Part shown: piece after piece, positions 1 to 64,000 of the stretch
Position numbering within the stretch: position 1 is the first letter of the stretch
How the letters are laid out: each line of letters opens with the position of its first letter
From: Chloranthus sessilifolius
Taxonomy: Eukaryota; Streptophyta; Magnoliopsida; Chloranthales; Chloranthaceae
Assembly (NCBI GenBank): GCA_021018995.1
Contig: CM037585.1
Coordinates: 67,148,646-67,212,645, forward strand
DNA: 64,000 nucleotides
Reading direction: 5' to 3'
The notes under the pieces: model-generated
What the model saw: only the letters and a program-made list of their open reading frames with translations
The model's database searches: none
Told to the model about the DNA's origin: nothing
Translations under genes and position numbers: made by a program

Positions 1-357
1 CATAGCTCAGGCTCGGGACTTCTCAGTTTCTGTGAAATACACTGTTCCTAAGCTATGCATAAATACTATGTACGCATAGCTTAAAATTTAATTTTTTATA
101 AAAAATATCTAAAATTCACTTTTGGAGTTTGACTTTTTAACCTCCCAAAAATTTGGGGTGGATTTTTTTAGGACTGTTGCACCCCTCCTAGCCTTAAGTT
201 CTACTCTTTTGCCATTTAGAACACTACCCTAGCCTCTAACATTAAACCCAAGTTTCCACCCATCCAAGCTTCCAAAAACCTAGAAAACCTTAGATTAGAG
301 ATTACCTAATTGCTAAAAATAGTAGCCCTTAAGTATCCCTCTAATTACCCTCAACTC

Positions 358-365
358 TATAAATA
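358..365 (+). promoter_or_regulatory. TATA box of the LTR-like fragment
   Basis: TATAAATA in the context CTCTATAAATAGAG, a strong plant TATA box, 3' of an AT-rich U3-like region. No transcript evidence is available from sequence alone. Confidence 0.5.
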
Positions 366-685
366 GAGAGCCACCCCCCCCCCCCCCTTGATTAGGACCT
401 TGCAAAAATTTCCAAAAGAAAGATAGCTTTAGAAAATTTCCTCCTCCTTTTCAAGCATTCATCCCTTTAAAATTCTAGAACATGAGTTTGCTATTCATAC
501 CCCATCATCCATCATCAATTCCCAAGCTTTAGCAAGAACAAGGCCTTAGCCTATCTCTCCAACCTTCTAGCTCCCACACCATAGAAGTTAAGACCCATTC
601 CTCAACCATTTGCTATCGGAAGCTCTTCCAAAGCGCATTCACGCAAAGGTCTACAGTGGTGCTACAAGGGCCTAAGAGATCCAAC

Positions 686-690
686 TCTCC
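686..690. other. Left target-site duplication of element A
   Basis: TCTCC immediately precedes the LTR edge and is repeated exactly at 13386-13390 after the other LTR. Five-base duplications are typical of Ty3/gypsy integration. Confidence 0.85.
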
Positions 691-1794
691 TATGATAGCC
701 CAAATTTCCTATCTTGAAACCCATGCCATCAGATCGTCGATGCCGACAATCCCTGAACTGAACACATAGTATGTCCACTCACGCAGTGGAATTTAAGTTG
801 CTATCTCTTATGAAGCAGATAGAGTCATCATATATGGCAAAAGAAGATCTACAATTCTATATATATAGCAAGACAAAATGACGTTTCTATCCTTATGCAG
901 ATCATAAGTCTAACAGAATCGAAACGAACCATTGGAGATGACCAACCATCACCAAAATGGTGGTTCACAACATTAATTACATTTCATGAATTCATTGTTC
1001 TAAATTAATTTTAAAAGTAAGACGTACCAAGCCTTAGTCACAAAACTATCAAAAAGACACTTTAAATCCCTTAAGGGAAGTAATCCTTTGGAAGAAGATC
1101 AGATTCCTCCTCTGAAATATAATCTGGATCTTCCTTTCGGCCAAACTCCTCAATCCCTAGATCCACATCTATAACTGTGACGTATAATCGAAGGGTGAGC
1201 TAACAGTCTAAGCTCAGAAGAGAAATTAACAATAACATTCACATCATATTTCAATCATAGACTTCATGATTTGATTTCGAGGCACATATCATATCACACG
1301 AGAATTTGATCTTAAAGAAAATGCATAAATTGCACAAAACACGTTGAAATGACACATTTTTCACAAACACTTCTTATTCTTAACACAATCAAAGTTTCAC
1401 ACATATTTCAGGTTTTACGACATGCTTTCCATATCTCATGAAAGACATAAAACATAACTTAAAGTCCACTACAAAGTATATATAGCATTGGAAGCCACAT
1501 AGATCTGATGGAAATCCCAATCATCATCGTTCAATGAATACTTAACACGAGATGCCAAGCCTCTGAGCTACGTTAACAGAGTCACATGCTTAAACACCAA
1601 GCCCCTAGGCTACATTAGGAGGGTCACTTATGCCACTTGAAAGTCACCGTTGGACGATGTAAATTGTACAGATATCCCATTGTACCGGACACTATTTGGG
1701 ATTCATTCCACATGAACCTTAAATCGTCGTGCAAGTTTTAACCTATAGTTTAAATCCGTGTAATGAGATATTTATATAACTAGGTTTTGAGATC

Positions 1795-1945
1795 TTACAC
1801 ATTTCACATTCAAAGTTCATACACACACATGTGCTTATCACATTTCAAAGTACTTATCACATTTCAGAGTTCACACACACAGGAACTTATCACATTTTCG
1901 AAGTTCACACACACACATGCTTATCTCACACACATATGCTTATCG
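1795..1945. repeat. CA-rich minisatellite in 3' LTR of A
   Basis: About four units built on TTATCACATTT followed by a GTTCACACACACAC tract. The corresponding array in the other LTR (11770-11955) has more units, which accounts for part of the LTR length difference. Small ORFs read through here are artefacts of the repeat. Confidence 0.8.
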
Positions 1946-2160
1946 AACTTATCATATCACATTGCATATACGAATCATATCATATGTAAGGTTATTGAAT
2001 TTCCCTACCTCACGTCTTACAAAGCACGCACTTCACGTAACATGAGGTGAAAATCCACTCGTACACATTAGATTCATGACCTACATTTCAAAGTATTCAA
2101 AGGTCACTAACTAATGCATAAAGGATAATACTAATTGAATTTTAATAGAACAGTTCCAAG

Positions 2161-2491
2161 GTCGCGTGAGCGAGTCACATGGCATACCACAGTCGCGCGA
2201 GCCCGCTCAAGTGACAATCTTCTCTCTCAATTACTCACTAAAGCTACTTGAGATAGTCGCGCAAGCGACATCACCATGCACTCCACACTCGCGCGCCCTC
2301 GCTCGAACGATTGTGTTCTTCTTTGTTTCACTTTAATCCTGACACTAATCAGTCGTGCGCACGAGTTTCAAGTTGCACAAGCGACTCACATGGCTCACCC
2401 TCAGATGTGCGAGCAACTATTGAAGCCCTCATTTCATGCCTAATCTAAGGCCTAGCTCGCACAAGCGAGTTTCATAGTCGCGCGAGCGACT
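2161..2491. repeat. Inverted-repeat motif array in 3' LTR of A
   Basis: About eight to ten degenerate copies of AGTCGCGCGAGCGACT (6-bp arms AGTCGC/GCGACT around GCGA). The best copy is at 2476-2491. The same motif recurs in the other LTR and directly upstream of the accessory-ORF TATA box at 5362-5511. Confidence 0.8.
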
Positions 2492-3303
2492 TTCAGGATT
2501 TTTGGGTTTCTTCTCAAAATTAGATTTTCTTTCTTATCCCCATTTTACCTAACCCTTATTCACATTTATTATAACTTGTTTATGGCATTAATTGCCTTCA
2601 TTTATCACCATTCATTCATTATCAATGCACTCAAAACCACAAGATCTTACCTTGTTGATTTCATGGAGTTCTTGTGTGATTGTTTGATCCAAAACTCATA
2701 ATCCACAGTGCTCTTTTCCTTTGTGTCATAGGGTTTGAAGACCCGACATGTCGCAATCGTATCACAATGCACATGAAGCATTTATCCTTCCCGGTGTGCA
2801 CAATCAACTCCTTAAGACCCTTTGTCAATCACAATAGGTTACTCCTTCCGAAGAGCATTTCTCACATAGCTTTCACACACACTCCCACCTCGACGAATTG
2901 ATGCTTCCAACACGCTCTCACAACGTGTGGTCTTGTGTGGGAGATCAATTGTGAACTCACGTACTTGTTGACAATGATTCATACGGAAGCAAGAGTTCTC
3001 TTTCTCCTTCTTCTCTTCAATTGTAAAGAAAACAAGGGAGCTAATGGCTTCTTTGTGAAGCCATCTCTCTTTTTACCTTTGGTTGCTTCCTTGTTAAGCA
3101 TACACACCAATGTGTGTGTTAGTCAAATGGGTTGGTTCACATGTGAACACCACACACCTAACTTAGGTGTTTTCCCACTCACACATGTTCAAAATATCCT
3201 CACACAAACCAAGTGGTCTCATCAATTCCGAAACGGTACAATGCGCCGCACCGACACGTGTACTAAGTTGATCTGCACGGGTTCTTAAATTGGGGGTGTT
3301 ACA

Positions 3304-3316
3304 TCCTCCCCTCCTT
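3304..3316 (-). other. Polypurine tract of element A
   Basis: Minus strand reads AAGGAGGGGAGGA directly before the 3' LTR start TGTAACACC. Its position and sequence match the PPT of element B (AAGGTGGGGAGGA). It primes plus-strand DNA synthesis in LTR elements. Confidence 0.9.
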
Positions 3317-3504
3317 ATAAAAATTTTCATCTCGAAAATTGCTCACAAGCACCTACATTTGCCTACAACATACACACATTCCCATTACATATCACACACA
3401 CGGCTAAATACTCATCATCATAACACATATACATGCACACATACATGTACATGTCTGCAATGCACAGACTGATCCACAACTAATTCCAACAAGATGCCTG
3501 CAAC

Positions 3505-3544
<40 letters not shown>

Positions 3545-4240
3545 CCAATCCACCATCGAATATCCACCACTACATAAGGAATGCCATAAGAATTTATGGA
3601 AGGTACCTGCAATGACTCCATTCACAATAGCTTACACATACTAATCGTGGTAAAATCACACACACAACCATGCAATACAATAGTTAAATCACAAAATTGA
3701 ATCACCATTCTACCATATCTACGATGGTCACGCACAAGGACCTGTTAATAACTACAAAGCCATTTTCAATAGTAAAGCGTAGCGACCATACTATCATTGT
3801 TCTTAAAACTCCAACATTCAAATCTTTACACATTTCCAAAATTTTAACAAAATAGTTGAAATTAAGCATAGCAATAAGAACGAAACACCCCATATCCATA
3901 GCCTCTCGGCTAGTCCTCACCACCTCCCAGCTGCCCCTCCTCGTCATCAACACCCCCAACACCCAAGCTAGATGCCTTTGGTACGTATGCTAAAGCCACA
4001 GCCATGTACTATAAATAATCCGATGGGTACACATAACACATCGTGTCGCCCAGCATGGCCTTATGGTAGTAGAGTTGGCATCTATTTTGTTCATTATGTT
4101 GCTCTCTGCGAGCAAGCTGCAAATCTTGCAAGTACATGCACCTAAATAGCTCTGCCATGAAGTCCATGCCATCGTATGGAGGAATAAGCGGCTGAACTGG
4201 AATTTGGTGTGGTGGAACTGGATACTAAGCCTCCTGATCA
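3317..4240. other. 3' non-coding internal region of element A with AT microsatellite
   Basis: No convincing coding frame. It lies between the accessory ORF and the polypurine tract. It contains CA-rich sequence and a perfect (AT)n tract at about 3507-3540. Short ORFs of both strands here are low-complexity products. Confidence 0.6.
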
Positions 4241-5119
4241 TGGTCAGGATGTGGCGGTTGTTGTTGTTGTTGTTGTGCTAGTTACTCAAGTTCTAATTGG
4301 CGGTGCTTAACGCTCGCCCTTAAACTTACCAGACTCACCTATAATGGTCAAACTTATAGGTTTGGGTGTTACCGGTCACACGTGTCTTCGTATTCGGGAT
4401 GTAGTATTCCCCATCGGTCTTGTCCTCAGTGTATTGCTCAATCAATTTATTGATCAGGTACACATAGGATAACTCTTTCAGGGTCACCTTCATTGTACTT
4501 TGCCTTACATTATTTCAGGCATAGACAATGCCCTTAGAAATAATGTCAGTGGCGGAGATCGACCTTCCTTGGTATGCGGAATAGAGAGTTTGGAGCAATA
4601 CATCCTTTCTCTCTTGTTTGTGTCCAAGTGGATACAAATTTTTTAGAAATATTATATCAAATGGCCACATGTAATCGGGCAGCTGTACTCTTTTCACTGA
4701 CATCACAAACCCAATTCATCAGTTAGTGATCGCTATGATTATGCTTTCGAAAGAAGGCTTTTCTTGTTTTGGGGGTTGCAATGGTCCACCTTCTTCATAC
4801 CTCGAAGTCCATCCCATTGTCAATGTTATGTCCGAGAGATCAAAACTAAACTCATGACCGTCTATCTCGGTCACTAGTTCGGTTTGATCATCGTTCAAGC
4901 GGAGATGTTGGTAGAAAAGGCGCACGAGTATAGGGTAAATATAGTCATGAAACGGCTCGAGAAGCTGTCTCAACCCAGCCCCGGCTAGATAATCCCGTGT
5001 CCAGTCGGTTTCATCGTGGTCCTCAAATAGGTTCTCATATACGGTCCAATTGGTGGTGGAACCACCTTTGTATGCTTAGACGATGAAGGTTTGGAAGCAG
5101 ATATCTTATGCGGTCCCAT
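4241..5119 (-). pseudogene. Accessory ORF of element A, putative plant transposon protein type
   Basis: Lies in sense between the integrase/chromodomain and the 3' LTR. The ATG is taken at 5119-5117, about 230 bp after a TATA box. Two blocks align with the accessory ORF of element B: one (4973-4719 and just upstream) with LVRLFYQHLRLNDD versus LVRLFYQGLVDGPTDD, and one (4706-4515) with VKRVQLPDYMWPFD versus IKRVDLPHYMWMLD, then an LYSAYQGRSISATDII-like tail. The pattern fits the plant-specific family annotated as putative plant transposon protein (Pfam Transposase_32 type), of unknown biochemical function. The reading frame is broken by at least one stop and frame changes. The C-terminal part near 4241 is not clearly recognisable. 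The family assignment is from memory of its conserved pattern; homology between A and B is seen directly. Confidence 0.7.
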
Positions 5120-5348
5120 GATGATGGATTCAAAAGAAAGAAAAGAAATTTGAGCTAGAAACGAGAAATTTTACCATATTTGTGTGAAGAAATCGGGTAA
5201 AATGAAAGAAATGCACTTGAGATCGAAAGTGTAAGCCAATCGGAGCGTTTCCTCAAGCAAATCCGACTTACACATGAAGATTTGCGGGTATGGGAGCAAA
5301 ACCCTAGCTTCAAGCCAAAAATTTGGAAGGAAAATGACCCGCAATCCA
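5120..5348 (-). other. Leader of element A accessory ORF
   Basis: About 230 bp between TATA and ATG. In sense orientation it is pyrimidine-rich near the ATG and contains CTAGGGTTTT, the complement of a telo-box-like AAACCCTAG. The B cassette leader, similar in length, has AAACCCTA boxes too. Confidence 0.5.
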
Positions 5349-5511
5349 TTTATATCTTGACAGTCACGTGAGCGACCTTAAAAGCCGCGTGAGTGACTTA
5401 TACCTAAGTCTTGCACCTGAACCAGTCGCGCGAGGAACTGTGTTCTCCCCCTATTCTCGTGTGCTCTACTGAAGAAATCGCGCGAATGACCTTAAACATC
5501 ACGTGCGAGTT
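5349..5511 (-). promoter_or_regulatory. Internal promoter of A accessory ORF: motif array plus TATA box
   Basis: In sense orientation, five degenerate copies of the element-A inverted-repeat motif (at 5498-5511, 5476-5491, 5424-5439, 5384-5399, 5362-5377) are followed after about 8 bp by a TATA box (GATATAAATG; core 5354-5349), then about 230 bp to the ATG. Element B has the same arrangement with a different motif. The role as enhancer or target array is inferred. Confidence 0.65.
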
Positions 5512-5801
5512 CTGGAGTTTCTTTGGATTTTGACTGTTTTCTATTCTGGTTCTTTTACTGGTTTTTAAACCCATCTTTTCTCCTTCCATCAGTATGAAAA
5601 TTTTGAGTGCGCGGTTAAACACGCGCATACTTATCACCATAATTAACCCATGGACTTCCCCTGATAATGTTTCTATCATAATTGGCTAACCATCCACGAA
5701 CCATCACATTTGAAATTCAAGTGCACAATTAAAGTTCACAAATCGTATTTACTTCATAGTGATAGCAATCAAATTTTTTAAATTGCTTATCAAGTCAAAA
5801 T

Positions 5802-7344
5802 TTAGTCATAGAGTTGTGGATACGCATCGCGTATGTCTGACTTACTTTCCCATGTAGCTTTGTTCAATGAATGATTTTGCCATTTTACCAGTACCAATGG
5901 AATACGTTTGGTACGTAGCACTTGCTCTTTCCTGTTGAGAATTTCCACTGGGTCATCTCTAACTATCAGAGCCTCATAGATTTCAATTAGTTGCTTGTCA
6001 ATAATGTGAGTTAGGTCCTTCATGTACTTCCTTAACATGGATACATAAAATACATTATGTACTCTTACGAGTTGCAGAGGTAACGCAATCCCGTATACTG
6101 TTTTACCAACTCAACCCAAAACGTCGAATGATCCTATGTAGCATGGGCTAAGTTTTTCATGCTTCCCGAAACGCATTACACCTGTCATAGGTGAAATCTT
6201 GAGGAATACATGGTCTCCAACCTGAAAGTCTAGACTTATCCATTTTAGATTGGCGTAACTCTTCGATCTACTCTGTGCAATCATTAACCTCTCTCAAATC
6301 CAACATACAACTTCAGTGGCATCTTCAAGAATTTTAGGACCCAAAATAATTTTTTCTCTCATTTCTTCCCAAATGAGCGGAGATCTACATCTTCGTGCAT
6401 ATAATGCTTCATAGGGAGCCATACCAATGCTCGTCTAGTAACTGTTATTATACACAAACTCGATTAAAGGTAAATGTCGATCCCATGATCCTCGAAAATT
6501 ATGCATGCATGCTCGGAGCATATCTTCAATAAATTGATTTACCCTTTCGATTGGTCCATCCATTTGTGGGTGAAATGTTGAGCCGGAGTCTAATCTTGAA
6601 CCCCTTCCCTCTTGAAATCTCTTCCAAAAATGTGATGTATACAACGGATTGCGATCTGAATTAATTATTACCGGAATACCATGCAATCGAACAATCTCCT
6701 TTAAGTACATCTCGACAAGTCTATTTGCTATATCCTTGGTGTTGTAAAGCAAGAAATGGGCTGACTTGGTCAATCTGTCTGCAACTACCCATATGTCATT
6801 GTGTTCCTTTATCGTCCTTGGTAATCCTAATTTAAAGTCCGTGGAAATGGACTCCCATTCCCATTCTGGTATCGGTAGAGGTTGTAATAAACCTGATGGA
6901 TGTCGGTGATCCACTTTCACCTGCTGAAACACCAAGCACTTTGAGGCGTACTTGGCGACATCCGTTGTCAAACCTCTCCACCACAATCTTTTCTTTAGAT
7001 CTTGGTACATCTTGGTACCTCCCGGACGAATACCATACTTTGACTTGTGAGCCTTGTCTAGAATGGTATGTCGGAGATCGGCATCTGTCGGTATACATAG
7101 GCACCCTCTGAAAAACAATGATCCATCCTCCTTGATGGAGAAATTTAGTCTAGTACCGTCAGTCACGCCTTCTCTAATCTTCACAATTTCTACATATTTC
7201 ATCCTATGCTTGTAGATATCATCATAGATGTTTGCCACTAGAGCTCCAGATTCTTTCACTTCGATCTTAGTGTTGTATAGGGAAATATCTTCTACAAGTT
7301 TCAATCGGCGGATTCCCATGAAAAGACTTGTTAACTGAGTCAAA
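5802..7344 (-). pseudogene. Integrase with chromodomain, element A
   Basis: Integrase inserts the element cDNA; the C-terminal chromodomain in this clade is thought to steer it to particular chromatin. The zinc-binding region around [20 protein letters not shown] retains its histidines, but the final cysteine pair reads CLVF where B has CLTC, so one cysteine is lost. Core motifs visible are STDFKLGLP (first Asp), [13 protein letters not shown] (second Asp) and [13 protein letters not shown] (Glu). Between about 6435 and 6038 the frame is broken. The chromodomain-like tail VEILNRKEQVLR with VKWQNHSLNKATWE ends with a stop at 5802. Closely similar to element B's integrase. Confidence 0.85.
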
Positions 7345-8770
7345 CTCTTCTGACTCAAAGCATCTGCTACAACATTCGCCTTGTCTAGGTGATATAAAAT
7401 GGAGTAATCATAATCCTTGAGAAATTCAATCCATCTTCGCTGCCTCATATTCAAATATTTCTTAGTGAACAGGTACTTGAGGCTCTTGTGATTGGTGAAT
7501 ATCTAAAAGGTGTCCCCATACAGGTAATGTCTCCATATCTTCCATGCAAATATCACTATTGCAAGTTCAAGGTCATGTGTGGGGTAATTCTTTTCATGAT
7601 CCTTGAGCTGTCTCGAGCCATAAGCGATAACCTTCTGGTTCTGGTTAAGCACACATCCAAACCCGCTATGTGATGCATCACAAAACACAACAAACCCTCC
7701 AATGCCGGTAGGAATTACAAGTATTGGTGCAAAGGTAAGCCTTTTCTTAAGTTCCTGGAAGTTTTTCTCACACGACTTGGTCCATTCAAACTTTGCATTT
7801 TTCCTTGTAAGTTGTGTAAGCAAACATGATTGTTTAGAAAATCCCTCTACAAACCTCTTCGGCTATTCCCAATGTACAACAGCCTCTATCTTAGCTGGAC
7901 CTACTATGACACTTGCTTTAGAGACAACATGTCCCAAGAAAGTCACTTGTTCAAACCATAACTCACACTAGCTAAGCTCTACGTATAGTTGGTTTTCTCA
8001 TAATGTCTGTAAAGCAATCTATAGATGTTGTTCGTGCTCTTCCTTTGACTTTTAGTAGATGAGAATGTCATCTACAAATACTACCACACATGTATCAAGA
8101 TGTAGTTTGAACACCCTATTCATGCGGTCCATGAAAGAAGCTAGTGCATTAGTTAAGCCGATAGGCATCACTAAGAATTCGTAATACCCATATTTGGTTC
8201 TAAATGTTGTCTTCTGAATATCTCTAGCCTTGACTTTTAATTGATGGTAATCGGATCTCAAGTCGATTTTGCAAAAGAAACTTGATCCTTGCAATTGATC
8301 AAAGAGATCATCAATCCTTGGAAGTGGATAACGGTTCTTGATCGTCAACTTGTTCAACTAACGATAGTCAATGCACAACCTCATTTACCCATCCTTCTTC
8401 TTGACAAATTAGACCAGTGCTCCCCAAGGAGAAACACCTGGTCGTATGAACCCTTTGTCTAAGAGTTCTTGCAACTGCTCTTTCAACTTCTTCAATTCTA
8501 TTGAAGCCATCTGTAAGGTTCTTTAGATACTGGCTCCTTACTTGGGGCTAAGTCAATTGCAAACTCGACTTCTTAATCTGGTGGTAATCCTGGTAGTTCT
8601 TCTAGAAACACATCCAAAAACTCGTAACCAACTGGAATATTAGCGATGTCATTCTTCTCATCTCGTTGTTCTTTCAAAAATGGGAGGTAGCCACTACACC
8701 CATTTCTCATCATACGTTTGGCTCGTATTGTGGAGATGAAATGTGTGACGTTAGCCTTGTCACCACTAAA
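7345..8770 (-). pseudogene. Reverse transcriptase-RNase H, element A
   Basis: RT motifs are visible in pieces: [29 protein letters not shown], and the catalytic FVDDILIY at about 8060, interrupted by a stop right after it. RNase H follows: [13 protein letters not shown] (7823 ORF), [16 protein letters not shown], then a stop near the block reading IFTNHKSL, where the catalytic TDH is changed to TNH, and finally [10 protein letters not shown] near 7349. Multiple stops upstream (for example within the block equivalent to [13 protein letters not shown]) and frame changes show it is dead. The polymerase would copy element RNA in virus-like particles. Confidence 0.88.
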
Positions 8771-9135
8771 TCAGAATGACTTTTCCTTCGGAGGGCGAAA
8801 AGTAACTACTTTCCGTAGGCAATCAACACTTGCATGGTAAGCGGATAGCCAACCCATGTTAAGGATTATATCAAATCCTTGCATATCTAATAAAATGAGA
8901 TCTGCCACCATCTCACGATCTTCAACTAGAACAATAATTGATCGGTAAAACATTTCCGTATTTGTTGAACTTCCCTTGGGAACTGACACTACCAGAATCA
9001 AATCCAATGACTCAGGAGTAACTCCCAACTCTGTCACAAACTGTGAAGTCACGAAGGAGGGTGTCGAAGATGGGTCTATTAACACTCATGCTCCATGTTT
9101 ACAAGTGTCGTCACGTTGATGAATAAGTAGGGTAC
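8771..9135 (-). pseudogene. Aspartic protease region, element A
   Basis: The block VLIDPSSTPSFVT corresponds to the catalytic loop of Tekay/Del proteases (B has VLIDPGSTHSFVT); A has Ser where B has Gly and Pro where B has His. The later block MQGFDIILNMGWLSAYHA matches B's MQGFDVILGMDWLAQH. The segment starts at the intron acceptor (9135). An in-frame TGA just before VLIDP (CGA in the ancestor, by comparison with B's ARVLID) closes the frame. The protease would cleave Gag-Pol. Confidence 0.8.
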
Positions 9136-9278
9136 CTAAGTGTCAGACATAAAATTCTACTTAGGGTGTATACGGTGTGTGTTGTGGCATTCATGAATTG
9201 TAATTGATTCTTAATTTCCTATGATGATAATTCCTAATGAAATTTAGATGACAAATGAATAATTTAACCAAGTTATAC
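9136..9278 (-). other. Candidate spliceosomal intron at the gag-protease junction, element A
   Basis: 143 bp, minus strand. Donor CAAG|GTATAA, acceptor ACACTTAG|GTACC. It is AT-rich. It interrupts the Gly codon after DVIQ in phase 1, and removing it rejoins gag to the protease leader in frame. If retained, translation stops about 11 codons in. Element B has an intron at the identical codon and phase (44514-44703) with unrelated internal sequence. Confidence 0.78.
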
Positions 9279-10536
9279 CTTGGATGACGTCATTGGACGT
9301 CTGAGCATCCAGGGCATTGACAGCATACGCATGACCTTGAATAGTAGGCCTCGTGGATCGTGTAGGCTTGGGTGCAACAACTGATTACATTCCTTCTTTT
9401 CTCACTTCAGGACAATCTTTGATTCTATGCCCCATCTTGCCACACTTAAAACACGCTCCTGTACCATGACCACACTCCGACATCTTGTGTGATTTTTGAC
9501 AACAAGCAAATTTTTCTCCTGTTGTAGACAATGTCGCTCATGAAAATCCCTGAGTAACTAAAGCTCCTGACATAAAAGTAGGATCAGGTAAATGATAAAA
9601 TCTTGTGGGTAGAGGTAAAGGTGGCTTTGAATAATTCATCTGAATTGGTTGCCTTGGTGTCGGTACTGCAAACCTCGGCTTCTTATTTACCGGTTCATAG
9701 CTATTTGACCTCACTTGATTCACCTTTCCTTTATTATGTTGGTCCCTTCTCTTGTACGTATCTTCTATATCCTCCTCGGCTACAAGGGTCTTAGCCATCA
9801 CTCCTGCATAAGTCTCTAACTCAAATATCGAGACTCTATTGCAAATGTTCGGTCTTAAGCCACGTTGAAACTTCTTAGCCTTCATTATATCGGAGGCCAC
9901 ATTTTCGGAGCAAACCTTGAAAGTCTCATAAATTTTGTCCCATATTCTTGCACTGTCATCCGACCTGGTTCCAATTGGATGAACTTCACTTCCATTTGGT
10001 TACTCACCACTTTAGGAAAATACTGTTTATTGAATTCCTCAACAAACTCTTCCCACGTCTGTAAAGCATTTGGATTTTCTTGTTCCCATGTCCTTGATAA
10101 CGATTTCCACCATGGATCGGCCTCCCAATGTAACTTGAAAGTAGCCCACCTGACTCGTTCATCCTCGGTGCATGGAAGTACATTGAATATCTTTTCCATT
10201 TTCTTAAGCCATTTCACTTCCTCTAATGGATCAGCCTGTCCTGAGAAACTTGGAGGACGCATCCTCCTAAACTCTACAAACGTTGAAAGTGGAGGTGGAG
10301 GCTGATGATTGTTGGCGTTGTTTGCAGCCATCAACTCGGTCTGCTGGGCCATTGCATTGGCCACAACCTCCATGCCATGTGCCATTCTTCCGCTCTCATC
10401 TCCTTCTTGGTTTTCTTCTTCCGAGTCATTTCTTTCACCAATCCGAATCCAATTCAAACCTTTGGGAATTTCTTCACCATTCCTTGTATTTCGGACACGA
10501 CCGCCTTTCGGTCTGCCTCTCCCTCTAGTGGATATA
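9279..10536 (-). pseudogene. Gag polyprotein, element A
   Basis: Capsid-type Gag with RNA-binding zinc knuckles; it forms the virus-like particle. The N-terminus is basic (STRGRGRPKGGR), followed by a proline stretch, RRMRPPSFSGQADPLEEVKW, the retrotransposon gag core WEEFVEEFNKQYFPKVVSNQ and GRMTVQEYGTKFMRLSRFAP, then a frameshift near 9890. The second part carries NKKPRFAVPTPRQP and two zinc-knuckle segments, the second being canonical CFKCGKMGHRIKDC near 9450. The last codons before the intron read YAVNALDAQTSNDVIQ. No good ATG remains (the likely start region near 10536 is altered), and a stop sits just after 9538. B's gag is a clear homologue. Confidence 0.85.
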
Positions 10537-10649
10537 CTGATCTGTTAACATGAAACAAAAGTTTCATCAACAGATGGTCCCTATACTCTGATAAAATTTT
10601 AAACTAGGAGTCTAAGCCTAGGTCTTGTCAGAAATTTTTTAAGTCATAT

Positions 10650-10661
10650 GCTTTGATACCA
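10650..10661 (-). other. Primer-binding site, element A
   Basis: TGGTATCAAAGC two bases inside the 5' LTR. It matches the usual initiator-Met tRNA site TGGTATCAGAGC except at one position. B has the identical sequence. Confidence 0.85.
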
Positions 10662-11769
10662 ACTGTGATAGCCTGAATTTCCTACCTTGAAACCCATGCC
10701 ATCAGATTGCCGATGCCGACGATCCTTGAACTAAACACATAGTATGTCCACCCATGCAGTGGAATTTAAGTTGCTATCACTTATAAAGCAGATAGAGTCA
10801 TCATATATGGCAAAAGAAAATCTCCAATTTTATATATATAGTAAGACAAAATGACAGTTATGTCCTTATGCATACCATCAGTCAGATAGAATCGAAATGA
10901 ACCACTGGTGATGACCAACCATCACCAAAATAGTGGTTCACAACATTAATTACATGTAATGAATCCATTATTCTAAACTAATTTTAAAGGTCGGGCGTAC
11001 CAAGCCTCAATCACAAAACTGTCAAAAAGACACTTTAAATCCCCTAAGATAAATAATCCTCTAGCAGAAGATCAGATTCCTCCTCTGGAATATAATCTGG
11101 ATCTTCCTCTCGGCCAGACTCCTCAATTCCTAAATCCACATCGGTACCTATAGCATATAGTCAAAGGGTGAGCTAACAGTCTAAGCTCAGTAGAGAAATT
11201 AATAATAACATTCATATCATATTTCAATCAGACTTCATGATCTTATTTCGAGGCACATATCATATCACACGAGAATTTGATCTTAAAGAAAATGCATGAA
11301 TCGCACGAAACACGTTTAAATGACACATTTTTCACACACACTTCTTATTCTAAACACAATCCACGTTTCACACTTATTTCAAATTTTACTACATGCTTTA
11401 CTTATCTCATGAATGACTTAAAACGTAACTTAAAGTCCACTTCCAAGCATATATAGCATTGGAAGCAACATAGATCCGATGGGAATCCCAACCATCGTCA
11501 TTCAATGAACACATAACATGAGATGCCAAGCCTCTAAGCTACTTTAACAGAGTCACTTGTCTAAACACCATGCCCTTGAGCTATGTTAGCAGGGTCACTT
11601 GTGCAACTTGAAAGTCACCATTGGCCGGTGTAAATATGTACGGATATCCCACCGTACCGGTCACATTCTGGAATTTGTTCCATGTGAACGTTAAATCATC
11701 ATGCAAGTTTTAACCTATAGTTTAACATAGTGTATTGTGATATTTATATAACTAGGTTTTGAGATTTTA

Positions 11770-11955
11770 CACATTTCCCATGCAAAGTTCATACACACAC
11801 ACACACGTGCTTATCACATTTTAGAGTTCACACACACACATACTTATGACATTTTAGAGTTCACACACACACATGTACTTATCACATTTCCGAGTTCACA
11901 CACACACACACACGTACTTATCACATTTTGAAGTTCACACACACACACATGCTTA
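11770..11955. repeat. CA-rich minisatellite in 5' LTR of A
   Basis: About five units of roughly 36 bp containing TTATCACATTT and a GAGTTCACACACACAC tract, homologous to the shorter array at 1795-1945. Confidence 0.85.
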
Positions 11956-12200
11956 TCGAACTTATCATATCACATTGCTTATACAAATCATATCATATGT
12001 AAGGTTATTTAATTTGCCTACCTCATGTCTTACAAAGCACGCACTTCATGTAACATGAGGCGAAAATCCACTCGTACACATCGGATCTATGACTAACACT
12101 TCAAAGTATCCAAAGGTCACTAACTAATGCTTAAAGGATCATACTAATCAAATTTTAAGATAAAAATCTCAAAACTATCTTAAATAGTTCAAACTGACTC

Positions 12201-12571
12201 AGTAGCGCGCGAGTTCCAAGGTCTCGCTAGCGAATCATATGGCACACAACAGTCGCGTGAGCCCGCTCGAGCGACTGTGCTCTCTCTCAATTCCTCACTA
12301 AAGCTGCTTGAGATAGTCACACGCATGAAGTGAAAGTTGTGTGAGCGACATCACCAGGCACTCCACAGTCGCGCCACCTCGGTCGAACGACTGTGCTCGT
12401 CTTTGTTTCTCTTTAATCCTGACACTACTCAGTCGCGCGCGCTAGTTTCATGTTACGCTAGAGACTCACATTGCACACCCTTAGTCATGCGAGTGACTAT
12501 TCAAGCCCTCATTTCATGCCTAATCTGAGGCCTAGCTCGCATGAGCGAGTTTCATGGTCGCACGAGCGACT
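12201..12571. repeat. Inverted-repeat motif array in 5' LTR of A
   Basis: About ten degenerate copies of AGTCGCGCGAGCGACT (for example GGTCGCACGAGCGACT ending at 12571, and a copy near 12250). It lies about 0.8-1.2 kb from the LTR start in sense. Copies differ between the two LTRs mostly by C/T and G/A changes, as expected of methylated CpG decay. Confidence 0.8.
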
Positions 12572-13385
12572 TCCAGGAGTTTGGTGTTTCTTCGAAAATT
12601 TTGATTTTTTTTCTTATCCCCCTTTTACCTAACCCTTATTCACATTTATTATAACCTGTTTATAGAATTAATTACCTTTATTTATCACCATTCATTCATA
12701 ATCAATGCACTTAAAACCACAAGATCTTACTTCGTTGATTTCACAGAGTTCTTGTGTGATACTTTGATCCGAAACTCACAATCCATGACGCTTTTTTTGT
12801 TTGCATCGTAGGGTTTGAAGACTTGACCTCTCACGATCGTATCAAATTGCACACAAAGCTTTTATCCTTCCTGGTGTGCACAATCAACTCCTTAAAATCC
12901 TTTGTCAATCACACTAGGTTACTCCTTCCCAAGAGGGTTTCTCACATAGCTTTCGCACACACTCCCACCTCGATGAATCGATGCTTCCAGCATGCTCTCA
13001 CAACACATGGTCTTGTGTGGGAGATGAATTGTGAACTCGCATCCTTGGCGGCAATAATTCATACAGAAGCAAGATTTCTCTTCTTCCTTCTTTTCTTCAA
13101 TTGTAAAGAAAACAAGGGAGCCAATGGCTTCTTTGTGAAGCAATCTCTCTTTATACCCTTGGTTGCTTCCTTGTTAAGCATACACACACCATTTTGTGTG
13201 TTAGTCAAATGGGTTGGTTCACATATGAACACCACACACCTAGCTTAGGTGTTTGCCCACTCACACATGTTTAAAAGATCCTCACACAAACCCAGTGGTC
13301 TCACCAATTCTGGAATGGTAGAGTGCGCCGCACTGACACGTGTACCAAGTTGATCTGCACGAGCTCTTAATTTGGGGGTGTTACA

Positions 13386-13390
13386 TCTCC
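13386..13390. other. Right target-site duplication of element A
   Basis: TCTCC, identical to 686-690. Confidence 0.85.
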
Positions 13391-14030
13391 CCTCTACTCC
13401 TCTATCTTCTTTTTCTTTGTCTCTATCCTAGAATTGGGTCGTTTCGCCGCTAAAATTTCGTCGGGTGAGAAGGGGCTCAATAGGAGGGCCTTCAGACAAG
13501 GGGGAGTGTCGTTCATTTTATTTTTTTTCATTGTTCTATTTGGCCATAGTAGAGACTGCTTACGAGCGGGTCAATCGGATGCCTAACACCTTCTTGATTA
13601 ATAACTGAAGTCCGTACCCAAGAGGCTTTAGCGTTGACCGGTGATATGGAGTCATATTTGGCACTTGGGTGCATAAAATATTGATTTCAGGTATCCAGAA
13701 ATACCAAAAGCTCTGGGTGGAGACTCCATTTTTCTTATGTGCGCATCATCATGATAGACTCGCAAGTTTCCACGATTAATTATCATTTTATTATCACCTT
13801 TATCAATTATTCGGTAATTATCTTAATAACCTTATCTAATTGTCATTAATGATTATTATTTGTAATATTAATTATGATTATTGATTCTATTATTTATTAT
13901 TATTATTATTGTTTATTTATTGATTGTTACTTTACTTACTTATCGATTAATTTTTTATCATTATTTATTAGTTATTGTTATCAATTTTTTTATCATCGTT
14001 TTAGTCCTTATTATTGTCAGCATAAGTTGT
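13391..14030 (+). repeat. LTR-like scrap and AT-rich tract
   Basis: 13391-13760 contains phrases typical of the 3' part of Tat/Ogre LTRs in plus orientation: GCCTAACACCTTC near 13580 and GGTGGAGACTCC near 13717. 13790-14030 is TTATTA-rich low-complexity sequence. No coding frame. It continues the DNA broken by element A, but whether it is one unit with 1-690 is not clear. Confidence 0.35.
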
Positions 14031-14039
14031 GCCTGAAGT

Positions 14040-16907
14040 TTCTATTTTTGGTTTTGTCACACCCTCAAGATCCTCCTGCGTTGTCCATCAGCTCTACTTG
14101 GGAGGAGCCTCGAGCTTGGTTATTCGCTCTCCCTGCATTTCAGAGGGAGAGGTTGGCAACATTTGGCTTTGGGCCTATTTTGGCACTCAAGCCTTTCCAG
14201 CCCGACCATGGTTTAGTCAGGGTTGTGTTGGAGAGGTGGAGAGATGAGCCGCAGGCACTGCTTTTCCCTACGGGGATGATGCTGTCGACCCTTGAGGACT
14301 AGGTCCGTATCATTGGGGTTAGGTTCGAGGGAGAGGTTGCGACAAAGAGGATGCTTAGTTATTATCAGGGGCTATCCATGGAGCTATTCGGGTGTGAGCA
14401 CCCATTTAGTGAATACGGGACGGGGATGATCTAGACCACTTGGTCTGTTGACACATTTGACGGAGGATTCGTCCCTACGAGACGTTGCCATGAGCCCAAG
14501 GAGGTGTATAGGCTACGCCGTCAGGCGATGGTGCTTCGCTAGCCTTTATCAGAGCCTAGAGTTGAGGCAGATCATGTCATCAGGGCATTCCTGATGCACT
14601 TCTTCGGTAGGGTGTTGTTTTACCTGTCGACTCAGGGAATCGTGACTGTGTCCACTATTTTGAAAAGTGGAGCAGATCCATGTATCCTAGGTCACACTGC
14701 AGCAGGGAGTTTGTCAGGGAGTCCCTCCAGAGCCTCTTTCATGGATAGCTAAGAAGATTACCAGTCCCCCTGGCTAGAACTTTGAGGAGAAGATGCTAAC
14801 CAAGCTTGATGAATTTAGAGCTGGGGGGACTGTGGTGATGGGCGTAGGCGATGAGGCAAATGCCTAGAGTTTGTGAGGTGCTTTCGGGAGCTCGGTGGTG
14901 GTAATCTCTTTCAGTTGTTCCCCTTTCAAGGGAGCAACTCCTTTGGTGTTGGTGGACTCGATTTCTCTTCGGCATTGAGAGAGAGTCTTGCTGAGCTAGA
15001 GTGAGGCCAGCTCAGACTCGGGGTTTGCGGAGCATTTGAGGTCCTTCAGAGGGCTTTGGAGTGGGTGGGGAGTGCTCCTCGCCCTGACAAGGAGATGCTC
15101 ACCTCCCTGGTGTGTTCTATTGTCGATGCCAGGGCAGTTGAGGATCAGGCAGTGGCCCGGCTAGCGGACGCTCGCCGGGCTCTGATAAGTTGTTGCGCTA
15201 TTTTGCTTTTATTCCATTTAGTCTGCTCATTCTACTTTTGTTGATGGATGTGTTTGTTTTGGTTTCAATTAATCAGGATGTGTCGACGGGTGAGATTGTC
15301 GCTTGTCACAGGGTGTCTACTTTCTCCAGAGTGAGCTGCTAGGGCATGGCGTTATGAGGGGCAACATGGCCTCGGAGATTGATCGGCTGGTACATGTTTG
15401 TTTTTATTTTCTTGGTGTAATTTTGATTTTTAGCATTTTTGATGGGTCTTCATATGTGTTTGCAGAGGGCAGAGCTTGCCGTGGTGCGTAGAGGTTCTGA
15501 TCCAGTCTTCGATCTGTCCTCATCTGCGTCCTCTAGTCGGGAGGACCCATAGATGGCTCATCTTCGAGCCATGTTAGATCACTGGGTTAGTTTCATATCA
15601 CTTTGTTATTTTATTTAGCCAGCTATATTTATTTTGTTGGTCTTACGGTGTTGGAATGTGTTTAGCGTAAGATTGCCGAGGAGCACCAGGTGACCGAGGC
15701 TGTTGTTGCGTCCTTACGTCTAGAGAGTCAGGTATGATGTGTATTTTTGTTTCTGAATATGTTTTGTTTTACTGTTATTATTTTATGCATTTGTTTTATC
15801 TGATGCTTGTGTGTTGCTTTCTTATTTTATTTTGTGTAGGTTGCCGCTTCTCCTGTCAAGTTATGCTCTGTTAGTGTAGTTTTACTTTCAATTTTATACT
15901 CGTAGCATTATCTAATGCCTCTTTGTTTGTCTTGCAACAGCCTACAATGGAGTTGCCTCCTCAGCCCATGCCAACGGCAGATCTAGTGACAGCCGAGGAA
16001 ATCGATCGCTTGTTGCGTGAGCAGGCCGAGCTGATATGCTTGCTCTCTCTTCAACATTTTTTTTTCTTTACCATTGTATCTCGTCCTTAGTTATATGTTC
16101 TTACTCAGGCTCAACAACCTGAGGCACCCGCCAGGAGGTTGAGAGCGCTCGCACCTGCTTGAGGGTGAAACTGGCTACTATAGGAGATCCTGTGCAGAGT
16201 CGTGAGGATTTGATTTTTGACCTGATCATCAAGCAGAGGACCCAGATGACCGAGTTGGAGACTGGTCGTCAAATTGTTTAGGCTGAGATGCAGGCCCCCA
16301 CAGACCGTCTGCAGTATGAGTTGAAGAGGACGACACGGGGGATCCAAGGGGTGGTCTCACAGTTTGCTGGGGCAGAGTTAGAGAATAATGGCTACTTGGT
16401 TGGTTAGCATCGTCGTACGTCTCGTGAGTGTATGAGGAACTACATTCTGGATGAGGCGGCTCTTCGAGAGTCATTTTGTTTTGGTCGCTTGCACTCACGG
16501 TCTAGTCGGTTCGTCAGCCAGACGAGCGAGGGAGGTTTCATCGTCAGGCCTTCTTCTTCTTCTAGGAGGCCTCCGACTACTCATCAGGTTTCAGTTGAGG
16601 CTTCGATGGATCAGATTCCATATCCACGAATCGATGAGATAGGAGATAGCAATGACTACCCTCTTAGAGGCAGCGGAGGGAATAGGGCAGTATGTACATT
16701 TTTCCTACTTTGGTACTTTTCTCTCCACTGTATATTCAAGGGGTATGCTCCCGGTGACACTTGTACAAAGAATTTATATATATATATATATATATACTTC
16801 TTTTCTTCAGATCTACTTCCTTTTTTCTTCCTTTTACCTCTGGTTTCATCTGCTCCTTTAGGTGTCGTCAGCTATTACTTGGATGCTTCTGAGCTGGCCC
16901 AGTAGTA
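14040..16907 (+). pseudogene. Plant-mobile-domain (PMD) gene, broken copy in fragment D
   Basis: The PMD is a plant-specific domain shared by transposable elements and MAIN/MAIL-type proteins; its biochemical role is unsettled. The N-terminal block (about 14060-14300) reads AWLFALPAFQRERLATFGFG and KPFQPDHGLV, and aligns with HALPEFQQ and KPFQVDRGLI of the copy at 32966-33687. The middle (AWG...WAYDHF blocks) is deleted. A helical block APRPDKEMLTSLVCSIVDAR (about 15075-15180) matches C's APRPNEEMLHSLAHSIIQAR. Further small exons are suggested by paired AG/GT sites at 15277-15389, 15466-15585 and 15666-15731, with more to about 16900. One donor (after 15183) has decayed from GT to AT. Several in-frame stops. 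It lies on the opposite strand to the integrase beside it. Confidence 0.65.
16776..16798. repeat. (TA)n microsatellite
   Basis: A short run of alternating TA within the 3' part of the broken PMD gene. Confidence 0.85.
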
Positions 16908-18289
16908 GCTGAAGAGCACTTTTATCTGCAAAGAGGAACCAACTTATTAGTAACTTTTATTTCCCCCTTGGTAATTGTTAAGGGGGTGGCATCTCAAACC
17001 AAAGTTTCGTAACAAAAGCAATATCACCGTTCTCTTTTTTCTTTTTTCATTACAGGGAAAGAAAACAAAGCAACAGGGAAAAGAAAATAATAGAAATAAA
17101 ATCCTAAAAATGATAAAAAATAAAAAAATTGCCCAGTGTGAGAGTTTTGATAGGTTCGGCAGTGTAACATTTTTGGTAGGCTTCCTTGACTGATGATCTT
17201 GTCATTCTAAATCCAACTATGAAACAAAAGAGAGCTCTTAAAGTGTAACGATTTTACTCTTTTCCATAAATAAATAAACAAATGCCCAGTGTCAAGTTAC
17301 AATGGAACTTTCCTGGGCTTCATGAGTATCTGGAGTTAACCTGGGGCTATGGAGAGCTATGCATGTGTTTGTGGAGTTAGTAGTGAAGAAAACCTTCTCG
17401 GTAGTGTTACTGTATTGGGGGGACATTGGTTACTTCAGCTGTATACCAAGTTTTACCTATCGATAGTGATCATCATGTCCAGTAGTTTGATAGGAGCGAA
17501 GTGTATGGTAGACAGTATATGATTGCATCTTTCATCATTCACTAGCTTTCGATTTTATTTTGGAAAATATCTTAGAAAAAGTTTTGATTCATCATCCGAA
17601 AATGAAATAAGGGAGTGAAAGCATGGTAAGACTCCATGATGTGGGGAATAGTTTCTTACTTGAGAACTTTTAAAAGAGATAGTCAACGACCTTTTACTCG
17701 GGTGGTGTGTAGTACCATATCTGAGCTCTCCATCATGTTTCGGTACCATCAAAGTCTCAAATTCTCTGGTTAGCAGGAGTTTATCTTCCTCCCACCACTG
17801 TACGACGATATCTAGTAGTGTGAAGATACCAGGGAGGCCCTTTCAGTTTGTTTATGCTTCTTTAGTAAAGATACCAAAGATGTCATCACAGTAAGCTTAT
17901 GCTTCCCTAGGCTCATTGACCTATTCACTCCTCATATGCTCTCGCTCGATTACGCTTCTTCTCTCTTTCTCTCTTGTATTGTCTCTCTTTGTCTTTTTCT
18001 GACGCATACATTTTTAAAGCAGCCTGCTAATGCAACAATAGTGAGCTTTGATTGAACCTAACATCTTCATTTTCTATGTTCTAATGTTTACTCCAATGGC
18101 GAGATAGGGAGTGAGAATCCGGTGTTTTCTATGGTTTTAAGAGAGGTGTCATATTCCACTAATCCTTTCGATCAAATTGCCCAAATAAGAAGGTGAGTGA
18201 TGTGTCAGAAATTTTTTAAAAGATAGTTCCAGAAATAATGACGTGCGACTAATGAATGACTTATAATGAATACGAGGATGGTCGATATA
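16908..18289. other. Non-coding spacer of fragment D, shared with element C
   Basis: No coding frame is supported. It aligns piecewise with 34910-36240 of element C (for example CCCCCTTG.TA.TTGT.AAGGGGG near 16965 versus 34970, and GATTGCATC..TCATCATTCA near 17521 versus 35491). It is the region between the antisense PMD gene and the 3' end of the integrase in this Tat-like family. Confidence 0.6.
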
Positions 18290-19330
18290 AGTATGGGTAT
18301 CTAGTTTCAGGACATGATGACCACTATTGCTAAGGGTAGTAATTCCTCAGATACATAGCATTCCACGGGTTAGGAAGTTCCTCCCCATCTGGATATATTA
18401 ATTTGTATGCATTTCTCAGGTATGCAGTTGCTATAATATATTGTCCCTCCCAATTTGGTTTCAGTTTTCCCTTAGGGTTGGCATGTTTGGAGGGCATGAT
18501 TTTCTTCAAGACTAAGTCTCCAATCTCAAAAATTCACTGAAGGACTTTCTTATCGCAAGTCTTGGCCACTCTTCTTTGGTATACTTGTGCCTGATCAGCT
18601 GTCCTTAGGCGTGTCTCATCGAGCTACTCTAACTGAGTTAGCGGAGCAATTCTCCTCTCATTTATAAATAGCTGATCATCAAGCTGGATGCTTAGGGATG
18701 GCCCTTGTATTTCATATGGTAGGACCGACTCCATCCCATACATGAGAAGATAAGGAGTTTGGCCAATGGTTGCTCGAATGGAAGTTTTTTATAGGCCCAG
18801 AGCGCCTTTGATAATCGATCAGGCCAGTCGGCTCTATTGCTCATTTCCACTATTCATTTTAGTATTTGGATCAGGGTCTTATTTATGGCCTCGACTTGTC
18901 CATTCCCTTGAGGGTAGAAGGTGACGAGTTTGTAGGTCAATGTCGTATTTTTTGTACAGTCTCTTTATCATTTTACTGATGAATTGTGGTCTGTTATTGG
19001 TGATGAACATTCTAGGAACTCTAAACCTTGTAATGATATTCTACATGATAAATTTTACTAGAGTCGAGGCAGTGATTCTGACATATGACTCGGCTTCCAC
19101 TCATTTGGTGTACTATTTGGTTGCAATGAGAATAAAGGCATGTTTATGGGTGTTCCCGACTGTGTCTATAAATTGTCCAATTATGTCAAAGTCCCACATT
19201 GTGAATGGCCATGGTGAGACCATGGGATTTAATGTGACTGATGGGGCTTTGATGAGTGTAGCATGTTCTTGGCACTTTTTTACAGAATTGAACGTAGATG
19301 TGGAAATCCCTCAACTTTTTAATTCGTATC
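18290..19330 (-). pseudogene. Integrase fragment of Tat-like element (fragment D)
   Basis: Minus-strand integrase with the same layout as 36240-37516. Visible core: MWDFDIIGQF (first Asp kept) and FITNNRPQFI, where the usual TDNGSQF has lost the second catalytic Asp, so it is inactive. The C-terminal part near 18450-18500 matches the KGKLKPNWEGPY-type tail of the C copy. It stops abruptly at about 19330; RT and RNase H are absent, so D is a truncated remnant. Stops interrupt the frame. Confidence 0.75.
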
Positions 19331-19344
19331 TCTCCTTCAAATAA

Positions 19345-20520
19345 TTACCACATTCCTTCTTTTTTTTTTAAATCTCACGGAAAATACTTTTAAGTGTGGA
19401 AACGATTATTATTATTTACCAAAGTATGAGCAAAAACTATGTGTTAACGCTATTGGTTTAACCTCCCAATTTCGTTAACCTAACGGACATATGCAGAATT
19501 ATGATTCAATCGTAAACTGTTTCTAATGAGTAAAACAATAAAATATAAGCAGCTTTTAAAACCTTTTTCCATCAAGATAAAACCTTAAAAGTTAAACTGT
19601 TCCTACAAGCCCAATTACAAAGATGTAACCATAATTCAAAAGTAGTGGACTTAAACCAAAGCTAAAAGAAAACAGAAAGGAAAGATCATTTTCAAAACTA
19701 AGTGTAGGTGCTGGTAGCTCTACTAGATAAATGGAGCTTCAAACTATCAGCTCGTTGTCACTCTTTGATCCTTCCGTGTCCAGCTTCCTTAATCCTGGTT
19801 GAGTGGCTGCTAAATGTGACTGGCCTTTAGTGGGTCATGAAACGACCGTAAGCGATGAAGCTCAATAAAATCTTAGTTAGCATTGTCTTAATATTATAGT
19901 ACATGTAACATATAGATACTCCATAGGTGCATGTACAAGAATTCTAACTATAACTGATACTAAATAACACACACATTTACAGAAGTAATGGTAGTTTAAT
20001 GATATTTAATTTATTATTGAATAATAAACAACATGATTTAAAGTCCCAAGTACTAAATTAAAAACTACAATTTATCTACAACAATAATATAAAAAGAGAG
20101 GGATTTCAATACTATCATTACACATAAATAAATGAAAAGAAAAGAATTTCAATAATATTAATAAGCATAGGTTACATTTATTCAAAATTAAGCATAATAT
20201 GATCAAGTGATACTTTAAGCGTCTTAAAGATTAATTAATTATTATTAAATCATGAAATATGAGTTAATTATTAGTATATTTTAATTAATTCGGTGCTGAT
20301 AGCAAAGCACCAATCATGGTCCAGACAGAATTCAGATACTAATGTTAATCAAACAAGGGCCTACACTCTCCGCCATTCAACCAATCTTAGACAAGGATCA
20401 ATGACCTTGTTGGTCTAACTAGACCCAATTCTTAGCTGACATTTCAAAATTCTTTTATATATAGAATGCTCCTACGAGCCCGTTCGTGAGAACAATGATA
20501 AGCTATGTGAGGCCAAAACA
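19345..20520. other. AT-rich intergenic stretch
   Basis: No coding frame, RNA gene or repeat structure recognised. A TATATATAG near 20457 precedes a leader-like segment and could be a TATA box of an unrecognised LTR. Confidence 0.4.
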
Positions 20521-20639
20521 TAACAGAATTGTGTCATCTTTCCACTTTCAAATTTCAGTTTTCGTTGCATTATCTTTCAAATTCTGTATTCTTTCATATA
20601 ATTCAGTTTCTATGCTTATTTTTAAGAATTCCCCTCATT

Positions 20640-20880
20640 TCTGAGGTCCAGATTCATGATCAGATTCCCATTTCGGGTCCAGACTTCATAAATTCAGATA
20701 CCCATTTTGGGTCTAGAGTTCAGACAATCAGATACCCATTTTGGGTCCAGAGTTCTTTCAGATTCAGAGTTCAGATTTTCAAATAATATTTTCAGATTTA
20801 GAATTCTTTCAATTTCAAAGTTCAGATTTTCAAATAATCTTTTCAGATTCAGAATTCTTTCAATTTCAAAGTTCAAATAT
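20640..20880. repeat. Short tandem repeats with CAGATACCCATTTTGGGTC and TTTCAGATTCAGA units
   Basis: Two adjacent minisatellites. The first has three units around CAGATACCCATTTTGGGTC; the second has two to three units of about 60 bp containing TTCAGATTTTCAAATAAT. They explain the repetitive peptides read here on both strands. Confidence 0.75.
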
Positions 20881-20934
20881 ACCCAACAAACAATTCATGT
20901 CATTATCAGACATTTTATTGTAAGCATTTCATCT

Positions 20935-21420
20935 TCATATCACATTCATATCATAATTGCTATCTTATCAGATTAGATCATGTCATATCGTATACTATCT
21001 TATCAGATCAAATCGTATCATATCTTTACTATCTTATTAGATCAGATTTTATCATATCATATCTCATCTTATCAGATCATATCATATTGTATCATATACT
21101 ACCTTATTAGACTATTTTACTTATCATAAACATATCATATACTTATCATATACCTTTCATTTACCTATCAGAGACTTATTAGATACTTATTAGGAAAATA
21201 TCATGTACTTATCGGATTCTTATCGGGTACTTATCGGATATTTATCAAATACTTATCAAGTGCTTATTGGATACTAATAGGGTACTTATCAAATTCTTAT
21301 CAGATACTTATTGGATAGTTTTCGGGTACATATCAGATACTTATCAGGTACTTATCAAATACTTATCGGATACTAATCGGGTGCTTTTCATGAACCTATC
21401 ATATGCTTATCATGTCACAT
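20935..21420. repeat. TATCA-type simple repeats
   Basis: The first half is dense in TCATATCATATC/TTATCAGATC. The second (about 21160-21400) is a run of roughly 10-11 bp units of the form ACTTATCRGAT. Not coding. Confidence 0.8.
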
Positions 21421-21584
21421 TGAGTTTGGTTATTTACTCGAGAGCAATTTCTTTACTTATGTTTAAGGTCAGGTATGGGCTACGGGTGCAACAAGTTATG
21501 GGTCCGATGGTTCATGGGTCCAAAGTGGTTCAATACAATACGGGCCCGATGGTTCATGGGTCCAAGGGGTTCTATAGGAGTTTA

Positions 21585-21750
21585 GGTCCAATGGGTTCTA
21601 TTCGATATAGGTCTGATGGATTTTAGGTCCAAGAGGTCCAATGGGTTCTATTCAATATAAGTCTGGTAGATTTCTGGTCCAACGGGTCCAATGGGTTCTA
21701 TTCAATATAAGTCCAATAGATTTTAGGTTCAACAGGTCTAATGGGTTTTA
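21585..21750. repeat. ~50 bp minisatellite
   Basis: About three and a half units beginning GGTCCAATGGGTTCTATTC and followed by a GGTCTGATGGATTTTA-like half. A looser version (GATGGTTCATGGGTCCAA twice) lies just upstream at about 21497-21565. Confidence 0.75.
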
Positions 21751-21759
21751 TTCAGGCCT

Positions 21760-23690
21760 TTAGTAGATTTAAATCTAGAAGTAGGGGTCTTTCTGAGGTC
21801 AGGACCATATGTGATTCAGTCATTACGGGCCTTAATTCAGTATGCCTTGGGCCTGACTTGTAATCCAATTTACTGAGCTATGGGCCAGGTCCTTAACTAG
21901 ATTTATGTCAATCTTATCCACTTTATTTACTTAGAAGTTCCGAATTTTTGGGCTTCATCGGGCCGTCAAAGAATTCAATCAGGCCCTTTGACTTAATTGA
22001 CAAGTTTCACATGGGCTATATCATATGTAAGCATCATGGGACCATGTGTTTTGGATTTGCCAGATTAGTCATAGGTCTTGGGTCAAGGTCCGAATACTTA
22101 GTTTTTACCTTATATATGCAGATTTTTCTAAGGTATTGGCGGACAACTGATGGTAAATTGACTGCCATTTTCGGCTTCGATCAAATTTTTGCATGCTTTC
22201 AACACTCGGGGCAAGATGACTAATAAGAGCATCTTTCCCAAGTTGTGGCATTAATAATTTTGATCAGGTTTGATAACAGGAGACAAATCACCGAGATCTG
22301 TTCCATTTGATCAAAGTTTTGGGCCAGAATTGTTGGGCCTCGGTGTTGGGTCCACAACATTCAATTCTGATAATGAAATCAGAAGTTTAGCGGCTCTCTT
22401 GAAAGATCTGCAAGTTTCCCAACTTTTCCATTTATATTGTCTGGGTCAAAGGTCAACATATCAGGATGTAATAGGGTCCATCTGATCTAAGGTTGGGTCT
22501 GATTTCTAGCAGTGTGCCATTTGCCTATATTCCGGGTTGTACTTTACCGAATTTCTTACCGTCAATTCTGATCGAATTGAGGCATGAAATTTTTACCAGA
22601 TCCTAAGTATTTTCTAAGGTTTATGGTCAATTTATTCAGAATTTTTCAGCTAATATTTTTGCACGGGAGCTGGAACTCATTACAGTTCTGTTTTTGGGTG
22701 CAACGGGACAGATCCATCGCATCACGTTCCGGGTGCCCAAACTTTCAGACCTTACAGGATTCGGGTCTGTAATTTTTACCAAGTATCAGGAACTCATTTG
22801 AGTACATCCCAAACTGTTTAAGGATTTTTATAATATTTATTTTCATTTATTTAATTCACTGTTCGGGACTGATCTCTTGTGGGCTGCAAAGTTCACAGTT
22901 TTGGGCTTAGATGGGATGTACTTAGCGGCCCATCCAATACCACATTATCGGGTCTCAGTCTAGGACATTTCTAAGGTAATCTCAAGTTAATTGGGATTGA
23001 TTTTTGGGTAATCATATCCATTCAATTTATTTAATCGGTTACCGGTACTTTCCTAATCACCGGCGTCGATTTACCTAGTGATATCGGATTGGGCCTTAAG
23101 AGCCATCCGATCGAGCCTATCTTATCGGGCACGATTATGTTTTGCCAAATATTTTTATTTTTAGGAGACAATCTTATATAAATCACATTATCTAAAATCC
23201 ATTTCAATTGTGGTTTCAAACTCTAATCACAATACATTTTAAGTCTATAAATCAAATCGATTCCTATCCATGCATCTATCACCATTCAAATTCTATGAAC
23301 AAAACTTTGGGAATCTATCTTCTAAGTCTAAACTTGAATAATTCATCCAAACTTTCCAATGAACTAATTCCTAGATCACATCCTACAAGAGTGTTGGTAC
23401 GCACCTTTTCTGGGTTCCTCTCGGTCCCCGCTAAATCAGTGGCCCGATTCTGTCCAAGTGGACTTTGGCAATGCGGTGTTTGGAATGCTGAAAATAAAGG
23501 GAGGACTTTTAGGAAGATTCCTAGTCAGTTGTGATCGCAAGCTGCATATATTTAATGACGCTACAACACGTCAGTGATCATGCTTTAGAGTGGGTGTAGG
23601 TTACTTCTTTACTGAATCGTCCGCTTGCGAACGTGAGCAGCACTGGCTCTTCTTATAATTTAGATAATTCATTTTTCCTTTTCTTTCTCT
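21760..23690. other. Unassigned, no gene seen
   Basis: Both strands are broken by stops. Neither protein similarity nor repeat structure is recognised. It may be part of a very long Tat/Ogre LTR or an unrelated remnant. Confidence 0.4.
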
Positions 23691-24520
23691 ATTATTAATG
23701 TAATTCTGATTGGTTTAAATTTTCTAATTCTATTATGAGTCTAGTTATGGTCTTATTTGGAGCCTAATTAATTTAGTATCCTAATACTACTAGAAGTCTA
23801 ATTAATATTAGTCTCCTAATTATGCTAGGAGTCTAATTAATTTAAATGTTCTAATTTTATTAGAATTCTAATTAATTTAGTTTCCTAATGTTACTAGAAG
23901 TCTACTTAATATTAGTCTCCTAATCATACTAGGAATACAGGTATGTTAATTCTAATGGAGTTCTAATTGAATCAAGCATGCTAGTTATACTAAAATTCTA
24001 AGTAAAGCAAGTATATTAGTTCTACTAGTAAGTATACTGGTTCTACTGAAATTTTGATTGAAATAAAGAACTAATTTTACTAGAACTCTAATTAAAGCAA
24101 AGGAATGAATTTTATTAAAATCTAATTAAAACAAATAAATTAATTTTATTAAAATCTAATTAAAACTAATTAATTAATTTTATTAAAATCTAATTAAAAT
24201 AAATAAACTAATTTTATTAAAATTCTAATTAAAGCAATGAATTAACTATACTAAAAATCTAATTGAAATAAAGGAACTAATTTTATTAAATTTTCTAATC
24301 AGGTCGAGGAATTAACTTTACTAAAAAAAAATTGATTTAAAGTAATGAATTAACTATACAAAATTTTAATTGAGATAAAAGAACTACCTTTTACTAATTT
24401 TGATTAAAGCAATAAATTATATTATACTAAAATTCTAACTGAAGCAATGAGTTAATTTTACTAAAATTCTAATTAAAGCAATGAATTAATCCTACTAAAA
24501 ATTTAAGAAAAAGTGATTTT
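23690..24520. repeat. AT-rich minisatellite, ~35 bp units
   Basis: More than fifteen degenerate units built from TTTTATTAAAATCTAATTAA and an AAAGCAATGAATTAA-like spacer, most regular at about 24110-24250. No coding frame. Confidence 0.8.
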
Positions 24521-25134
24521 GGGCCCGCTATGCTAATGAGGATTGGCCTTATTCCCGAGTGCCCTCCATAAGCTCCCTTGGGCAAATCGGGTGGTTGAGA
24601 TTAAAGCAAGTTAAATTTTAGATTATAAAATAGTACTTTTAATTTTTTGGAGTTGTTTTTGGGATTATAATGATGAATTAAATTATGAAACTAGAATTTT
24701 AAAAAACTAAATTAATATTTTGGGTTTTAGAAATAATAAACTAAGGAATTAAAACTAGAATTTAAGAATTTAAGGACTGAATTCGGGTCCTAAGGCAGAA
24801 AATCAGACCGTATGATTAAGGGTTCGTTATAGAAACTAAGAACTAGAACCAGAGATTAATGATACGACTGAAGATTAATATTTTAGAACAAAATTAAAGT
24901 CTATGGTCGGTGAATTAGGCCGTCAGATTAAGGACTGGTTCTAGAAACGGGGGACTAGAGCCAGAGATTGGAAATTATGGTCTAAAAAGGGTGCTACGGT
25001 CTAAGACTAAAAATATTTTATGTTAATAATTAAAACAAAGAACTAAAAAAAACTACGGTCGGAAACTAAAAATTAAATTCTTACCTAAGGTCGGGGCTGC
25101 GGAGAGGAATCTCAAAACTTTGGAGCTTGAATCT
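24521..25134. other. Probable continuation of element C 3' LTR, no gene
   Basis: Adjoins the LTR block shared with the right end of C but has no counterpart there, because the right LTR is truncated. GGTC-AAACTAAAAATTA-like phrases repeat loosely. The outer LTR edge could not be found. Confidence 0.3.
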
Positions 25135-26189
25135 CAAAATCATGGTTGTGTTTCTCTATGGGTTTGTTTTCAAAATTCTCTAGTCTCAAAATCCCAAACT
25201 TCCTCAAGAAAATCCGTTCTCTATCCAACCTCTCTGGGTCAGATTAAAAAAAAATCTTTTCTAGGGTTTTTTCTAATTAAATGCTCTGTTTCAGGCATTT
25301 AACTAAATTATGTGCCAGTCTCCCAGTGCTTAATCGCTTTGAGTCGGTCACCGACTTAGTGAGGGACCGGATGACTTGCTCAGTGAGCTTCCTAGTTCTA
25401 ACAAAGTTAGGACTAATTGTGCGCTTGGTGTAGGGTGCGCAATCCGATTAAGCATCTCTTTCGAAGCGCATAATTGAGGAAGCTTGGGGGTCCAGGACTA
25501 TAAGACTAAGTCGGGTGTAGGCCAATTGCGCGCCGGTGGTGGGGTGCTCAATCCGATCGCGCGTCTCATGTGAGGTGCGTAATCGAGTCTCAAGGTGATT
25601 TGGGGATAGGAACTCTGGTCTGAAAGGGGACTGATTGCACGTGTGTGGTTTTTCTTGCAATCGAATTACGCACGTGGTTTTAGGCGCATAATTTGGGGCT
25701 GTCCGGGCCTAGGTTGAGTCTAAAATGCTAGACTATTATTTCAACCTATATTTTGACTATATACTATTATTTCAGTATATAGTCTCCCTATGTTGGGATT
25801 TGAGCCACAGAGCTATTGTTTCAGCTTGTGTTCAGCCATGTACTATTGCTTCAGTACATGGTCCCTACATGAGGGTTATGGGGTCTGAAATGCTAGACTA
25901 TTATTTTAGTTTACATTTTGACTATATACTATTGTTTTAGTATATAATCTCCCTATGTTGGAATCTAAGCCACAGAGCTATTATTTTAGCATGTGTTCAG
26001 TCATGTACTATTGTTTCAGTGTATGGTCCCCACGTTAGGGTCATGGGGCCTAAACCACAAAGCTATTATTTTAGCTTGTGTTTAGCCATATGCTATTGTT
26101 TCAGCATATGGTCCCAATTAGGGTTATGAGGTCAAAGGTTGACTGAATAGATTTGTATATTTCGAGAGGGCAAAATGGGAGTGTCTACA
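25135..26189 (-). repeat. 3' LTR of element C (shared part)
   Basis: Aligns with 60880-61959. In sense it starts TGTAGACACTCCCATTTTGC at 26189, immediately after a polypurine tract. It includes the hairpin array 25755-26111. It very likely extends below 25135, since the other LTR is the truncated one. Confidence 0.8.
25755..26111. repeat. Hairpin array with constant loop in C 3' LTR
   Basis: About eight or nine inverted repeats in a row, each with a 10-base loop of the form TATTRTTTYA but different stems. Clear cases: GACTATATAC/GTATATAGTC at 25755-25784, CCATGTAC/GTACATGG at 25836-25861, CCATATGC/GCATATGG at 26086-26111. Imperfect CACAGAGC/GCTTGTG hairpins alternate with them. Confidence 0.85.
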
Positions 26190-26203
26190 GATGCCCCTCT
26201 TCG
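26190..26203 (-). other. Polypurine tract of element C
   Basis: Minus strand reads CGAAGAGGGGCATC directly before the LTR start TGTAGACAC. A purine-rich tract ending GGGGCATC at this place is usual for Tat-lineage elements. Confidence 0.75.
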
Positions 26204-27754
26204 ACGTGCTCTTGTGAAGTAAGAATGCATCAAAGAAGTAGACACCCCTCATTCGAGGTGTCTTCTCGTTTCTCTTAGGAAATCACAAATGTGAACTGGG
26301 GATGTTAACATGACATGCTTGGCTTTCTTATCTATCAGCGCAAGCTAAGATGGAGCATTCGGGGGCCGAGTAGTAGCTGTCAAAAGGCGCGTTCCATGCT
26401 GTGGATGTCAAGGGGCGATTGTTGTCGCTCCAAGTGTGCCAAAAATGTGTGCAAAAAATTAAAGAATTAAAGAATGCTAAATTATATGGATGTTAACTTA
26501 TGAAAGGGATATCAGCACATTGGGGCTAACACTGGCCTGCAAGATCAGGGCCAATTGTAGCAAGTTTTAAAAGTAAGTATTTCAAGATCGTCCACAGAGA
26601 AGTTTGTCTAAAATGAGAGATAAACCTCCAGATCTGTGCTACCAGATCTGGCTCTATAATTATCTAAAATAAAGAATAGATAAAAGAGAGTGTTGGGTTT
26701 TGTCACGTTTAACTAAAAGCAAATAAAGAAAAGAACTAACTACGTGATCCAGATCCGAGTTGTGGAGGTGTTTAAAATAAGACAAATGCAGAAATAATAG
26801 CTTCATGTATTTTAGCCTTTGAATTTTAATGGAGAATCAGTTCAACAGAAAGCAGATTCAATCTTCATCGGCTACCAAAGACAGGATGTAAGAGAAATAA
26901 ATCCAATTAAGGAATAGGTTTAGACTTATGGTCGTGATTTGTCACGGATCATCGCCTAGTCATGTCCTATTCTTTATTTGAACATGAACATCATCGTAAA
27001 TGCTTGCTTGAATTAGGTTACCAACGCTAATTACATTGTGGATGATGAATTAAGGGAAGTTGGATGCGGATGAGTGAATCTAAAGAAGTCTAATGCACTA
27101 AGGTGAACATTGAACCCTCGACATGACTCCAATGGAGAAGACACAAATTACAAGAACCTTTTAAAATCCAACGTTACAATTACTGAGTAGCACGGCTTCT
27201 TAGAGAGCCCTCGGACTTACAATCGAGCTTCTCGAAGAGCCCTCGATTCTGATCTTGAATCCAAACTTGAAGTACAAATCACTGCAATGGCTCTCAAAGG
27301 TAAAATACAAGAAGGGATTACAGGGAATCGGATGAGCTCGACCGGAATGGGGAAACAGAGATGAAAACTCTAAACTGGATGCCCCAATTGGGCAAATGTC
27401 TTCTCAATTTATAGCTTTCCCTCTATCTGCACAAAAGGCTGAATTGACCAATCGAAGTGCTCGGATCTGGATTGCCCAATGGCCGTTGAGCACGGGGATC
27501 CAGACCGTTCGCCAATGAAAATGCTCGATCCGTTCACCAATCAGCGCTAGAAGCATCAATTCTGATATGGAATTCAAAGTCTGCTTGAGCTTCTAGAAGT
27601 TCCCGCCAAGTGATTTCATCTTTGGTTTTCACGGAATATGCCTTTGGTTTGTGCTTGGAATCTTCGGAATGTCTCGGGCTTTTAATTACATTGGGGCGCT
27701 GCAGAGTTTATCGAAATGCCCTTCAAAGTGGTCAGAATCCTCAAGATGCCATTT
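26204..27754. other. 3' internal region of C, unassigned
   Basis: No convincing ORF. The sequence is moderately AT-rich, without clear similarity to other parts of the window. It may be a decayed extra-ORF region, as long non-coding 3' regions are common in Tat elements. Confidence 0.4.
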
Positions 27755-28015
27755 CGCAGAGTTCAGCGGCCTTTTCGTAAAGTCCAATGACTTCTGAAGC
27801 CCTGTCCCCAAAGTCCAACCTTCTTTTCGAGGAGTCCAGATGCTCTTGAAAGATACACTGGAGTTTTAGTCCTTTTCGCAGAGTTTAGGGCCTTTTCGCA
27901 AAGTTCAATGACTTCAAGCTCGTCAAAGTTCAATCTTCTTTTCGAGGAGTGTTTTCTTCGTTTCGCAAAGTTCAAGGTTCTTTACGAAAAGTGCAAGTTC
28001 TTTGCGAAAAGAACT
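27755..28015. repeat. CTTTTCGCAAAG motif cluster
   Basis: About ten degenerate copies of CTTTTCGCAAAGTTCAA in both orientations (for example at 27893-27907, and CTTTGCGAAAAG near 28003). The spacing is irregular. It is not an ORF, although the minus strand reads as a Lys/Arg-rich peptide. Confidence 0.7.
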
Positions 28016-28300
28016 CTGTAGTGCATTTCTCTGTTCGAATTGTTCCCTGCTTCTCTTACAGGTCTTTGCCTCTTCTATTTAGACCTTTCCACAGCTGATG
28101 AGGTTGTTTCTTCACTTCCTTCCTTTGGACTGACATGGATTGTCATCTTTTTGGCACTTTTGAGCTGCTTTTATGGTTAAGCGTGTCTTTATTGTTAGCT
28201 GCAACATAGGCACTTAAAATACTTATTTAGTTCTCTCAAGGGTCTATCAAGGCCCAGATTAAGGGGTGAAAAATGGTATTTTCCAGTTCTCAACAGCGAT
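28016..28300. other. Non-coding, nothing recognised
   Basis: No frame or repeat is supported on either strand. Confidence 0.4.
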
Positions 28301-28510
28301 CCCATCGCGTATCGCGACCTGCTGTCGTAGACAGTCGATGGGGGAAGTCAGTGCATCCTAATCTACCAGTGCAAAGGGGCATTCAGTCGCGTGGCAGGAC
28401 CTGCTGTGAATGACAGTCAAACGGAAAGGAGAATCACCGTATCCTAATCTGTGGATGCAAGGGGCATCACGTCGCATGTCGCGACCTGCTGTAATGGGCA
28501 GTCAAATAGA
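28301..28510. repeat. ~84 bp tandem repeat, 2.5 units
   Basis: The anchor ACCTGCTGT recurs at 28317, 28399 and 28484 (spacings 82 and 85), each followed by a CAGTC and, in the first two, ATCCTAATCT and GCAAGGGGCAT-like ends. Each unit holds a TCGCG-rich segment. Confidence 0.8.
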
Positions 28511-31500
28511 GGCATATGACGCAGTCGAGGTACCGGAGGGCGTCATACAAATATCCATAAATAAGGTTCAGGGACCAATAATAAAATCCAATATAATGTC
28601 GAAGGCTTTTACAAGTCTTGTCAGACCGGGCGCATCATTGCTCACACCAATGCGCGTCAGGCGTTCCTTTTCCAATAAGCGTTTGTAGGGTCTTAGATTA
28701 AATATACTCATTGTTCAGTTTCCCAGGGGCATGCCTGGTTTAGGCTGGTAATTGGGCAGGTAATTGATAGGTAAAGTCTCTTTGTTTATTTTTGTTTTGG
28801 TTTCTTTCTTGTTGTTGTTTGATTATTATTTTATTTTTTTGTGGAAGTAAAAGATTTTTTTCTTTCTTTTGGAAGTAAGTAAGGGGGTTTTTGAGTAGTA
28901 AGAGATTTTTTTTTTGAAAGTTTGGGAATTTAACTTAAGATCAATTTGGTGGTAATACTGTAGAAAACGTGGCTTCCGAGACGTCATTGAGTAGATTCAT
29001 CGGTACGAGATTTGTGGACCCGACCGTTCGTGTGATTGTCAAGATGACATTTGGCATGCTGGATACTCCGTCTAACCTTCTCGGCGAATACTGATGATTG
29101 TCTCTTATGGGAGGACTACAGTGATTCGCGAGTCGAGAGAGACAGGTTTTGAAAACATTTTGATTTAATCATAGATAACTATATATTTTATAAGGAATAT
29201 CGAGTAATTGAAAAGTGGGTAGTACTTACCTGGGGGTGATACTTACCTGTATTATGCGTAGCTTGTGTAGTCCATGATGGGATTGATGGGTTGTCGGGTG
29301 ATGTTGCGATGGGACTTTGGAGATTTCTTCTCTTTTCTTCATGTTCGCTGTGGCAGAGTTTGGCGGTCACCAATGTGATGAAACATCTTAGGGGAATAGA
29401 TGTCACGATGGGACTTGGGGATTTTTTTTTTCTTTGGCTATGGGGGAATTTTTTTTTCTTTGCCTGTGTGCTGGATGAGTCCTGGCGATTGTTACATAAC
29501 GAGCAATTCAGGAGAGAGCTCTTTGCTTTAGTAATGGGACACGATCGAGCTTTCTCCCTTTTTTGTCATATGGTGTGGCAGGTGTTGTCTAAGCTTTTTC
29601 GGGTAGTGATACTTGTGATGGGATATTGGCTGAGCATAGTTAGCGATGGGGTGCTGGTAGGATATTTGCATGATAAGTGTGTCTTGTTTCTTTCTTTGGC
29701 AAATCTTGGAATATGAAAAAAATCACGTTGTGGTTGCATCATGATTGGCTTAGTTTTTTTTGGCAGTGTGCCCACGTTTTTGGGAGATTTGATTTTGGCT
29801 TTTCATAATGGGACATGAGGGCATGACTAATATATTGCGATGGGACTGGATATTGAGGTGGTATGTGTGTCTGCATGTTGTCTTGGTGGGATGTGCGTGA
29901 GCGGTTGCCCCTCTCTCCTTTTTTTTTTCTCTGAACAGCCTGTGAGGCTACCCGATGGGACATGAGAGTTTTGATCAAGGTGAGGTAGAAAGATTTTAAG
30001 GTATAGATTTTGTCTAAAGTCAAGCATTGCGCGCCTGATTTAGGTCACTCATTATGATTGCACACCTATTTTCGGGCATGCGATCATAGGTTCGGAGGGC
30101 TATTTACGCATGTCTCAGTATGCACGTGAATGTATTACGCACTCTAATCATAGCGCGTGATCGGGGCATCACCATGTCACTGTGAGGGAAACATTTCATA
30201 TTGTGTGGCGTGTGTGAGTCATTTAATAGGGTTGCACAATCTATAGTTTGCACCTGATCGAAGCGTTGTGCCGCTGGCGCAGGTGATGGTTTTATTACGC
30301 GCTCGGATCGGAGCGCGTGTCTTGGATCGTGTGCAGTATGCGGGGCATGGGAATAATTTAAGCACATGTGTATAAGTGCGTGATTAAGTCTGTACTTTAT
30401 ATAAGCGAGGGAGCCTTCATTTGTTTCTCATTCTCTGGTTTAGTCTCGAGTTTTACTTTTTTGTGTTTTAGTGAGTTCGGATGATCTAACTGTTCGATTG
30501 GGATGTCGTTTCTTTTTGTGTTCATGATCCCTAAGGTGATGCTTGGGGATGGTGTTATTATGGGAATGAGCAGTATTGGGAATGAGGGCGCTACTCTTCA
30601 CATCGATCCCTTTTAGGGACCAGTGAAGGCAGCGTAGAGGAGGCGGCGAGGGAGGAGGTGAGGATGGCAGAAGAGGAAGGTATTACTAGTGGAGGGATGT
30701 ATTACCCAACTAATCCTTCTTGAAGCCTCTGATTGGACTCTCCGCTCCTCGCATTGTGTTGATTTCGGGTTTCCAGTTTTCATTTTGGATTGTAAGTTAG
30801 GTTCTAGGTCTTCATTTTGGGTTGTAATTTCAGGAGGTATGCCTCCGGTGACACTTGTAAAATTTTTAAATTATTAATAAAGATGGGTTGTTTTTTTTTT
30901 TTGTGCTTATTTACTTTTTTTTCTTTAACTCGTTTAATGGATTAGTCAATGCGTATTTGATTTGTTAAGCTTAGTTTAGGCTATATCTCAGAGTTTTGAA
31001 TTCATTCCGGATTTATTGAGAGTTTATCCCGAGATTATTTTGTTTTATTGAGCTCTATATAGAGGGTTTACTTGGTTCTGATGGGTTTGTCAGAGGCATT
31101 TTTTCTGCTCCCAAACAAGTCAGGGTCTTGTTTTAGAGAGTTTTTTTGTTGTTAATTTTGTTTAAGATTTAGGGTATTTTGTTTGTCTTTTTATTTAATT
31201 TAAGATGACACTTGTTAGAAGTGTGTGAGTTTAGGGTTTAATTTAAAGTTTCTAAATGGGTCTTAAGTGTTTGAATCCTGTTGGTTTGTTGACTTTGCTT
31301 TGAGTTTGCGTTTTTTTTTTTTTTTTTTTGGGAGGGGTAAGTGGTGCATGATTATTGGTTCGTCTAGGCTAGTCATGGATTGTGGTTTTTCAAAGGGGGT
31401 ATGTGTTTTGTTTGGATTTAATTAGATTGAAGGTGTGACACTTGTCACTCTATGGTTTAGGAGGTATAGCTTATAAGTGTGAGCCAAACGCTTTGTTTTT

Positions 31501-32327
31501 TCTGTTTCTGAATTTTATTTCAAGCTTAAGATTTTAGAAGTTTTTGGGCTTTTTTTTGTGATTTTTGGGCATTCTTTGCTGATGTCTTTTCTTCCTTTTT
31601 GTTTTGTATCCCAGGTTTTGAACCCGAAGAGTTGTGATTACTGAGGATTATTTGGAATGGACAGGATTAGGAATGCAAGGTAGCAGTCGAATTGCTACCA
31701 GGGTTGGTGCTATCAACCCAACTTGAAGTGGTTTCCTGAATAAATCCAGATTCGAGCATTGCCTAAACGTGCTAGTTTTAAATTTCTTATTTTAAGTTGT
31801 ATATTCAAAGGGTATTCCCTCGGTGTATTTTATAATTATTTATTTATTTATGAAGTAATTACGTTTTTAAATTCCTTTTGTGGTTATGTAGTATACTTTG
31901 TTTGGTTTATTTTGTAGCTTATTTAACTTGTTTTGGGTGTGATGTTTTTCTTATTTAATATTTCTTCCAGTTTGGTTCGATTGGGTTTATTTTATTTTGA
32001 ATATGGGGTATGTTGGGAGCATTTTTAGTTTAGTTTAGTTTAGTTTAGTCTAAGATCAAGTGCGTAAGTGATGGGGGCATTTTTTTTCATCATTTTTTTT
32101 TTAGTTTAGTTCGGTCTAAGTTGAAGTGTATAAATGATGTTGGGGGGCATTTTTTAGTTTAGTTTGGGGTGTATATTTTTTTTAAGTCAGGAGTGTTTTT
32201 GGATTGGCCTTAACCATGGCAGAGTTTAGGTTGGTAATTAGTGTCGGAAGTCTCCTAATTTAGGCCTGTAAACTTTCAGGCACCGTTTCTTCCAGCATCT
32301 TCAGTTTTTCGAGCTCTTTCATCAAGG
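28511..32327. other. 3' internal region of C, mostly non-coding
   Basis: Plus strand is T/G-rich with long T runs (for example about 31311-31329). The octamer GATGGGAC and close variants recur about nine times between 29276 and 29965. ORFs of 60-140 codons exist on both strands but have no recognisable domain or homologous partner in fragment D. A segment at 30590-30690 rich in GAGGAGG could be an acidic exon upstream of the PMD gene; this is uncertain. Confidence 0.4.
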
Positions 32328-34660
32328 ATGGAGGGTGAGGGTGTTGGTAGGCTCGATCTCTCTGTTTCTGAGTTGGAGAGGATCATGATGGGGGAGATAG
32401 GTGAGACGTCCGAGGCTCGGAACCATGCTGTTGTCATGGAGATGGTTAGAGAGGATGTACCGGAGGGTGACCAGGTGGAGGTCAGGGAGGAGGTACCCGA
32501 GATTGAGTAGAGTGTAGCTGAGGATGAGGGTGAGAGAGTTGAGAGCGAGGCTGAGGGTGAGACTAAGGGTGAGAGAGCCGAGGGTGAGGAGTGTCGAGAT
32601 CGCAGACACTTCTCGCTGGAGGATTTCTTTGCTCGAGGGCGGGTAGGTACCCGTGAGCATGAAATCCTTCGATTTTCTAGGCATTTAGGTTATGACAGAC
32701 TTATTAGGATATGGAAACCCTTTTTAATTTATGTCAAACCTGCATTGATTATTGATTGTGTGCTCACTCATGCATCATGACCGTATCGAGAGATAGGTTA
32801 CATTTTTGCTTTATTGTTCTTATCATGTTTTGTGTGCTTGAATTGTCATTGTGTGTTTTAGTATATTTCATGGGCTTCTTGGTAGATCTGTCTGTTTCTC
32901 GTCAAAGGTATGCGTGTTAGTCTTATTGTCATTATTTTTTTATTACTCGTTGTTCTATTCGATAGGAGCCCCTGCAGCTAGCTATGAACTCGGCATGGAC
33001 CGAGTATCATACTTGGTATCATGCCTTGCCAGAGTTTCAGCAGACGTGATTGGTGTCTTTCAGTTTCAGGCCGATCCTAGAGCTAAAGCCCTTTCAGGTA
33101 GATCGTGGCTTGATTGTGACAATTCTGGAGACATGGAGGGAGGAGCATCAAGCGCTTCTCTTTCCTATTGGTATGATGTTGCCGACTCCAGAGGACTGGG
33201 TCCATATTATCGATCTTGGTTTTTAGGGTGAGCCGATCACGGGGCAGATGGTAGGAGAGTATTTGGTGGTGTGCGAGGAGATTTTGGGTGTACCGTACAG
33301 GTTTAGTGGATCGGGGCTAGGTGTAGTTCGAGTCACTTGGTTCTTTGATATGTTTGCGAGTGGCTTCGTCCCTCCGAGATGTCATTCAGAGGTGAGGGCG
33401 TCTTATGAGGTGCGTTGCCTGGTGGTAGCAGGTCGGGAGCCCTTGGTTGAGCCGGGGTTGGGTGTGGAAAGAGTGCATCGAGCATTCTTGATGCACTTCC
33501 TCGGTGCAGTACTCTTTTCTTCTTCGACTTTGGGATGCATCACCGAGTTGTTTTTTATGGTTCTCATGGACTTGGATCGGATACCTACTTACGCGTGGGG
33601 TGCAGACACATTGGCACATCTCTATGAGTAGGGTTATCGTCGAGGACGGGGCGTCACGATGATCGGAGGCTTCTTCCCTTCCTCCAGGTGAGTTTTAGTT
33701 AATTGGTATCATGGTGTCTCTATTTTTTTGGTCATAGCAGCTATTCAACATTTCTTTTGTTATTTTTTTTTTAGTTTTGGGCGTATGATCATTTTTCTAT
33801 TCTTTGTCCGGGGGTTTCGTTGGAGGTGGCATTCACATTTTCGCGGATGCATGTGTGGAGGGCAGCGCTGCGTGGTCGCCTTGGTCTTCCGATCTTCAGA
33901 CCGCGCGGGGCCTCTTTGAGGACATGCATGTGGGGTAGGTATATACTACTATGCGTTCATTTTATTTTGTTTTGTTTTGAGTTTTTAGGCTCTAAGGATT
34001 CATTGATGGGTTGGCTTGCTTGTTTGGTTGTAGGTGATTTGGAGGCCATACGCAGTCGAGGAGGATACAGGTGTGCCAGTTATTCAGCTTGGCCAACCCT
34101 TCTTCGACGTGGACATATGGGTTCATTATTTTGAGAAGGTGGAGAGGATCCACCTATCTCGGGTGGTGCGGCAGCTAGGGCTCGCTCAAGGAGTCCCTCC
34201 AGAGATTCGCCACAGGGTGGTGAAGAGGATGACTGGCCCCCCAGGCTGGAACTTTGCAGAGCGGATGACACTTCAGATGGCTGATTTCAAAGTTGGGGGG
34301 ACCAAGGTGACAGGGGCGCATGATGAGGCGAATGTCCGAGAGTATAGGAGATGGTTTAGTGCATTGGGTGGTGGGCGCCTCTTCACACGTCCCTTCCATG
34401 GGAGTGGTTCTTTCGCGATCGGCAGGCCAGAGTCGGAGTTTGCATTGAGGGAGAGATTGGCCACGTTGGAGAAGGGCCATTTCACCGTGAGTGTGTGAGG
34501 GGCATTAGATGCCCTCCATAGGGCGATGGAGCAGATGGGGTGTGCTCCTCGTCCGAATGAGGAGATGCTGCACTCCTTAGCCCACTCAATTATTCAGGCT
34601 AGGGGAGCGGAGGTTGAGTTGGGGGTTCGGCTAGCGGAGACTCGACGGCTCCTGGTGAGT
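32328..34660 (+). pseudogene. Antisense multi-exon PMD gene in element C
   Basis: Runs opposite to element C. The ATG at 32328 opens a Glu-rich N-terminus (stop at 32508, then the same frame continues to about 32660). After an intron with acceptor near 32965, exon 2 reads HALPEFQQ, KPFQVDRGLI, ALLFPIGMMLPTPEDWVHII and finally RIPTYAWGADTLAHLYE, the classical PMD blocks, with stops and a frameshift. The donor CAG|GTGAGT at 33687/33688 and acceptor TTTAG at 33774 lead to FWAYDHFSILCPG (33775-33931). Another intron ends at about 34033 before VIWRPYAVEEDTGVPVIQ and RVVRQLGLAQGVPPE. The last block, about 34500-34655, is helical. The domain assignment is good; function is unknown. Compared with fragment D, it keeps the middle exons but lacks most 3' exons. 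Confidence 0.72.
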
Positions 34661-36239
34661 TAACTTATTGGTCTAATTATTTATGTATTATGTGGACTTG
34701 GTCTTCCAGTCGTTCTGACATAGTTGCGGTGTCTTGTTTTATTTTGGGCAGTCTGACATAAGTTAACTCACTACCTTGCAAGATAGTGCGTTAACTTATT
34801 GGCTCCTTTCCTTTTGATTACCTCTAGTATTTATCTTTCGCTTTTTAGTTTCTTTAGTGCCGTCGACCATCATCAGGATTTGGATGCTTCATGAGCTAGC
34901 CCGGTGATGGTTGAAGGTTGCTTTGTACCTGCACAGGTAAAGGTAATGCTATCAGTAATTTTTGTTCTCCCCCTTGCTAGTTGTCAAGGGGGGGTGAGTG
35001 TCTCGTATCGGGGCCTGATAGTAAAAGTGGATATGTGCTCTCTCTATTGTTTTTTCTTTTCTTTCTTCTTTCTTTTAGTTTTTTTTTGAAAAAATAATGT
35101 AACAGGGAAAGAAAATAACTAGAGCAATAAAAATAAAAATAAAAATGCCCCAGTGTAGGAGCGTGGTAGGATCGACAATATAGTATCTTCGATAGCATTC
35201 TCCGGATGGTGACTTCATTATTTCGCATCTTCTTTGTGGACGAGTCGGTGCTTCTAATGTGATTCTTGTTCTGATAAAAAAAAAGCCTCAGTGTGCAGAT
35301 GCAATGGAGCTTCTCTGGGTTTTAGATGAGCACTTTCGGTCTTTAAGCAATCATGGGTATTTGGTGAGTTAGTTTTGAAGAAAGGTTGATCGGTATTGTC
35401 ATCGAATCGAGGGAGGTCTCTTTGATTAGGTTAGTTGTATGTCAGGGGTCTATCTTAGGGTGGTGATCATCAGTATGGTAGGTATAGTAAGTGATTGCAT
35501 CAGTCATCATTCATCAGTTTTCGATTTTATTTCTAGGAGTATCCTGTCAGGCTTTTGATTTATCGTCCGAAAAAAGTAGAAGAGAGGGGGTAAGGCTCAG
35601 TGATGTGGAGAATAGTTTGCATCTAATGTCAAAAGGGGTGAGTAACAATCTTTTCCTCAGAGGGATACGAGGTGCCATGATCAAGCTCTTCATCATATTT
35701 CGGTACCATCAAAGTCTCACATTCTATGGTTAACAGCAGTTTGTCCTCCTCCCGCCACCTTACAATGATATCTAGTAGTATAGGGACATCGTAGGTGCCC
35801 TCGCAGCTTGCTTATACACTTCTAGTAAAGTCACCAGAGATGTCCTCATGGCCTGCTTATGCTTCCCTGAGCTCATTGACTTGTTCATTCGTCGTAATGC
35901 TTTCACTCAAAAAAAATTTATATATGTATTTTTGAAAGCATCCTGCTAGCGTAAGAATAATGAGTTTTGATTGAACCTGGCATCTTCATTTTTTTTCTGC
36001 TCTAACGTCTCCTCCAATGGAGGGGAAGGGGAAATGAGAATCAAATGTTACTTATGCTTTTGAAAGAGGTTAAATAGGTCACTAGTCCTTCAATCGGATT
36101 GCCTGAGTAAGAAAGTGGGCGATAAATTAGAGGTCTTAAGGATATTCTATGAATTGATGACGTACGACCAATGAATGGGTCGTGATGACTACAGGGGTGA
36201 TAAGTATAATTATTTAACCACGAGATATGATGATCATGG
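34661..36239. other. Spacer between antisense PMD gene and integrase of C
   Basis: No coding frame. Aligns piecewise with 16908-18289. A short direct repeat (AAGTTAACTCAC.. and AAGTTAACTTATTGG-like) is seen near 34660-34800. Confidence 0.5.
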
Positions 36240-37516
36240 GGCTAAGGGTAGTATTTTCTAAGGTACATGGCGTTCGAAGGGCTAGGGAGTTCTTCCCCTT
36301 CCTGGTTCGCCAGTTTGCATGTATTTTCAGGCTATGCGGCTATTATAACATAAGGGCCTTCCCAGTTTGGTTTCAATTTTCCTTTCAGATGAGCGTGCGT
36401 GGAAGGCATGATTTTCTTTAAGGCTAATTCTCCAATATTAAAGGTTCATTTGAGGACTTTCTTATTGTAAGCCCTGGCCACTCTCCTCTGATATACCTGA
36501 GCTTGATCAGCTGCCCTTAGACGTGCTTCATCAAGTTGCTCTAGCTGCGTGAGTAGGGAAATTCTCCACTCGTCTAAGGATAGCTCATCATCGAGTTAAA
36601 TCTGTAAGGATGGTACTTGTATCTCATATAGTAGGACTGCCTCCATCCCATAGGTAAGGAGGTAGGGAGTTTAGCCAGTGGCCAAACGAATAGAGGTCCT
36701 ATAGGCCTAGAGTGCTTCTGGTAGTCATTCAGGCTAGTTGGCTCCATTGCTTGTTTCTACTATGCATTCAAAATTCGAATAAGCATTTTGTTCATAGCTT
36801 CTGCTTGTCTATTTCCTTGAGGGCAAAATGGTGATGAGTGGCATAGATCGATGCCGAACTTCTTGCATAATTTCTTCGTCTTCTCTACGATAAACTGTGA
36901 TCCGTTGTCGGTGACAAACATCCTGAGTACTTCAAACCTGGTGATGATATTTTGAATGATAAACCTTATGAGTGTTGAAGCGATGATTTTGACATAAGAT
37001 TTAGCTTCTGCCCATTTGGTGTAGTATTCGATTACCGTAAGTATAAATGCGAGCTTGTGAATGTCCCCAACTGTGTCCGTGAAAGGTCCGATGACATCAA
37101 AGGCCCACATCAAAAATGGCCACAGTGAGTTCATAGTGTTCAATGCAACTAATGGAGCTTTGATAAGTACGACGTGTTCTTGGCATTGCTTGCAGAATTG
37201 AACGTAGAGTTGGAAATCTCTTATCACTATCGGCTAGAAGTAGCCTTGCCCTGTAATTTGATCGACGAGTCTGTTTAGCGGCGTGGGTGCCGCAGGTGGT
37301 GGCGTGTGCTTCTCGGATGATGTATTTTCCTTCTACGATTGTGACGCATTGTAGCAGTACTCCTTTAGTAAAGTCTTCTTTGTATAGTCTTTCGTCGAGT
37401 ACGCAGAATCGGGCGCATTGGTTCCTTATAATTTCCATTCAATCTTTGGTGCTGTACTTGTGGGGAGGATTGGTAATTCTCTCTTAACGGTCCATGCTAC
37501 CTCGTGGGCGAGTATT
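36240..37516 (-). pseudogene. Integrase of element C
   Basis: Tat-type integrase, minus strand. The zinc-binding part has CKQCQEH near 37190. Catalytic blocks MWAFDVIGPF, FVTDNGSQFIV and NRQAEAMNKML keep all three acidic residues, unlike fragment D. A GKLKPNWEGPY-like C-terminal tail lies near 36370. Frame breaks near 37100-37230 and after 36760. The upstream end is the insertion site of element B: the bases before GTCAA at 37517 join, in frame, to the end of the second RNase H at 53720. Confidence 0.82.
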
Positions 37517-37521
37517 GTCAA
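37517..37521. other. Target-site duplication GTCAA, first copy
   Basis: Directly before the solo LTR. Further copies are at 39981-39985 and 53715-53719. Confidence 0.9.
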
Positions 37522-39980
37522 TGTAATAGCCCGAAAAATCACACAAAACTATAACCTCGGGATTCGTGCCCGATCGGTCATAGGTTTGACCAAATAGAAG
37601 TTCAATAGTTAGCATAGAGTGTAATGAGCGGATGTGATGTGATAGTTTGCGTAGCTATGTGGGGTGTGTTGTAAATCTGAAGTCACATACACCTATCGAA
37701 GTGTATGTGCTCAACACACAAGCTGGGGGAAAGATAAAAGGGTTTAATAACCCTAAAATCCTGGAAATTGGTTGTTGAAGGAGTAAAGAAGAGAGAGAGA
37801 GGAGTGAGAGGTTAAGCAAGCATTATTGTGAGGGATTGGAAGGGGGATTCTAGCATTAAAGAGGCCGATTTAGCGAGGAGAATCCATTCAAGCTAAAGCT
37901 GGAACCCTAGCCTTCCAACCACTTGATTTGAAATCAAATTGAGATTGATTCAAGGTAAAACTTCGTGATTAAAATGCATAGGTTGTAGAGGTTAAATTGT
38001 AGTTGAAAATGGTTTAAATCATAGGATAATGGTTTAGAAAAATAGAGGAAAAAGTGTGGAAAAAGATTGGGAAGAACAGCTCAAAAGGGGCTGAATCTGG
38101 CAATTTCGATTAATCGAAATTGAGATTCGATTAATCGAAATTCGCCAAGAAGTTGAAAAGTCAGAGGACCCCAATTTTGATTAATCGAACTGAGTTTCGA
38201 TTAATCGACTTTGGATTTCGATTAATCGATTTGGGTATCGATTAATCGACTGGGAACCTCTAGTGGACCCCAGGGGCTGGAGGAAATGACTTGGGAAAAT
38301 CGATTGATCGAAATGGGATTTCGATTAATCATTTTCAAATTTCGATTAATCGATTTGGGATCGATTAATCGATTTTAGGAACTCGATTACTAGAATTGAG
38401 AATCGACTTGGCTAAACAGAGAATTTTGATTAATCGAATTAGGATTCGATTAATCGAATGAAAATCTCGATTAATCGATTTGAGAATCGATTAATCAATA
38501 TTGACTTTTGATTAATCGATTTTGGAGTTCGATTAATCGACTGAGCTAATTTATGTTAACTTTTGAGTTTGACTTTAAGATTCTTGGAAGGTCTTGGACC
38601 TTCTTTATTGCATCATTAGTGATGTGTTTCACATGTTATGTGGTACCATAGGTGGTACGTGTGAACTAATGCACAAGGAGCCACGTGGGACCTTGATGCG
38701 TTGATCAAACCAAGACTTGAGGTAGGGAACACCTTGAACATGTACTTTATTTTACAAGAGCATGTATGTAGTGATATATAATTCAAATTCAAATATTTTA
38801 TTGCTCAAGAATTGTGAAAGTGTGTGTGTGTGGCATCCATAAGAGTAAGTGTAATGAGCCATCCCCAGGGGATGATGAAGTGAAGATATAAGAGCATCAG
38901 GTGTGATGCAAGTAAATGGATACATCCCAGGGATATAAGATAGCACACTTACACGGTGAATAACTATATGTAAGGCACCGATATTTTTGTTATTTGAGGT
39001 TTGATAGGGTACCCCACCGACGTGGCGGGATATCCACGACTGACACGGCAGGATATCCGTGACCGATACGGCGACGAAACCGTAAGCCAGTGCGGAGGCT
39101 TATCCGTACATAGTAAGCACACCCCAGGGGTGTTGAATTGAGACAAGTGAAACCCCGCCACCAATCCCCAAGGGAAAGGGGCTTGGGTACTATTTGTATT
39201 CCCAGGGAATACGTTAAAAGTGTCTATATAGATGACGATGAAGGGTATCTCATCGGGGCTCGATGCTATATTGCTCGGGGATTACTTAAGTTGAAAGTTT
39301 AAGTTTTGCTTTAGGCCTTTTCAGCATTATTCATGAGTAAATAAAAGACACGAGTAAACTACCAGTAAAATGTAATACTTTTTAACTATTTCATCAGAAA
39401 TTGCATAGACACATCATGCATGGCATATCATGGAATATATGTGAGTAATAATTTATATGTTCAACTGTGTTTTGTTCCCTATTGAGCTAGGATGTAGCTC
39501 ACCCTATAGACTATACGCCGCAGGTCCACTACTAGCAGCGGCCGAGGCTTCAGGAGACGCTGACCCTGGTGAGTCGGACCTTGCGGCCAGCGACGAGTTG
39601 GAGCCACCTCCTGAGGACTTCTTCTAGAGGACTCCGTTGTGCCACTTTGAGGGCTTTTTGAGAGAGATTGGTACGGCTTGATATGTCAAGCCTTGTTTTG
39701 GTTAAACCATGTATATATTGAGTTGGGATTATTCTTTTGGGGCGAACCATCCGTGATGATTGCTATCATCGATGGTTCGGATCGGTTCTCCATTCATGCA
39801 AAGGCATGAGGGTAGAACTGTCTTTTGGAGAATTACTTAATATAGATTTAAATTCCGCAACTCCTTTATTGTTTCATTTTATGCTTGATATGCCAATGTT
39901 TCGTGCTTAGCTAAGGGGCACGGTCAAGATGATCGTGCTGATGGCACAGGTTTTGGGGTGCCGAAATCCGGGCTATCATA
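37522..39980 (+). repeat. Solo LTR of element-B family
   Basis: A complete 2.46 kb LTR, TGTAATAGCC to CTATCATA (final CA decayed to TA), flanked on both sides by GTCAA. Nearly identical to the 3' LTR at 51222-53714, apart from scattered substitutions and a few repeat-unit indels. It contains 17 TCGATTAATCGA-like palindromes (38105-38541) and a two-unit repeat with GGATATCC at about 39025-39075. No internal region follows, so it is a solo LTR. Confidence 0.92.
38105..38541. repeat. TCGATTAATCGA array in solo LTR
   Basis: Seventeen copies or one-mismatch variants by eye; neighbouring copies are often 19-21 bp apart, about two helical turns. The same array is in the 3' LTR (about 51805-52282) and, enlarged, inside element B upstream of its accessory ORF. 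Confidence 0.9.
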
Positions 39981-41489
39981 GTCAACTTTTTGATGAAGAA
40001 GGTTTTGGTAGTTTGTCCAATGGGTATTTGGATGACCGAGGCTAATGTGTCAAGGGAGTCTGTGAGCTCATTTTCTAATCTAGGGATGTGCATGAATGAG
40101 ATTCTTTCAAATTTATTTACCAAATATTGAGCAATTTATAAATATGCCATTAGTCTTCTTTCCATAGCTTTCCATTATCCTATAACTTGCGAGATTACTA
40201 GCTTTGAGTCATCGATGGTTTTCAACTATTTAACGCCTAATTATGTTGTTGCTCGTAGTCTAGTTATGAAAGCTTTGTATTCTGTGACATTATTAGTGAC
40301 AGGGAAATCTAATTGAAAAGCCTTAGTTATAACAACTCCTTTCAGGCTTAAGAGGACTATCCTGATGCCTTTTCCTTTATGATTTAGTGTACTGTCAAAA
40401 TAAAGGGTCCATGAGGTCTTATCGAGCTCTTCGTTATGAATCATGAGTAGGTCTTCATTGGGGAAATCAGTGTGTATAAGTTCATCAGTCGGGAGTGGGA
40501 GATATACGAGGTAAGTGACGATCGCTTGCCCTTTGATCAACTTCTGTGTGATGTAAGTGGTATCAAATTCTTGCAATAGCGTATGCCAACGAGCGATCTT
40601 TCCTGATGTGGCGGGCTTCTCGAATACGTACTTCAGAGGTTCATTTGGGCCAGCACTAATATCTTATGTGCTCTGAAGTAGTGTCGTAATTTGGCTGAGG
40701 CCCACACCAGTGTGAGGCAGGTCTTTTCCATTGAAGTGTATTTTCATTCGTACTAGACCATCATCCGACTAAGGTAGTAGATAGCCTTCTCTCTCTTGCC
40801 AGCTTCTTCATATTGTCCCAAGATTACTCCCATTGCTTTGTCGTTCGCTGAGAGGTATAGGATTAGGGGTCTTCCGAGAACTGGTGGCGATAGTATTGGC
40901 GGGTTAAGGAGGTACTTTTTATGTTGTCGAAGGATTGCTGACACTTGTAATCCCATTTGTACTCAGTTCCTCCTTTAAGTAGTCTGTAGAAAGGATCACA
41001 TATGTTTGAATGTTGGGAGATAAATCTCCTTATGAATTGCAATCTTCCTATCAGGTCTCATAATTCTTTGATATTACTGAGAGGTAGCATCTTAAGGATG
41101 GCTCTGACTTTAGCAGGGTCGAGTTCGATCCCTCACTTGTTGACTATAAAACGAAGTAATTTTTCGGAGGCGACTCCGAAGACACATTTCTTTGGGTTCA
41201 TTTTTAGCTGATATTTCTTAGCCCTTTATAGCACCAGTCGAAGTGCTTCAACATGTCTTGCCCGCATTTAAGACTTCACTAATATGTCTCGACATAGACT
41301 TTTTCACATTTATGCATCATATCATGAAAAATAGCCATTATGGCGCGTTGATACGTGACTCCTGTGTTCTTTAGCCCAAAAGGAATGACAACATAGCAGT
41401 ATGTTCCCCATGGTGTAGTGAAACAAGTCTTCTCTTAGCTAGACTCTACTAATTTGATTTGATTATAGCCAGAGAAACCGTCCATAAAG
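39981..41489 (-). repeat. Duplicated segment of element C pol
   Basis: Begins with GTCAA and is about 99 percent identical by eye to 53715-55223. On the minus strand it carries the end of RT, the RNase H and the second RNase H (for example YFDSTLNHKGKGIRIVL). It shares the same one-base deletion in the RT YVDD motif as the other copy, so the duplication came after that mutation. It ends at a junction with filler DNA. Confidence 0.92.
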
Positions 41490-41507
41490 TCAGACACCTT
41501 GAACATG
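41490..41507. other. Filler DNA at the duplication breakpoint
   Basis: Eighteen bases that belong to neither side. The last 14 (41494-41507, ACACCTTGAACATG) are identical to 38729-38742 in the LTR, so the filler looks templated. LTR sequence resumes at 41508 in register with 38478. Confidence 0.8.
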
Positions 41508-43037
41508 ATTTGAGAATCGATTAATCGATATTGACTTTCGATTAATCGATTAATCGAATCAGATTCGATTAATCGATTTTGGACTTCGATTAATCGACTG
41601 AGCTAATTTATGTTAACTTTTGAGTTTGACTTTAAGATTCTTGGAAGGTCTTGGACCTTCTTTATTGCATCCTTAGTGATGTGTTTCACATGTTATGTGG
41701 TACCATAGGTGGTACGTGTGAACTAATGCACAAGGAGCCACGTGGGACCTTGATGTGTTGATCAAACCAAGACTTGAGGTAGGGAACACCTTGAACATGT
41801 ACTTTATTTTACAAGAGCATGTATGTAGTGATATATAATTCAAATTCAAATGTTTTATTGCTCAAGAATTTTGAAAGTGTGTGTGTGTGATATCCATAAG
41901 AGTAAGTATAATGAGCCATCCCCAGGGGATGATGAAGTGAAGATATAAGAGCATCAGGTGTGATGCAAGTAAATGGATACATCCCAGGGATATAAGATAG
42001 CACACTTACACGGTGAATAACTATATGTAAGGCACCGATATTTTTGTTATTTGAGGTTTGATAGGGTACCCCACCGACGTGGCGGGATATCCACGACTGA
42101 CACGGTAGGATATCCGTGACCGATACTGCGACGAAACCGTAAGCCAGTGCGGAGGCTTATCCGTACATAGTAAGCACGCCCCAGGGGTGTTGATTTGAGA
42201 CAAGTGAAACCCCGCCACCAATCCCCAGGGGAAAGGGGCTTGGGTACTATTTGTATTCCCAGGGAATACGTTAAAAGTGTCTATATAGATGACGATGAAG
42301 GGTATCTCATCGGGGCTCGATGCTATATTGCTCGGGGATTACTTAAGTTGAAAGTTTAAGTTTTGCTTTAGGCCTTTTCAGTATTATTCATGAGTAAATA
42401 AAAGACACGAGTAAACTACCAGTAAAATGTAATACTTTTTAACTGTTTCATCAGAAATTTCATAGACACATCATGCATGGCATATCATGGAATATATGTG
42501 AGTAATAATTTATATGTTCAACTGTGTTTTGTTCCCTATTGAGCTAGGATGTAGCTCACCCTATAGACTATACGTCGCAGGTCCACTACTAGCAGCGGCC
42601 GAGGCTTCAGGAGACGCTGACCCTGGTGAGTCGGACCTTGCGGCCGGCGACGAGTTGGAGCCACCTCCTGAGGACTTCTTCTAGAGGACTCCGTTGTGCC
42701 ACTTTGAGGGCTTTTTGAGAGAGATTGGTACGGCTTGGTATGTCAAGCCCTGTTTTGGTTAAACCATGTATATATTGAGTTGGGATTATTCTTTTGGGGC
42801 GAACCATCCGTGATGATTGCTATCATCGATGGTTCAGATCGGTTCTCCATTCATGCAAAGGCATGAGGGTAGAACTGTCTTTTAGAGAATTACTTAATAT
42901 AGATTTAAATTCTGCAACTCCTTTATTGTTTCATTTTATGCTTGATATGCCAATGTTCCGTGCTTAGCTAAGGGGCACGGTCAAGATGATCGTGCTGATG
43001 GCACGAGTTTCGAGGTGTCGAAATCTGGGCTGTCACA
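41508..43037 (+). repeat. Truncated 5' LTR of element B
   Basis: Corresponds to the LTR from its 957th base onward (38478 of the solo LTR); the first 956 bases are missing. It ends CTGTCACA directly before the PBS. Only the last few palindromes of the array remain (41514-41600). Confidence 0.92.
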
Positions 43038-43039
43038 GT

Positions 43040-43051
43040 TGGTATCAAAGC
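43040..43051 (+). other. Primer-binding site, element B
   Basis: TGGTATCAAAGC, two bases after the LTR end; initiator-Met-tRNA type with one mismatch, identical to element A. Confidence 0.88.
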
Positions 43052-43128
43052 ATTTTCTTTTAGCAATTCTGACAATTGTTCTTTGGGTCAGAACATAGGG
43101 GCTTCTGCTAACGAAACTTTAGTTTCAA

Positions 43129-44513
43129 ATGCAGCCGCAAATGTCATCTAGAGGAAGAGGCCGACCAAGGGGAGGCCAGCAGAGGAGTCTACGTAGTGGA
43201 GATGATTACATCTCTCCTACTAATAGAGTTCCTTTAGGAGGTATTGAGGCCCCAGGGGGCAGTAGTAGTAGACAGCATGATGAAGAGGATCGAGATCGGC
43301 AGGATTAAGATCTAAGAGAACAAGAAAGAGTGAGAGAAAGACAAGAAGATAGAGAGGAGGGACAAAGGATGATGCACACAATGGAGACTGTGGCAGCTGT
43401 CATGGCACAACAAGCCGCATCCTTTGCGTACGCGTTAAGAGAACAAAGCAGCCCACCTACACCACTGAGGGACTGCTACGCCTGTGCCTCATCTTTATAG
43501 AGTTTAGGAGGATGAGACCTCCTTCATTTTCTGGGCAGACACAATGGCCGCTGAGAACTGGCTTATGGAGATGGAGAAAGTCTTTAGCGTGCTGACATGC
43601 ACGAAAGACGAGAGTGTGAGATGGGCAGCTTATATGTTGGATGGGGAGGCTGGGCCTTGGTGGAAGTCCGTGATACGGACTCGGGCTCAGGAGACCCCAG
43701 AGTTGCCTTGGACTTGGGAGGAGTTTGTTGAGGAGTTCAACAAACAATATTTTTCGGAAGTGGTGAGGAACCAGCTTGAGATACAATTTTTACAATTAGT
43801 ACAAGGGAGAATGACAGTGAGAGAATATGGGGTAGAGTTTCTACGACTTGCCCGTTTTGCTCCGGATTACATTGCTACTGAAGTGATGAAGTCTAAGAGG
43901 TTTTAGCAAGGTTTGATGCCTGAGGTTAGGGGAGGCGTAGCTCCATTTCAGCTAAGGACCTATGAAGAGGTCATGAGTAAGGCATTGGTTGTGGAAGAAG
44001 AAAATACAAATAGATATAGACAGAGAGAGCAGCAGAGAGGAGGAAATGAACAAGGAAGGATGGGGGCCTACGAACCGGTGAACAAAAAGCCGAGGTTCGT
44101 AGCCCAAAATCAGAGACCACAGTTCCAAGGGGGTTTCGGAAGGCCGGCACAACAACAACACCAACAGAGGTTTCCATTACTTGCGTCGGGGAGACCTTTT
44201 CGCTATGAGATCCCTGCCATGTCTACTGGCGCCACTATCACACAGGGTTCTCGTACTATTTCTTTCGCACCTCGGGAGACTTGCGCAAAGTGTGGCAAGC
44301 CTCATAGAACGGTGGATTGTAGATTGGGAACTAGGGGTTGTTTCTGATGTGGCAAGGTGGGCCACTTGATCAAGGATTGCCCTGAGATGGATAAAAGAAA
44401 GACGGCTTCAGTTGCAGCGCCACGACCCATTCAAGCAAGGAAGCCGATCGTTCAGGGGAGAGCCTATGCAGTCACTGCTCAGGAAGCAGGGAACGTGCAT
44501 GACGTCATCCAAG
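43129..44513 (+). pseudogene. Gag polyprotein, element B
   Basis: The ATG at 43129 opens MQPQMSSRGRGRPRGGQQ, the same basic start as element A. A TAA at 43306 and two frame changes before 43544 break it. The gag core is visible from 43544 (WTWEEFVEEFNKQYFSEVV, GRMTVREYGVEFLRLARFAP). An amber stop sits at 43907 (CAG or similar in the ancestor). The tail has NKKPRFVAQNQRPQF and two zinc knuckles, CAKCGKPHRTVDC and CF*CGKVGHLIKDC, where a TGA (44345-44347) has replaced one residue. The final codons YAVTAQEAGNVHDVIQ run into the intron donor. Confidence 0.87.
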
Positions 44514-44516
44514 GTG

Positions 44517-44547
<31 letters not shown>

Positions 44548-44703
44548 CAAGAAAATCCCATTTCATTAAAATTTTAGATAGAGAAGGTGCATGCATTAGG
44601 AATTGTATAGATTTTTTTTTTTTTCTCTCAATGCTAAATCTGTATGTGAATTAAGGGTGTAAATTGATGTGTAAATTATTATATGTATGTATGTATACTA
44701 TAG
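44514..44703 (+). other. Candidate spliceosomal intron at the gag-protease junction, element B
   Basis: 190 bp. Donor CCAAG|GTGAGA, acceptor TACTATAG|GTACT. It is very T-rich (a run of about 27 T at 44520-44547), as plant introns often are. It splits the Gly codon after DVIQ in phase 1. Removal rejoins gag to protease in frame; retention gives a stop within about 20 codons. Same site and phase as the element A intron. Confidence 0.82.
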
Positions 44704-45104
44704 GTACTTTAACTATATATGAAAAAGGATGCTTCGGTGGATATGACGCTCGAGTGTTGATAGACCCAGGGTCTACCCACTCATTCGTCACTCCACGTTT
44801 TGCCAAGAAGATGAAGATTGTTCCAGAGACGTTGGATTTCATCCTATCTGTGTCTATTCCGACTGGAGAGTTAGTAGACATGGAGTTAGCTTGCAAATCC
44901 ATCATTGTAGCAGTTCGAGACTTAGAGGTGCATGAATTGGAAGCAAAGTTGATACTGTTAAACATGCAGGGGTTTGATGTGATCCTTGGCATGGACTGGT
45001 TGGCACAGCATTGTGCAACCGTCGATTGCAAGAACAAGGTAGTCATTTTCAGACCCAACACAAGAAGATCATTTCGGTTTCAAGGAGTGAGGTCGTCAGC
45101 TTGA
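44704..45104 (+). pseudogene. Aspartic protease, element B
   Basis: Starts at the intron acceptor with TLTIYEKGCFGGYDARVLID, then PGSTHSFVTPRFAKKM, the catalytic DPGST loop in place of the more common DSGAT/DTG. MQGFDVILGMDWLAQH follows at about 44970. The frame ends at a TGA (45102-45104), and the same frame resumes immediately in RT, so one stop separates them. Well conserved otherwise. Confidence 0.85.
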
Positions 45105-46541
45105 TCTCGAAGAAGGGAGAAAATGATCAGAAAGGGTTGCAGTGGATACTTAGCTTTCTTAAAGGAGGACAAGGAAGAAAAGAACGTCATTTTTGAGATA
45201 GCAGTTGTGCGAGACTTCGCCGACGTGTTTCCAGAGGAATTGCCTAGATTACCTCTAGAGAGAGAAGTAGAATTCGCCATTGACTTAGCACCTGGAACGG
45301 AGCCTATTTCGAAAGCGCCTTATAGAATGGCTCCTCCTGAGTTAAAGGAGTTGAAGGAACAACTACAAGAACTTATGGACAAGGGGTTTATTAGACCGAG
45401 CGTGTCTCCATGGGGAGCACCGGTCTTGTTTGTCAAGAAGAAGGATGGGTCAATGCGGCTATGCATTGACTATCGACAATTGAACAAACTCACTGTGAAG
45501 AACCGCTACCCTTTGCCTAGAATTGATGATCTATTCGACCAGCTGCAAGGAGTAAGGTATTTTTCCAAGATCGACCTGAGATCTGGGTATCATCAGTTGC
45601 GAGTCAAGGCTGAGGACATTCAGAAGACAGCTTTTCGGACACGGTATGGGCACTATGAATTCCTCGTGATGCCGTTTGGATTGACGAATGCTCCGGCGTC
45701 GTTTATGGATTTGATGAACCGAGTGTTTAAACCACACTTGGACTCCTGCGTCGTAGTGTTTGTTGATGATATTTTGATATACTCCAAATCCAAGACGGAA
45801 CACAAAGAACATTTGAGGATTGCTCTACAGACGCTACGTGAACACCAATTGTACGCCAAACTCAACAAGTGTGAGTTTTGGTTGGAAGAAGTTAGCTTTT
45901 TGGGACATGTTGTCTCAAAACATGGTGTCACTGTAGATCCAGCAAAGATAGAAGCAGTGGTTAAATGGGAGCAACCAAAGACAGTGACCGATGTCCGAAG
46001 TTTTCTGGGCTTAGCAGGCTATTATCGACGTTTCGTTGAGGGGTTTTCAAAGATATCGGGACCTCTCACAAAGCTGACACGAAAAGATTCAAGGTTTGAG
46101 TGGAGTGAGGCATGCGAGAAGAGTTTTCAAGAACTCAAAACGAGACTCACTTTGGCTCCAGTGCTAGCGATTCCTTCAGGCAGTGGAGGATACGCCGTGT
46201 TCAGCGACGCATCATACAATGGCCTTGGTTGTGTGCTCAACCAACACAAGAAGGTGATAGCTTACGGATCAAGACAGCTGAAAGAACACGAGAAAAATTA
46301 CCCGACTCATGACTTGGAACTAGCAGCAGTCATTTTTGCGCTGAAGATTTGGAGACATTACTTGTATGGTGAGACTTTTGAAATTTTCACCGATCATAAG
46401 AGCCTCCGATATCTCTTTACACAGAAAGAGCTCAACATGAGACAGCGCAGGTGGATGGAATTCCTCAAGGATTATGATTGCTCCATACAATACCACCCTG
46501 GCAAGGCGAATGTAGTAGCCGACGCATTGAGTCGGAAAGGT
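45105..46541 (+). CDS. Reverse transcriptase-RNase H, element B (intact stretch of a broken pol)
   Basis: Open from about 45123 on. RT blocks in order: [95 protein letters not shown], and the catalytic [11 protein letters not shown] at about 45760. The connection [20 protein letters not shown] leads to RNase H with [40 protein letters not shown] and VVADALSRK, so all four acidic positions are kept. The highest quality domain in the window; RNA-directed DNA polymerase and RNA strand removal for reverse transcription. It is continuous with integrase downstream. Confidence 0.93.
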
Positions 46542-48102
46542 TCAGCTCAGTTAGCTTGTTTGATTTTGGGTATGCACCGATGGAAATTATTGGAAGACCT
46601 GGCATTCTACGATGCGAACATTGAGTCAAAAGCCACCGGATCCTTTTTGGCTAACATATCAGTAAAGCCAGTGATATTTGAACATATCCACGATCTACAG
46701 ATGAAAGATCCGGCATTAACAAAGATTCATCAAGACGTGAGTGAAGGCATTAGGTCGGACTTTTCGGTTAAAGAAGATGGTTCTTTATTGTTTAAGGGTC
46801 GTCTCTGCATTCCGGACAATGCCGATCTAAGACGAATGATTCTTGATGAGGCCCATAAGTCAAATTATGCTATCCACCCTGGTAGCACCAAAATGTACCA
46901 AGATTTGAAAAAGAACTACTGGTGGAGAGGACTGAAGCAAGACGTGGCCGAGTACGTGTCACGGTGTTTGACTTGTCAGCAAGTGAAGGTTGATGATAGA
47001 CATCCTGTTGGACTATTGCAACCTTTACCAATCCCAGAATGGAAGTGGGAATCGATTTTAATGTACTTCATTGTTGGATTACCCCGTACTGCCAAGAGAC
47101 ACAATGCCATTTGGGTCCTTGTAGACCGATTGACCAAATCAGCACACTTTTTGCCATACAATACTATGTATACAGCAGGAAGACTGGCAGACTTATACAT
47201 GAAGTAGATTGTAAGATTACATGGGATTCCAAGCAGCATAGTTTCAGATCGTGATCCACTATATACATCCAAGTTTTGGAAGAAATTTCAAGAAGGAATG
47301 GGAACATGACTAGACTTTAGTTCAGCTTTCCATCCTCAAACTGATGGGCAGACAGAGCGAGTGAACCAAGTAATAGAAGACATGCTCGGGCGCATGCTTG
47401 ATATGCAAGGATCCGGGATGAGTATCTACCGTTGCTCGACCAAGATACAACAACAGTTTCCAAACGAGCATTGGCATGGCACCGTATGAAGCTCTGTATG
47501 GACGACGATGCAAATCACCCCTCAATTGGGAGGAAACAGGTGAGAAATTTGTGTTATGGCCAAAACTACTTGAAGATAACGCCACCGTTGTTTGAATTAT
47601 CAAAGAAAGGCTGAAGTCAGCACAGAGTAGACAGAAAAGTTACGCCGACATGAAGCGGACTAGTGTCGACTATAAGGTGGGCGAGCACGTGTTTGTGAAA
47701 GTGTCACCTATGAAAAGTGTAATGAGATTTGGCAAGAGAGGGAAGTTAAGTCCACGTTATGTTGGACCATTTGAAATTTTGGGACGCGTAGGTGAAGTTG
47801 CGTATCGCATCGGATTACCACCGCTGTTTGATCGGGTACATAACATTTTCCACATATCGATGCTCAGAAAGTATGTGAATGATCCATCTCATGTGTTAGG
47901 AAAACAACCCATAGAGATGTGCGAGGACATGAGCATGATAGAGGAACCAGTGGAAATCTTGGATCGAAAGGAACAAGTACTGCGCACTAAAGTGATTCCC
48001 TTAGTGCTTGTTCGGTGGAACAATCATCCAAAAGAAGAGGCTACTTGGGAACGAGAGGCCGATGTGAAAGAACAATATCCAGCCTTGTTTCCAACGACGT
48101 GA
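46542..48102 (+). pseudogene. Integrase with chromodomain, element B
   Basis: The zinc-binding part is complete ([20 protein letters not shown], then CLTCQQ). The first catalytic Asp is lost: [10 protein letters not shown] stands where A has [13 protein letters not shown] at 47205-47207 (Glu codon in [13 protein letters not shown]) ends the long frame. Beyond it are [16 protein letters not shown], a TGA near 47308, FHPQTDGQTERVNQ, frameshifts at about 47400-47640, and then an open tail (47650-48102) with GPFEILGRVGEVAYRI and a chromodomain-like RTKVIPLVLVRWNNH plus EEATWERE. It could not catalyse integration. Confidence 0.88.
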
Positions 48103-48321
48103 GAATCCAATGTCAACCACAAGCATGTTTGTGGAATCTCCACGAGACTTGTAATTCGATGGAAATTTTGCTCAAAAGTATGACTAAAGGAATAGATTTT
48201 TGTATGTACATGACCAAGTGAATGTGTTTTTATGGATCTACGAACCACTTGATGTCATAAACTACCAAAAGAAATCAAAGAACCAAAGAACTTGAAAACC
48301 TGCAAAAAAAAATGGGCAAAA
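48103..48321 (+). other. Non-coding spacer after pol
   Basis: About 220 bp with no coding frame worth keeping, between the pol stop and the palindrome array. Confidence 0.6.
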
Positions 48322-49108
48322 CCGATTAATCGAATTTCAGATCGATTAATCGATTTGGAATTTTGATTAATCGATTTTGTTCGATTAGTCGACTGGCATG
48401 TGCCAGTGACTGGAAAATTGAATAAGGGTTAGAATATACATAGAATGCAATTTCGATTGATCGAGTTATAATTTCAATTAATCGATTTGGGATCGATTAA
48501 TCGATTTTGGGAATTCGATTAATCGAATTGTGAATTCGATTAATCGAACTGCATGTTCGATTAATTGAACAAACTGGGAATGTTAGAAGAATTGGGAGTA
48601 AATTAATGAAATTTTGATTAATCAAAGCAGTTTCGATTAATCAATTTTAGATTTCGATTAATCGAACTAGATCATTGATTAATCGATTTACTAAAGGGAC
48701 TTGGAAGAAATTGAAGTCAGATAGACGATTTCGATTAATCGAAGTGAATTTTGATTAATCGATTTTGAACTTTCGATTAATCGAAATGGGTTTCGATTAA
48801 TCGAATAACTTAAGGAGCTCTGGAATTTTGGAAGTTACTGCACGATTTCGATTAATCGAAGTGAAATTCGATTAATCGATTTTGAAATTTCGATTAATCG
48901 AAATGGATTTCGATTAATCGACTGGCTCGCGCCAGTGAGCTCTAAAACTTAAATTTTTAAACGGATACGATTTCGATTAATCAAAATGTTTTCGATTAAT
49001 CGAATTTGACTTTCGATTGATCAATTTGGGAAATCGATTAATCGATTTTGCGCGGCTTAACCTAGTTTTGAATCTTGATTAATCGATTCTGAATTTCGAT
49101 TAATCGAG
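48322..49108. promoter_or_regulatory. Array of 28 TCGATTAATCGA palindromes upstream of accessory ORF
   Basis: Twenty-eight copies (most exact or with one change) of the perfect palindrome TCGATTAATCGA over 787 bp, separated by short variable spacers. The core GATTAATC is the kind of TAAT-based site bound by homeodomain-like factors; which protein binds is unknown. The last copy ends about 9 bp before a TATA box. The same motif is arrayed in the LTRs of this element only. Confidence 0.9.
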
Positions 49109-49116
49109 CCGAGGCC

Positions 49117-49128
49117 TATATATAAAAA
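49117..49128 (+). promoter_or_regulatory. TATA box of element B accessory ORF
   Basis: TATATATAAAAA directly after the array. The ATG at 49360 lies about 240 bp downstream; the leader has a CTTCTTCTTCTTCTCC tract and telo-box-like AAACCCTA (about 49285, 49329), common in plant 5' leaders. Confidence 0.75.
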
Positions 49129-49359
49129 TTTGGGGATTTCATTCCCCATTCGAAATCATTTTCAGCTTGGAATTTTTGGGCGCTTCATCTTCTTCTTCTT
49201 CTCCGACCATCCGGCGCCCTAGGGTTCCCTTTTTCTGACGGTTTTCGGCTGGCTTTCACATCGCATCGCCATCAAAACCTACGGTAAACCCTAAAAAAAT
49301 TGAAGTCTTCTTTCAATTTGAGCTAGTTAAAACCCTAGATTCTTCCTATTTCACCAAAA

Positions 49360-50806
49360 ATGCCGCCAAAGACTCGGTTGTCTTCGAAGAAGGCAACCTC
49401 TAAGTTGCCGGTTAGGCGTAAGAACGCCGCACCACCACCACCTACCCCATCGCCGGTGAGGACTCCGTCACCGTCGACATCGGAGACCACCTCAGGTTCG
49501 ACGAGCGCGTCTACGCGCGAGTCTTCCCGCGAGTCCACACCCATGCCACCACCACCCACAAATGTGGTGCAACCAAATGAATGGTGGGCAGCCAAGACCT
49601 TCGAGGTCGAATACATCATTGACCCAACCCTATTCACAACAACCGGGCGAGACCCAATGGGCTCGAAACTACCTCAATAACGCCGGTCTCGGCAACCTTC
49701 TCAAACCAATCCGGGGTTCTTACTACCCTAGATTGGTGAGACTATTTTACCAAGGGCTTGTGGACGGCCCGACCGACGATGTGATCAAGACCACTATCGA
49801 GGGTCGCGACTACACGATCACACGTCGCCACATACACGAGGTGCTCGAGTGCTACCTCGATTTCACCCTTGAGACCACCCTATTCCCACCCTTTGAGGAG
49901 GAACCTCGCTTTGAGGAGGTCATGACTCGCATGACCAATGGCAAAAAGGGGTCGGGCTCCTCCATCAAGAGGGTTGACCTTCCCCACTACATGTGGATGC
50001 TTGACTCAGTGGTCAAGTGTAATATGTACCCTATGCGCCACGACACCGAACGCATGGAAAAAGTGCAACAGGCACTCTACGCGGCCTTCTGTGGCCGGTG
50101 GTTTGACGCCACCATGCTCATCCTCGAGGGGATGAGGCACATAAAGGGGAAGTTGATGTAGGGTAACCTACGGCCCAAGGAAAAGATGCCTTACACTCGC
50201 CTTATATCGAGCATGTTGGAGTGCTACTCCGACGATCCCTCCTACACCGTCTCTCCTCACGAGATGAGGGCTACGGACTGTGTGAAGACATTCTCTAGGT
50301 CTTCATGGGCCCGTAGCTATAACCTACTAAAGCGGACCCTGCCGGCTCCGGGTCCCGCTCCAGCAGCAGTAGCACCACCGCCTCCCCCACCACCACAGCA
50401 GGACCCACCCGTGGGTGGGGCACACCCTGTCCCCACCGAGCCATCCGTGGAAAGGGCCACCTCTCACACCGTAGCCTCACCGACACCACCAGCCCACTCC
50501 GCCCCCGCGACACCCACCTCATCCTACCGCCGGCGCGCCGCTTCATCAGGGCCTACCATAGAGGAGGTGTTGGCCCGTATGGAGGCCAACAATGAACGGA
50601 TGAACCGGAGGATGGACTTCCTCCTCTTTCACACCCTTCGCCACATCTACCCGACTGACTACCGCCACTACCTCGCCCAGGAGGAGGAGTGGACAGCCGG
50701 ACGCACAGCCTTCCACAGAGGACCCGTCTTCCATCCTACCACAGCCACTACAGACGCGGCTCCTTCCACATCTACCTCCGCTCCACCGATGGAGACGCCA
50801 GCATGA
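49360..50806 (+). pseudogene. Accessory ORF of element B, putative plant transposon protein type
   Basis: Not a retroviral gene; homologous to the accessory ORF of element A. The ATG at 49360 opens a basic, Pro/Ser/Thr-rich N-terminus (MPPKTRLSSKKATSKLPVRR). A frameshift near 49640-49680 leads to the folded part (WARNYLNNAGLGNLLKPI, YYPRLVRLFYQGLVDGPTDD, IKRVDLPHYMWMLD, ALYAAFCGRWFDATMLILEG). An amber stop at 50159 is followed in the same frame by PYTRLISSMLECYSDDPSY, a Pro-rich linker (about 50340-50540), and a helical tail (VLARMEANNERMNRRMDFLL) ending at 50806. The middle matches the pattern of the plant-specific 'putative plant transposon protein' family (Transposase_32 type). The original product would be about 480 residues. 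DNA binding is a guess from basic segments and context. Confidence 0.75.
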
Positions 50807-51208
50807 CCACACCGACTACCCACCAAAGACAATCGCCACCACCGCAGCCACGACGGCTCCTCAGGAGACTCGCCACCATGTAGCACCTCACCTCACATGG
50901 AGCACTGCCCAAAGATCCACACCGCAAGAGGGGACTGCCTGAGTCATGTATTTATTTTGTTTGAGTCATGGTTATATATACTTGTAGATTGTTTTTGTAC
51001 GCCAACTTCTCTGGCATTGTAAAAAGATTCCAACTATAATACAAAGCAAAAAAAATTTGTGTACATTTACATTTCGTCAAATTTAAATTCTGTGCTCATA
51101 TATGTAACTATCTAAATACGCCTGAGTCAACTGGACCACCTCACCGAAAAGTGGGGGGAGAGACTGACCGATCGAAACCTTGGGTTATTTTTGAGGACGA
51201 AAATTCCC
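50807..51208 (+). other. 3' region of element B
   Basis: No coding frame. Contains an AT-rich segment after 50960 (possible poly(A) region of the accessory transcript near 51030) and, at 51190-51208, the GAGGACGAAAATTCCC stretch that commonly precedes the PPT in this clade. Confidence 0.6.
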
Positions 51209-51221
51209 AAGGTGGGGAGGA
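51209..51221 (+). other. Polypurine tract, element B
   Basis: AAGGTGGGGAGGA directly before the 3' LTR start TGTAATAGCC; counterpart of the element A tract. Confidence 0.92.
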
Positions 51222-53714
51222 TGTAATAGCCCAAAAAATCACACAAAACAATAACCTCGGGATTCGTGCCCGATCGGTCATAGGTTTGACCAAATAGAAG
51301 TTCAATAGTTAGCATAGAGTGTAATGAGCGGATGTGATGTGATAGTTTGCGTAGCTATGTGGGGTGTGTTGTAAATCTGAAGTCACATACACCTATCGAA
51401 GTGCATGTGCTCAACACACAAGCTGGGGGAAAGATAAAAGGGTTTAATAACCCTAAAATCCTGGAAATTGGTTATTGAAGGAGTAAAGAAGAGAGAGAGA
51501 GGAGTGAGAGGTTAAGCAAGCATTATTGTGAGGGATTGGAAGGGGGATTCTAGCATTAAAGAGGCCGATTTAGCGAGGAGAATCCATTCAAGCTAAAGCT
51601 AGAACCCTAGCCTTCCAACCACTTGATTTGAAATCAAATTGAGATTGATTCAAGGTAAAACTTTGTGATTAAAATGCATAGGTTGTAGAGGTTAAATTGT
51701 AGTTGAAAATGGTTTAAATCATAGGATAATGGTTTAGAAAAATAGAGGAAAAAGTGTGGAAAAATATTGGGAAGAACAGCTCTAAAGGGGCTGAATCTGG
51801 CAATTTTGATTAATCGAAATTGAGATTCGATTAATCGAAATTGAGATTCGATTAATCAAAATTCGCCAAGAAGTTGAAAAGTCAGAGGACCCCGATTTTG
51901 ATTAATCGAACTGTGTTTCGATTAATCGACTTTGGATTTCGATTAATCGATTTGGGTATCGATTAATCGACTGGGAACCTCCAGTGGACCCCAGGGGCTG
52001 GAGGAAATGACTTGGGAAAATCGACTGATCGAAATGGGATTTCGATTAATCGTTTTCAAATTTCGATTAATCGATTTGGGATCGATTAATTGATTTTAGG
52101 AACTCGATTACTCGAATTGAGAATCGACTTGGCTAAACAGAGAATTTTGATTAATCGAATTAGGATTCGATTAATCGAATTAGGATTCGATTAATCGAAT
52201 GAAAATCTCGATTAATCGATTTGAGAATCGATTAATCAATATTGACTTTTGATTAATCGATTTTGGAGTTCGATTAATCGACTGAGCTAATTTATGTTAA
52301 CTTTTGAGTTTGACTTTAAGATTCTTGGAAGGTCTTGGACCTTCTTTATTGCATCCTTAGTGATGTGTTTCACATGTTATGTGGTACCATAGGTGGTACG
52401 TGTGAACTAATGCACAAGGAGCCACGTGGGACCTTGATGCGTTGATCAAACCAAGACTTGAGGTAGGGAACACCTTGAACATGTACTTTATTTTACAAGA
52501 GCATGTATATAGTGATATATAATTCAAATTCAAATATTTTATTGCTCAAGAATTGTGAAAGTGTGTGTGTGTGACATCCATAAGAGTAAGTGTAATGAGC
52601 CATCCCCAGGGGATGATGAAGTGAAGATATAAGAGCATCAGGTGTGATGCAAGTAAATGGATACATCCCAGGGATATAAGATAGCATACTTACACGGTGA
52701 ATAACTATATGTAAGGCACCGATATTTTTGTTATTTGAGGTTTGATAGGGTACCCCACCGACGTGGCGGGATATCCACGACTGACACGGCAGGATATCCG
52801 TGACCGATACGGCGACGAAACCGTAAGCCAGTGCGGAGGCTTATCCGTACATAGTAAGCACACCCCAGGGGTGTTGATTTGAGACAAGTGAAACCCCGCC
52901 ACCAATCCCCAAGGGAAAGGGGCTTGGGTACTATTTGTATTCCTGTGAATACGTTAAAAGTGTCTATATAGACGATGAAGGGTATCTCATCGGGGCTCGA
53001 TGCTATATTGCTCGGGGATTACTTAAGTTGAAAGTTTAAGTTTTGCTTTAGGCCTTTTCAGCATTATTCATGAGTAAATAAAAGACACGAGTAAACTACC
53101 AGTAAAATGTAATACTTTTTAACTATTTCATCAGAAATTGCATAGACACATCATGCATGGCATATCATGGAATATATGTGAGTAATAATTTATATGTTCA
53201 ACTGTGTTTTGTTCCCTATTGAGCTAGGATGTAGCTCACCCTATAGACTATACGCCACAGGTCCACTACTAGCAGCGGCCGAGGCTTCAGGAGACGCTGA
53301 CCCTGGTGAGTCGGACCTTGCGGCCAGCGACGAGTTGGAGCCACCTCCTGAGGACTTCTTCTAGAGGACTCACAGCCACTTTGAGGGCTTTTTGAGAGAG
53401 ATTGGTACGGCTTGGTATGTCAAGCCTTATTTTGGTTAAACCATGTATATATTGAGTTGGGATTATTCTTTTGGGGCGAACCATCCGTGATGATTGCTAT
53501 CATCGATGGTTCGGATCGGTTCTCCATTCATGCAAAGGCATGAGGGTAGAACTGTCTTTTGGAGAATTACTTAATATAGATTTAAATTCCGCAACTCCTT
53601 TATTGTTTCATTTTATGCTTGATATGCCAATGTTTCGTGCTTAGCTAAGGGGCACGGTCAAGATGATCGTGCTGATGGCACGGGTTTTGGGGTGCCGAAA
53701 TCCGGGCTATCACA
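51222..53714 (+). repeat. 3' LTR of element B
   Basis: A complete 2.49 kb LTR from TGTAATAGCC to CTATCACA, followed by GTCAA. It contains the TCGATTAATCGA array (about 51805-52282), with two extra units compared with the solo LTR. Minus-strand ORFs that recur in all three LTR copies have no start context or domain and are not called. Confidence 0.95.
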
Positions 53715-53719
53715 GTCAA
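53715..53719. other. Target-site duplication GTCAA, third copy
   Basis: Follows the 3' LTR of element B. Element C pol continues from here. Confidence 0.9.
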
Positions 53720-54310
53720 CTTTTTGATGAAGAAGGTTTTGGTACTTTGTCCAATGGGTATTTGGATGATCGAGGCTAATGTGTCAAGGGAGTCTGTGAG
53801 CTCATTTTCTAATCTAGGGATGTGCATGAATGAGATTCTTTCAAATTTATTTACCAAATATTGAGCAATTTATAAATATGCCATTAGTCTTCTTTCCATA
53901 GCTTTCCATTATCCTATAACTTGCGAGATTACTAGCTTTGAGTCATCGATGGTTTTCAACTATTTAACGCCTAATTATGTTGTTGCTCGTAGTCTAGTTA
54001 TGAAAGCTTTGTATTCTGTGACATTATTAGTGACAGGGAAATCCAATTGAAAAGCCTTAGTTATAACAACTCCTTTCAGGCTTAAGAGGACTATCCTGAT
54101 GCCTTTTCCTTTATGATTTAGTGTACTGTCAAAATAAAGGGTCCATGAGGTCTTATCGAGCTCTTCATTATGAATCATGAGTAGGTCTTCATTGGGGAAA
54201 TCAGTGTGTATAAGTTCATCAGTCGGGAGTGGGAGATCTACGAGGTAAGTGACGATCGCTTGCCCTTTGATCAACTTCTGTGTGATGTAAGTGGTATCAA
54301 ATTCTTGCAA
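53720..54310 (-). pseudogene. Second (archaeal-type) RNase H, element C
   Basis: An additional RNase H placed after the first one, as found in the Tat lineage. Blocks: WTLYFDSTLNHKGKGIRIVL (first Asp), FPVTNNVTEYKAFITRLRA (Glu), a DSKLVISQVIG-like segment near 53940 (Asp), and HIPRLENELTDSLDTLAS (last Asp; usual ADALATLAS). Stops between 53975 and 53857. The downstream end is split from integrase by element B. Confidence 0.82.
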
Positions 54311-55690
54311 TACCGTATGCCAACGAGCGATCTTTCCTGATGTGGCGGGCTTCTCGAATACGTACTTCAGAGGTTCATTTGGGCCAACACTAATATCTTA
54401 TGTGCCCTGAAGTAGTGTCGTAATTTGGCTGAGGCCCACACCAGTGTGAGGCAGGTCTTTTCCATTGAAGTGTATTTTCATTCGTACTAGACCATCGTCC
54501 GACTAAGGTAGTAGATAGCCTTCTCTCTCTTGCCAGCTTCTTCATATTGTCCCAAGATTACTCCCATTGCTTTGTCGTTCGCTGAGAGGTATAGGATTAG
54601 GGGTCTTTCGAGAACTGGTGGCGATAGTATTGGCAGGTTAAGGAGGTACTTTTTATGTTGTCGAAGGATTGCTGACACTTGTAATCCCATTTGTACTCAG
54701 TTCCTCCTTTAAGTAGTCTGTAGAAAGGATCGCATATGTTTGAATGTTGGGAGATAAATCTCCTTATGAATTGCAATCTTCCTATCAGGTCTCATAATTC
54801 TTTGATATTACTGAGAGGTAGCATCTTAAGGATGGCTCTGACTTTAGCAGGGTCGACTTCGATCCCTCACTTGTTGACTATAAAACGGAGTAATTTTTCG
54901 GAGGCGACTCCGAAGACACATTTCTTTGGGTTCATTTTTAGCTGATATTTCTTAGCCCTTTGTAGCACCAGTCGAAGTGCTTCAACATGTCTTGCCCGCA
55001 TTTAAGACTTCACTAATATGTCTCGACATAGACTTTTACACATTTATGCATCATATCATGAAAAATAGCCATTATGGCGCGTTGATACGTGACTCCTGTG
55101 TTCTTTAGCCCAAAAGGAATGACAACATAGCAGTATGTTCCCCATGGTGTAGTGAAACAAGTCTTCTCTTAGCTAGAGTCTGCTAATTTGATTTGATTAT
55201 AGCCAGAGAAACCGTCCATAAAGGATAGCATCTCATGTCCAGCAGTGTTGTCGACTAGAGTGTCAATGGGTGGAAGTGGGAAGTCGTCATTCGGGCATGC
55301 CTGGTTGAGGTTTCGAAAGTCAATGCAAACTCGTACTCTGTTGTCTTTCTTAGTGACATATACTATATTGGCGACCCTCTTGGGGTAGAGGACGACTCAG
55401 ATAAATTTGGCTTTGTGTAACTTGTCAACTTCCTCTTTAACTTGAAGGGCGGTTTGTGGGTGCATCCTACGGAGTTTTTGCTTAATAGGTTTTGCATCTG
55501 GTTCCAAGACGAGATGATGTTCTACTAAACTTTGGTCTAAACCAAGAATATCTTCATAGGACCATGCAAAGGAGTCGTGGGGTTCTTGTAGGACTTGTAA
55601 GATTCATCGACGTTCCTTGGAGTTGAGCGTTGCTTTAATTAGTAGTTTCTTGGGTTTCTCTTTAGTGTGAAAGTTGATTTCTTCTGTAGG
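54311..55690 (-). pseudogene. Reverse transcriptase and first RNase H, element C
   Basis: Tat-type RT: FAWSYEDILGLDQSLVEHHL near 55560, RRMHPQTALQVKEEVDKLHK, a VRVCIDFRNLNQACPNDDFP block near 55320, AGHEMLSFMDGFSGYNQIKL at about 55230-55190, and YCYVVIPFGLKNTGVTYQRA. The YVDD box at about 55027 has lost one base, giving YVE and then a new frame. RNase H follows with LILYLSANDKAMGVILGQYE and KAIYYLSRTMV. Multiple stops. A duplicate of the 3' two-thirds is at 39981-41489. Confidence 0.85.
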
Positions 55691-57385
55691 TTCTGCGACA
55701 GTTTAGGTTTGCTCGTCGAAATGCATGATAACCAGTTGGAAGCCTGGCGCCTCCTCGGTGATTGGTGTTCGTTCTTCATCCTCAGTAAGCATATATACTA
55801 CAAAATTGCTACACTGCAGATTTGATTTTGCGAAAGATAACTCTTCATCAGCATAATTTATGATTGAGAGAAAATTGGTCAGGTGAAGGTCAAGGCTATT
55901 GATAATTTTCTCAAAGTCATGAAGTATCTTGTTTGGTATGATCACTGGCTTGTTGCTTAGCCTAGATGCCTTGCGTCTTTGTACGGGAGAGGGGACAGAA
56001 GTCTTAGGAAACAAGTCTCCTTGTTGGCCACAAAATTAGTTCAGGACAAAGGGTTCTCTTTCTTTTATAAGGTTTTTTATTTTTTAGATTTTATATTTAT
56101 GAATTTTTAGGGTTTTCTTCTTTTTTTATTTTTTTATTTTTTTTATTTTTGATAATAGATATGGTACAAGGTCGATCGCCTCAAGAGGCTCCGGGAGAGT
56201 TGCTTCCCCTAATTAAGGGAGCGAGAAGACTGCTGGAGCCGTTTGAGCAATTCTTCAGGAAATGTGGACTTGTTCTGAATTTGATATTTTTTTTTTGAAG
56301 TCCTCATCTAATGAGACCTTTTGAATAAGTGACGCGGGTGACAGCGACACTAACATTCGAAATTCCTCTATCACATTAATTGCCTCATCTTGGAAGAAGC
56401 TCTAGAGATCGTAATCAGTCAAACTATTATCCTCTGAGGTATAATACGATTGCTCTTCCTGTTGAGGGTGATTTCCTAAAGGATCCTCAGGGGTAGTGAG
56501 CTCTTTCCCTTGTACTTCATAGTATGTTAGGATAAGCATGCAGGCTCAGCAGCGAGGCTGGTAATGGTGAGAAATGCAAGGAGATCTCCAAGGGCATTCC
56601 CATCCTTCTGGGTTGGAGTCAAGGCTAGTATTAAACTCGTCTTCTTGATCTGAGAATGCTTGAAGTCCTAGGTTAGCCTGCTCTACTAGCTCAAGTGCTG
56701 GGAGGTCTATCCAGTAGTCCTCATCAGCACTAAGAGGGGGTTGCCATTCTTCCTCGAGAGATTTTCAAAACATTTGGAGTTGTGGCATGTCTGGGGATGG
56801 AGGAGTGTCTAGTTCAAGTTCCTCTTCAAACTCAACGAGGGCGATGTGGGTGTTTCCACCTGGGTCAACCAAATGGCAGTTGGAATTTTCTTCTTCTTGT
56901 GTCGGTAGCCGAGTTGGTAAGTCATTACTTGGTTTTATCGTTACGGGGTAAGAATCATTTGATCCTACTATCGCGGAGTGTTAGATCCAACTAACAAAAT
57001 GTTCTAATATGTTTGTGCATGCCCTACAGCGGGATTGGTATGGGTGAGCGATACAAGGGGAGGCCCACGGGCATTCCCATCCTCTAAGGCCAAGGCCGAG
57101 GCGGATGCTATGCGAGCTAAAACTTCCTGGTGGAGTATCATCCTCTTTCCATGTTAACCGTAAGTGCTCTTCACTATCTTGCAAGGTAGCTATGTGGAAA
57201 TCTTTGTCGTCAGTGGATTCCCAATCTCCCACTTGTGGCTCGAGTTCTAGAGGTTCTTCCATTCTCTCTTTCGTAAGCTCCTTAGTGTCAAACAAAGGTT
57301 TGACTCCCTTGAGTGGTGTATCAATATTGTCGTTCAGATTCGTTAAATCATTAATTGCTTTGGCCATTCATTCAATTTTAACTTC
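55691..57385 (-). pseudogene. Linker region between protease/G-patch and RT, element C
   Basis: Acidic, low-conservation coding remnant (for example 56014-55703 and 57367-56981, rich in Asp/Glu). No catalytic motif. 56041-56170 is an A-rich tract in sense orientation (T-rich on the plus strand). Tat elements have long, poorly conserved linkers here. Confidence 0.5.
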
Positions 57386-57700
57386 TTAGGATTTAGTGAA
57401 GGACACTTCTTTCTGCTTTGGTACATCTGCTTTCTCTATGGTCCCATAGACAAAGTGATCATATAATGACCATTTCGGTGAGGTAGGGAACAAGTCGGCT
57501 TGTGGGTCGTCCAATTGGTAACCTAACCCTATGTGTTTGCATATTTTCGCTGGGACAATGGGTCCGACGTGACCTTGCTTGTTTTTACCAAATCCGATGT
57601 GGGGGACGTACCCGAGCTGATACATAAGGTCCCACCCTTTTGTCACAGTTGGGTTGACGTCGTAGAGTTTGGCGAGGTCTGGGCCAACCTCTCTTCTCAT
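57386..57700 (-). pseudogene. G-patch-like segment, element C
   Basis: Contains KGWDLMYQLGYVPHIGFGKN followed by KQGHVGPIVPAK and HIGLGYQ, the G-patch-like glycine pattern (normally GxGLGK) seen between protease and RT in Tat/Ogre-like elements. G-patch modules bind nucleic acid or helicases; the role in retroelements is not settled. 57701-57958 is non-conserved coding remnant. Confidence 0.65.
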
Positions 57701-57958
57701 TCATTTTTGTTGATGCATTGGGGGAGAACTAAGAGGGGTAGGGGGAAGGACTTCTATAATGGTTGTCACATCAGGGATTCACGCCTTCTTAATGTGGCCT
57801 GTGTTCAATACGAAATTATGGGCTATCGAAATACTCGCACCGTAATCAGTGTCCATCTCCTGGATGGGTGCATCAGCTTATATACGAACAATGGAGTCCT
57901 CTTACGAGAATTTGATATATTGATGGTATGGGGACGCGATGGCTTTCATTGACTCTAA

Positions 57959-58411
57959 TCATTTTCTTCCTAAGATAAGATTGTACATACTAGAGGAGTC
58001 AGAAACATGGAAAGTGACATCTTTCATTATAGGTCTGAGGCAAACCTGTAGTTTGATAGTTCCTTTGACGAAATGACGCGAGCCATCATAAGCTATGAGT
58101 GATAGTGCCGAGGGTCTGACATCCTGCTCTGTGTATTCTAGCATTTTTAACATCGTGATAGGGAAAATATTGAGTCCTCCTCCTGTATCGACCAATGCAT
58201 GGGGTACAGAGAAATCGCTGATTATGACTATAAGGTATATGGGAGTTGCACTTTCGCAGAGTGACACCTTAGGCATGTCTGCGTCTGTGAAAGTGAGTGC
58301 TGGAGGTTGCACCATGACTGAGGTGATTTGATGTAGCTCACCCAATGTTGTGTCCTCATCCACTTGTGTGTCTTCAAGTGTCCTTATCAGTAGTCGGTGA
58401 TGGTCAGGCAA
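57959..58411 (-). pseudogene. Aspartic protease, element C
   Basis: Catalytic loop HALVDTGGGLNIFPITML (DTG) near residue 95 of a 150-residue open stretch, with the second block NLILGRK at its end. Pattern typical of Tat/Athila-type proteases (LVDTGASLNVLP). It would process Gag-Pol. Open within these limits but isolated by stops from its neighbours. Confidence 0.8.
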
Positions 58412-60049
58412 TTTCTTGATGAGTTATAGTATAGATATCTGGGTTGGGATCTTTTAAAGATGTCACAGAAGGTCATATTCTTGTCCTAGCTCGAGTGCCA
58501 TTTCTTTGCCCGATCGATGAGCCTTGGGTTTAGGTGGTTGGAGTGGTTGAGGTGCAGGGATTGATAGAGGGATAATGTGAGGCGGGGGCGGCAAGTTAAC
58601 TTCTCTTTCTTGCACATTCCCCTCTGTGATTATGCGTTTGTGAAATCCTTATTTCAAGGGAAGGGTGGAGGTGGATAATTGGTTCCTGATTTAAAAATCA
58701 GACAAGTCGATTGTTGACCAAACCTGGTGCTACTCGACATTGATGTGCTTGTGAAGTGAGTGAAATTCAAGATTGGAGCGTGTACTTGCACTGGGCCGCT
58801 CCAAGGTGGGAGGTACTGTATATAATCCTCTTCTTCTAGGAAAGCAGAGACTAGTGTCTCACATGGGTCGGGATGTTTTTCTCGCTCACTTTCTTCTATG
58901 TTTAGTGAACACTCAGTCTTTGTCTCGTTTTCTTAGCTTGGAGTCTTTCGAGTGACACTATGTACCCATGCAGTGACTTGGGCTACAATTTGAAGAACAT
59001 GCTCTCCATATTCGGCTCGGAATTAGACGAAGGGAGTGACATTGGTGTTGGTTCAAGATTTGAAGGGGTTAGAGGTTCTGGTGGGTGACTATGGAGGAAT
59101 GGTCTCCAAACCCTAAAAGAGTGGACTCGTATCTGAGAGAATTTTGGATAAGGAGGTGGACTTGGCAAGGCAATTTGAGTGATCAAGGCCGAGGGATGCG
59201 GGGGTGAAGGAACTCTCATAGGGGTAGCGAAAGTGTCAGAAGGTTTGATGCGGGCGATTAAGGTTGAGGACTGGAAGGGGAATTGACTGGAAAGGTCCAC
59301 GGTAGTGACCTGGGCCGGTGTTGCTTGGTTGTGGTTAGGCATAGGATTATTAATTATCCCTAAATTTTATTGGGGTTGGTTATTGTTAGGGTTAGGATTC
59401 TTAAGCGCTTCCCAGTCGATTTGGTTCTGATCATTCATGTCATAGATCACATCTCAGAGGACCCAATAGTCTTCTATGTTGTGTCCTGCGTATCGATGGA
59501 ATGCACAGTATTTGCTAGTCTAGGTTTGTCGGCCATGGTTGGGGTCTTTCCTGCTGGAATCGGTCCCGCGTATCGATGGAATGCGCAGTATTTGCTAGTC
59601 TAGGTTTGTCGGCCATGGTCGGGGTCTTTCCTGCTGTAATCAGAGGAGATTCTGAGTGTTAAGGAGATGGAGGATGTTGGAGAACGTATCAGGTAAAGGG
59701 GGATAGTGTTCCTGCATCGGCTGATAGGGCCTCTAGCTGGGTTGAAGTTTTGCCGTGGGGGTACGTTATTATAGTTCGGCGCATGGGCTGGTCGATTTTG
59801 TGTCGTATTTTGGTTCTGGTAGGTGTTGAGATATTAGTTGCTATTCTGGTACTGGCCCTGATTCTGGTTCTGACCTTGACCTTGGTTCGCATATCTTTGT
59901 TTATTAGCGCCTTGGTTTTGGTACATGTATTGTTGTTGATTCTGATTTTACCCAAAATTTCACGATTTGAAGTTCCCATTCTCGAAGTTTTGTCCTTGGT
60001 TTACAACGGTGTTGACCTGTTCGGTTCCTAAGGCTTTCTTATTATTTTT
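58412..60049 (-). pseudogene. Gag tail, zinc-knuckle and pre-protease region, element C
   Basis: In sense order: an Asn/Gln-rich low-complexity stretch (about 59980-59760), a knuckle-like block YCAFHRYAGHNIEDYWVL (about 59510-59455, one Cys replaced by Tyr, and a stop after it), a Pro/Ser-rich segment (59342-58983) and undefined sequence to the protease. An 80-bp tandem duplication (59489-59648) repeats part of the knuckle block. Confidence 0.6.
59489..59648. repeat. 80-bp tandem duplication in C gag
   Basis: Two nearly identical 80-bp copies, each beginning CGTATCGATGGAATGC, at 59489 and 59569. Not a multiple of three, so it shifts the frame. Confidence 0.92.
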
Positions 60050-60814
60050 TTACTTTGATTCACAAGAAGAGCCTACTTTTGACGTAACTATGGATAGGGC
60101 GAGGTCTTCGCCTTTAATGTGTTGCGCTAGTCGGGATGCCCGGGAGTGGAGTGCAGTGAAGTCGGGGTAATCACTTATTACAAGTGTGCTCTTCAACGAT
60201 TCCCTAGTATTGTCGATAACAATATCAATCGAGTCTTTCTCTCTCATTGAAGTGCTGGTCCTGGCAATGAGTTTCCTCTATTGGGCGACGAAGTCGGTGA
60301 ATTCTTCATCGAGTCCTTACTTTGTCGCCATCAGATTGCTGAGATTGACTGTCTCTTGGATGAGATGCTTGTATTGGTCTAGGAATTGATCGATTAAAAC
60401 ATCAAATGTTTCTATCTCATAGAGTGGGAGTCCCACAAACCAATCTAGAGCTTCTCCTTCTAATGAGCATTGGAAATAATGGATGAAAAGGCCTTGATTA
60501 TTATGTATGGGTTGACAATCATTGCAAAAGAGGGCCAAGTGATGGTTCGGATTTCCCGTGCTATTATATTTGGTAAATTTTGGCGGTTTAAATCCTACTG
60601 GTAAGTTAAATTCAACGTCCCGACAGAATTTGTCGAATCCAAATGAGTGACCATAGAGTTCCCTCTTTACCATGTATTCGTCGAGCATTTTAGGGAGATC
60701 TTCAATTTTGATAGTGCTGTCTTTTGGAGCGGCCTGTGAGCCATCCTTGTTTGGAGAGTCCTCGTTAAAGAATGTGTGAGCAAGTTGCCTCAATGGAGTG
60801 GCGCGAGCCGACAC
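60050..60814 (-). pseudogene. Gag of element C
   Basis: Starts MSARATPLRQLAHTFF at 60814. Core blocks: MLDEYMVKRELYGHSFGFDK, FKPPKFTKYNSTGNPNHHLA (the PKFxxYxGxxxPxxHL pattern of Tat-type Gag), FQCSLEGEALDWFVGLP, and FDVLIDQFLDQYKHLIQETV. A stop at 60317 and a frame change precede the second part (60247-60050, RESLKSTLVISDYPDFTALH). Capsid precursor of the element. Confidence 0.82.
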
Positions 60815-60879
60815 TGTGGTTGGGGTAGGCGGTGGCCTTTCCTATCGTTCTCATTCTTCTGAATATTGTCATGACCTAA

Positions 60880-61959
60880 TGGTTGTGTTTCTCTATGGGT
60901 TTGTTCTCGAAAATCATGGTTGTGTTTCTCTATGGGTTTGTTCTCGAAATTATCTGGTCTCGAAATCCCAAACTTCTTTGAGAAAATCTGTTCTCTCTCC
61001 AACCTCTTTGGGTCGGATTAAAAAAATCTTTTACAGGGTTTTTTCTAATTAAATGCCCTGTTTCAGGCATTTAACTGAATTACGTGCCGGTCTCCTGGTG
61101 CTTAATCGCTTTGAGTCGGTCACTGACTCAGTGAGCGATAAGCTGACTTGCTCAGCAAGTTTTCTAGTTCTAACAAAGTTAGGACTAATTACGCACTTGG
61201 TATAGGATGCACAATCTGATTAAGCGTCTCTTCCGAAGTGCATAATTGAGAAAGCTTGTGGGTCAAGAACTGTAAGACTAAGTTGGGCGCAGGCCAATTC
61301 CGCTCCTGTGGTGGGGCGCTCAATCCGATCGCGCGTCTCATGTGAGGCGCGTAATCGAGTCTCGAGGTAGTCAGGGGAAAGAAAGTCTGGTATAAAAGGG
61401 GACTGATTGCACGTGTGTGGTTTTATGTGCAATCGAATTGTGCGTGTGGTTTTAGGCGCATAATTCGGGGCTGTCCAGGCCTGGGTCGGGTCCTAAATGT
61501 CAGACTTGTTTTAGCCTACATTTCGACTATATACTATTATTAGAGTATATAGTCTCCCTACGTTGGGATCTGAGCCACAGAGCTATTTTTTCTGCCTATG
61601 TTTAGACATTTACTATTGTTTCAGTGCATGGTCCCTACGTGAGGGTTATAGGGTCTGAAATGCTAGAGTATTGTTTTAGTCTACATTTCAATTATATAAT
61701 ATTGTTTCAGTATATAGTCTCCCTACGTTGGGATCTGAGCCACAGAGCTATTGTTTTAGCTTGTGTCCAGCCATGTACTATTCTTTTAGTGCATGGTCCT
61801 CACGTTAGGGTCATGGGGCCTAAGCCACAGAGCTATTGTTTCAGCCTGTGTTCAGTCATATGCTATTGTTTCAGCATATGATCCCAATTAGGGTTATGAG
61901 GTCAAAGGTTGGCCGAAAAGATTTGTATATTCCTAGAGGGCAAAATGGGGGTGTCTAGA
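60880..61959 (-). repeat. Truncated 5' LTR of element C
   Basis: Matches 25135-26189. The outer end reads GTGTCTAGA where the other LTR has GTGTCTACA. The inner end runs directly into gag at about 60880 without PBS or leader, next to a direct repeat of about 31 bp (ATGGTTGTGTTTCTCTATGG... twice, at 60882 and 60913), so the LTR 3' part, PBS and leader have been deleted. Confidence 0.78.
61525..61881. repeat. Hairpin array in C 5' LTR
   Basis: Counterpart of 25755-26111. Stems such as GACTATATAC/GTATATAGTC (61525-61554) and TCATATGC/GCATATGA (61856-61881) around loops like TATTGTTTCA. The last one differs from its partner LTR (CCATATGC/GCATATGG) at both ends of the same base pair. Confidence 0.82.
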
Positions 61960-62090
61960 TCATCTACATATCATGTGTTTTCAATCTATAAAGATTCTTT
62001 AATCTAATTCACATGGCATAAATATTCAAAGTCAAAAATTTAAGATTTAAATATTTTTGTGCATAGTGGTCATGGTTGACCAAATCTTGT

Positions 62091-62700
62091 CCATTGGATG
62101 GCATTGCGTGATCATATAGATCACATGAAGAGCATCCCAAGGTCATAAAAAAATATTATTCAAGATCATTTACAATAATTGAATCAAAATCATCTTTTAG
62201 TGCAAGAATAATCAAGAAATTGCAACTATATGTTGGTCTTTGCATCTTTGACCATTTGATGGCCTTGCATGATCATGTAGATAACATGCATGGCACCCAA
62301 AGTCACTGGTCTAACATATATTCCAGGAACTCTAATATTTTCAACCAAAAATTTAAACTAGTTTACAAAAGTTCAAGAAAATTCAAAGAAAATTCGAAAT
62401 CTACTTGGTCTTGACTTATTTGCCCAATCTAGATCATTGGGAGGCCTTGCATGATCATGTAAATCACATGCATGGCTTCCAATATCTCTGGTCACATAGT
62501 GATCTAAAAATTTTAACAAAATTCCAACCAAGAATCCTTCCTATCCCACAAGATTCAAACAAAAATTTAAGAAAACACCAAGCTATACTGCCCTTAGTGT
62601 AAATGGCTATTCTAGACCATTGGATGACTTTGCATGATCACGTGGATCACATGCATGGCCTCCAATGTGCTAGTCTCATATCCTAATATGATCATTCTAG
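62091..62700. repeat. ~182 bp tandem repeat, four units
   Basis: The anchor CCATTGGATGGCNTTGCATG recurs at 62091, 62252, 62434 and 62617 (spacings 161, 182, 183), each followed by a palindrome-rich core (GATCATGTAGATCACATGCA). Satellite-like monomer length; no coding frame. Confidence 0.85.
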
Positions 62701-63146
62701 GAATATATCTCCAAAAGCTATGAAAAATAAAAAACTATGGCTAAAAATCTCTATGCAAAAACGCTAAAATTCTAGACAAACTTCTAACTAAAATTTTACC
62801 TTGCAAGCTTCAATCTTCCTTGCTGGTTTTTCTTCAAAACGTGGGATGAAGAAGGCTGAGATGGAGCTGAAAATGATGTATGTAGGTGTGGGGTGAGTGG
62901 GGAAGAGATTTGTAATTTTATTTTTAAGATCTAATGGTTGGATTGGGATGAGGAGATTTTTCTTCTAGCTAGGGTCTAATGAGCTTTAATGGAGTGAAGA
63001 GGAGAGGAAGAAGAAGTTTGGTTGAAAATGGGAGCCCTTTTTCAAGGGGGAGAGGGGACATGGGCTGGAAATTTTTGCCACATGGCACCCCTTCTCTTCC
63101 CAATCTCTTATTCCTCCAATTTCCAAAGATTCCCATAATCTGAAGT

Positions 63147-63189
<43 letters not shown>

Positions 63190-64000
63190 TCTCTCCATTC
63201 TCCCATGCGCCCAACCACTTTGACCCTATTTGACCCATCCATCACACAACACATCTCATAAAAACTTGTCATTTATGGTGGTTAAGGTAATTATTTTGTG
63301 TGAAAGTCCTCTTTCTAATCAATCTTGTGGTGCATGCTCTCTTGTGCATCTTACACCCTAGATTTCCCCAATGCAAATTGAGTGATATAAGATGAGTCGA
63401 ACTCTTGTCAACTAGATGGAGGGTATCGATTGACTAGAGAATTGTAAAATCCTATTTTAATTTTTAAAAATTTAGGAATTGCCATTCAAGTGTGCAAAAC
63501 ACTAACACCTAATCCTTAGTGTTATTACATCTTCAAACTTCCATCCCATGTGTCAGTCATTGTCCCAATACATCTAGGAAATCTTATTACAATTTTAAAA
63601 ATCTAAACCAATGGTGACAATCCCCTGATCGCCCTCAAGGTCTTGGCCCATTTCGGGTCAAACCTCAGGTCAAACATATATTCATGCAATAATCCTGCTA
63701 ATTTAAGGTATGAGATGTGGTGTGTGTGTTTCACCACTTTTTCTAATACACCCATTTAATTTTGTGGGGTACCTTGTGGGTGCCACTACCAATAATTGTA
63801 TTTTTATTGTTTTAGGGTGGGTGCAACTATCAATAATCAAATTCTTACAGAATTAAGATGGGTGCCACCAGTAATTGTTAGTTCCCTATTTACTTAAAGT
63901 TGGTGCTCCGAGAATTTTGGTGGACACAGTCTGGTCACACCAATGTCCAGTCAACCATTTGACCAACATAGAGATCTAGGGGCAAGTGTGTTAATCAGTG
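62701..64000. other. Right-flank DNA without recognised genes
   Basis: No ORF with a recognisable domain. 62800-63220 is purine/pyrimidine-biased and may be a leader region of an unrecognised repeat. 63400-64000 has no structure I can name. Confidence 0.4.
63150..63196. repeat. (CT)n microsatellite
   Basis: CT run of over 30 bases followed by an imperfect extension; its minus-strand reading gives an artefactual Arg-Glu peptide. Confidence 0.92.

Follow-up and report, generated by a model that had tools for sequence, protein, structure and literature searches.

The window, that is, the whole stretch of 64,000 nucleotides of Chloranthus sessilifolius DNA analyzed here, contains two copies of a modular cassette, which consists of a family-specific palindrome array, a nearby TATA box, and a PF20167-type (Transposase_32) accessory gene. 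One copy lies in element B, which is a Ty3/gypsy chromovirus according to its domains (RVT_1, RNase H, Integrase_H2C2, SH3_Tf2-1, and Chromo, the last of which, PF00385, scores 27.0 bits against a cut-off of 25.1). Its pol region (45123..48102, plus strand) occupies more than one frame and encodes reverse transcriptase, RNase H, integrase, SH3, and chromodomain. The array upstream of the accessory ORF (48322..49107, plus strand) comprises 28 sites like TCGATTAATCGA, arranged in blocks of 4, 6, 4, 4, 4, 4, and 2 with a spacing of 18–22 bp; 15 sites are exact, 11 carry one mismatch, and 2 carry two. In 200 simulations of this length, chance sites averaged 0.63 (maximum 3) with the composition of the region and 0.05 (maximum 1) with that of the window. 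CpG transitions account for 11 of the 15 mismatches, which is the pattern expected from the decay of methylated sites. The final site ends at 49107, the TATA box TATATATAAAAA (49117..49128, plus strand), a putative promoter of the accessory ORF, starts about 10 bp further on, and the ATG follows at 49360, 253 bp past the array. This bears out the first-pass annotation, which had placed a 28-site array just before a TATA box and then the accessory ATG.

The same motif is arrayed on the plus strand in the LTR copies of B, with 19 sites (51806..52281) in the 3' LTR (51221 to about 53716), 17 sites (38106..38540) in the LTR copy from 37521 to about 39982, and 4 non-overlapping sites (41517..41597), the rest of an LTR array, in a 5'-truncated LTR copy (41517–43039). 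That the sites near 41517 form a distinct 5' array of B was considered and rejected, as they are part of the truncated LTR copy. Outside B, a scan allowing up to two mismatches found three single matches only in the window.

Element A lies on the minus strand and was assigned to the Ty3/gypsy chromoviruses via its 68% identity to B. Both presumably belong to the clade named Tekay/Del. The alignment of their 5' leaders is weak (z 2.3). The accessory-side array of A (5362..5491, minus strand) has four sites like AGTCGCTCGCGCGACT at 11 or more matches out of 16, against a simulation mean of 0.18. Five repeats before a TATA box and an ATG had been described earlier; the layout holds, and the fifth repeat, near 5510, is a weaker site with 9/16 matches counted by hand. 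The TATA box, TATAAA (5349..5354, minus strand), again a putative accessory-ORF promoter, starts at 5354, 10 bp past the final 12-bp core, and the ATG is at 5119. Nine sites are present in each LTR of A, at 2160..2491 in the 3' LTR (about 690–3313) and at 12220..12571 in the 5' LTR (about 10663–13394), both on the minus strand, compared with a simulation mean of 0.43. The earlier observation that each motif is also arrayed in its element's own LTRs is therefore correct for A and B. The two motifs had also been called completely different, which they are not: TCG-CTCGCG-CGA (A) and TCG-ATTAAT-CGA (B) are identical at 7 of 12 positions.

Within the window, the accessory ORFs of both elements are interrupted. 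That of B (plus strand) is read in three open pieces, namely a basic, proline-rich N-terminus (49360..49677), a second piece matching PF20167 with 39 bits and an E-value of 1e-9 (49562..50158), and a C-terminal piece that is proline-rich and then coiled-coil-like by eye (50186..50806). That of A (4338..5119, minus strand) has open pieces at 4988–5119, 4722–5039, 4518–4715, and 4338–4514. The curated cut-off of PF20167 is 45 bits, and the B protein is a diverged relative that falls below the cut-off for membership. A profile search gave no PF20167 match in the A pieces; A is instead homologous to B, two of its pieces being 36% and 45% identical to it.

Five palindromes and their accessory proteins across the genome

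Throughout the 2.17 Gb genome, accessory ORFs of PF20167 and its relatives sit behind arrays of five palindromes, A to E. The host elements of A and B are chromoviruses and those of C are Ty1/copia, as read from RVT_2 upstream in one C element (L124). Those of D and E we take to be of the Athila-like Ty3/gypsy lineage. The accessory proteins of C (63.5 bits), D (56.5 and 55.5), and E (56.1) score above the PF20167 cut-off. For A, B, and C, the palindrome recurs in the element's own LTR. Of the 30 top PF20167 loci, 29 have motif C upstream and 28 have it downstream in the LTR region, where 26 show at least two sites. Motif B is present in 30/30 B loci, and paired B-type sites number 109,399 genome-wide. 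Among 20 A relatives, 17 carry at least two A sites, L080 and L083 have no array, and L087 has a single site only. No array was seen at the PF20167 loci L015, L099, L103, and L110, of which the last three were read over 500 bp. L107, L111, and L112 were rejected as array-free loci, as a fifth palindrome, GCCTCGCGAGGC (E), lies further upstream. In viral contigs, the B pair pattern had 0 matches, and motif A occurred in 10 contigs with one match each.

A CG-N6-CG frame is present in A to D and absent in E, so it was rejected as a feature common to every motif. The core signature CGG-CCG of the Sirevirus palindromes is found in C; A has CGC-GCG, and B and D have CGA-TCG. B and D accessory proteins are only 22–29% identical, yet they go with the same 12-bp palindrome core. 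The D core is flanked by G..C in 22 of 33 sites, unlike that of B.

On the accessory-protein tree, whose 46 rows are a count inflated by near-copies, the five motifs need 4 changes, the minimum possible; 200 shuffles of the labels required 23.7 on average and at least 19. With the B and D cores merged, a motif from a different group never occurs at two or more sites in any of 87 loci. The loci of D and E were first identified through their arrays; on the tree, each group then came out on a single branch. The first-pass annotation had itself proposed asking whether motif identity follows the accessory-ORF clade, and it does so over about 100 genomic loci. Congruence of this kind is expected between any pair of components passed on vertically within the same element and alone is no proof of binding.

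The C accessory ORF is under purifying selection, with a median dN/dS of 0.17 over the 61 pairs, out of 105, whose dS exceeds 0.1. A simple Kyte-Doolittle score, as opposed to a trained predictor, gave no 19-residue mean above 1.6, and hence no candidate transmembrane segment, in 34 of 35 long B and C ORFs, the sole exception being L017 (2.38). No DNA-binding fold was recognized in the accessory domain, whose structure model is poor (mean pLDDT 46), and a sequence comparison with solved structures turned up no relative. A search for relatives in a large protein database returned 273 candidates, none at an E-value of 0.001.

Site conservation, spacing, and promoter geometry

The core of the B sites holds 1.71 bits per position compared with 0.37 in the flanks, and the inner ten positions of the C core are 94–98% conserved compared with 36–56% in its flanks (248 sites). 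Because sites were chosen by likeness (up to 2–3 mismatches), this core conservation is partly by construction. This artefact does not extend to the randomized spacers, nor to the 15 of the 28 B sites that are exact: B spacers resemble one another at 0.447, compared with 0.421 for random letters of equal composition. Neighboring sites in A to D are mostly about 20–21 bp apart, which corresponds to two helical turns. Among spacings below 32 bp, 568 of 571 in B fall at 18–22 bp, 99/99 (L015–044) and 23/23 (L095–105) in C at 20–22 bp, and 15/15 in D at 21–23 bp; members of one family do not count as independent observations. In A, eleven spacings cluster around multiples of 10.5 bp, with a mean cosine of 0.902 that none of 20,000 random sets reached. 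The two-turn spacing is absent in E, and a 16-bp step in 18 of 30 C LTRs goes against it.

These data bear on the view that the arrays are tandem repeats generated by slippage or unequal exchange, kept as CpG-rich islands or recombination-prone spacers with no specific reader. Recombination of the array is suggested by its blocks and higher-order repeats in B and by a junction between LTR copies that falls inside it. Retention of the 12-bp core while the spacers have lost nearly all resemblance is not what this view leads one to expect, nor is the constant TATA distance of the B loci. The contrast between core and spacers already disfavors it, and we regard it as very improbable.

In B, a TATAWA starts 9–10 bp past the final site in 30/30 genomic loci, the window copy included, and in A the same distance is found in 8 of 15 loci with at least three sites. 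On the accessory side of C, it lies at 11–13 bp in 11 of 29 loci, and in the C LTRs at 11–15 bp in 28/30; 1.8% of random positions have a TATAWA within 20 bp. No TATAWA was found within 120 bp of the final site in 18/29 C loci and 7/15 A loci, none in four D stretches, and no canonical TATA after the B LTR arrays. The array had been proposed as the target of a sequence-specific factor, perhaps the accessory protein. In partial support of this, the sites are much better preserved than the spacers between them, and a TATA box follows closely in the majority of B copies and in many of those of A and C.

A candidate reader of the arrays

The reading we favor, at a probability of roughly 55%, is that the accessory protein binds the palindromes of its own family and acts on the adjacent promoters in a self-recognition loop. 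It would bind as a dimer, with the dimers aligned along one side of the helix, and would act on the promoters of its own gene and of the LTR. The loop would activate copies of the same family only, or free them from silencing, in parallel to the action of VANC on VANDAL transposons. That the accessory protein binds the palindrome is our inference, as are the direction in which it acts and any change in methylation. In favor of the reading stand the constraint on the core, the spacing, the position of the TATA box, the motif-protein congruence, and the shared protein family. Against it stand the lack of a recognized DNA-binding fold, the core that B and D have in common, the exceptions in spacing, the loci with no array or no TATAWA, the weak alignment of the A and B leaders, and the Sireviruses described below that have LTR palindromes and no envelope gene.

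An unlikely competitor holds that the palindromes are sites of host transcription factors, a different one per family, and that the accessory protein does other work, for example as an envelope-like or movement protein. Motif C includes GACGTC, the bZIP C-box; A and E have CGCG cores, and B has an ATTAAT core. The short fixed TATA distance in both kinds of C promoter and in B would suit any activator. Nuclear DNA-binding factors are discussed for Sireviruses by Bousios et al. 2010 (PMC2829016), in the available part of which four Sireviruses without an envelope gene retain LTR palindromes, so a palindrome array can exist without an accessory gene in cis. Host factors do not predict that the motif tracks the protein clade in both Ty1/copia and Ty3/gypsy elements at the lowest possible number of changes, nor the shared CG-N6-CG frame and common spacing of A to D.

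The accessory protein may also be the cognate reader and work as a repressor or copy-number sensor, with autorepression at the TATA box, rather than as an activator or anti-silencer. A final site about 10 bp upstream of the TATA box and an array at the protein's own promoter suit negative autoregulation equally well. Arrays that reach up to 30 sites, together with those in the LTRs, exceed the needs of a simple operator, and the great abundance of B-type sites also argues against repression, which we consider improbable.

If the favored reading is true, the accessory proteins offer an extensive natural set of protein-DNA specificities that evolve within each family, and it would account for the ability of high-copy elements to activate their own copies while others stay silent. 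It would also address a long-standing puzzle, the role of extra ("envelope-like") genes in plant retrotransposons. With five pairs of motif and protein, in vitro binding offers a direct test of such a reader.

Comparison with known systems

One of the closest systems is that of the Sirevirus palindromes, reportedly also the subject of a 2016 paper in Genome Research. The likeness is that A, B, and C each have a palindrome array both in the LTR and ahead of the accessory gene; the difference is that the hosts of A and B are chromoviruses of the Ty3/gypsy type, and those of D and E presumably Athila-like. A C element is also Ty1/copia (RVT_2) and may belong to the Sirevirus lineage. As described in the available part of Bousios et al. 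2010 (PMC2829016), Ty1/copia Sireviruses carry family-specific palindromes in the LTRs, where these "RM boxes" lie upstream of the TATA box, and upstream of the "envelope" gene; the Usier motif GTCGGACGTCCGAC contains the CGGACGTCCG core, as motif C does here. That part of the account describes the gene as a possible envelope and includes no common accessory protein family, spacing register, or motif-protein congruence. The arrangement had been thought new for retrotransposons, and Sireviruses (PMC2829016) precede it for Ty1/copia; for Ty3/gypsy with one shared protein family, none was found in open-licence papers. Titles and opening abstract lines in that literature yielded no report linking PF20167 to palindrome arrays, nor of such arrays in Ty3/gypsy. 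As far as found, the cassette in Ty3/gypsy, the one protein family throughout, and the motif-protein congruence are new.

Sunflower Athila elements have a 3' accessory ORF with the same PF20167 domain, in sense orientation, on the 3' side, and predicted to be nuclear (PMC11728184). The text of that account has 0 occurrences of "palindrom", and its available part does not link PF20167 to Sireviruses or chromoviruses. Retand elements are similar in having an accessory ORF with predicted DNA-binding capacity and family-specific tandem repeats in the same region, with a proposed regulatory role (Vicient 2025, PMC11963269); the TRP28 ORFs and the tandem arrays lie between pol and the 3' LTR. They differ, in the part of that paper available, in that the ORF is antisense with domain PF04195, the arrays occur in about half of the elements, and no tie to a promoter is described.

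VANDAL elements share family-specific arrays of short non-coding motifs and tandem-repeat evolution with an element-encoded accessory protein, VANC (Hosaka et al. 2017, PMC5735166). They are DNA transposons with a 9-bp motif in one orientation, for which binding and loss of methylation were shown (PMC5735166, available part). The present motif is palindromic, belongs to LTR retrotransposons, and is known from sequence, and B and C, which carry reverse transcriptase, are not Mutator-like DNA transposons. Slightly short of even odds, in our estimate, is the wider proposal that the "envelope-like" and further 3' accessory ORFs found in chromoviruses, Athila, and Sireviruses form one PF20167-related family of sequence-specific DNA-binding self-regulators that read their own palindromes through a common array and TATA geometry. 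The cassette would then have moved between Ty1/copia and Ty3/gypsy, and its protein would be a counterpart of VANC, not an envelope.

Palindrome arrays of the two window elements

The cassette of palindrome array, TATA box and accessory ORF is genuine and is found repeatedly in this genome. In element B (plus strand), a chromovirus by domain content, 28 sites of TCGATTAATCGA lie before the accessory ORF at 48322-49107, 15 of them exact, 11 with one mismatch and two with two. Simulation with the region's own composition gave a mean of 0.63 sites and a maximum of 3 in 200 runs. From the end of the last site at 49107, a TATA box follows at 49117 and the accessory ATG at 49360, which confirms the 28 copies just before the TATA box proposed in the first-pass annotation. 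The core averages 1.71 bits per position and the flanks 0.37; sites were picked by likeness, so core conservation arises partly by construction, a bias from which exact copies and spacers are free. Spacer likeness is 0.447 vs 0.421 for random letters, and this near-random divergence argues that the array is more than a decayed tandem repeat. Spacers of the B LTR array are slightly more similar (0.502 vs 0.409). CpG observed/expected is 2.84 in the B array vs 0.69 in the window, and CpG transitions make up 11 of the 15 mismatches in B sites. Since the two long B copies (LTR plus common flank) show 97.6% identity across 4,010 bp, most sites were probably exact when the element inserted.

The 5' side of B is duplicated (37521-43039 and 51221-55223). 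The duplicate consists of an LTR whose outer edge carries GTCAA, a sequence that also follows the 3' LTR, and then 1.5 kb matching the stretch after the 3' LTR; it continues into a 5'-truncated LTR, with the junction inside the palindrome array. Its origin is either a tandem duplication accompanied by recombination within the array, or an assembly in which two haplotypes were fused.

Element A (minus strand) has four good AGTCGCTCGCGCGACT sites before its accessory ORF (0.18 expected by simulation) and nine in each LTR (0.43 expected). The proposed arraying of this motif in the LTRs is thus borne out; of the five repeats described before the TATA box, four stand and the fifth is weak. The TATA box starts 10 bp past the last 12-bp core, similar to B. 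The two elements share 68% identity in pol over a 2,944-bp alignment, and pieces of their accessory ORFs, both interrupted in the window, share 36% and 45% protein identity.

Elsewhere in the window, 27750-28011 holds seven palindrome-like CTTTTCGCAAAG words at up to two mismatches, and ten at three, with several spacings of 20-21 bp. This array is a candidate sixth family; a profile search of the window found PF20167-like sequence in A and B only. A direct repeat of about 1.05 kb (25132-26187 and 60905-61957; 86.9% identical) contains 165-bp tandem units.

Five palindromes across the genome

The genome surveyed was the window's own (2.17 Gb). Searches with PF20167, the B protein and the A protein were scored for the best 150 of 13,856, 44,976 and 31,129 candidate places, respectively. 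Sequence was read at the best 30 PF20167 loci (L015-L044), the best 30 B loci (L045-L074, starting with the copy in the window), 20 A places sampled down the list of the other 149 (L075-L094), and 20 further PF20167 places (L095-L114; 500 bp each), mostly picked for unusual profile coordinates.

Five palindrome types (A-E) were obtained. Motif B was present at 30/30 B loci and motif A at 17/20 A relatives; L087 had a single site, and no A sites were found at L080 and L083. Motif C, ACGGACGTCCGT, occurred at 29/30 top PF20167 loci and 10/20 further places, and motif D, (A)GTCGATTAATCGAC(T), at 4/20 further places. Motif E, GCCTCGCGAGGC, lies upstream of three of these 20, farther out than the 500-bp stretches, and at up to two mismatches forms an array in 2/3 loci. 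No array was found at PF20167 loci L015, L099, L103 and L110, the last three read over 500 bp each. The ORF at L103 (domain L122), a group C relative at 38-41% identity, follows a primer-binding-site-like sequence. Genome-wide counts, irrespective of whether a place belongs to an element with the accessory ORF, are 109,399 for the B pair pattern and 1,216 for that of C; either reversed control gave 0.

Leaving aside the common core of B and D, 0/87 loci had at least two sites matching the motif of a different group; isolated A-like matches in B loci total 21. Motifs A-D share a CG-N6-CG frame, and D combines the outer arms of A (GTCG..CGAC) with the centre of B (ATTAAT). The A and B motifs do not differ completely, contrary to the first-pass annotation.

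The host elements are varied. A-type pol lies upstream in 18/20 A relatives, L082 and L093 being without it among the two best matches listed. For C, a Ty1/copia-type reverse transcriptase (RVT_2) was present upstream of the ORF at the single locus read there (L124, preceding L036), and no resemblance to the window's pol was found in the upstream stretch among C loci. An integrase upstream of the D ORF (L125, L126) is one we take to be Athila-like; E presumably is too, judging by the short end of pol present in L129. For these elements we assume the lineage names Tekay, Sirevirus and Athila.

Motif type follows the phylogeny of the accessory domain, as a comparison of the two showed. On a tree of 46 labelled rows, the five motifs need 4 changes, the minimum possible, vs a mean of 23.7 and a minimum of 19 in 200 label shuffles. 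Near-copies are common among the rows, which reduces the independent evidence to essentially one change for each motif. If B and D are treated as one state, the resulting four states need 3 changes, also the minimum. Labels were assigned by group, with L080, L083 and L123 unlabelled and N_L122 excluded; leaving L087 unlabelled gave the same result. Rows included 11/30 C loci, 8/30 B loci and the window's own copies (B twice). The A rows do not group as a single clade (AU p 0.022). This would fit an older A type, an interpretation made unsure by long branches.

Site spacing and promoter geometry

In B, C and D, the distance between adjacent sites upstream of the ORF is about two helical turns. 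Among spacings below 32 bp, with copies within a family not independent of each other, 568/571 are 18-22 bp in B, 99/99 and 23/23 are 20-22 bp in two sets of C loci, and 15/15 are 21-23 bp in D. The rule fails in E, and a 16-bp step in 18/30 C LTRs runs against it. The eleven spacings taken from A (three before the ORF, with the weak fifth site excluded, and eight within its 3' LTR) fall near multiples of 10.5 bp, with a mean cosine of 0.902 that 0/20,000 random sets reached, nor did any of 4,000 when periods of 8-14 bp were scanned; nine distinct spacings alone give 0.885 (p 5e-5). The B LTR array is phased (period 10.3, strength 0.88); the B array before the ORF shows no clear phase over its longer gaps.

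The last site is followed by TATAWA at 9-10 bp in 30/30 B loci and in 8/15 A loci with at least three sites, and at 11-13 bp in 11/29 C loci; 1.8% of random positions have TATAWA inside 20 bp. The remaining A (7/15) and C (18/29) loci have no TATAWA within 120 bp past the last site. C motifs downstream of the ORF, at least one per locus and assigned to the LTR by the example of L036, have TATAWA 11-15 bp on in 28/30 loci. By coordinates, a TATA lies at 14 bp in 2/3 E loci, and TATAWA is absent from all four D stretches. No canonical TATA follows the B LTR array in the window's three copies and one other; in A LTRs, TATTAAA or TATTTAA comes soon after the array.

The accessory protein and known systems

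By eye, the accessory protein has a basic N-terminus, a PF20167 domain and a proline-rich, coiled-coil-like C-terminus, and the B (50186-50806) and C (L036, 1306-2487) ORFs end in a heptad-like stretch. A C-terminus of this kind would fit a protein that binds palindromes as a dimer. The C ORF has a median dN/dS of 0.17 (15 intact ORFs, 394 codons; 61/105 pairs, with dS above 0.1). Hydropathy gave no membrane segment in 34/35 long B and C ORFs, and a predicted model with sequence search identified no fold or solved relative. Judged from sequence, the best reading, to which we give a probability slightly above one half (about 0.55), is that the accessory protein is a putative reader of its own palindrome.

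The arrangement itself is of a kind already known in Sireviruses, so the suggestion that a retrotransposon version would be new holds only for its occurrence in Ty3/gypsy elements, as far as the literature found goes. According to Bousios et al. 2010 (PMC2829016), palindromic repeated motifs, differing between most Sireviruses, lie in LTRs upstream of a TATA box. Where an envelope gene is present, they also cluster upstream of it (77/79 linker copies); four Sireviruses lacking the gene have LTR copies only. Regulatory roles and an internal promoter for the envelope gene were proposed there, the promoter not being conclusively identified (PMC2829016). The SIRE 3' ORFs fall into 19 groups with scant or no similarity, according to Neumann et al. 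2019 (PMC6317226), and PF20167 is reported in an Athila ORF of sunflower (PMC11728184). Within the same literature, other features that appear new are the use of a single protein family, the site spacing, the motif-protein congruence and the distance to TATA at the accessory promoter. The functional precedent for the cassette is VANC (PMC5735166).
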